In this document: one piece after another, positions 1 through 32,697 of the stretch
Layout of the letters: every line of letters begins with the position of its first letter
How positions within the stretch are numbered: the first letter of the stretch is position 1
Source of the DNA: an uncultured Myxococcales bacterium
GTDB taxonomy: Bacteria; Myxococcota_A; UBA9042; DTJE01
Assembly: GCA_903847405.1 (NCBI GenBank)
Contig: CAINDP010000204.1
Span: 1-32,697, forward strand
Direction of reading: 5' to 3'
DNA length: 32,697 nt
The notes under the pieces: model-generated
Seen by the model: the letters and a program-made list of their open reading frames with translations, nothing else
The model's database searches: none
Told to the model about the DNA's origin: nothing
Position numbers and translations under genes: made by a program

Positions 1-1
1 G

Positions 2-57
2 GGAAAATGGGGACAGACACCGATTTCCTCGGAAATCGGTGTCTGTCCCCATTTTCC
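2..57. repeat. Perfect 27-bp palindromic repeat (REP-like hairpin)
   Basis: Bases 2-28 and 31-57 are exact reverse complements (27 bp) separated by the 2-nt loop TC. The arms carry the core TGGGGACAGACACCGATTT. A near-identical hairpin lies at 9184-9233, which marks a dispersed family. It lies about 90 bp upstream of the prmA start. An open frame running through it into prmA from position 7 is not a real N-terminus. Confidence 0.9.
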
Positions 58-60
58 GGT

Positions 61-76
61 CCTGTCCCCATTTTCC
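61..76. repeat. Partial copy of the palindromic repeat
   Basis: CCTGTCCCCATTTTCC repeats the distal 3' end of the right arm of the 2-57 palindrome (42-57 read CTGTCC...TTTTCC with one differing leading base). Only a half-arm is present. This suggests a decayed or tandem copy, as in composite REP clusters. Confidence 0.65.
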
Positions 77-144
77 CTTCCCCCTTCCCCCCGCCGTTGA
101 CTCGGAACGCCTGCGCCGGTACCTTGTCCGCCGTGGAGGTGTCC

Positions 145-1098
145 ATGAGCGATTGGGTCGAGATTGCAGTCCGGATCCCGGTGGCAGCCCAGGAGGCGGT
201 TTCCGCCTGGTTCCTGGATCGTGGCGCGACGGGGGTCCAGGAGGACTACCCGGGCCTGTTTCCCGGGGACGGTCCCGTGATCTCCGGCGATCCGGCGGAA
301 TGGGGCGGCGATGCGCCGCAGAACCCCGCGCCCGACGTGGTCCTGACCGCCTGGATGCCCCCGCCGGCACTCCCCCAGACCGAGGGCCAGGCGCTGCGGA
401 CGTTCCTGACGGAACTGGAGGCCGTGGTCCCCGGTGCCGGCGATGCGCCGATCGAAGCCAACCTGCTGCCGGAGCAGGACTGGAACAGCCAGTGGAAGGC
501 GTCGTGGCAGCCCCTCCCCGTGGGGGAGCGCTTCATGGTGTGCCCGTCGTGGACCCCGCGCCCCGAGGCGCCCGGTCGCGTCTTCCTGTGCCTGGACCCG
601 GGCATGGCCTTCGGGACCGGCACGCACTTCACCACGGGCTCCTGCCTGGAGTTCGTCGAGGAAGTGATGACGGCCGCGACGACGCCGATCGACGTGCTGG
701 ACGTGGGGACCGGGTCGGGCATCCTGGCCGTGGGCGCCCTGCTGCTGGGCGCGAAATCGGCCCATGGCCTGGACATGGACCCCGACGCCGTCGTCGAGGC
801 CCTCCAGAACGCGGAACGCAACGAGGTGCAGGACCGCTTCACCGCCAGCGCCATCCCGCTGAACGGTCGCGAGGGTTCCTTCGGCCTGGTCCTCGCCAAC
901 ATCATGGCCCAGACGATCCTGAACCTGGCGGATCCCCTGACGGCCGTGATCGCGCCCGGGGGATACCTGGTGACGTCCGGGGTCCTGCAGTGCCACGAGG
1001 ACGCGATCCGCGCGTCGATGGAATCCCACGGACTGGTGTTTGATCGGGCGCGGCGGGACGGCACCTGGGTCACGACCCTCTTCCACAGGCCCGCATAG
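145..1098 (+). CDS. prmA: Ribosomal protein L11 methyltransferase PrmA
   Basis: PrmA uses S-adenosylmethionine to trimethylate lysines and the N-terminus of ribosomal protein L11 in the cytoplasm. The 317-residue product is close to the usual family length. It has the N-terminal substrate-recognition region and the PrmA signature DWNSQWKASWQPL near residue 112. The segment LDPGMAFGTGTHFTTG lies near 150-165 and the SAM-binding loop DVGTGSG near 187-193. An acidic DMDPDAV follows strand beta-2, and LANIMAQ matches the catalytic Asn-containing motif. I chose ATG 145 because GGAGGT ends 4 nt upstream and the family N-terminus fits; the frame is open upstream but runs through a palindromic repeat. 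It stands alone and converges on the PIG-L gene, whose stop is 37 nt away. Confidence 0.93.
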   Translation: MSDWVEIAVRIPVAAQEAVSAWFLDRGATGVQEDYPGLFPGDGPVISGDPAEWGGDAPQNPAPDVVLTAWMPPPALPQTEGQALRTFLTELEAVVPGAGDAPIEANLLPEQDWNSQWKASWQPLPVGERFMVCPSWTPRPEAPGRVFLCLDPGMAFGTGTHFTTGSCLEFVEEVMTAATTPIDVLDVGTGSGILAVGALLLGAKSAHGLDMDPDAVVEALQNAERNEVQDRFTASAIPLNGREGSFGLVLANIMAQTILNLADPLTAVIAPGGYLVTSGVLQCHEDAIRASMESHGLVFDRARRDGTWVTTLFHRPA

Positions 1099-1135
1099 CG
1101 CGCCCCGAACCCCGCCCGAGCCGCCCTGCCCTACC

Positions 1136-1915
1136 CTACCCCAGCAGATCGGCCGCCGTTTCCCGCCGGAAGCCTTCCGCCGCGTCCAGCCCCGCCTGCC
1201 GCCCGGTCCGCTTCGCCAGTTCCCGCACCATGAAGCCGATGGCCGGCCGGTAGTGCTCGCGGTCCAGCATCGGCAGGAATTCCAGGTGGGTCTGGCAGGC
1301 CTCGATCCCCTGGCGCAGATCGTCGATGGTCAGGCGCATCTGGGACTCGTGCAGGCACAGGGCGTCGATCTTCTTTTCCAGGAACGGCCCGACGTCCACG
1401 AACGAATCGAAGTGCATCGACGACTTGGCGAAGTACCAGCGCTCGGGGACCAGCCACGGCTCCAGCCCCTCGGCACGGTGCTCGGGGTGGTACAGCGGGA
1501 AATGGGAAAACGACACGGCCTCCACGGCGGCCCAGGCGACGGCCCGGTGATCGGGATGGGGCTCGAAGGGCGCGAACGGGTCGAAGGTCAGCAGCAGGTC
1601 CGGACGACGACGGCGGATCTCCCGGAAGAACTGCTCGCGCAACGTCAGCACCGGCACGGCCCCCAGCTCCCCGTCGGGGTAGCCCAGGAACTCGACCGAC
1701 GCCTTCCCCAGGTACCGGGCGACCGCCCGCGCCTCGACGTCGCGGCTGGCGGCCACCAGGTCCGACGAGGCCAGTTCGAAGGACCCCTTCCCGTTGTCGG
1801 TGGCGATCACCTCGTGGACCGTCCAGCCCTCGGCGATCAACTTGGCCACCGTACCGCCGGCGAAGAACTCGGTGTCGTCGGCGTGGGCGCACAGCAGCAG
1901 CGCGGTCTTGCCCAT
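1136..1915 (-). CDS. PIG-L (LmbE-like) family N-acetylglucosamine-type deacetylase
   Basis: The 259-residue protein belongs to the PIG-L/LmbE zinc deacetylase superfamily, whose members remove N-acetyl groups from GlcNAc-containing glycolipids, thiol precursors or antibiotics. The metal and catalytic motif AHADDTEF is at residues 10-17, a variant of AHPDDE with Ala in place of Pro. The later HPDHRAV motif supplies a third ligand and the second catalytic His. A hydrophobic strand-rich Rossmann-like fold is evident. The start ATG has GGAGG 5 nt upstream. It is the second gene of a minus-strand pair, 45 nt after the membrane 4Fe-4S gene, so they are probably co-transcribed. The substrate cannot be inferred; BshB- and MshB-type roles are possible but unsupported. 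Confidence 0.85.
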   Translation of the reverse strand: MGKTALLLCAHADDTEFFAGGTVAKLIAEGWTVHEVIATDNGKGSFELASSDLVAASRDVEARAVARYLGKASVEFLGYPDGELGAVPVLTLREQFFREIRRRRPDLLLTFDPFAPFEPHPDHRAVAWAAVEAVSFSHFPLYHPEHRAEGLEPWLVPERWYFAKSSMHFDSFVDVGPFLEKKIDALCLHESQMRLTIDDLRQGIEACQTHLEFLPMLDREHYRPAIGFMVRELAKRTGRQAGLDAAEGFRRETAADLLG

Positions 1916-1960
1916 CGGGGCCTCCGGGTTGGGTCGCCGTGAGGATAGCAGATCGGCGGA

Positions 1961-3016
1961 TCAGATCCGCGCCACGCCCAGGAAGGCCGCGTGCAGGGCC
2001 ACGACGACGACCAGGAACAGGGCCCGGGCGCGGTCGGATCGAAGGCCCGCGAACCGGTACTCGGCGAACCCGTCCCGGCAGGCCTTCACGCAGTCGCCGC
2101 ACAGCGTGCAGCCGGGCCCCGGGCGGCGCCGCGCGATGTCCGCATGCTCCAGGGCCCCGTACCGGCAGACTGCGGCACAGACGCCGCACTCGGTGCAGTC
2201 GGTCGCGATCCGCAGCCTGAACGGGGACACCCGCCCCAGTCGCGTGGCCAGCCAGCCGATCGGGCAGTACGCCGTGCAGTGCACCATGGCGCCCAGGCGA
2301 CGGGACGCGAACGCCATCACCCCGATACCCGCGATCCCGAAGGCCAGGGCCACCGCCGCCGCCGTGCCCGGTTCCGCCCCGGCGGCGCGCAGCACCACGC
2401 CCACGGCCACCGTGGCAACCAGCACCCCCGGTTGCGACCACCGACGCCACGCCGGCAGCGCGGCAGGCCGCTTGCGCCGCGACGCCGCCAGCGCATCCCA
2501 GGCCCCGATGTAGCAGAGGTGGCTGCACCACGCGGGCCCGACCAGCAGCAGCGTGCTGCCGAACAGGATCGGCATGAAGAATCCCTCGCCCCGGAAGGCC
2601 GGCCCGCCCACGATGACGGCCGGCACCGGCACGTGCAGGGTCCCGGTCATCAGGAATGAATCGAATCCCGCCAGGCCCAGGGCCAGTTGGCCGAAGAACA
2701 CCACCGAGAACATCAGCCACGTCCCGCGCCGCCAGGTGCCGGAACGCTTCGGGTCCATCATGCGATGCAGCAGGAAGGCCGCGTACAACGACAGCAGCAG
2801 CGCCTGGACCCAGCCGCCGCCGGGCACGAACCGTTCGGCCAGCAGCATCGGCCGCGCCACGAACCCCTGGATCGGCAGCAGGAGCGCCAGGGTGGCCACC
2901 GACGCGGCCAGCGCCCAGGGCCACGTCGCAAGTGCCGGGGGCCTCGCATGGGCGACCCTGCGGCGCGTCCCGCCCAGGGGAAGAACCTCCGTCGCCGCGG
3001 CAGGATGCGAATCCAC
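1961..3016 (-). CDS. Membrane-bound 4Fe-4S ferredoxin-type protein (NapH/CcoG-like)
   Basis: The 351-residue polytopic protein has about seven hydrophobic segments (roughly 33-52, 69-83, 101-118, 147-164, 195-212, 217-236, 331-347). Two membrane-edge cysteine motifs of the Fer4_5 type are present: WCSHLC at 163-168 and HCTAYCP at 246-252. They are followed by two classical 4Fe-4S motifs, CTECGVCAAVC (274-284) and CTLCGDCVKAC (303-313). This architecture matches NapH, YccM and related quinol-to-periplasm electron-transfer proteins; the partner is not visible here. No ATG fits. GTG at 3016 has a GGGGGG run 3 nt upstream and is preferred; an upstream GTG near 3062 is an alternative. The gene diverges from the GlpT-type transporter and is followed by the PIG-L gene. 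Confidence 0.78.
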   Translation of the reverse strand: MDSHPAAATEVLPLGGTRRRVAHARPPALATWPWALAASVATLALLLPIQGFVARPMLLAERFVPGGGWVQALLLSLYAAFLLHRMMDPKRSGTWRRGTWLMFSVVFFGQLALGLAGFDSFLMTGTLHVPVPAVIVGGPAFRGEGFFMPILFGSTLLLVGPAWCSHLCYIGAWDALAASRRKRPAALPAWRRWSQPGVLVATVAVGVVLRAAGAEPGTAAAVALAFGIAGIGVMAFASRRLGAMVHCTAYCPIGWLATRLGRVSPFRLRIATDCTECGVCAAVCRYGALEHADIARRRPGPGCTLCGDCVKACRDGFAEYRFAGLRSDRARALFLVVVVALHAAFLGVARI

Positions 3017-3091
3017 GAACCCCCCGGTGAAACCGTCGTCGCCGGCCCCAGAATACCGCACTGCGACGCATCCACGCGCGTCGCCAAACGG

Positions 3092-3100
3092 TGCTATCCT
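3092..3100 (+). promoter_or_regulatory. Candidate extended -10 promoter for the GlpT-type transporter
   Basis: TGCTATCCT combines a TG extension with a -10-like TATCCT 31 nt before the ATG at 3131. No good -35 lies 17 nt upstream. The 115-nt divergent region must also contain the promoter for the minus-strand 4Fe-4S gene, which I could not locate. Confidence 0.35.
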
Positions 3101-3130
3101 CGCGCCGGCGGCGGCGGAGGGCGCAGTTTC

Positions 3131-4615
3131 ATGGTGAACCCCTGGAAGGCATTCGTGGACTTCTTCCGGACGGGGCCCGATCGCCCCCCGGCCGACGTTC
3201 CTGACGCCACGATGCGCCGGAACTACGAACGCCACCGCTGGAGCGTGTTCCTGTCCGCGACGCTGGGCTACGGGCTGTACTACGTGTGCCGCATCAACTT
3301 TTCGGTCGTCAAGAAGCCCATGCTGGACGAGGGCCTCCTGACCGCGACCCAGATGGGCCTGATCGGCAGCGCCCTCCTGTTCGGGTACGCCGCCGGCAAG
3401 CTGGTCAACGGGTTCCTGGCCGACCGCGTCAACATCCGACGCTTCATGTCCATCGGCCTGCTGGCCTCGGCGCTGCTGAACCTGTTCCTGGGCTTCAACC
3501 CGGGCTTCACCGTGTTCCTGGCCGCCTGGGGCCTCAACGGCTGGGTGCAGTCGGTGGGAGCCCCCAGTTCCATCGTCACGATGTCGCACTGGTTCAGCCC
3601 GAAGGAGCGCGGGTCCCGCTACGGCGTCTGGTGCATCAGCCACAACATCGGCGAGGGCCTGACCTTCGTCCTCACCGCGTTCCTGGTGTCCTCCATGGGC
3701 TGGCAGTGGGGCTTCTGGGGCCCGGCGCTGATGTGCATCGCGACGGCGCTGGTCCTGTACAAGACGCTTGCCGACCGGCCCCAGACCCTCGGCCTGCCCC
3801 CGGTGATCGAGTACAAGAACGACATCGCCCCCATGGAAAAGGCGGAGGCGTCGGTCGGCGCCCTCCAGATGGAGGTCCTGCGCAACCCCGCCGTCTGGGC
3901 CCTGGGCCTGTCGTCCGCGATGATGTATGTCGCCCGCTACGGCGTGAACAACTGGGGCGTGCTGGTCCTGCAGGAGGGCAAGGGCCACAGCATGATGGAC
4001 GCCGGCACGATCCTCGGGATCTACTCGGTCAGCGGCCTGGCGGGCAGCTTCCTGTCGGGCATCATTTCCGACAAGTTCTTCGGCTCCCGGCGCAACCTTC
4101 CCTGCTTCCTGTTCGGGCTGCTGCAGATCGCGTCGCTGACCGCGCTGTACCTGGCCCCGCCCGGCCATTTCTGGCTGGACGCGGCGGCCCTGACGGTGTT
4201 CGGCTTCGCCATGGGCGTCCTGGTGTCCTTCCTGGGCGGCCTGATGGCGATCGACATCGTGTCGCCCCGGGCGGCGGGTGCGGCGGCGGGCGTCGTCGGG
4301 ATGTTTTCCTACATCGGCGCGGCGCTGCAGGACGCCGCCAGCGGCTGGCTGATCGACGTGGGCCGCACGGTCCAGGAAATCCCGACCGACGTCAGCATGG
4401 ACCGGCTGACGGCCTTCTGCCGGGCCATGGGCACGGACCTGTCCATCATCGTGGGCCCCGACCGCTGCATCGGCACGCGCACCATCGCGATCAAACAGGT
4501 GGACTACGCGTTCACGGATCCGTTCCTGTTCTGGATCGGCGCGTCCGTCATGAGCATGCTGCTGGCCCTGGCGGTCTGGAAGGCGGTGGACCGCGCCCGC
4601 GGACGCGTCGTCTGA
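3131..4615 (+). CDS. MFS organophosphate:phosphate antiporter (GlpT/UhpT family)
   Basis: The 494-residue, 12-helix protein exchanges an organophosphate (glycerol-3-phosphate or a hexose phosphate in characterised relatives) for phosphate across the inner membrane. The first helix carries YGLYYVCRINFSV with Arg54, equivalent to the GlpT phosphate-binding Arg45. Helix 7 carries YVARYGVNNWG with Arg269, equivalent to GlpT Arg269. Both substrate-binding arginines are therefore retained. An insertion near residues 412-458 (VGRTVQEIPTDVSMD onward) before the last helix makes it about 40 residues longer than GlpT. The ATG is preceded by GGAGGG with 9-nt spacing. GlpT versus UhpT versus PgtP/UhpC cannot be resolved by eye. 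No partner sensor of the UhpABC type is adjacent, although a two-component pair follows 80 nt downstream. Confidence 0.88.
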   Translation: MVNPWKAFVDFFRTGPDRPPADVPDATMRRNYERHRWSVFLSATLGYGLYYVCRINFSVVKKPMLDEGLLTATQMGLIGSALLFGYAAGKLVNGFLADRVNIRRFMSIGLLASALLNLFLGFNPGFTVFLAAWGLNGWVQSVGAPSSIVTMSHWFSPKERGSRYGVWCISHNIGEGLTFVLTAFLVSSMGWQWGFWGPALMCIATALVLYKTLADRPQTLGLPPVIEYKNDIAPMEKAEASVGALQMEVLRNPAVWALGLSSAMMYVARYGVNNWGVLVLQEGKGHSMMDAGTILGIYSVSGLAGSFLSGIISDKFFGSRRNLPCFLFGLLQIASLTALYLAPPGHFWLDAAALTVFGFAMGVLVSFLGGLMAIDIVSPRAAGAAAGVVGMFSYIGAALQDAASGWLIDVGRTVQEIPTDVSMDRLTAFCRAMGTDLSIIVGPDRCIGTRTIAIKQVDYAFTDPFLFWIGASVMSMLLALAVWKAVDRARGRVV

Positions 4616-4694
4616 CCGTGCCCCTGCCCGCTTCGCCCGGAATCGAGCGTGGTAGACTTCCGCCGTTCACGCACCGGAATTTTCAGTGGACCGA

Positions 4695-6182
4695 ATGACC
4701 GATTCCAGGCGCGACACCGTACGGGCCGTGATCGTGACGGCCCTGCTGGTGGCCTGCGTCGCCATCGTGACCCTCGTCAACACCCGCTGGCGCGAGGCCA
4801 CGGTCCTGAACCACTTCGCGTACCTTCCCATCGCCATCGCCGCCACGTGGTGGGGACGCCGGGGCGCCCTGGTGGCCCTGATCCCCGTCGCGACCCTGGG
4901 GCTCCTGGACGTCCTCGGGATGACCCCGGCCCCCTCCTGGACCGACGCGGTGCGCGGCGCCTTCTTCCTGGCGGCGGGCGGCGTCATCGGGACCCTGTCC
5001 GACCGCCTGAGGGCCCGGGGCGCCGTCCTGCGCGCGTCGGAAGCGAACCTGCACGCGGTCATCGAGGCCAGTTCGACCGGGGTCATCGTGTACCGCGACG
5101 ACCGCATCGTGTTCGTGAACCGCCGCATCGCCGCGCTGCTGGGCGACGGCAAGACGGACGACCACGTCGTCGGCCGGTCGATCTGGGAATTCGTGCACCC
5201 CGAGGACCAGCCCGGCATCCACGTCCTCCTGTCCCAGCGCGCCGACGACCCCCTGGCCGCGCTGCGCTACGAATACCGACTGCTGCGCATGGACGGCGCC
5301 ATCGTCTGGTGCGACATCGCCTCGGCGCCGGTCGTGTTCGACGGCAAGCCGGCGATCCTGGTCAGCGTGTACGACGTGACGGACAAGCACGAAGCCGAGG
5401 AGCGCCGCCTGGAACTGCTGCGACGGGCCCGGGAGCAGGAGGACCAGCTGGTCCACTCGACCCGTCTGGCCGAACTGGGCGAAATGGCCGCCGCGGTCGC
5501 CCACGAACTGAACCAGCCCCTGACGGGCATTCGCAACTATGCACGCAACGCCACGTACATGCTGGAAAACGATGCCGGCGACGCCCAGGAGGTCCGGGGG
5601 AACCTGCGCCTGATCAGCGAGCAGGTCGATCGCGCCGCCCGCATCATCCAGCAGATGCGGTCCCTGACCCGCAAGTCCGACCGCGAGTTCGTCCCGGTGG
5701 ACATCGTCGGCATCATCCGCGAAGCCGTCGATTTCCTGGCGGCGCAGTTCCGCCTGTCGGGCTGCGAAATCCGCCTGCACTTCGGCGAGGGGCATCCCGT
5801 CGTGATGGGCGATCGCATCCGCCTGGAGCAGGTCATCCTGAACCTGCTGACGAACGCGCGCCACGCCATGGAGGACGCGGCCGAGCGGGTGCTGACGGTC
5901 CGCACCCGGATCGAGCCCGAATCCCCCCAGTCCGTCGTCGTGGAAATCGAGGACACCGGCAAGGGCTTCGCGCCCGACGAAGCCGAAAAACTGTTCCGCC
6001 CCTTCTACAGCACCAAGGGCCCCGGGCGCGGCACGGGGCTGGGCCTGTCCATCAGCCTGTCGATCATCAAGGAACACGACGGCCTGATCGAGGCCTGGGG
6101 CCAGCCGGACCAGGGCGCGCGATTCACGGTGCGCCTGCCTGCGGCCCCTCCCGGGTCCCGGGCCACGGAGGTGACGACATGA
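4695..6182 (+). CDS. Membrane PAS-domain sensor histidine kinase
   Basis: The 495-residue kinase begins with four hydrophobic segments (about 11-30, 41-53, 56-76 and 85-103) and little periplasmic sequence, suggesting intramembrane or cytoplasmic sensing. A PAS domain covers about 112-228, ending in the typical VYDVTDKHEAEE. A coiled linker leads to HisKA with His270 in AVAHELNQPLTGIRN, a DctB-like H-box. The HATPase has the N-box at NLLTNARHAM (383-392), the G1 box DTGKGFA (420-426) and the G2 box GTGLGLS (446-452). The stop overlaps the next gene's start (ATGA), so it is the cognate partner of the sigma-54 regulator. GTG 4686 is an alternative start three codons upstream. The ligand is unknown. 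Confidence 0.9.
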   Translation: MTDSRRDTVRAVIVTALLVACVAIVTLVNTRWREATVLNHFAYLPIAIAATWWGRRGALVALIPVATLGLLDVLGMTPAPSWTDAVRGAFFLAAGGVIGTLSDRLRARGAVLRASEANLHAVIEASSTGVIVYRDDRIVFVNRRIAALLGDGKTDDHVVGRSIWEFVHPEDQPGIHVLLSQRADDPLAALRYEYRLLRMDGAIVWCDIASAPVVFDGKPAILVSVYDVTDKHEAEERRLELLRRAREQEDQLVHSTRLAELGEMAAAVAHELNQPLTGIRNYARNATYMLENDAGDAQEVRGNLRLISEQVDRAARIIQQMRSLTRKSDREFVPVDIVGIIREAVDFLAAQFRLSGCEIRLHFGEGHPVVMGDRIRLEQVILNLLTNARHAMEDAAERVLTVRTRIEPESPQSVVVEIEDTGKGFAPDEAEKLFRPFYSTKGPGRGTGLGLSISLSIIKEHDGLIEAWGQPDQGARFTVRLPAAPPGSRATEVTT

Positions 6183-7594
6183 GCGGACGGGACGGGGGAA
6201 TCGGCGCCACCTTGAGGCCCCTGGTGGCCGTGGTGGACGACGACGAGGCCGCGCGGACCTCCGTGGGCCAGATGCTGCGCCTGCGCAGGTACGAGGTGAA
6301 GACGTTCACCTCGGCGGAAGCCGCCCTGGCCTGGCCCACCCTGCCGGACGCCGACGCGGTGGTCTGCGACGTCAAGATGCCGGGCATGAGCGGCGAGGAC
6401 TTCCTGGCCGAGATGGCGCGCCACTCCTGGGCGCCGCCGGTCATCCTGGTCACGGGCCACGGCGACGTGTCGATGGCGGTGCGCTGCCTGAAGACCGGCG
6501 CGTACGACTTCGTCGAAAAGCCCTTCGAGGACGACGTGCTGCTGGCGTCCGTCGCACGCGCCGTGGAAAAAACGACGCTGCGGCGGGAATCCGCGGATCT
6601 GCGGAAGCGCCTGGCCGCCGCCTCCACGGACGAGGACGGGCACCACGGGCTGATCGGCCGCAGCCGGGCCATGCAGGACGTGTACGACCAGATCGACGTG
6701 GTCGCGCCGTCGGTTGCGCCGGTGCTGGTGTGGGGCGAAACGGGCACCGGCAAGGAACTGGTGGCACGGGCGATCCATGCCCAAAGCCCCCGCGCCAAGG
6801 GACCCTTCGTGGCGCTGAATGCCGCAGCACTGCCCGAAACCATGCTGGAATCGGAACTTTTCGGACATGCCCGGGGCGCCTTCACCGGGGCCGACGCGGC
6901 CCGGGACGGCAAGATGGTGGCGGCGTCGGGCGGCACGCTGCTGCTGGACGAGGTCGAAAGCATCCCGGTCAAGGCCCAGTTGCAACTGCTGCGCGTCCTG
7001 GAGGACGGCCTGGTGTACCCCCTGGGTCGCGACGCACCCCGGCACGTGGACATCCGGCTGGTGGCGACCACGAAGGTCGACCTGGCCGAGCAGGTCCGCA
7101 AGGGCATGATGCGCGAGGACTTCTATCACCGCATCCTGGTGCTGCAGGTGCATCTGCCGGCGCTGCGCGAGCGGTCCGAGGACGTGCCGCAACTGGTGGG
7201 CCACTTCCTGAAGCTGGCCGCCACCCGCAACGGCGTGCCCGTGCCGCAGATCCAGGACGAATCGCTGGCCGCGATGATGCGCTATCCCTGGCCCGGCAAC
7301 GTCCGCGAGTTGAAGCACGCGGTCGAGCGCATGGTCATCACCGCACGGGACGGACGCGCGGGGGCCTTCGCGGGGGAGGAGGAGTTCGGGGCGTCCCGCC
7401 TGCTTTCGCTGCCCCCCGGCGCGGGCCGCCTGCGGGACGAACTGGAAGGCACCGAGCAGCGGGTCATCCGCGAAGCGCTGGATCGGGCCGGTGGCGAGGT
7501 CACCACGGCCGCGCTGAACCTGGGGATTTCGCGGCGCGCCCTGTACGAGCGGATGAAGAAGTACGGCCTGTCCCGGGAGGACTTCCAGGAATGA
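6179..7594 (+). CDS. NtrC/DctD-family sigma-54-dependent response regulator
   Basis: The 471-residue protein has the full enhancer-binding layout. The receiver (about 13-125) carries acidic residues in VVDDDE, phosphoacceptor Asp64 and Lys114. The AAA+ domain (about 157-380) has Walker A GETGTGKE (186-193), the sigma-54-contacting GAFTGA loop (233-238), Walker B LLLDEVE (254-260) and the arginine-rich sensor region. A Fis-type helix-turn-helix occupies the last 45 residues. It should activate sigma-54 promoters after phosphorylation by the overlapping kinase. The only good -24/-12 site I found in the window is at 10985-10999, upstream of the hydrogenase operon. That makes the operon a candidate target, by inference only. 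The following glnA has a sigma-70-type promoter, so an NtrC role in glnA control is not indicated. Confidence 0.93.
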
Positions 7595-7730
7595 CGAGTC
7601 GTTTCCACCATGATTCAACAGTCCTGCGAGCCGCGCACGTTTTTCGCCACATCCGTGCATTCCAGACCGGACACTTTGCACGACTGACAGGTCAACCCTG
7701 CATTCCGGGCCAGTTTTCCATATCACTCGG

Positions 7731-7759
7731 TTGACACGCCCCCTCGCAGACCCTATCCT
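7731..7759 (+). promoter_or_regulatory. Sigma-70-type promoter of glnA
   Basis: TTGACA at 7731-7736 and TATCCT at 7754-7759 are separated by exactly 17 bp; the -35 is a perfect consensus. Transcription would start near 7766, leaving a leader of about 70 nt before glnA. The rest of the 242-nt gap after the sigma-54 regulator (7595-7730) shows no gene. Confidence 0.75.
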
Positions 7760-7780
7760 CCGGCCATGGTCAGGCGGCGG

Positions 7781-7797
7781 CCCCGGAGGCTCCGGGG
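7781..7797 (+). other. Small GC hairpin in the glnA leader
   Basis: CCCCGGA and TCCGGGG form a 7-bp stem with a GGC loop inside the predicted untranslated leader of glnA. No U-tract follows, so it is not an obvious attenuator. I recognise no glutamine riboswitch consensus. It may be chance in GC-rich DNA. Confidence 0.3.
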
Positions 7798-7836
7798 GCA
7801 CCCCTTCGCCGGACAGCGCCCGCTGGAGGTTGCCCC

Positions 7837-9183
7837 ATGAAGACCGAGGCACTTCGCCCGTTGGACAAGGCCAAGATCCTGAAGCTGTGCAAGGATGAAG
7901 GGGTCCGTTTCCTGCGCCTGCAGTTCACGGACATCCTGGGCATCAACAAGAACGTCGAGGTCCCCGAGAGCCAGTTCGTCAAGGCGCTCGACGGCGAGAT
8001 CATGTTCGACGGTTCGTCGATCCAGGGCTTCGTCCGGATCGAGGAATCGGACATGGTCCTGAAGCCGGACCTGGAATCGTTCCGGATCTTCCCGTGGGCC
8101 GACGCCCGGGGCAAGGTCGCCCGCGTCATCTGCGACGTCGTCCAGCCGAACGGCACGCCCTTCCCGGGCTGCCCGCGGTCGGCCCTCAAGCGGGTCGTCG
8201 CCGAGGCGGCCAGGATGGGCTACACCCCGATGCTGGGCCCGGAAGCCGAATTCTTCCTGTTCCAGTTGAACCCCGACGGCACCCCCACGACGATCACCCA
8301 TGACCAGGGCGCGTACTTCGACCTGGCCCCGATCGACAAGGGCGAGGACTGCCGCCGCGAGATCGTGAACGCCCTGGAAAGCATGGGCTTCGAGATCGAG
8401 GCGGCGCACCACGAGGTCGCCCCCGGTCAGCACGAAATCGACTTCCGGTACGACGAGGCGGTCGCGACGGCCGACCAGTTGGTCACGTTCAAGTTCGTCG
8501 TGCGCAAGGTCGCCCTGGACTTCGGCCTGCACGCGACCTTCATGCCCAAGCCCATCGCGGGCATCAACGGCTCGGGCATGCACGTGCACCAGTCGCTGTA
8601 CACGGCCGGCAAGAACGTCTTCTACGACGCCAAGGCCAAGTGGCAGCTGTCGGCGACGGCGCTGAACTACATCGGCGGCGTCCTGGCCCACGCGAAGGGC
8701 ATCTGCGCCATCACCAACCCGACGGTGAACTCGTACAAGCGCCTGGTCCCGGGCTACGAGGCCCCCACGAACATCGTGTGGTCCGAGCGCAACCGCAGCC
8801 CCATGGCCCGCGTGCCCGACCGTCGCGGCAGCGGCACCCGCGTGGAAATCCGGACGCCCGACCCGTCCTGCAACCCCTACCTCGCCTTCGCGGTCATGAT
8901 CGCGGCCGGCCTGGATGGCATCAAGAACAAGACGTCCCCCGGGGAGCCGGTGAACAAGAACATCTTTGAAATGTCCCAGCGCGAAAAGCGGCGCCACAAG
9001 ATCGACGAACTGCCCGGCGACCTCAGCGAGGCCCTGAAGGAGCTGCGGAAGGACGAGGTCGTGAAGGCCGCCCTGGGCGAGCACCTGACCACCCAGTTCC
9101 TGGAGGCCAAGTCCGCCGAGTGGCACAACTACATCGGCGTGGTCCACCAGTGGGAACTGGACTCCTACCTCGCCCGGTTCTGA
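7837..9183 (+). CDS. glnA: Glutamine synthetase type I (class I-alpha)
   Basis: The enzyme makes glutamine from glutamate, ammonia and ATP in the cytoplasm as a dodecamer. The 448-residue product carries the GS N-terminal signature (MFDGSSIQGFVRIEESDM), the metal-binding EAEFF, the HHEVAPGQHEIDFRY segment, GSGMHVHQSL, the ATP-loop NPTVNSYKRLVPGYEAP and the RIPD-like MARVPDRRGSG with VEIRTPDPSCNPY. Its length and the C-terminal NKNIFEMSQ region, which lacks the adenylylation-site motif with Tyr before DLP, place it in class I-alpha. That class is controlled by feedback rather than by GlnE. Arg in GFVRIEESDM matches the feedback-related Arg62 of Bacillus GS. GGAGGT lies 6 nt before the ATG. A palindromic hairpin starts immediately after the stop. 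Confidence 0.96.
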   Translation: MKTEALRPLDKAKILKLCKDEGVRFLRLQFTDILGINKNVEVPESQFVKALDGEIMFDGSSIQGFVRIEESDMVLKPDLESFRIFPWADARGKVARVICDVVQPNGTPFPGCPRSALKRVVAEAARMGYTPMLGPEAEFFLFQLNPDGTPTTITHDQGAYFDLAPIDKGEDCRREIVNALESMGFEIEAAHHEVAPGQHEIDFRYDEAVATADQLVTFKFVVRKVALDFGLHATFMPKPIAGINGSGMHVHQSLYTAGKNVFYDAKAKWQLSATALNYIGGVLAHAKGICAITNPTVNSYKRLVPGYEAPTNIVWSERNRSPMARVPDRRGSGTRVEIRTPDPSCNPYLAFAVMIAAGLDGIKNKTSPGEPVNKNIFEMSQREKRRHKIDELPGDLSEALKELRKDEVVKAALGEHLTTQFLEAKSAEWHNYIGVVHQWELDSYLARF

Positions 9184-9233
9184 AAAATGGGGACAGACAC
9201 CGATTTTCCAAAATTGGTGTCTGTCCCCATTTT
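9184..9233. repeat. Palindromic repeat, second copy, directly after glnA
   Basis: 9184-9207 and 9210-9233 form a 24-bp hairpin with loop CC. One position (9202/9215) is a G-T pair that would remain G-U in RNA. It shares the TGGGGACAGACACCGATTT core with the repeat at 2-57. It begins at the base after the glnA stop and could end or stabilise glnA mRNA, but no U-run follows. Confidence 0.88.
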
Positions 9234-9274
9234 CGCCCACTTTCCGCCGCGCGCTTCTGCCCCATGGCCTGTCG

Positions 9275-9283
9275 TGATACCTT
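9275..9283 (+). promoter_or_regulatory. Candidate extended -10 element for the outer-membrane gene
   Basis: TGATACCTT places a TG extension before TACCTT, 29 nt ahead of the ATG at 9312. The -35 region 17 nt upstream (TTCTGC) is poor. The pattern resembles the TGATACACT element of the toxin-antitoxin operon. Confidence 0.3.
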
Positions 9284-9311
9284 CACCACGCACGAACGCG
9301 GAGCACGCCCA

Positions 9312-10031
9312 ATGAACCGTCGAATCGCACCGGCAATCGCGCTGCTGCTGGCCCTGGCCCTGCCCGTCCCGGCATTTGCCGGCTGGGGCATCGTGGACCT
9401 GGAAATCGGCGCCAAGGGCGGCGCAGGCGGAACCCTGTGGACCAAGCCCACCAACCAGCCGGCCTACCTGGGGAACCAGGACTGGGCATTTTCGCAGCGG
9501 CGCGGCGGCTGGAGCGGCACCGGCGGGCTGTACGTGCAACTGCGCCTGCTGAAGTGCCTGGGCATCGAGGTGGACGCCCTGATCGAAGAAAACCGCATCC
9601 GCGAAACACCGCTGAGCGGCTCGACCTGGGAACTGACCGCCAAGGCCATCACCCTGCACGTGCCGGTCCTGATCCAGGGCCTGCTGCCGCTGCCCGGCGT
9701 GCGCATCGGGATTGTCGCGGGCCCCGAGTTCGTCTTCCCGGTGTCCACTTCGGCCCTCCAGTCCACCCCGCCGCTGAACTACACGGCCTATCCCTTCAAG
9801 GTGGACTCGAAGTTCGCGACGTACCTGACGGTCGGCCTGAACATCACGCCCACGATCGGCCACCTCAGCATCCCGGTGGACCTCCGGGCCTCGTACAACC
9901 TGACCCAGTCGTCCAAGTACGAGGACCGCGTGACCTGGAACAGTGTCGCGGACCTCACCAAGGGCTTCACGATCCACTACCAGGACACCTGGGACTTCCG
10001 CCTGCTGATCGGCCTGGGGTACTCGTTCTGA
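9312..10031 (+). CDS. Secreted outer-membrane beta-barrel-like protein
   Basis: The 239-residue protein starts with a clear signal peptide: RR at 3-4, a Leu/Ala-rich core and the cleavage site AFA|GW after residue 23. The mature part shows alternating hydrophobic/polar strands, Gly-rich turns and frequent aromatic residues. It ends in LLIGLGYSF, the terminal-Phe signal typical of BAM-inserted barrels. The layout resembles small PorT/OmpA-like eight-stranded barrels; no family signature is certain. ATG 9312 is chosen because the signal peptide starts there; the frame is open upstream through the repeat but has no sense there. It appears monocistronic. Its function is unknown. Confidence 0.72.
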   Translation: MNRRIAPAIALLLALALPVPAFAGWGIVDLEIGAKGGAGGTLWTKPTNQPAYLGNQDWAFSQRRGGWSGTGGLYVQLRLLKCLGIEVDALIEENRIRETPLSGSTWELTAKAITLHVPVLIQGLLPLPGVRIGIVAGPEFVFPVSTSALQSTPPLNYTAYPFKVDSKFATYLTVGLNITPTIGHLSIPVDLRASYNLTQSSKYEDRVTWNSVADLTKGFTIHYQDTWDFRLLIGLGYSF

Positions 10032-10125
10032 CGGCCCGCTCCTCCGTGAAACGCTCCCGATCTCCGGTCGATACCACCAAGGTCTCTTCCTGTGGAGCAT
10101 CCATGCAATCATCGTCCAGTGAATC

Positions 10126-10151
10126 CGTGATACACTGTTTTCGTGATCCAC
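10126..10151 (+). promoter_or_regulatory. Toxin-antitoxin promoter with direct-repeat operator candidate
   Basis: CGTGATACAC (10126-10135) and CGTGATCCAC (10142-10151) match at 9 of 10 bases, 16 nt apart start to start. The first copy contains an extended -10, TGATACACT (10128-10136). The second abuts the AAGGAG ribosome site. RHH antitoxins commonly repress their own operon at such repeats, so this is a plausible autoregulatory operator. No clear -35 is seen. Confidence 0.45.
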
Positions 10152-10162
10152 AAGGAGTCACG

Positions 10163-10405
10163 GTGGACCGCCAGAACGTCACGGTTTCCTTGCCCCGCGA
10201 AATCGTGCTGCGCGCACGGCACATCGCGGTCGAACGTGGCCTGTCCCTGTCACGCCTGCTGTCCGAGTCCATCGAGGGCATGGTTCGCGACGACGAGTCG
10301 CGCCAACGCGCCCTGCGACGAATCAGGCAGCGCCTGTCCCGCGGGTTCGACCTCGGGACGAAGGGTTCCGTCGGGGTGACCCGGGAGGCGCTCCATGAGC
10401 GTTGA
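10163..10405 (+). CDS. RHH-like antitoxin of a PIN-domain toxin-antitoxin pair
   Basis: The 80-residue basic protein starts with a short strand, NVTVSLPREIVLRAR, then a helix-turn-helix-like ERGLSLSRLLSESIEG, as in ribbon-helix-helix antitoxins. It ends in a toxin-wrapping tail (GFDLGTKGSVGVTREALHER). Tails of this shape with SRDELHDR-like endings recur in antitoxins paired with PIN toxins. GTG 10163 is selected because AAGGAG sits 5 nt upstream; there is no ATG. Its last 11 nt overlap the toxin gene. It should neutralise the toxin and autoregulate the operon through the repeats at 10126-10151 (inference). Confidence 0.78.
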   Translation: MDRQNVTVSLPREIVLRARHIAVERGLSLSRLLSESIEGMVRDDESRQRALRRIRQRLSRGFDLGTKGSVGVTREALHER

Positions 10406-10811
10406 GTTCGTGGACACGAATGTCCTGGTCTACGCCCACGACTCGGGCGCCGGCCCGAAGCGCAAGGCAGGACGCGACCTCCTGCTGCGCCTGATGGAGA
10501 CCGGCAGCGGCGCCATCAGCACGCAGGTGCTGTCCGAATTCCTGGTCACGGTCACCCGCAAGATCCCAAAACCTCTGACGACCCGCACCGCGATCGACAT
10601 CGTCGAGGACCTCGCCACGATGACCGTCGTGCAACCTGCGGTCGCCGACCTGGTGGCGGCAGCGACACTGGCGGAAGAGCACCACATCCACTTCTGGGAT
10701 GCCCTAATCATCCGCTCCGCGCAAGTCGCGGGCGCGAACACCCTCTGGTCCGAGGACCTGTCCGCCGGGCAGGACTTCGACGGGGTCGTCGTCCGGAATC
10801 CCTTCGCCTGA
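10395..10811 (+). CDS. PIN-domain ribonuclease toxin (VapC-like)
   Basis: The 138-residue protein has the PIN acidic tetrad: Asp7 in FVDTNVLVYA, Glu48 in LSEFL, Asp102 in FWDALI and Asp121 in SEDL. These residues coordinate Mg2+ for RNA cleavage in VapC-type toxins. The length is typical. The start lies inside the end of the antitoxin gene, so translation is coupled. No inactivating change is visible, so the toxin is probably functional. Confidence 0.88.
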   Translation: MSVEFVDTNVLVYAHDSGAGPKRKAGRDLLLRLMETGSGAISTQVLSEFLVTVTRKIPKPLTTRTAIDIVEDLATMTVVQPAVADLVAAATLAEEHHIHFWDALIIRSAQVAGANTLWSEDLSAGQDFDGVVVRNPFA

Positions 10812-10875
10812 TCCCATCCCTTTCAAAATCTCCGCGACCACGACGCCTCCACGCCCATCCTCCCCGTCCCCGAAT

Positions 10876-10953
10876 CCCCCACGGGAGACTTGTGCCCACG
10901 CGCCGAACCCGGCCCTCCAAAGTCCTTGTTTTGCAACCCCTCATTCCCCCACG
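10876..10953. repeat. Three CCCACG-containing repeats upstream of the hydrogenase promoter
   Basis: CCCCCACG at 10876-10883, CCCACG at 10895-10900 and CCCCCACG at 10946-10953 lie 30-110 nt upstream of the -24/-12 promoter. That is where a sigma-54 activator would bind. They are direct rather than inverted repeats and C-rich, so chance is possible. The 268-nt gap 10812-11079 otherwise contains no gene. Confidence 0.25.
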
Positions 10954-10984
10954 CCCCCGCCGCTGACACGCGCTCAACCCCTCG

Positions 10985-10999
10985 TGGCACGCCTCTTGC
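10985..10999 (+). promoter_or_regulatory. Sigma-54 (-24/-12) promoter of the hydrogenase operon
   Basis: TGGCAC at 10985-10990, then 5 nt, then TTGC at 10996-10999. The invariant GG (10986-10987) and GC (10998-10999) are separated by exactly 10 nt, as required for RpoN holoenzyme. Transcription would start near 11011, giving a leader of about 70 nt before the ATG at 11080. An enhancer-binding regulator with GAFTGA is encoded at 6179-7594. Confidence 0.78.
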
Positions 11000-11079
11000 C
11001 AGTGCCGACGGTGCGCCCGAGGCGACTTCGGCCCCGGCGGCGGAAACGGATCCCGGTGAAGCGGAGGAGGCATTCGACG

Positions 11080-11619
11080 ATGGCGGACAACGCAGCAACG
11101 TGCACCTGCGAAGCGGTACCTGAAGAGGAACTGCTGGCGCGGCTGGAAGGGGTGATCGCGGAATACCGCGAGAAGCCCGGCGCCCTGATCCCGGTGCTCC
11201 AGATCGCCCAGGGGATCTTCGGGTATCTTCCCGAAGTCGCCCTGAAGCGCATCGCGGTCGGGCTGGACAAGCCCTACAGCGAAGTCGCGGGCGTGGTCAC
11301 CTTCTACTCGTTCTTCAGCACGGAGCCCCGTGGACGGCACCTCGTCCGCGTGTGCCTGGGCACCGCGTGCTACGTCCGCGGCGGCAAGCAGGTCCTGGAC
11401 GCCTTGAAGGCGAAACTGGGCTGCGACGTCGGGCAGACGACGGCCGATCGGAACTTCACGCTGGAAGTGGCCCGGTGCTTCGGCGCCTGCGGCCTGGCTC
11501 CGGCGCTGATGATCGACGACGACGTGCACCAGCGGGTCAAGCCTGCACGCCTGCAGGCGATCCTCGATCGCTACGCGGTCGAAAGTGGTGACGCTCAGCC
11601 CATTCCCGGAGGTGAGTGA
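11080..11619 (+). CDS. hydC: [FeFe]-hydrogenase NuoE-like [2Fe-2S] subunit
   Basis: The 179-residue thioredoxin-fold ferredoxin is homologous to complex I NuoE and to the small subunits (HydC/HndA) of NAD(P)-linked [FeFe]-hydrogenases. Cys92 and Cys97 (CLGTAC) with Cys133 and Cys137 (CFGAC) ligate the [2Fe-2S] cluster. The N-terminal helical region with GALIPVLQIAQGIFGYLP and the VAGVVTFYSFF motif are typical. It would relay electrons between the flavin subunit and the cluster chain. ATG 11080 has GGAGGAGG 9 nt upstream. It is the first gene after the -24/-12 promoter. The stop is 2 nt before the next ATG, and GGAGGTGA for the next gene lies in its last codons, so the two are translationally coupled. 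Confidence 0.92.
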   Translation: MADNAATCTCEAVPEEELLARLEGVIAEYREKPGALIPVLQIAQGIFGYLPEVALKRIAVGLDKPYSEVAGVVTFYSFFSTEPRGRHLVRVCLGTACYVRGGKQVLDALKAKLGCDVGQTTADRNFTLEVARCFGACGLAPALMIDDDVHQRVKPARLQAILDRYAVESGDAQPIPGGE

Positions 11620-11621
11620 CC

Positions 11622-14600
11622 ATGACGACCAGGAATCGCATCGAGTCCGTGACCGACCTCCAGGCCGTGCGTGAGCGCGCCATCAAGGCCGCCAACACCG
11701 CCGGCGCCAGCCCGGATCGCCGCCAGGTGCTGGTGTGTACCGGCGGCGGCTGCATCGCATCCGGCTCGCTGGACGTGGTGTCCGCCTTCCGTCGCACGCT
11801 GGCCGCCAAGGGCCTGGACGGCAGCGTCCAGTTGCTGGAAACCGGCTGCCTGGGTCCCTGCGCGCAGGGCCCGGTCGTGGTCGTGTACCCCGACGGTACC
11901 TTCTATCAGCAGGTCAAGGCCGCCGACGTGGACGAAATCGTCGACAGCCACCTGCTGCGCAACACCGTGGTCAGCCGCCTGGTGAACCGCCACAGCGGCA
12001 CCGGCGAACTGGTCCCGCTGATCAAGAACCTCGAGTTCTTCAAGAAGCAGGTCAAGATCGTCCTGCGGAACTGCGGCGTCGTCGATCCGCTGAAGATCGA
12101 GGACTACATCGCCCATGACGGCTACGCGGCGCTGGCCAAGGCGCTGACGCAGATGACGGCCGACGCCGTCGTCGACGAAATCAAGGCGTCCGGCCTGCGC
12201 GGCCGCGGCGGCGGCGGCTTCCCGACGGGCCTCAAGTGGTCCTTCGCCCGGAAGTCCCCGAACCCCGTGAAGTACGTGCTGTGCAACGCCGACGAAGGCG
12301 ACCCGGGCGCGTTCATGGATCGTTCGGTCCTGGAAGGCGACCCCCACAGCGTCATCGAAGCCATGGCGATCGCGGGCTACTGCATCGGGTCCACCCAGGG
12401 CTTCGTGTACGTCCGCGCCGAGTACCCCCTGGCCATCGAGCGCCTGGGCATCGCGATCCAGCAGGCTCGCGACGTCGGGCTGCTGGGCAAGAACATCCTG
12501 GGCACCGGCTTCGAGTTCGACCTGGAAATCCGGCGCGGTTCCGGCGCGTTCGTCTGCGGCGAGGAAACCGCCCTGATGACGTCCATCGAAGGCAACCGCG
12601 GCGAGCCCCGCCCCCGTCCGCCCTTCCCGGCGGTCAAGGGCCTGTGGGACAAGCCGTCGCTGCTGAACAACGTCGAAACCTACGCGAACATCGCGCCGAT
12701 CCTGCTGAAGGGCTCGGCGTGGTACGCGGCCTACGGCACCGCCAAGTCCAAGGGCACCAAGGTGTTCGCCCTGGCCGGCGCCGTGAAGAACACGGGCCTG
12801 GTCGAAATCCCGATCGGCATGCCCCTGGGCGAGCTGGTCTTCGAGGTCGGCGGCGGCATCCCCGGGAACAAGAAGTACAAGGCGGCCCAGATGGGCGGCC
12901 CGTCCGGCGGCTGCATCCCCACGGAACACCTGGGCGTGCCGGTCGACTACGAATCCCTGATCGAGCTGGGCGCCATCATCGGTTCGGGCGGCCTGATCGT
13001 CATGGACGACGACGCCTGCATGGTGGACGTCGCCCGCTTCTTCCTGGAGTTCTGCCAGGACGAGTCCTGCGGCAAGTGCGCCCCGTGCCGCATCGGCACC
13101 AAGCGCATGCTGGAAATCCTGGAGCGCATCTGCGACGGCCACGGCGTCGAAGGCGACGTCGAGCGCCTGATCGAGCTGGGCAACACCATCAAGGACACGG
13201 CGCTTTGCGGCCTGGGCCAGACGGCCCCGAACCCGGTCCTGTCCACGATCCGCTACTTCCGGAACGAGTACGACGCCCACATCCGGGAAAAGAAGTGCCC
13301 GGCCGGCGCCTGCACCGCGCTGGTCCGCGCCCCGTGCCAGAACGCCTGCCCCGCGGGCGTGGACGTCCCCGGCTTCGTGTCGCTGGTCGGCGAGGGTCGC
13401 TACTCGGACGCCATGAAGTGGCACCGGGACCGCAACCCGCTGGCGTCGATCTGCGCCCGCGTCTGCTTCCACCCGTGCGAATCCAAGTGCCGCCGCGTCA
13501 CGCTGGACACCCCGGTGGCCATCCGCGGCATCAAGCGCTTCATGGTGGACCAGCCGGTCGATCTGGAACTGCCCGAGATGCGCCCGGTGGCCGCCAACGC
13601 CAACCGCAAGGTCGCCATCATCGGCGGCGGGCCCGCGGGCCTGTCGGCCGCGTACTTCCTGGCGCGCCTGGGCTACACCCCGACGGTCTTCGAGGCCGAA
13701 AGCAAGGCCGGCGGCATGCTGGTCCAGACCATCCCGGCGTACCGCCTGCCCCGCGAGCGCCTGGAAGCCGAAATCAAGCTGATCGAGTCCATGGGCGTCA
13801 CGATCCTGACGGACAAGCGCCTGGGTCGCGACTTCACCCTGAACGGTCTGCGCGGCGAAGGCTACCAGGCCGTGTTCCTGGGCATCGGCGCCATGAAGGG
13901 CAGCACCCTGGGCCTGCCGAATGAAACGGCGGACGGCGTGGCCGAGGCCCTTTCCTTCCTGAAGGCCGCGAACATGGGCACCGGCGTCACCGTGGGTCGT
14001 CGCGTCGCCGTCATCGGCGGCGGCAACGCGGCCATCGACGCGGCCCGCACCGCCAAGCGCCTGGGCGCCGAGGACGTCACGATCGTCTACCGCCGCCGCC
14101 GCAACGAGATGCCGGCGTGGGAAGTGGAAATCGACGAGGCCCTGACCGAAGGCGTGATCCTGGAAACCCTGGTGGCCCCCGTCGAAGTGGTCGTGGAAAA
14201 CGGCCGCGTGGTCGGCCTGGCCTGCCAGCGCATGGAACTGGGTTCCTACGACAAGTCCGGCCGCCGGCGTCCCGTCCCGATCAAGGGCGCCCTGTTCACG
14301 ATTCCCGTCGATCAGATCGTCGCCGCCGTCGGCCAGTCGGTCGAGTCGGCCGGCCTGTTCGGGGACGTGCCGGTCACGCTGAACCGTGACGGCACCGTGA
14401 AGGCGGATCCGCAGACCGGCCGCACGTCGGTCGAGTGGCTGTTCGCGGGTGGCGACGCCACCGTCGGGCCGTCCTCGGTCGTCGAGGCCATCGCCGCCGG
14501 CGAAAGGGCCGCGGTGGGCATCGATGCCGCCTTGACCGGCGCGAATCACGCCTTCTGGCGCGAGGAGCGGACGGTGGACACGGCCTTCGATCCCGACGCC

Positions 14601-14753
14601 GAGCCGATCTACCTGCAGCGGGCCCACGAGTGCCTGCGGCCGGTGGCCGAGCGCACGGGTTCCTTCGCCGAGGTCGAGTTGACCTGGAGCGAGACCGTGG
14701 CCCGGGGCGAAGCGCGGCGCTGCCTGCGCTGCGACTACCGGGAGTCCTGCTAA
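11622..14753 (+). CDS. hydB: Hydrogenase NuoF-like flavin subunit fused to a GltD/NfnB-type NADPH oxidoreductase
   Basis: This is a 1043-residue fusion. Residues 36-110 form a thioredoxin-like [2Fe-2S] domain (Cys39, 44, 76, 80). Residues 135-545 are the NuoF core, with GRGGGGFPTG at 195-204 for FMN and NADH, CNADEGDPGAF at 221-231, and the 4Fe-4S ligands Cys483, 486, 489 and 529. HydB normally ends in a two-cluster ferredoxin. Here CPAGAC (559-564) leads instead into a Fer4_20 domain (Cys572, 576, 611, 615, 619, 623). A complete two-dinucleotide flavoprotein follows, with FAD GGGPAG at 668-673, NADPH GGGNAAID at 799-806 and the basic VYRRRRNEMPAW typical of NADPH-binding GltD/NfnB. A terminal CLRC motif ends it. 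A second flavin and a second pyridine-nucleotide site are therefore predicted, suggesting NAD(H), NADP(H), ferredoxin and H2 are linked. ATG 11622 fits the SD better than GTG 11616. Confidence 0.9.
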   Translation: MTTRNRIESVTDLQAVRERAIKAANTAGASPDRRQVLVCTGGGCIASGSLDVVSAFRRTLAAKGLDGSVQLLETGCLGPCAQGPVVVVYPDGTFYQQVKAADVDEIVDSHLLRNTVVSRLVNRHSGTGELVPLIKNLEFFKKQVKIVLRNCGVVDPLKIEDYIAHDGYAALAKALTQMTADAVVDEIKASGLRGRGGGGFPTGLKWSFARKSPNPVKYVLCNADEGDPGAFMDRSVLEGDPHSVIEAMAIAGYCIGSTQGFVYVRAEYPLAIERLGIAIQQARDVGLLGKNILGTGFEFDLEIRRGSGAFVCGEETALMTSIEGNRGEPRPRPPFPAVKGLWDKPSLLNNVETYANIAPILLKGSAWYAAYGTAKSKGTKVFALAGAVKNTGLVEIPIGMPLGELVFEVGGGIPGNKKYKAAQMGGPSGGCIPTEHLGVPVDYESLIELGAIIGSGGLIVMDDDACMVDVARFFLEFCQDESCGKCAPCRIGTKRMLEILERICDGHGVEGDVERLIELGNTIKDTALCGLGQTAPNPVLSTIRYFRNEYDAHIREKKCPAGACTALVRAPCQNACPAGVDVPGFVSLVGEGRYSDAMKWHRDRNPLASICARVCFHPCESKCRRVTLDTPVAIRGIKRFMVDQPVDLELPEMRPVAANANRKVAIIGGGPAGLSAAYFLARLGYTPTVFEAESKAGGMLVQTIPAYRLPRERLEAEIKLIESMGVTILTDKRLGRDFTLNGLRGEGYQAVFLGIGAMKGSTLGLPNETADGVAEALSFLKAANMGTGVTVGRRVAVIGGGNAAIDAARTAKRLGAEDVTIVYRRRRNEMPAWEVEIDEALTEGVILETLVAPVEVVVENGRVVGLACQRMELGSYDKSGRRRPVPIKGALFTIPVDQIVAAVGQSVESAGLFGDVPVTLNRDGTVKADPQTGRTSVEWLFAGGDATVGPSSVVEAIAAGERAAVGIDAALTGANHAFWREERTVDTAFDPDAEPIYLQRAHECLRPVAERTGSFAEVELTWSETVARGEARRCLRCDYRESC

Positions 14754-14783
14754 CCAGGGCGATTGCGCGAGGAGGAACGACCC

Positions 14784-16583
14784 ATGGTGAACCTGACGAT
14801 CAACGGCTTCCCGGTCCAGGCGGCAGACGGTTCGACCGTGCTGACCGCGGCGCGTGATGCCGGCATCAACATCCCGACCCTGTGCTACCTGGAAGACGTG
14901 CAGGCCATCGGCGCCTGCCGCCTCTGCATGGTGGAAATCGAGGGTGCCCGCACCCTGATCCCGGCCTGCGTCGCACCGGCGACCGAGGGCATGAAGGTCA
15001 AGACGAACAGCCAGCGTGTCCGTGACGCCCGTCGCACGGTCATGGAACTGCTGATGTCCGACCACGCCGGCGACTGCAAGACCTGCGACCGCAACGACGA
15101 TTGCGAGTTCCAGGCCCTGGCCCGCGACCTGGGCATCCGCCAGATCTCGTGGCCGGGCGACGTCAACCCGTCGCACATCGACACCTCCACGTCGGCCCTG
15201 GTGCGCGACACCGGCAAGTGCGTGCTGTGCCGCCGCTGCGTCACGGTCTGCAACACGACCCAGGCCGTGGGCGCCCTGTTCCCGCAGGCCCGCGGCTTCA
15301 AGACCGTCGTCGGTCCGGCGTTCGGCCGGGACCTCGACACCGTCACCTGCGTGCAGTGCGGCCAGTGCTCGGCCGTCTGCCCCGTGGGCGCCATCAGCGA
15401 GCGCGACGACACCGACAAGGTGTGGGCCGCCCTGGAGAACCCTGCCAAGTACGTCGTCGTGCAGACGGCGCCGGCCATCCGCGCCGCCCTGGGCGAGGAG
15501 TTCGGCTACGAGCCCGGCACGCTGGTCACCGGCAAGATGACGGCGGCCCTGCGGCGCCTGGGCATCAACGCCGTGTTCGACACGAACTTCACGGCCGACC
15601 TCACCATCCTCGAGGAAGGCACGGAACTGCTGATGCGCCTGAAGGCCGCGCTGGTCCCGTCGGAAGGCGGCCACGCGGAAGGCCACCACGCCCACGGCCC
15701 CCTGCCGCTGGCGACGTCCTGCTGCCCGGCGTGGATCAAGAACTGCGAGCACTTCCACCCGGACTTCCTGCCGAACCTGTCCACCTGCAAGTCCCCCCAG
15801 CAGATGTTCGGCGCGGCGGCCAAGACGTACTACTCGCGCACGATCGCCAAGCACCCGTCGGACATCTTCGTCGTGTCGATCATGCCCTGCACGGCCAAGA
15901 AGTTCGAAGCCGAGCGGCCCGAGATGGAGGCCTCCTGGCAGCGCGACGTGGACGTGGTCCTGACCACCCGCGAATTGGCCCGCATGATCAAGGAAGCCGG
16001 CATCGACTTCCGGAACCTGCCCGACGAAGCGATGGACGCGCCGATGGGCCTGGGCACCGGCGCGGCGGACATCTTCGCCAACACCGGCGGCGTCATGGAA
16101 GCCGCCCTGCGCACCGCCTGGGAAATCGTGACGGGCCACCAGTTGCCGTTCGACGGCCTGCGCGTCACCCCGATCGAAGGCATGGAAGGCGTCAAGGAAG
16201 CCGCCGTGACCTTCACCGGTTGCACCCCCGACTGGTCCTTCCTGGAAGGCGTCACCGCGAAGGTCGCGGTCGCCCACGGGCTGGCCAACGCGAACAAGGT
16301 CGTGGACAGCATCCGCAAGGGCGAAGCGTCCTACCACTTCATCGAGTTCATGTCCTGCCCCGGCGGCTGCATCGGCGGCGGCGGCCAGCCCCGTCTGACC
16401 ACCGACGCCGTCCGCAAGGCGCGTACCGACGCCATCCGGCGCGAGGACCAGGGAAAGGGTCTTCGCAAGTCCCATGAAAACCCGCAGGTGCGGGCGGTCT
16501 ACGAGGCGTTCTTCAAGACGCCGAACTCGGACCTTTCGCACCGCTTCCTCCACACCCACTACTTCGGGCGAGACAGGGTGTGA
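14784..16583 (+). CDS. hydA: [FeFe]-hydrogenase catalytic subunit (M3 type)
   Basis: This 599-residue enzyme reversibly reduces protons to H2. N-terminal clusters: [2Fe-2S] at Cys34, 45, 48 and 62; a His-ligated 4Fe-4S at His94, Cys98, 101 and 107; and two 4Fe-4S at Cys146/149/152/156 and 189/192/195/199. The H-cluster motifs are intact: L1 TSCCPAW with proton-relay Cys313 and ligand Cys314, L2 MPCTAKKFE with Cys369 and Lys372, and L3 CPGGCIGGGGQP with Cys525 and Cys529. It is therefore predicted to be catalytically competent. A His-rich insertion (about 295-305) just before L1 is unusual. AGGAGG lies 8 nt before the ATG. With the two upstream subunits it forms a trimeric HydABC-like complex. 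Maturases HydEFG are needed but not in this window. Confidence 0.96.
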   Translation: MVNLTINGFPVQAADGSTVLTAARDAGINIPTLCYLEDVQAIGACRLCMVEIEGARTLIPACVAPATEGMKVKTNSQRVRDARRTVMELLMSDHAGDCKTCDRNDDCEFQALARDLGIRQISWPGDVNPSHIDTSTSALVRDTGKCVLCRRCVTVCNTTQAVGALFPQARGFKTVVGPAFGRDLDTVTCVQCGQCSAVCPVGAISERDDTDKVWAALENPAKYVVVQTAPAIRAALGEEFGYEPGTLVTGKMTAALRRLGINAVFDTNFTADLTILEEGTELLMRLKAALVPSEGGHAEGHHAHGPLPLATSCCPAWIKNCEHFHPDFLPNLSTCKSPQQMFGAAAKTYYSRTIAKHPSDIFVVSIMPCTAKKFEAERPEMEASWQRDVDVVLTTRELARMIKEAGIDFRNLPDEAMDAPMGLGTGAADIFANTGGVMEAALRTAWEIVTGHQLPFDGLRVTPIEGMEGVKEAAVTFTGCTPDWSFLEGVTAKVAVAHGLANANKVVDSIRKGEASYHFIEFMSCPGGCIGGGGQPRLTTDAVRKARTDAIRREDQGKGLRKSHENPQVRAVYEAFFKTPNSDLSHRFLHTHYFGRDRV

Positions 16584-16593
16584 CGCGGGCGTA

Positions 16594-16646
16594 CCCGGCG
16601 TCCAGCGACGGTACCTCCTCGCTGGGCGCCGGGCACCACTAGTTTT
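16594..16646 (+). terminator. Terminator-like hairpin after hydA
   Basis: 16594-16608 and 16619-16633 form a 15-bp GC-rich stem (one G-T pair) with a 10-nt loop, 11 nt after the hydA stop. A short T-run lies only at 16643-16646, nine nt beyond the stem, so termination may be partial. A -10-like TATGCT follows at 16650-16655 and may serve the sensor gene, but no -35 is visible. Confidence 0.6.
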
Positions 16647-16688
16647 GGGTATGCTAGCCTGCGTGCTGGGGCGAAGCAGGAGATCCCG

Positions 16689-18731
16689 ATGGCCGTCCTG
16701 TGGACGATTCCCGAACGGTGCCGACGCTGCTACACCTGCGTCCGGGACTGTCCTGCCAAGGCCATCCAGGTCGTTTCCGGCCAGGCGCGGGTCGTGCCCG
16801 AGCGCTGCATCGCCTGCGGGAACTGCGTGAAGGTGTGCGCCCAGGGCGCCAAGCGCGTCCGGGACGACATCGACGAAGTCCGTGACATGCTGGCCGGCGA
16901 CAAGCCGGTGTTCGCCTGCATCGCCCCGTCCTATCCCGCAGCCTTCGACACCGTGGAACCCGGGCGCGTCATCCAGGCGATCCGCGCCCTGGGATTCGCC
17001 GAGGTCTGGGAAGTGGCCTTCGGGGCCGAACTGGTGGCCCCGGCGTACCTGCGCCTGTTCAACGAGGCCCGCCGGACCGGGAAGCCCGTGATCGCCACGC
17101 CCTGCCCTGCCGTCGTGACCTACATCGAAAAGTACCTGCCCGAACTGCACGACTACCTGGCGCCGATCGTGTCGCCCAAGGTGGCCGTGGCGCGCGCCAT
17201 CCGGCAGAAGCACAACGGCAACGTCCGCGTGGTGTTCATGGGCCCCTGCGTGGCGAAGAAGCACCACCTGCACACCGAATCGAACAGCGCCCTGGACGCC
17301 GTCCTGACGTTCGACGAACTGCACCGGATGTTCGTTGCCGCGGGCGTGGACCCGGCCGAGCAGCCCGTCAGCAGCTTCGACGGCCCCCGGGCCCACATCG
17401 GGCGGACCTTCCCCATCAGCGGCGGGCTGCTGAAGACCGCCGGCATGGGCGCCGACCTGCTGGACGGGGAAATCGTCGGCACCGAAGGCAAGAACCGCGT
17501 GCTGGCCACCCTGAAGGATCTGGCCGGCGGGCGCAGCCACGCGCTGTTCTACGACCTGCTGTTCTGCGAAGGGTGCATCGACGGCCCGATGATGCTGAAC
17601 GACCTCAGCGTGCTGGCCCGCAAGGAACTGCTGGTCACGCACATCAACGACCGTGCGCGCTTCGTGTCGCACCGCGAACTGGCCGAGTCCCTGGCCGAGT
17701 ACGAGGGCCTGGACCTGTCGCGGAAGTTCGAGCGCGAGAACCTCAGCCTGCCCCAGCCTGCCGAGGAGGACATCCTCAAGACGCTGGAGCGGATGCGCAA
17801 GGCGCTGCCGAACGACCAGTTGAACTGCGGCGCCTGCGGCTACCCGACCTGCCGGGAAAAGGCGATCGCGGTGTGCCAGGGCCTGGCCGAGCCCGCCATG
17901 TGCCTGCCCTTCCTGGTGGACGAACTGGAGCAGGTCGTCACCGACCTGCGGCAGTCCCACGAGGACCTGGCGACCACCCAGAAGCAGTTGCTGCGCAGCG
18001 AGCGGCTGGCGTCCATGGGCCAGTTGTCGGCGGGCATCGCCCACGAACTGAACAACCCGCTGGGCACGATCCTCCTGTACAGCCACATGCTGATGCGCGA
18101 AGTCCGGGACGATCGCGGCAAGGAAGACCTGCAGTTGATCGTCAGCGAGGCCACGCGCTGCAAGGACATCGTGCGCGGCCTGCTGGACTTCGCCCGGAAG
18201 TCCCGCGTGTCCAAGGCGCCGGCCGACATGAAGGAGGTGATCGACGAGATCGCCTCCATCGCGAAGGCCCGTGCCGACGAGATGCGCGTCGTGGTCACCA
18301 CCGCGGTGGCCGAAAACCTGCCCGTGCTGATGATCGACCGGGTCCAGTTGCGGCAGGCCCTGGTGAACGTGGCGATGAACGCCGTGGACAGCATGCCCGG
18401 CGGCGGCAGTCTGCACCTGGCCGCGCGGCTGTCCGATTCGGGCGACGACGTCCGGATCGAAATCACCGATACCGGGTGCGGGATCCCGACCGAAAACCTC
18501 AGCCGCCTGTTCACGCCGTTCTTCACGACCAAGGCCATGGGCAAGGGCACCGGCCTGGGCCTGGCGATCACCTACGGCGTGATCAAGATGCATTCCGGCG
18601 ACATCACCGTCGACAGCGAAGTCGGCAAGGGAACGACGTTCACCATCCGCCTTCCGGTGCGGACGGCGGATGCGATCGGGGACGATGGAAGCGCGCGTGA
18701 ATACCGCGTCGAGGAACAGTATTTCAGGTAA
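16689..18731 (+). CDS. Hydrogenase-like sensor fused to a histidine kinase
   Basis: The 680-residue cytoplasmic protein has two 4Fe-4S clusters (Cys11/14/17/21 and 40/43/46/50), then a [FeFe]-hydrogenase large-subunit-like domain (about 72-340). The L1 motif reads TPCPAV: ligand Cys139 is kept but the catalytic proton-relay Cys is Pro138. L2 is MGPCVAKK with Cys187. L3 is shortened to CEGC (Cys293, Cys296) followed by IDGP. Four cluster ligands therefore remain but turnover is unlikely, as in the sensory (HydS-like) groups. A FeS motif NCGACGYPTC with further Cys (380-405) and a coiled linker lead to HisKA, His452 in GIAHELNNPLG, and an HATPase (N-box Asn564, DTGCGIP 594-600, GTGLGLA 620-626). 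No PAS domain was seen. AGGAG lies 6 nt before the ATG. It probably signals H2 or redox state to the receivers that follow. Confidence 0.9.
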   Translation: MAVLWTIPERCRRCYTCVRDCPAKAIQVVSGQARVVPERCIACGNCVKVCAQGAKRVRDDIDEVRDMLAGDKPVFACIAPSYPAAFDTVEPGRVIQAIRALGFAEVWEVAFGAELVAPAYLRLFNEARRTGKPVIATPCPAVVTYIEKYLPELHDYLAPIVSPKVAVARAIRQKHNGNVRVVFMGPCVAKKHHLHTESNSALDAVLTFDELHRMFVAAGVDPAEQPVSSFDGPRAHIGRTFPISGGLLKTAGMGADLLDGEIVGTEGKNRVLATLKDLAGGRSHALFYDLLFCEGCIDGPMMLNDLSVLARKELLVTHINDRARFVSHRELAESLAEYEGLDLSRKFERENLSLPQPAEEDILKTLERMRKALPNDQLNCGACGYPTCREKAIAVCQGLAEPAMCLPFLVDELEQVVTDLRQSHEDLATTQKQLLRSERLASMGQLSAGIAHELNNPLGTILLYSHMLMREVRDDRGKEDLQLIVSEATRCKDIVRGLLDFARKSRVSKAPADMKEVIDEIASIAKARADEMRVVVTTAVAENLPVLMIDRVQLRQALVNVAMNAVDSMPGGGSLHLAARLSDSGDDVRIEITDTGCGIPTENLSRLFTPFFTTKAMGKGTGLGLAITYGVIKMHSGDITVDSEVGKGTTFTIRLPVRTADAIGDDGSAREYRVEEQYFR

Positions 18732-18774
18732 CCTGTGCGGCGGTTCGACCCGCCACGCTGCCATGGAGGATGCG

Positions 18775-19158
18775 ATGAGCGACGTGAAGAAAGTGCTGCT
18801 GGTGGACGACGATGCGAACCTGGTGGCGGTCAATCGCGCGGTGCTGGAAAGCCGCGGGTACACGGTCACGGCGGCCCACTCGGGCCCCGCGGGCCTGGTG
18901 AAGGCCAAGGCCGACGCGCCGGACCTGATCGTGCTGGACGTGATGATGGGGACCAACAGCGAAGGCTTCGACCTGGCGCGCGCCCTGCGGAAGGACGACG
19001 CCACGAAGGCCATCCCGCTGATCATGGTCACGTCGGTCAACACGACGGTGCCGTTCAAGTTCGAGCCGGACGCGACGTACCTGCCGGTGGACCGCTTCCT
19101 GGAGAAGCCGGTCGCCCCCGAAGCCCTGCTGGCGGAAATCCAGGGCATCCTGTCCTGA
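18775..19158 (+). CDS. Stand-alone response-regulator receiver (CheY-like)
   Basis: The 127-residue protein is a receiver domain only. The acidic pocket is at Asp11-13 in VDDDAN, the phosphoacceptor is Asp55 in VLDVMMG, the switch residue is in MVTSVN, and the conserved lysine is Lys111 in FLEKPV. An extended loop, TTVPFKFEPDATYLPVD, precedes the lysine. There is no output domain, so it must act by protein contact or as a phosphorelay intermediate. ATG 18775 has GGAGG 5 nt upstream; the open frame extends upstream into the kinase gene but without an SD. It lies 43 nt after the hydrogenase-like kinase and 65 nt before the receiver-kinase, so all three are probably one operon. Confidence 0.9.
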   Translation: MSDVKKVLLVDDDANLVAVNRAVLESRGYTVTAAHSGPAGLVKAKADAPDLIVLDVMMGTNSEGFDLARALRKDDATKAIPLIMVTSVNTTVPFKFEPDATYLPVDRFLEKPVAPEALLAEIQGILS

Positions 19159-19223
19159 TCCCCGCCGACCCGGGCGGTGCCGCTGTCGCCTCGGGGCCAA
19201 TCCCGTGCCCCCCGGAGGTCCTC

Positions 19224-20717
19224 ATGGCCGATCGACCCAGCCGAATCCTGGTCGTGGACGACGAGGTCGGAATGCGCGAGGGGTGCCGTCGCATCCTCGC
19301 GGCCGAGGGCTACGAGGTCGAAACGGCCGAGGACGGGCTGGCGGCGCTGGAAAAGTTCAAGACCGCCGGCGGGTTCGACGTCGTCATCTCCGACCTGAAG
19401 ATGCCCCGCATGGGCGGCATGGACCTCATCGAGGCCCTCCACGTCATCGACGAGGACGCCCTGCTGCTGGTCATCACGGCCTACGCGACGATCGACACCG
19501 CCGTGGACGCCACCAAGCGCGGCGCCTACGGCTACATCCCCAAGCCGTTCACGCCCGACGAACTGCTGCTGCACGTCCGCAACGGCCTGGAAAAGCGCGC
19601 CCTGCGGATCGAGGCCAAGGCCCTGCGCGAGGAGCGCGAGCGCCGCCTGCTGGAAGTGGCGTTCGAGCGGTCGAAGTCCACCACGATCCTGCACTGCATG
19701 ACCGACGGCGTGCTGGTGGTGAACCGCGAGGGCCGCATCGTCCTGCGCAACGCGGCGCTGTCCCGCATCCTGCCCAGTTGCGCGGAGGATCCCCTGTCCG
19801 CGCCCGAGGTCGAGGCCCTGGAACTGCCCGAACTGGTGACGCTGGTCATGGAAGTGGTGCAGGCCGACGCGCCCATCATCGCCTCCAAGGAGATTTCCAT
19901 CGGGTCCTGCACCTACATGGTCAACGCGGCGCCGGTGCTGGAGCCGTCGGGCGAAACCCTGGGTGCGGTCGCGGTGCTGCGCGACATCACGGCGCTGAAG
20001 AAGCTGGAAATCGCCAAGTCGATGTTCGTGTCCATGGTGGCCCACGAACTGAAAAGCCCCCTGGCGACGATCGAGTCCTCGCTGAACATCGTGCTGACGG
20101 GCATCGCGGGCGACGATCCGGAACGCGATCGCCAGATGATGCAGCGCGCCCTGCTGCGGGCCACCACCCTGCGGACGCTGGTGTCGGACCTGCTGAACCT
20201 GACGGCGATCGAAACCGGCAACTTCAGCCTGAAGCGCCAGCACGCCGACCTGTGCATCATCGTCCGCGAAACCGTGGACGCCTACGCGGACAAGGCGGCC
20301 GAAAAGAACGTGACCCTGCACCTGGAGTGCACGGGCCCGGCCCCCATCGACCCGATCCTCGCCGACCCGAACGCGGTGCGCAGCATCGTCACCAACCTGG
20401 TGGACAACGCCGTCAAGTACACCCCCAACGGGGGCCACGTGAACGTCCGCGTGGACGGCAACGGCCTGTACACGCGGGTCGTGGTGAAGGACTCGGGCAT
20501 CGGCATGACGCCCGCGGAACGCGACCGGGTCTTCGACGAGTTCTATCGCGTCAAGAACGACTACACGGCCCACGTCCCGGGCACGGGCCTGGGCCTGGCC
20601 CTGGTGCGCCGCCTGGTGGACATGCACCAGGGCCGCATCGACGTGGACTCGACCCCCGGCAAGGGCAGCGCCTTCGCCGTCAGCCTCCCGACCGTCGCCT
20701 ACGCCACCGGGATGTAG
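19224..20717 (+). CDS. Receiver-PAS-histidine kinase (hybrid with N-terminal receiver)
   Basis: The 497-residue soluble protein starts with a receiver (about 7-122; Asp57 in ISDLKMPRMGG, Lys107 in YIPKPF). A coiled linker and a PAS domain (about 150-255, ending AVLRDITALKK) follow. The HisKA phosphoacceptor is His274 in SMVAHELKSPLATIE. The HATPase has Asn395 in NLVDNAVKYT, DSGIGM (423-428) and GTGLGLAL (453-460). No transmembrane segments are present. The receiver-first order suggests that it is controlled by phosphotransfer from another kinase, most simply the hydrogenase-like kinase upstream. The target of its own phosphate is not evident. GGAGG lies 6 nt upstream of the ATG at 19224. Confidence 0.9.
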   Translation: MADRPSRILVVDDEVGMREGCRRILAAEGYEVETAEDGLAALEKFKTAGGFDVVISDLKMPRMGGMDLIEALHVIDEDALLLVITAYATIDTAVDATKRGAYGYIPKPFTPDELLLHVRNGLEKRALRIEAKALREERERRLLEVAFERSKSTTILHCMTDGVLVVNREGRIVLRNAALSRILPSCAEDPLSAPEVEALELPELVTLVMEVVQADAPIIASKEISIGSCTYMVNAAPVLEPSGETLGAVAVLRDITALKKLEIAKSMFVSMVAHELKSPLATIESSLNIVLTGIAGDDPERDRQMMQRALLRATTLRTLVSDLLNLTAIETGNFSLKRQHADLCIIVRETVDAYADKAAEKNVTLHLECTGPAPIDPILADPNAVRSIVTNLVDNAVKYTPNGGHVNVRVDGNGLYTRVVVKDSGIGMTPAERDRVFDEFYRVKNDYTAHVPGTGLGLALVRRLVDMHQGRIDVDSTPGKGSAFAVSLPTVAYATGM

Positions 20718-20823
20718 GCCCCCCCCCAACCCGTTTCCCGCGAGTTTGAACGACCGGCTCGGCCGCGCTGGCAGCGGTCCTGCGGGCCCGGCCGGCGACA
20801 GCGACGCGACTTCCGTGCGACAG

Positions 20824-20829
20824 TAGAAT
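20824..20829 (+). promoter_or_regulatory. Weak -10-like element upstream of sixA
   Basis: TAGAAT lies 24 nt before the ATG at 20854, without a recognisable -35 at the right distance. The 136-nt gap 20718-20853 also holds a run of nine C residues (20719-20727) and a low-quality -24/-12-like sequence at 20769-20784. I saw nothing else there. Confidence 0.25.
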
Positions 20830-20853
20830 CCTCGATCGCTGGGGAACCCGTTC

Positions 20854-21363
20854 ATGAAGAGCCTCATCCTGTTCCGGCACGGGCCCGCGGGCCATTCCGA
20901 CGAAACGATGCCCGAGGACGATGCGCAGCGGCCGCTGACTCCGAAGGGGCAGAAGGTCAGCAAGAACGCGGCGAAAATGATGCGCCTGATGGGCGCGCGC
21001 CCGACGGCCGTCGTGACCAGCCCGCTGGATCGCGCCGCGCAGACCGCCGCGATCGCCGCCAAGGTGATGGGCCTGGAGGACGGCGTCACGATCTGCGACG
21101 CGCTGCGGCCCGGGACGCCGATCCGGGACATGATCGAAGCCCTGGCGCCGCTGTTCGCCACCACGGACACGCTGCTGGTCGTGGGCCACGAGCCCGACCT
21201 GTCCCACCTCGCCGCCACCCTGGTGTCGGGCCAGCCCCACGCGGCCCTGGAACTGCGCAAGGCCGGTTTCTGCCTGCTGATGGCAGACGAACTGCGTGCC
21301 GGCAAGTGCGCGGTCCTGCGGGCGCTGCTGAATCCCCGGGGCATGGAAGGCGACGCCGACTGA
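20854..21363 (+). CDS. sixA: SixA-type phosphohistidine phosphatase (histidine phosphatase superfamily)
   Basis: The 169-residue protein has the branch-1 catalytic motif LFRHGPAG with His9 and the second catalytic His112 in VVGHEPDLS. The segment TSPLDRAAQTA supplies the conserved Arg. Compact size without insertions is typical of SixA, which removes phosphate from histidine in HPt domains. It lies just downstream of a three-gene phosphorelay and heads the polyphosphate genes (33 nt before ppk). SixA relatives next to ppk and CHAD genes are a recurrent arrangement, so its substrate could relate to either. It starts at ATG 20854; only a weak purine-rich site (TGGGGAAC) lies upstream. Confidence 0.88.
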   Translation: MKSLILFRHGPAGHSDETMPEDDAQRPLTPKGQKVSKNAAKMMRLMGARPTAVVTSPLDRAAQTAAIAAKVMGLEDGVTICDALRPGTPIRDMIEALAPLFATTDTLLVVGHEPDLSHLAATLVSGQPHAALELRKAGFCLLMADELRAGKCAVLRALLNPRGMEGDAD

Positions 21364-21396
21364 CGTGCGGACCACGACACCTCGCAGGAGACCCCG

Positions 21397-23655
21397 GTGA
21401 CGGCCAGCAAGCACAAGACTGCGAAGCGGGGGGGAGTGAAGCCGGAGGAACCGATCCCGGTCGAAGCCGCGAAGCCGCCCCGGAAGGCCGCACGACGGTC
21501 GGGCAAGGCCGCCGGCACGTCCGCCCCGATCGACCCGGCGCCGATCGGCCTGCCCCTGGTGAACCGCGAGGCCAGCCACCTGGAGTTCCAGCGGCGCGTG
21601 CTGGAGGAGGCCCGGGATCCGGCGAACCCGATCGTCGAGCGGGCCATGTTCCTGTCCATCTTCTTTTCGAACCTGGACGAGTTCTTCATGGTGCGCGTGG
21701 CGGGCCTGATTTCGCAGGTCCAGTCCCGCATCACGGAGCGCTCGGCCGACGGCCTGACGCCCGCCGAGGCCCTGGCCGCCGTGCGCCATCACGCCCGGGA
21801 ACTGATGAGCGAGGGCCAGGCCTACTACCGCGACACCCTGCTGCCCGCCCTGGAGGAGAAGGGCGTCAGCATCCAGGCCTACGCCGACCTGAACGACGCC
21901 CAGAAGCAGCGCCTGGGCGAGTGGTTCCGGGAGGTCGTGTACCCGGTCCTGACGCCGCTGGCCTTCGACCCGGGCCATCCGTTCCCGCACATCTCGAACC
22001 TCAGCATCAACCTGGCCGTGTCGATCCGGGACGGCCGGCACGTCCGGTTCGCCCGCATCAAGGTCCCCGAAAGCCTGCCCCGCCTGGTGCCCCTGAAACG
22101 CAGTTCGGGAGGGACCCGGAAGGACGGCACGTCGCCCCGGATCCACGCCTTCGTGTGGATCGAGGAGGTGATCGCCGCGAACCTGGACCTGCTGTTCCCG
22201 GGGCTGGCGGTCATCGAGGCGCACCCCTTCCACGTCACCCGCGACGGCGAAACGGAAATCCAGGAACTGGAGGCCGGCGACCTGCTGGAGTCCGTCGAGG
22301 AAAGCATCCGGCGCCGGCGGTTCGGGTCCGTGGTGCGCCTGGCGATCCCGCCGACGATGCCCGCCCCGATGCTGGAACTGCTGGTCGAAAACCTGGAAAT
22401 GGATCGGCGCGACCTGTACACGGTGGACGGTCCCCTGGCGCTGTCGGACCTGAAGGCCCTGGGCGCGATCGTGGGTCCGCACCTGCACTTCCCGCCCCAC
22501 GTGCCGCTGGTGCCCCCGATCTTCCGCGTCGCCGGCGAGGGACGGATCTTCGAGGCCATCCGGGACGAGGACCGACTGCTGCACCATCCCTACGACTCGT
22601 TCCTGCCCGTCGTGGACTTCCTGCAGCAGGCCGCCCGGGACCCGCACGTCCTGGCCATCAAGCAGACGCTGTACCGCGTGGGGCGCAACTCGCCCGTGGT
22701 CGAGGCGCTGCTGGAGGCCGTCGAGGAAGGCAAGCAGGTGTCGGTGCTGGTGGAACTGAAGGCCCGCTTCGACGAGGAGTCGAACATCGAGTGGGCGCGG
22801 AAGCTGGAAGACGCCGGCGTCCACGTCATCTACGGGCTGCTGGGGCTGAAGACGCATTCGAAGATCGCGCTGGTGGTCCGCCGGGAGGGCGAGCGCATCC
22901 GCCGCTACGTGCACCTGGCGACCGGCAACTACAACCCGGCCACGGCCCAGGCCTACGAGGACGTGGGCATCTTCACCTGTGACGAGGCGATCGGCGCCGA
23001 CGCGACGGACCTGTTCAACTACCTCACCGGGTACTCGCGCAAGGTGGACTACCGCAAATTGATGGTCGCGCCGGTGAACCTCCGGGAGCGCCTGGAGGGC
23101 CTGATCCGCCGGGAGATCGCCCACGCCGAGGCGGGCCGGAAGGCGCACATGATCCTGAAGTCGAACTCGCTGGTGGACCCGGGGATCATCGACCTGGTGG
23201 TCCAGGCGGTCCGGGCCGGCGTGGACGTGGACCTGCTGATCCGCGGCATCTGCTGCATGCGCCCGGACGTTCCCGGCGCCAAGGGACGCCTGCGCATCCT
23301 CAGCGTGCTGGGGCGCTTCCTGGAGCACAGCCGCATCTACTGGTTCCGCAACCACGGCGACGAGGACGTGTGGCTGGGCAGCGCGGACCTGATGCCGCGC
23401 AACCTGGACCACCGCGTCGAGGTGCTGTTCCCGGTGGAGTCGCCGCGCTGGATCCGGTACCTGCGGGACAACGTGCTGGAAACGTACCTGCACGACAACC
23501 GGCGGGTCCGGGAACTGATGCCCGACGGGACCTACGTGCGCCTGAAGCCGACCCCCGGCGCCCCCGACGTGGACGTGCATGCCACGCTGATGGCACGGCG
23601 GACGGCGGCGGGACGCCCGGCGCCGGAACCGCAATCCCGTTCGGCGAAGGACTGA
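21397..23655 (+). CDS. ppk1: Polyphosphate kinase 1
   Basis: PPK1 polymerises the gamma-phosphate of ATP into polyphosphate. The 752-residue protein has a Lys/Ala/Pro-rich extension of about 48 residues, then the N-terminal domain (ASHLEFQRRVLEEA, FFSNLDEFFMVRVAG), head and two C-terminal phospholipase-D-like domains. The phosphohistidine is His487 in THSKIALVVR. The second His506 in YVHLATGNYN is 19 residues later, the same spacing as His435/His454 of E. coli Ppk. GSADLMPRNLDHRVE is the C-terminal conserved site. The start is GTG 21397, with AGGAG 6-7 nt upstream. It sits between sixA and a CHAD gene. Confidence 0.95.
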   Translation: MTASKHKTAKRGGVKPEEPIPVEAAKPPRKAARRSGKAAGTSAPIDPAPIGLPLVNREASHLEFQRRVLEEARDPANPIVERAMFLSIFFSNLDEFFMVRVAGLISQVQSRITERSADGLTPAEALAAVRHHARELMSEGQAYYRDTLLPALEEKGVSIQAYADLNDAQKQRLGEWFREVVYPVLTPLAFDPGHPFPHISNLSINLAVSIRDGRHVRFARIKVPESLPRLVPLKRSSGGTRKDGTSPRIHAFVWIEEVIAANLDLLFPGLAVIEAHPFHVTRDGETEIQELEAGDLLESVEESIRRRRFGSVVRLAIPPTMPAPMLELLVENLEMDRRDLYTVDGPLALSDLKALGAIVGPHLHFPPHVPLVPPIFRVAGEGRIFEAIRDEDRLLHHPYDSFLPVVDFLQQAARDPHVLAIKQTLYRVGRNSPVVEALLEAVEEGKQVSVLVELKARFDEESNIEWARKLEDAGVHVIYGLLGLKTHSKIALVVRREGERIRRYVHLATGNYNPATAQAYEDVGIFTCDEAIGADATDLFNYLTGYSRKVDYRKLMVAPVNLRERLEGLIRREIAHAEAGRKAHMILKSNSLVDPGIIDLVVQAVRAGVDVDLLIRGICCMRPDVPGAKGRLRILSVLGRFLEHSRIYWFRNHGDEDVWLGSADLMPRNLDHRVEVLFPVESPRWIRYLRDNVLETYLHDNRRVRELMPDGTYVRLKPTPGAPDVDVHATLMARRTAAGRPAPEPQSRSAKD

Positions 23656-23741
23656 AGGTTCCGGACCCCGGGGGGACGAACACGAAACGCGCGGCCGAAA
23701 CCACCACGACATCGCCTGCGCCGCGAATCCCCGGACCCGGC

Positions 23742-24623
23742 GTGACGCGGGACGACTCGCCTCTTCAGGCCGCGTGCCGGATCGCGCACCTTCAGTGCGA
23801 CCGCCTGGCGTGTCATGCCGACGCGCTGCGGGGGGGCTCGTTGGATGTCGAGGACGTGCACGACATGCGGGTGGCGACGCGACGGGTGCGCGCGGTCCTG
23901 TCGGTGTTCCATGGGGTTCTTCCTGCGAAACCCGCCCGGGCACTGGACCGGCGGTTGCGGGCGGCGACCCGGCGCCTGGGGCGCGTGCGGGACCTGGACG
24001 TGCTGATCGCGGGGCTGGCCGGCGGCGAGGGTGGAACCCCCGTGGACGCCGCGACCGTGCAGCACTTCACCCGCATGCAGGAACGCGCCCGGCGGCGGCT
24101 GGATCGCTATCTGGACGGACCGAAGTACGCGGACCTTGACGATCACGCCCGGCGCCTGTGCGTCGCCGCGCAGGCAGGGCTGAAGGACGCCGCGGGAATC
24201 GTCGCGCTGCAGGCGCCGGTGCTGCTGTTCGTGGCGCTGGCCGAGGCCCGCTCCCGGCCGCCCGGCCCCCGCCCCACCCTGGACGACCTGCACGGGCTGC
24301 GCATCCGGATGAAGCGCCTGCGGTACACGATCGAGTGCTTCCAGGAAATCCTGGGCGAACCCGGCGCGGCGTTCCTGGCCGCCGTGAAGGACCTGCAGGA
24401 CGTCCTGGGCGCGATCCAGGATGCCCGCGTGGCGGCGGACCGCGTGGAGGAGTACCTTCGAAGGCACGGGCCCGAGGGAGCGGCCGGCAAGGCGCTGGCG
24501 GCGTATGTCCGGCAGCAGCGGCGCCAGGCGGCGGACGGGGCACGGGGATTCCCGGCCCGGTGGCGGGCGTTCGAGGAATCGGGCCTGCGGGAACGGCTGG
24601 CCGCCGCCGCGGCGGGACTGTGA
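23742..24623 (+). CDS. CHAD-domain protein (polyphosphate-associated)
   Basis: The 293-residue, mostly alpha-helical protein has the CHAD signature: VHDMRVATRRVRAVL near 42-56, RLGRVRDLDVL and the second-half LRIRMKRLRYTIECF, with many surface Arg/His. CHAD domains are known to bind polyphosphate and accompany ppk genes, which fits this position. The start is uncertain. There is no ATG; GTG 23742 is the first standard start after the ppk stop but has a poor SD. A CTG overlapping the ppk stop (23652) would add about 30 residues rich in Thr/Pro. No CYTH domain is fused. The stop forms TGATG with a tiny ORF that bridges to the ROK gene. Confidence 0.82.
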   Translation: MTRDDSPLQAACRIAHLQCDRLACHADALRGGSLDVEDVHDMRVATRRVRAVLSVFHGVLPAKPARALDRRLRAATRRLGRVRDLDVLIAGLAGGEGGTPVDAATVQHFTRMQERARRRLDRYLDGPKYADLDDHARRLCVAAQAGLKDAAGIVALQAPVLLFVALAEARSRPPGPRPTLDDLHGLRIRMKRLRYTIECFQEILGEPGAAFLAAVKDLQDVLGAIQDARVAADRVEEYLRRHGPEGAAGKALAAYVRQQRRQAADGARGFPARWRAFEESGLRERLAAAAAGL

Positions 24624-24652
24624 TGGAAACAGCAGCGGGGGAAACGGAATGA
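24623..24652 (+). CDS. Possible 9-codon coupling mini-ORF between CHAD and ROK genes
   Basis: ATG at 24623 overlaps the CHAD stop (TGATG). It encodes METAAGETE and stops at TGA 24650-24652, which overlaps both in-frame ATGs of the ROK gene (24649 and 24652). The frame exactly bridges the 25-nt gap. It may pass ribosomes from one gene to the next, or may be chance. Confidence 0.3.
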   Translation: METAAGETE

Positions 24653-25632
24653 TGGCGAAGTCGACGGTCCGGGGCCCCTACGTAGGCGTGGACCTGGGGG
24701 GCACCAACATCGTCGCCGGGCTGGTGGACGCCGAAGGGCGCGTCCTGTCGCGCAGCAAGAAGAAGACGGGGACGGACACCGCCCCCGACGCCCTGGTCAA
24801 GCGCATCGTCATGACGGTGCAGGAAATCCTGGCCGAGGCCCGCATCGGCGCCGGCGATCTGGCCGCCATCGGCGTGGGCGCCCCCGGGCCCGTGGACCCG
24901 GGCCGCGGAATGGTGCTGAAGGCGCCGAACCTGGGCTGGAGTGCCGTGCCGCTGGCCGACCTGCTGTCGGCCCAGTTGAAGGTCCCCGCCTTCGTGGACA
25001 ACGACGTCAACGTCGGGACCTGGGCCGAGCACGTCCTGGGTGCGGGCCAGGGCGTCCAGGACATGATGGGGGTGTTCGTCGGGACCGGGATCGGCGCGGG
25101 CCTGGTCCTGGACGGCCGCCTGTACCACGGCCACTTCCGCACGGCCGGCGAAATCGGGCACACGTGGATCCACGCCGATGCGCCCCGGGGCCGCCGCACA
25201 CTGGAAAACGTGGCCAGCCGCACCGCCATCGGGTTCCAGTTGCACCAGTTGGCCCTGGCCAGCAACCAGACGGTGCTGACCCGGTTCGCCGACGAAGGCG
25301 ACCTGCGCAGCATCCGGTCCAAGGCCCTGGCGAAGGCCCTGGAAGCGGGCGACGAACTGACGCGCACGGTGGTCCAGCAGGCCGCCACCTACGTGGGGGT
25401 CGCCATCGCGAACCAGGTCACGGTGCTCAGCCTGCCCTGCGTGGTCCTGGGCGGCGGCCTGCCCGAGGCCCTGGGCCGCACCTTCGTCGAGTGGGTGCGG
25501 AAGGCCTTCGCAGCGGCGGTGTTCCCGCCGGAACTGTCGAAGTGCCGGATCGTCGCCGCGAAACTGGGCGACGACGCCGGGATGGTGGGTGCGGCGCTGA
25601 TCGCGCGCGATCGTCTTGCCGCCGGAATCTGA
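24649..25632 (+). CDS. ROK-family sugar kinase (glucokinase-like)
   Basis: The 327-residue protein has the ASKHA phosphate loop VGVDLGGTN (12-20), GVGAPGPVD, the catalytic Asp in FVDNDVN and the adenosine loop GTGIGAGLV. GEIGHTW supplies the conserved sugar-binding Glu and His. Most ROK kinases have a zinc-binding CxCGxxGCxE after this point. Here the segment reads ADAPRGRRTLENVAS with no cysteines, so the zinc site is absent although the Leu-Glu is kept. ATP is the default phosphoryl donor. Given the ppk and CHAD neighbours, polyphosphate use deserves a test, but the length exceeds that of typical polyphosphate glucokinases. ATG 24649 follows GGGGG by 7 nt; ATG 24652 is equally possible. Confidence 0.88.
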   Translation: MMAKSTVRGPYVGVDLGGTNIVAGLVDAEGRVLSRSKKKTGTDTAPDALVKRIVMTVQEILAEARIGAGDLAAIGVGAPGPVDPGRGMVLKAPNLGWSAVPLADLLSAQLKVPAFVDNDVNVGTWAEHVLGAGQGVQDMMGVFVGTGIGAGLVLDGRLYHGHFRTAGEIGHTWIHADAPRGRRTLENVASRTAIGFQLHQLALASNQTVLTRFADEGDLRSIRSKALAKALEAGDELTRTVVQQAATYVGVAIANQVTVLSLPCVVLGGGLPEALGRTFVEWVRKAFAAAVFPPELSKCRIVAAKLGDDAGMVGAALIARDRLAAGI

Positions 25633-25657
25633 AGCATCCTGGAGAATATCCATCCTA

Positions 25658-25674
25658 GAAAGAGCGAATCTTTC
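25658..25674. promoter_or_regulatory. Small inverted repeat upstream of the hdr-flx promoter
   Basis: GAAAGA and TCTTTC flank a 5-nt GCGAA spacer, 15 nt upstream of the predicted -35. It is an AT-rich patch in GC-rich DNA and could be a regulator site. No known consensus was recognised. Confidence 0.3.
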
Positions 25675-25689
25675 CGCACATTTTCCTAC

Positions 25690-25717
25690 TTCACAACGCC
25701 CGTCCAATCGGTAAGAT
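25690..25717 (+). promoter_or_regulatory. Sigma-70-type promoter of the hdr-flx operon
   Basis: TTCACA (25690-25695) and TAAGAT (25712-25717) are separated by 16 bp. The first gene starts at 25750. The sequence TTCACAA over the -35 also resembles a half-site for the NADH-responsive repressor Rex, but the other half is not convincing. Confidence 0.6.
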
Positions 25718-25749
25718 CCGCCACAGTTGACTTGAACGGAGGTACGGCC

Positions 25750-26322
25750 GTGGGCTCGCACGAGCATTCCCACGATCACTCCGGCCCCGAGCCCCTCGCC
25801 GCTCGCGTGCAGCGCATGACGGGATTGAACCCGGCGTGCTGCTACCAGTGCGGCAAGTGCTCCGCCGGGTGTCCGATGGCTGCAGAAACCACCCTGCGTC
25901 CTCACGACGTCATGCGCCTGGTCGCCCGCAACCGGCTGGACAAGCTGGCCGACGCGGACGGCCTGTGGCTGTGCCTGACGTGCGAAACCTGCACGTCGCG
26001 CTGCCCCAACGGCTGCGACCCCGCCCGGACCATGGACGCCCTGCGGGAAATCTTCGCCGCCGGGAAGGACGGGAAGCCGCCAAAGGCGATTTCCGCGTTC
26101 CACAAGTCCTTCCTGAACCAGGTGCGCAACCACGGCCGCCTGTTCGAGATGGGCCTGATCATGTCGTACAAGCTGGGCGGCGGCCCGATGTTCGCCGACG
26201 TGACGACGACGCCCAGCGTGCTGGCGCGCGGCAAACTGGGCCTGGCGCCGCACAACGTGAAGGGCATGGACGAGGTCCGCCGAATCTTCGCAGCGTGCGC
26301 CGAAGAGGAGGCCCAGCCATGA
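25750..26322 (+). CDS. hdrC: Heterodisulfide reductase subunit C (HdrC-like)
   Basis: The 190-residue iron-sulfur protein has two 4Fe-4S motifs, CYQCGKCSAGCP (31-42) and CLTCETCTSRCP (75-86), plus an extra Cys89. It has no membrane helix, so it is the soluble HdrC that relays electrons from HdrA to HdrB. The N-terminus is His-rich (SHEHSHDHS, 3-11). GTG 25750 is chosen because CGGAGGT lies 6 nt upstream; a TTG at 25732 would place the SD inside the gene. The stop overlaps the hdrB start (ATGA), indicating 1:1 coupled synthesis. It heads the seven-gene hdr-flx operon. Confidence 0.93.
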   Translation: MGSHEHSHDHSGPEPLAARVQRMTGLNPACCYQCGKCSAGCPMAAETTLRPHDVMRLVARNRLDKLADADGLWLCLTCETCTSRCPNGCDPARTMDALREIFAAGKDGKPPKAISAFHKSFLNQVRNHGRLFEMGLIMSYKLGGGPMFADVTTTPSVLARGKLGLAPHNVKGMDEVRRIFAACAEEEAQP

Positions 26323-27245
26323 AAATCGGCTACTTCCCCGGCTGTTCCCTGCACGGCCTGTCCCGCGAATACGAAGAAAGCCTGAAGGCGATCGTCGCGG
26401 GCCTGGACACCGAACTGGTCGAGGTCGACGACTGGTCCTGCTGCGGCGCCTCCTCGGCCCACGGCAGCAGCCACCTCCTGGGCGTCGCCCTGCCCGCCCG
26501 GAACCTGGCGATCGCGGAAGAACAGGGCCTGCCCGAAGTGCTGGCGCCCTGCGCCGCGTGCTATGCCCGCCTGGCATCCGCCCGGCACGAGATTTCCGAG
26601 GACCCGCAACTGGCGGGCCGCGTGAACAACGTGCTGGTCCGCGACTTCAAGAACACCGTCCGGGTGCGCAGCATCCTGGAAGTGCTGAAGGGCCAGATCG
26701 CCGGTATCAAGGCGCGTGCCACGAACCCCCTGAAGGACCTGAAGGTCGCCTGCTACTACGGCTGCCTGCTGGTCCGCCCCGTCCAGGTCACCGGCGGCTA
26801 CGACGATCCGGAAGACCCGTCCTCGATGGAGGACATCTGCAAGGCCGCGGGCGCCGTGCCGGTGAAATGGAACCGCCGCCTGGACTGCTGCGGCGGCGGG
26901 CTCAGCATGTCCCGCACCGGCTCGGTCGTCCGGCTCAGCGCCGCGATCCTCAAGGACGCGAAGGCCGCGGGCGCCGACGCCGTCGTGGTCGCGTGCCCCA
27001 TGTGCCACAGCAACCTCGATTTCCGGCAGAAGGCCATGAAGCACCGCGGGGCCTGGGAAGGCGACATGCCGGTCCTGTTCCTGACGCAGGTGGTCGGTAT
27101 GTCGATGGGCATCGACCCGAAGACGCTGGGGATGGGACGGCATTTCGTCAGCACCGATTCCGTGCTGGCACGGACGGCGGGTACGGGCTCGGGCTCGGGT
27201 ACGGGTACGAACAGCGCAGCGGCAGTGGCCGGGGAGGTGGGCTGA
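26319..27245 (+). CDS. hdrB: Heterodisulfide reductase subunit B (HdrB-like, CCG domains)
   Basis: The 308-residue protein has two cysteine-rich CCG domains. The first has Cys9, Cys41-Cys42, Cys78 and Cys81. The second has Cys145, Cys149, Cys190-Cys191, Cys226 and Cys229. In HdrB of methanogens these bind two noncubane 4Fe-4S clusters where the disulfide is reduced, and both full ligand sets are visible here. The bacterial disulfide substrate is unknown. The last 22 residues form a low-complexity Gly-Thr/Gly-Ser tail encoded by hexamer repeats (27180-27209), extending beyond the conserved domain. It overlaps hdrC by 4 nt and hdrA by 1 nt (TGATG). Confidence 0.94.
   Translation: MKIGYFPGCSLHGLSREYEESLKAIVAGLDTELVEVDDWSCCGASSAHGSSHLLGVALPARNLAIAEEQGLPEVLAPCAACYARLASARHEISEDPQLAGRVNNVLVRDFKNTVRVRSILEVLKGQIAGIKARATNPLKDLKVACYYGCLLVRPVQVTGGYDDPEDPSSMEDICKAAGAVPVKWNRRLDCCGGGLSMSRTGSVVRLSAAILKDAKAAGADAVVVACPMCHSNLDFRQKAMKHRGAWEGDMPVLFLTQVVGMSMGIDPKTLGMGRHFVSTDSVLARTAGTGSGSGTGTNSAAAVAGEVG
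27180..27209 (+). repeat. Five-copy in-frame hexamer repeat at the 3' end of hdrB
   Basis: Five tandem hexamers alternate GGTACG and GGCTCG and encode Gly-Thr or Gly-Ser pairs (residues 288-297). The unit is two codons long, so slippage would lengthen or shorten the tail without a frameshift. Confidence 0.8.
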
Positions 27246-29266
27246 TGGCTCGCATCGGAGTCTTCGTCTGCCACTGTGGCGAAAACATCGGGCGCACGGT
27301 CGACTGCCACGGCGTCGCCGAGGCCTGCAAGGACGTGCCCGGCGTCGTCCACAGCGTCGACTACAAGTACATGTGCAGCGACCCGGGCCAGCAGATGGTC
27401 AAGAACGCCATCGCCGAAAAGGGCCTGACGGGCGTCGTCGTGGCGGCGTGCAGCCCCCACATGCACGAAAAGACCTTCCGCCGGGCCACCGCGGGCGCCG
27501 GCCTGAACCCCTTCCTGTGCGAGATGGCCAACGTCCGCGAGCACTGCTCGTGGATCCACGAGGACCGTGAAAAGGCCACCGTGAAGGCCGTGGACATCAC
27601 CAAGACCATCATCGAAAAGGTCAAGCGCAACGTCCCGCTGAACACGATCCGCATCCCGGTCACGCGCCGGGCGCTGGTCATCGGCGGCGGCATCGCGGGC
27701 ATCCAGGCGGCCCTGGACATCGCCGACGGCGGCCGGGAAGTCATCCTGGTCGAAAAGGGCCCGTCCATCGGCGGCCACATGTCGCAGTTGTCGGAAACCT
27801 TCCCGACGCTGGACTGCAGCCAGTGCATCCTGACGCCGCGCATGGTCGAGGTGTACCAGCACCCGCGGATCAAGCTGTACGCGTACAGCGAGGTCGAAAG
27901 CGTCGAGGGCTACATCGGCAACTTCAAGGTCACGGTGCGCCGCAAGGCCCGCAGCGTGGACGAGGACAAGTGCAACGGCTGCGGCGCCTGCACGCAGGTC
28001 TGCCCCAACAAGAAGATCCCCAGCGAGTTCGACTGCGGCCTGGGCAAGCGGACGGCGATCTACGTGCCGTTCCCGCAGGCGGTGCCGAACCTGCCCACCG
28101 TCGATCGGAACAAGTGCCTGCTGTTCATGAACCGCGCCAAGGGCCGCCCCGACACGTGCAAGAAGTGCGCGGACGCCTGCGCCAAGGGCGCCATCGACTT
28201 CGACCAGCAGGACCGCCTGGTGACGGAGGACGTCGGCGCCATCGTGGTGGCGACGGGCTACCAGTTGTACACGATCGGGAAGGACCAGCCGAAGGACAAC
28301 CTGAAGGGTTACGGCGAGTACGGCTACGGGACCATCCCGGACGTCATCGACGGCCTGCAGTTCGAACGGCTGGCGTCCGCGTCGGGCCCCACGTCCGGCA
28401 AGATCCTGCGCCCGTCGGACGGGAAGGAACCCAAGCGCATCGTGTTCCTGCAGTGCATCGGGTCCCGCGACCCGCAGAAGGGCATGGAGTACTGCAGCAA
28501 GATCTGCTGCATGTACGTGGCCAAGCACACCATGCTGTACCACCACAAGGTCCACGACGGCCAGGCGACGGTGTTCTACATGGACATCCGCGCCGCCGGA
28601 AAGGGCTACGAGGAGTTCAGCCGCCGGGCCATCGAGGAGGAGGGCGCCCAGTACATCCGCGGCCGCGTTTCGCGGATGTGGCGGGAGGGCGACGTCATCA
28701 AGATCCTGGGCTTCGACACGCTGGAAGGCGAGCCGATCGAAATGGACGCCGACATGGTCGTGCTGGCCACCGCGATGCGGCCCCAGCCCGGCATCGACGC
28801 CCTGGCCCAGAAACTGTCCGTGTCCTACGACCAGCACGGGTTCATCAACGAGGCGCACCCGAAACTGCGCCCCGTCGAAACGAACACCGCCGGCATCTTC
28901 GTGGCGGGCGCCTGCCAGGCCCCGCGGGACATCCCCGACGCGGTCGCCATGGCCAGCGCCACGGCGTCCAAGGTCCTGGGCCTGTTCGCAAACGAGATGC
29001 TGGAGCGCGAGCCGACCGTCGCCTGCGTCAACGAGGCGAACTGCGCCGGCTGCTTCCACTGCGAGCGCGTCTGCGCGTACGGCGCGGTGGAACACAAGGA
29101 CATCAAGGACCGCGCGGGCAACGTGGTGCGCGTCATCGCCTACGTGAACCCGGGCGTGTGCCAGGGCTGCGGGACGTGCCAGGCCACCTGCCCGTCGAAG
29201 AGCGTGGAACTGCAGGGCTTCACCGACGAGCAGATCTGGGGCGAAATCCAGGCACTGGGCGTGTGA
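27245..29266 (+). CDS. hdrA: Heterodisulfide reductase subunit A (HdrA, FAD and 4Fe-4S)
   Basis: The 673-residue flavoprotein is the predicted bifurcating core. The N-terminal cysteine domain (about 1-125) carries CHCG and CSPHMH. The Rossmann FAD site GGGIAG is at 147-152, with EKGPSIGGHM and LDCSQCILTPRM as the HdrA-specific insertion. An inserted ferredoxin domain starts at Cys243/246/249/253, with further cysteines up to 312. The second half of the flavin domain runs to GIFVAGACQAPRDIPDAVAMA. The C-terminus has two 4Fe-4S motifs (CAGCFHCERVC and CQGCGTCQATC). No selenocysteine codon interrupts it. In characterised complexes HdrA bifurcates electrons between ferredoxin and the HdrBC disulfide site. 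The 60-nt gap to flxD, which contains a palindrome, is the only loose junction in the operon. Confidence 0.95.
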   Translation: MARIGVFVCHCGENIGRTVDCHGVAEACKDVPGVVHSVDYKYMCSDPGQQMVKNAIAEKGLTGVVVAACSPHMHEKTFRRATAGAGLNPFLCEMANVREHCSWIHEDREKATVKAVDITKTIIEKVKRNVPLNTIRIPVTRRALVIGGGIAGIQAALDIADGGREVILVEKGPSIGGHMSQLSETFPTLDCSQCILTPRMVEVYQHPRIKLYAYSEVESVEGYIGNFKVTVRRKARSVDEDKCNGCGACTQVCPNKKIPSEFDCGLGKRTAIYVPFPQAVPNLPTVDRNKCLLFMNRAKGRPDTCKKCADACAKGAIDFDQQDRLVTEDVGAIVVATGYQLYTIGKDQPKDNLKGYGEYGYGTIPDVIDGLQFERLASASGPTSGKILRPSDGKEPKRIVFLQCIGSRDPQKGMEYCSKICCMYVAKHTMLYHHKVHDGQATVFYMDIRAAGKGYEEFSRRAIEEEGAQYIRGRVSRMWREGDVIKILGFDTLEGEPIEMDADMVVLATAMRPQPGIDALAQKLSVSYDQHGFINEAHPKLRPVETNTAGIFVAGACQAPRDIPDAVAMASATASKVLGLFANEMLEREPTVACVNEANCAGCFHCERVCAYGAVEHKDIKDRAGNVVRVIAYVNPGVCQGCGTCQATCPSKSVELQGFTDEQIWGEIQALGV

Positions 29267-29267
29267 G

Positions 29268-29310
29268 GGGGACACCCTGAAGGGTGGGGGACACCCTTCA
29301 GGGTGTCCCC
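29268..29310. repeat. 18-bp palindrome between hdrA and flxD
   Basis: 29268-29285 and 29293-29310 are perfect 18-bp inverted repeats with a 7-nt loop. An alternative 11-bp hairpin (29287-29297 with 29300-29310) shares the right arm. Its outer bases GGGGACA/TGTCCCC match the core of the palindromes at 2-57 and 9184-9233, but the inner part differs. It starts 2 nt after the hdrA stop and ends 6 nt before the flxD ribosome site. Confidence 0.88.
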
Positions 29311-29326
29311 AATACAGGAGGTACCG

Positions 29327-29836
29327 ATGGACGCCACGACCCCCGCCGTCGCCGGCGGGTTCGAGCCGCGGATCACCGCCTTCGTGTGCAACTGGTGTAC
29401 GTACACGGGCGCCGACCTGGCGGGCACCAGCCGCCTGCAGATGGCGTCGAACGTGCGCATCATCCGCCTGCCGTGTACCGGGCGCATCGACCCGATGTTC
29501 ATCACGAAGGCGTTCGAGCGCGGCGCCGACGGCATCATCGTCAGCGGTTGCCACCCGGCGGACTGCCACTACAACGCCGGCAACTACCACGCGCGCCGCC
29601 GCTTCGCGATCTTCCGCGAACTGATGGACTTCCTGGGCGTGGACACCGGGCGCATCACGTTTTCCTGGGTGTCCGCATCCGAAGGCGGCAAGTGGCGCGA
29701 CGTGGTCAACGACGCGGTGACGCGCGTCCGGGCGCTGGGGCCGTTCACCGACTACCGAAAACTGGTCGTGGATCCCGTGGCGACGGCGACAGGAGTTGTC
29801 CCGCCCGAGCACGTAGGCAAGGAGGTGCCGGCATGA
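29327..29836 (+). CDS. flxD: MvhD/FlxD-type [2Fe-2S] subunit linking HdrA to the electron-input module
   Basis: The 169-residue protein belongs to the MvhD family (methyl-viologen-reducing hydrogenase delta subunit). It has the conserved cysteines Cys21 and Cys24 (FVCNWCTYTGAD), Cys50 (LPCTGRID), and Cys75 and Cys80 (GCHPADC), which hold a [2Fe-2S] cluster. MvhD-type proteins pass electrons from the hydrogenase or NAD(P)H module to HdrA. The product is of normal length. AGGAGG is 5 nt before the ATG. It overlaps the following gene by 4 nt. Confidence 0.92.
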   Translation: MDATTPAVAGGFEPRITAFVCNWCTYTGADLAGTSRLQMASNVRIIRLPCTGRIDPMFITKAFERGADGIIVSGCHPADCHYNAGNYHARRRFAIFRELMDFLGVDTGRITFSWVSASEGGKWRDVVNDAVTRVRALGPFTDYRKLVVDPVATATGVVPPEHVGKEVPA

Positions 29837-30705
29837 CCGAACTGCGCGAACTGGCGCGCCGCCTCCTGTCCGAAGGGACGGTGAACGCGGTCCTGGGCTG
29901 GGAGGAAGGCCCCCGGGGCGCCCGGCCGGCCTTCGTCACCACTCCGGAAGGCGCCGACACCCTGATCTTCGACCACCGTTGCGTTCACAACCTGGCCTCG
30001 TACCTGTCGCCCCGGCGCCCGCACCTGAAGCGCCTGGGGAAGGTGGCGATGGTCCTGAAGCCCTGCGACGCCCGGGCCGTGGCCGGCCTGATCCGCGAAA
30101 CGCAGATCCCGCGCGACAAGGTCGTCCTGATCGGCGTGCGCTGCGGCGGCGTCATCACGGACCCGGACAGCACCGCGCCGCTGACCGAAGCCACCGTCGC
30201 CGACCGCTGCCGGGGCTGCCCCGATCGCGAAGGCCACCTGGCCGACCACACCGTCGGCACCGCGGGCCCCGGGTTCGCCGGCCCGTCGAAGCGCGCGCAG
30301 AAGATCGAGGAACTGGCCGCGGCGCCCGCCGAAAAGCGCTGGGCCTTCTGGCAGTCCGAACTGGAAAAGTGCGTGCGCTGCCACGCCTGCCGCCAGGTCT
30401 GCCCGATGTGCTACTGCGACCGCTGCCTGGCCGACAAGACCCAGCCCCGCTGGATCGAGTCCAGCCCCCACGCCCGCGGCAACATGGCGTGGCACGTGGC
30501 CAGGGCGATGCACCTCGCCGGACGCTGCGTGGACTGCGGCGAGTGCGAACGCGTCTGCCCGGAGGGGATCCCCCTGGGCCTGATCACGCGCAAGATCGCG
30601 CAGGTCGTGTCCGAGCGGTATGACTTCCGCCCGTCCGACGACCCGGCCGTGCCCGCTCCGGTGGGCACCTATCGCATGGACGACCCTCAGGAGTTCATCC
30701 TGTGA
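29833..30705 (+). CDS. flxC: 4Fe-4S dicluster protein with FrhB-like N-terminal region (FlxC-like)
   Basis: This 290-residue protein has an N-terminal segment like coenzyme F420 hydrogenase beta chains (VLKPCDARAVAG, GVRCGG, CRGCP). Two 4Fe-4S motifs follow: CVRCHACRQVC (180-190, with extra Cys193, 195 and 198) and CVDCGECERVC (232-242). It probably carries electrons between the flavoprotein FlxA and the other Flx subunits. Naming as FlxC rests on its place next to flxD and the cluster content; FlxB and FlxC are both ferredoxin-like and could be swapped. It starts with an ATGA overlap and ends with a GTGA overlap. Confidence 0.8.
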   Translation: MTELRELARRLLSEGTVNAVLGWEEGPRGARPAFVTTPEGADTLIFDHRCVHNLASYLSPRRPHLKRLGKVAMVLKPCDARAVAGLIRETQIPRDKVVLIGVRCGGVITDPDSTAPLTEATVADRCRGCPDREGHLADHTVGTAGPGFAGPSKRAQKIEELAAAPAEKRWAFWQSELEKCVRCHACRQVCPMCYCDRCLADKTQPRWIESSPHARGNMAWHVARAMHLAGRCVDCGECERVCPEGIPLGLITRKIAQVVSERYDFRPSDDPAVPAPVGTYRMDDPQEFIL

Positions 30706-31757
30706 GCACGACCACCTTCATCCGGACCGAGGACCTCAAGGGGCTCGTCGCCGACCTGAGGGCGGCGGGCATTGGCGTGGCGGGCCCGGCCCGGACCAGC
30801 GACGGCGCGGTGGACTACCGGTCCATCAACGCGTTCGACGACGTGGTCCTGGACGGCCAACCGCGCAACAGCCTGAAGCAGTTCTTCCTGCCTCCCACGG
30901 AACCGCTGTTCAAGTACCAGCGGAAGGGCAGCGACGTGGCGATCCTGGAGATCAGCACGACGTTCCCGCCGCGGGTGATCCTGGGCGCCCGACCGTGCGA
31001 CGCCGCGGCCGTGGACGTCCTGGACAAGGTGATGAACTGGGACTACACGGACGAGCCGTGGTTCGGCCGCCGCGCGGCGACCACCATCGTCACGTTCGCG
31101 TGTCCGGGCGGCGACCGGTCGTGCTTCTGCACGTCGGTGGGCCTGGCCCCCGACGCGACGCGCGGCAGCGACCTGCTGCTGGCGCCCGCGGGCGATGGCT
31201 ACGTGGTCGAAATCGTCACCGAAAAGGGCCAGGCACTGGTCACCGCCAACGCCAAGCGCTTCGGCGCCGGCGCAGGGGTGGAGGCGACGCAGGCCTATCG
31301 CGACAAGGCCCGGGCATCCGTGGAAGGCCACGTCCCCGCGCGCCCCGACGTGATCCGCGCGTGGGTGGACGCCCACTTCGAGGACCCCTTCTGGGCCGAA
31401 ATCAGCCTGCGCTGCCACGGCTGCGGCGGGTGCGCGGCGGCCTGCCCGACGTGCCACTGCTTCGACATCGTGGACGAGCCGGAAACGCTGACCGAAGGCA
31501 CACGCCGCCGCAACTGGGACACCTGCCAGACGTCGGTGTTCACGGCCCACGCGTCCGGCCACAACCCCCGCAACGACCAGTGCGGCCGCTGCCGCCAGCG
31601 CGTGAACCACAAGTTCGCGATCTACCCGGCGCGCTTCAACGACATCCTGTGCACGGGCTGCGGGCGCTGCGCCCGGACGTGCCCCGCCGGCCAGGACGTG
31701 ACCGAAATCCTGACCCGCATCGTGGCGATGGCCACCGGCCAGGGAGGTGCCGCATGA
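30702..31757 (+). CDS. flxB: 4Fe-4S dicluster protein related to anaerobic sulfite reductase subunit A (FlxB-like)
   Basis: The 351-residue protein has an N-terminal region with the GARPCDAAAVDVLDK and ACPGGDRSCFCTSVG motifs shared with AsrA-like proteins. At the C-terminus lie two 4Fe-4S motifs, CHGCGGCAAAC (with CPTCHCFD) and CTGCGRCARTC, separated by a Cys-containing CGRC. It is predicted to connect FlxA to FlxC/D. The start is GTG 30702, overlapping the previous stop (GTGA), with AGGAG 8 nt upstream. It overlaps flxA by 4 nt. Substrate chemistry is not implied; the fold is used as an electron conduit in several complexes. Confidence 0.82.
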   Translation: MSTTTFIRTEDLKGLVADLRAAGIGVAGPARTSDGAVDYRSINAFDDVVLDGQPRNSLKQFFLPPTEPLFKYQRKGSDVAILEISTTFPPRVILGARPCDAAAVDVLDKVMNWDYTDEPWFGRRAATTIVTFACPGGDRSCFCTSVGLAPDATRGSDLLLAPAGDGYVVEIVTEKGQALVTANAKRFGAGAGVEATQAYRDKARASVEGHVPARPDVIRAWVDAHFEDPFWAEISLRCHGCGGCAAACPTCHCFDIVDEPETLTEGTRRRNWDTCQTSVFTAHASGHNPRNDQCGRCRQRVNHKFAIYPARFNDILCTGCGRCARTCPAGQDVTEILTRIVAMATGQGGAA

Positions 31758-32584
31758 ACGTCTACCAGCCCTTCCGCGTCCGGGTCGAAGAAAAGATCGA
31801 GGAAACCGCCGACACGCGGACCTTGAAATTGAAGTTCCTGGATCCGGACGTGGCCGCGAAGTTCGACTTCAAGGCCGGCCAGTTCGGCGAGTACTCGGTG
31901 TTCGGGTCCGGCGAGTGCACGTTCTGCATCGCCTCGTCCCCCACCCGCAAGGGCTACATCGAGTGTTCGTTCAAGACCGTGGGCAAGGTCACGTCGGCGA
32001 TGAAGGACCTGGAAGTCGGCGACGTGATGGGCTTCCGGGGCCCCTACGGCAACGCCTTCCCGATGGAAAAGATGCACGGCGCCAACGTGGTGTTCATCGC
32101 CGGCGGCATCGGCCTGGCGCCCGTGCGCTGCGTGATCTGGAACGTGCTGGACGAGCGGGCGAAGTTCAAGGACGTGACGATCGTCTACGGCGCGCGCACG
32201 GTGGCGGATCTGGTCTACAAGAGGGAACTGGAAGACTGGGGCAAGCGTCCCGACGTGAAGCTGTGGACCACGGTCGATCCGGGCGGCGAAACGCCGGACT
32301 GGAAGGGCCAGGTGGGGTTCGTGCCGTCGATCGTCGAAAAGGCGGCGCCCGTCGCCGACAATTCCTGGGCCGTCATCTGCGGGCCGCCCGTCATGATCAA
32401 GTACACGCTGCCCGTCCTGAAGAAGATGGGGTTCACGGAGGACCGCATCCTGACCACGCTGGAAAACCGGATGAAGTGCGGCATCGGCAAGTGCGGCCGC
32501 TGCAACATCGGCCCCGTGTACGTCTGCAAGGACGGCCCCGTGTTCACCGCTGCCGAAATGGCCAAGCTGCCTAACGAGTTCTAG
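31754..32584 (+). CDS. flxA: NAD(P)H-oxidising FAD/[2Fe-2S] flavoprotein (FlxA-like)
   Basis: The 276-residue protein is of the ferredoxin-NADP reductase/PyrK/AsrB type. The FAD-binding barrel shows GQFGEYSVF and CTFCIASSP, where most relatives have the RPYS pattern; Arg is replaced by Cys here. The pyridine-nucleotide domain has FIAGGIGLAPVR (114-125), YGAR and CGPPVM. The C-terminal [2Fe-2S] has Cys242, Cys247, Cys250 and Cys258. It should take electrons from NADH or NADPH and feed the Flx-Hdr complex; cofactor preference cannot be read safely. It is the last gene of the operon, and no terminator hairpin is obvious downstream within the window. Confidence 0.9.
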   Translation: MNVYQPFRVRVEEKIEETADTRTLKLKFLDPDVAAKFDFKAGQFGEYSVFGSGECTFCIASSPTRKGYIECSFKTVGKVTSAMKDLEVGDVMGFRGPYGNAFPMEKMHGANVVFIAGGIGLAPVRCVIWNVLDERAKFKDVTIVYGARTVADLVYKRELEDWGKRPDVKLWTTVDPGGETPDWKGQVGFVPSIVEKAAPVADNSWAVICGPPVMIKYTLPVLKKMGFTEDRILTTLENRMKCGIGKCGRCNIGPVYVCKDGPVFTAAEMAKLPNEF

Positions 32585-32697
32585 TCCCGTCATTCCCCGC
32601 TGGATACTGCAGGTTACGTATGGCAGAGGAGAGGTCCACCGACTGGGGGTGGGGTCCGCGTCGAGGGGGGGCGGGGCCGCGCCGGTGCCCCCGCACC
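32585..32697. other. Non-coding window end with G-rich tract
   Basis: No gene start is recognisable. G-runs at 32645-32649, 32651-32654, 32665-32671 and 32673-32676 are separated by loops of 1, 10 and 1 nt, a pattern compatible with a G-quadruplex on the plus strand. It may be the upstream region of a gene outside the window. Confidence 0.4.

Follow-up and report, generated by a model that had tools for sequence, protein, structure and literature searches.

What does a protein sense if it is built like an [FeFe]-hydrogenase, is fused to a histidine kinase and is encoded beside a hydrogen-metabolising enzyme? Such an arrangement probably reports hydrogen or redox state. It is found in an uncultured Myxococcales bacterium (assembly GCA_903847405.1, contig CAINDP010000204.1), for which the window analysed comprises 32,697 nucleotides.

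Organisation of the sensor kinase and its operon

The gene concerned (16689..18731, +) encodes a hydrogenase-like sensor histidine kinase of 680 aa, as assigned with Pfam. Its ATG start is preceded by AGCAGGAGATCCCG, with an SD-like AGCAGGAGA upstream, and the protein aligns start to start with relatives at 93%, 83% and 76% identity. An initial annotation, made from the sequence without database searches, described a single polypeptide with two ferredoxin clusters, a hydrogenase domain, an additional FeS motif and a complete kinase lacking PAS, and this layout is borne out by Pfam and by motif inspection. Two ferredoxin-type [4Fe-4S] motifs (16719..16838, +; Cys 11/14/17/21 and 40/43/46/50), for which Pfam reports Fer4_10 at residues 7-50, are followed by the H-domain (16902..17588, +), where the profile search returned Fe_hyd_lg_C (PF02906) at residues 72-300 with an E-value of 1.4e-41. 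The C-terminal FeS domain (PF04060; 17817..17909, +; residues 377-407) carries the motif Cx2Cx4Cx16C (Cys 380/383/388/405) and precedes HisKA (18015..18200, +; residues 443-504, E 6.9e-15), with the phospho-acceptor His452 in IAHELNNPL, and HATPase_c (18336..18662, +; residues 550-658, E 4.9e-28), with DTGCG, FTPF and GKGTGL boxes. Every one of these Pfam matches exceeds its cut-off. The H, G1, F and G2 boxes are all present, as is a REC partner. Pfam finds no PAS domain in the protein at E<1, and a hidden one is excluded by this result together with the 47-residue linker between Cys405 and His452, which leaves no space for it.

Immediately upstream lie HydC, a NuoE-like [2Fe-2S] thioredoxin subunit (11080..11619, +; PF01257, E 1.6e-49, scored on the longer ORF 10984-11616), HydB (11616..14753, +), which combines 2Fe-2S, NuoF-like FMN, NADH_4Fe-4S and GltD-like FAD/NAD domains, and HydA (14763..16583, +). 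HydA is a catalytic [FeFe]-hydrogenase that scores 840 bits against the group A6 model NF040763 of NCBIfam (cut-off 765) and has intact catalytic motifs (TSCCP/MPCTAKK/CPGGC). The layout of HydB suggests an NAD(P)-linked and possibly bifurcating enzyme. The hydrogenase that the initial annotation placed next door is indeed there as a probably bifurcating HydABC. Downstream, a single-domain response regulator (REC; 18763..19158, +; Pfam Response_reg, E 5.1e-18) is a conserved neighbour and likely the first phosphate acceptor. A REC-HisKA-HATPase protein (19224..20717, +), identified by domain content and conserved in its position, is likely a second signalling partner. The conserved gene order is HydC-HydB-HydA-sensor-REC-REC/HK. 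The reverse strand is fully open here, with a 3379-aa ORF (11595-21734, -) that we reject as an artefact of high GC content, the sense operon facing it being well supported.

The H-domain retains cluster ligands and has lost the proton relay

Motif alignment confirms the four ligand cysteines named initially, with Cys139, Cys187, Cys293 and Cys296 filling ligand positions C300, C355, C499 and C503, and likewise the Pro in place of the catalytic Cys and the shortened L3 motif. L1 reads T-P138-C139-P (17097..17108, +), with Pro at the C299 proton-relay position; L2 reads G185-P-C187-V-A-K190-K (17241..17261, +), with Gly at M353 and Lys at K358; L3 reads C293-E-G-C296-I-D-G-P (17565..17588, +) and is contracted to CxxC. 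The L3 sequence CEGC is one residue shorter than the catalytic CPGGC and departs from CxxxC spacing, and a gap inside the motif also appears in HMMER's alignment of the sensor with the Desulfovibrio enzyme. The proton relay described as disabled has been lost more widely than was claimed, since the group A relay C299/E279/E282/S319/R286, together with M353 and M497, is replaced or absent throughout. Assignment to group D was rejected on residues 353 and 252, the sensor having Gly185 at M353 and Leu247 at the Glu252-type relay position.

These losses bear on whether the protein might be an enzyme that turns over H2 slowly, with catalysis as its main role and the kinase as a by-product. TmHydS and TamHydS do turn over measurably without the usual relay (PMC10055695, PMC8163306), but here the relay of group A is missing, as is its group D substitute (E252), and an intact HydA adjoins; we regard such a role as highly improbable.

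The initial annotation took the whole motif pattern as that expected for a sensor. This holds for the H-domain, which is of sensor type, but calls for caution over the CxxC loop. Ruminococcus albus HydS, a proposed H2 sensor that, unlike the sensor kinase, adjoins a SpoIIE phosphatase, keeps CxxxC (CNGSC). As CxxxC is thus retained where PAS-type sensors were checked, the CxxC loop is an additional departure, one that may count either in favour of a normal H-cluster or against it.

A model of the 412-residue input module (pLDDT 74, pTM 0.77) has [FeFe]-hydrogenases as its best PDB matches (Foldseek E 9.5e-19, TMq 0.70), and the unrelated fold that the initial annotation had allowed for was not found. 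Because group A sequences were present in its alignment, the model confirms rather than discovers the fold, and with residues 297-306 just past L3 below pLDDT 50 it is silent on cluster geometry. A full-length model from five sequences (pLDDT 50) was unusable, which leaves the input module as the usable part.

The CxxC loop marks a multi-phylum lineage

Sensor residues 1-415, used as the query, matched 25 of 379 Myxococcota genomes and 231 of the 398 genomes taken from the phylum to which an Oscillospiraceae MAG belongs (E<=1e-30 in both cases), as well as 32 of 251 in the phylum of an Armatimonadetes-titled MAG (E<=1e-25); these counts pool all output types. The loci analysed were the best matches plus 20 lower ones, so that the sample leans to query-like sequences. 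An alignment of 135 domains contained 80 with CxxC, 32 of sensor type with CxxxC and 23 catalytic ones. The recurrence of the sensor's H-domain features in 80 sequences from three phyla indicates that they are not due to chance, and likewise leads us to reject a sequencing or assembly error as the source of CxxC. Viral and plasmid collections yielded only distant PAS-type or catalytic relatives. CxxC, with its one-residue deletion in L3, marks a large multi-phylum lineage for which we found no earlier description of either lineage or loop, in literature searches that missed older key papers.

All 16 cluster cysteines (eight ferredoxin, four H-domain and four C-terminal) are invariant in the CxxC sequences wherever the stretch is present. 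Lys is kept at K358 in 79/80, A230 and P231 in 78/78, S232 in 74/78 and P324 in 79/80. In CpI, the positions K358, A230-P231, S232 and P324 touch or hold the diiron subsite. M353 is replaced by Gly in 80/80 and M497 by Leu in 77/80; C299 is Pro, Ala, Thr or Ser in nearly all members and Cys in one; S319 is mostly Ala, and E279, E282 and R286 are missing. The deletion by which the class was defined removes G501 in 80/80. A few members have an extra Cys just ahead of the motif (CCxGC), which could restore the spacing.

Can an H-cluster exist with CxxC, or are many “sensory hydrogenases” not H2 sensors at all? An H-domain recognised by both profile and fold, invariant ligand cysteines and the retained diiron-contact positions argue for an H-cluster, and so, by analogy, does TmHydS, which binds one despite the same alterations at C299, M353 and M497 (PMC10055695). 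C299 is lost in most group C sensors, as it is here, being Ala in TmHydS, and for about 10% of the known sensory proteins Pro is reported at this position (PMC10055695). Judged from sequence, the lineage-wide short L3 may on the other hand stop the bridging Cys from reaching the diiron subsite. The protein might then be a redox sensor that keeps the [4Fe-4S] cubane, bound by the CxxC loop in ferredoxin-like fashion, and has no diiron subsite. Such a sensor would respond to the redox state of ferredoxin/NADH, or to damage by oxygen or NO, and not to H2. The clade-wide loss of one L3 residue and the loss of the proton relay would fit this reading, in which the other three FeS clusters would suffice as redox input, and for the related C1 group the presence of H-clusters was doubted in the work on Hydrogenedentota (PMC11406978). 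The near-invariance of K358, P231, S232 and P324 and the clustering of the sensor gene with maturase genes are harder to reconcile with it; we consider it the main alternative, albeit a less likely one.

Output domains and a putative signalling helix

Output types were assigned by sequence pattern, with Pfam applied to ten examples as well. On a quick tree built without the motif columns, the kinase fusions that lack PAS fall into a single supported group (36 rows, SH-aLRT 100). Next to it lie 28 fusions to sigma54 activators and 12 to PAS-kinases; PAS-only sensors, mostly CxxxC, fall outside these groups. One type of CxxC module is joined to kinases, PAS-kinases and sigma54 activators, and the direct kinase fusion forms a branch conserved both among Myxococcota and in the sample taken from the phylum of the Armatimonadetes-titled MAG. 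The rarity of direct fusion implied by the initial annotation cannot be upheld in view of this branch and of the group C3 sensors with kinase domains published from Hydrogenedentota and Calditrichota (PMC11406978). One kinase fusion (L031, 1450-3480) has CDGGC, that is CxxxC, and is nested among CxxC relatives, from which it follows that the spacing can change.

In Bacillota, the CxxC module is joined directly to a sigma54 activator (AAA+, HTH_8) at 28 loci (L086, L100, L116 and 25 others). It is possible that this fusion is a one-component H2- or redox-responsive transcription factor.

A helical linker (17904..18014, +) leads from the FeS domain to HisKA, the last FeS Cys lying 47 residues from the phospho-acceptor His. 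This spacing is 47 in 27 of the sequences with an acceptor His and 40 in two, which sit on separate branches of the tree. The difference is exactly one heptad, which fits a continuous coiled-coil signal helix and, given the relatedness of the sequences, is suggestive of one that is heptad-phased. In a sub-branch of the Armatimonadota sample, the phospho-acceptor His is lost (E/Q/S/A) in six of eight relatives and the spacing of 47 is kept. The loci lacking the His are L056, L057, L059, L062, L063 and L065, the first of which also carries a C-terminal REC domain.

This sub-branch, with its linker length unchanged, would accord with an H2 or redox sensor whose output is allosteric or by protein-protein contact, the kinase serving mainly as a scaffold or as a phosphatase on the neighbouring REC proteins. 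The sensor described here nevertheless retains His452 and the HATPase boxes, with a REC partner conserved alongside, and this kind of output appears improbable for it. As to the lineage as a whole, we tentatively suggest that the CxxC module may be a distinct multi-phylum receptor for H2 (or redox state) that has a re-shaped H-cluster loop and binds H2 without turning it over. Its outputs would be interchangeable and often PAS-less, with histidine kinases attached by way of a heptad-phased helix and sigma54 activators joined directly.

Maturases and genomic context

The source genome (5.65 Mb, 97% complete) contains HydE, HydF and HydG, and two further HydA genes, one of them near HydF, AspA, HydG and HydE; it also encodes another kinase fusion, at 46% identity, which likewise follows a HydA of its own. 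HydA is directly upstream of 17 of the 19 CxxC kinase fusions in Myxococcota. One genome has the order HydC-HydB-HydA-sensor-REC-REC/HK-HydE-HydF-HydG. Another has the sensor gene placed after HydG-HydE, and the 12 kb examined there contain no HydA. Both HydF and HydG were found in each of the 32 kinase-fusion genomes tested, as against HydF in two of the 12 genomes that gave no sensor match. This co-occurrence and the occasional location of the sensor gene in a maturase operon count in favour of an H-cluster, although catalytic HydA in the same genomes confounds the co-occurrence and accounts for part of it. At three loci (L161 4091, L162 3200 and L163 3506) a HydG-like gene, 33-38% to the HydG of the source genome, lies between HydA and the sensor kinase; it may be a second radical SAM protein.

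At the thresholds used, HydE, HydF and HydG were not found in six genomes of Bacillota whose CxxC sensors have outputs other than the direct kinase (G723, G750, G674, G715, G886 and G977, with loci L118, L083, L087, L094, L096 and L109), all of which also hold a catalytic-type HydA; the main contig of G723 spans 3.26 Mb of a 3.3 Mb genome. These genomes speak against an H-cluster and for the [4Fe-4S]-only sensor considered above.

A proposed function and its relation to known systems

On balance we think it fairly probable that the protein is an H-cluster-based H2 or redox sensor kinase that controls its own hydrogenase. It would be a soluble histidine kinase whose input is an [FeFe]-hydrogenase module with no catalysis or only very slow turnover, and we infer that an H-cluster is inserted and that H2 is the signal. 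H2, or a redox state set by it, would act at the metal cluster of the H-domain, and the change could travel via the adjoining FeS domain and the rigid heptad-phased helix to HisKA. Phosphorylation of His452 would be altered, the direction of this response being presumed in the same way as its target genes. Phosphate would pass from His452 to the neighbouring REC protein and the REC-HK, and the REC proteins would adjust the expression or activity of the HydCBA hydrogenase of the same operon. This reading is favoured by the upstream HydA and the spacing of 47 or 40, and by the deletion of hfsB, a PAS-type relative, which raised both the expression of adhE and the yield of ethanol, as would fit a regulator (PMC5707799). 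Weighing against the proposal, the C-terminal cluster of TamHydS is not reduced by H2 (PMC13104023), so that signal flow through this cluster need not be redox.

The architecture itself is already on record in HydDB groups C1 and C3, in BfuT of Hydrogenedentota and Calditrichota and in Fe_hyd_lg_C sigma54 activators. In HydDB, C1 is linked to histidine kinases and C3 to phosphatases (PMC5037454). According to PMC11406978, H-cluster motifs are hardly found in Hydrogenedentota C1 proteins with HATPase, and C3 BfuT carries PAS or histidine kinase domains and adjoins bifurcating hydrogenases. In the sub-type V clusters of that account (His_kinase_dom; Hydrogenedentota and Calditrichota) a kinase fusion lies beside bfuA of a group A3 hydrogenase. 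Our sensor resembles BfuT, compared here by description rather than sequence, in being encoded directly downstream of bfuA/hydA; a CxxC loop is not discussed in the passages of that account consulted here.

With TmHydS and group C (M2f) the sensor shares two N-terminal clusters, the H-domain, the C-terminal Cx2Cx4Cx16C motif and Gly at M353 (PMC10055695), the C-terminal motif being common to groups C and D (PMC8163306); its kinase output differs from the PAS output of TmHydS and others. Like TamHydS of group D (M2e), it has no PAS, a C-terminal cluster, Leu at M497 and a location near HydABC, whereas TamHydS has Ser at M353 (Ser/Thr in group D), the Glu252 substitute relay and no kinase (PMC8163306, PMC10407848). 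Clostridiales sigma54 activators have the same kind of input module, Fer4/Fe_hyd_lg_C/FeS (PMC6615313), and those found here are also CxxC, but their output is transcription activation through AAA+ and HTH_8 rather than phosphorylation.

The sensor thus belongs to a known kind, of which the L3 contraction with a preserved pocket and the interchangeable direct outputs represent a variant worth testing. Characterised sensory [FeFe]-hydrogenases end in PAS or have no obvious output, so that measurements have been confined to the hydrogenase half. The present protein combines its input and an assayable autophosphorylation output in a single soluble chain whose linker is fixed, which makes H2-dependent signalling directly testable. 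In the regulatory hydrogenase HoxBC with its kinase HoxJ, a hydrogenase-derived H2 receptor drives a histidine kinase. That system works like the proposed sensor, but it is an unrelated [NiFe] protein with the kinase, which has PAS, on a separate polypeptide.

Elsewhere in the window, genes for a histidine kinase, an NtrC-like regulator and glutamine synthetase (4686-9183) lie upstream of the hydrogenase operon, as does one for a protein that resembles a PIN-domain (VapC-type) toxin (10395-10811). Genes for a SixA-like histidine phosphatase, polyphosphate kinase and a CHAD-domain protein follow one another at 20854-24623 and make up a polyphosphate cluster.
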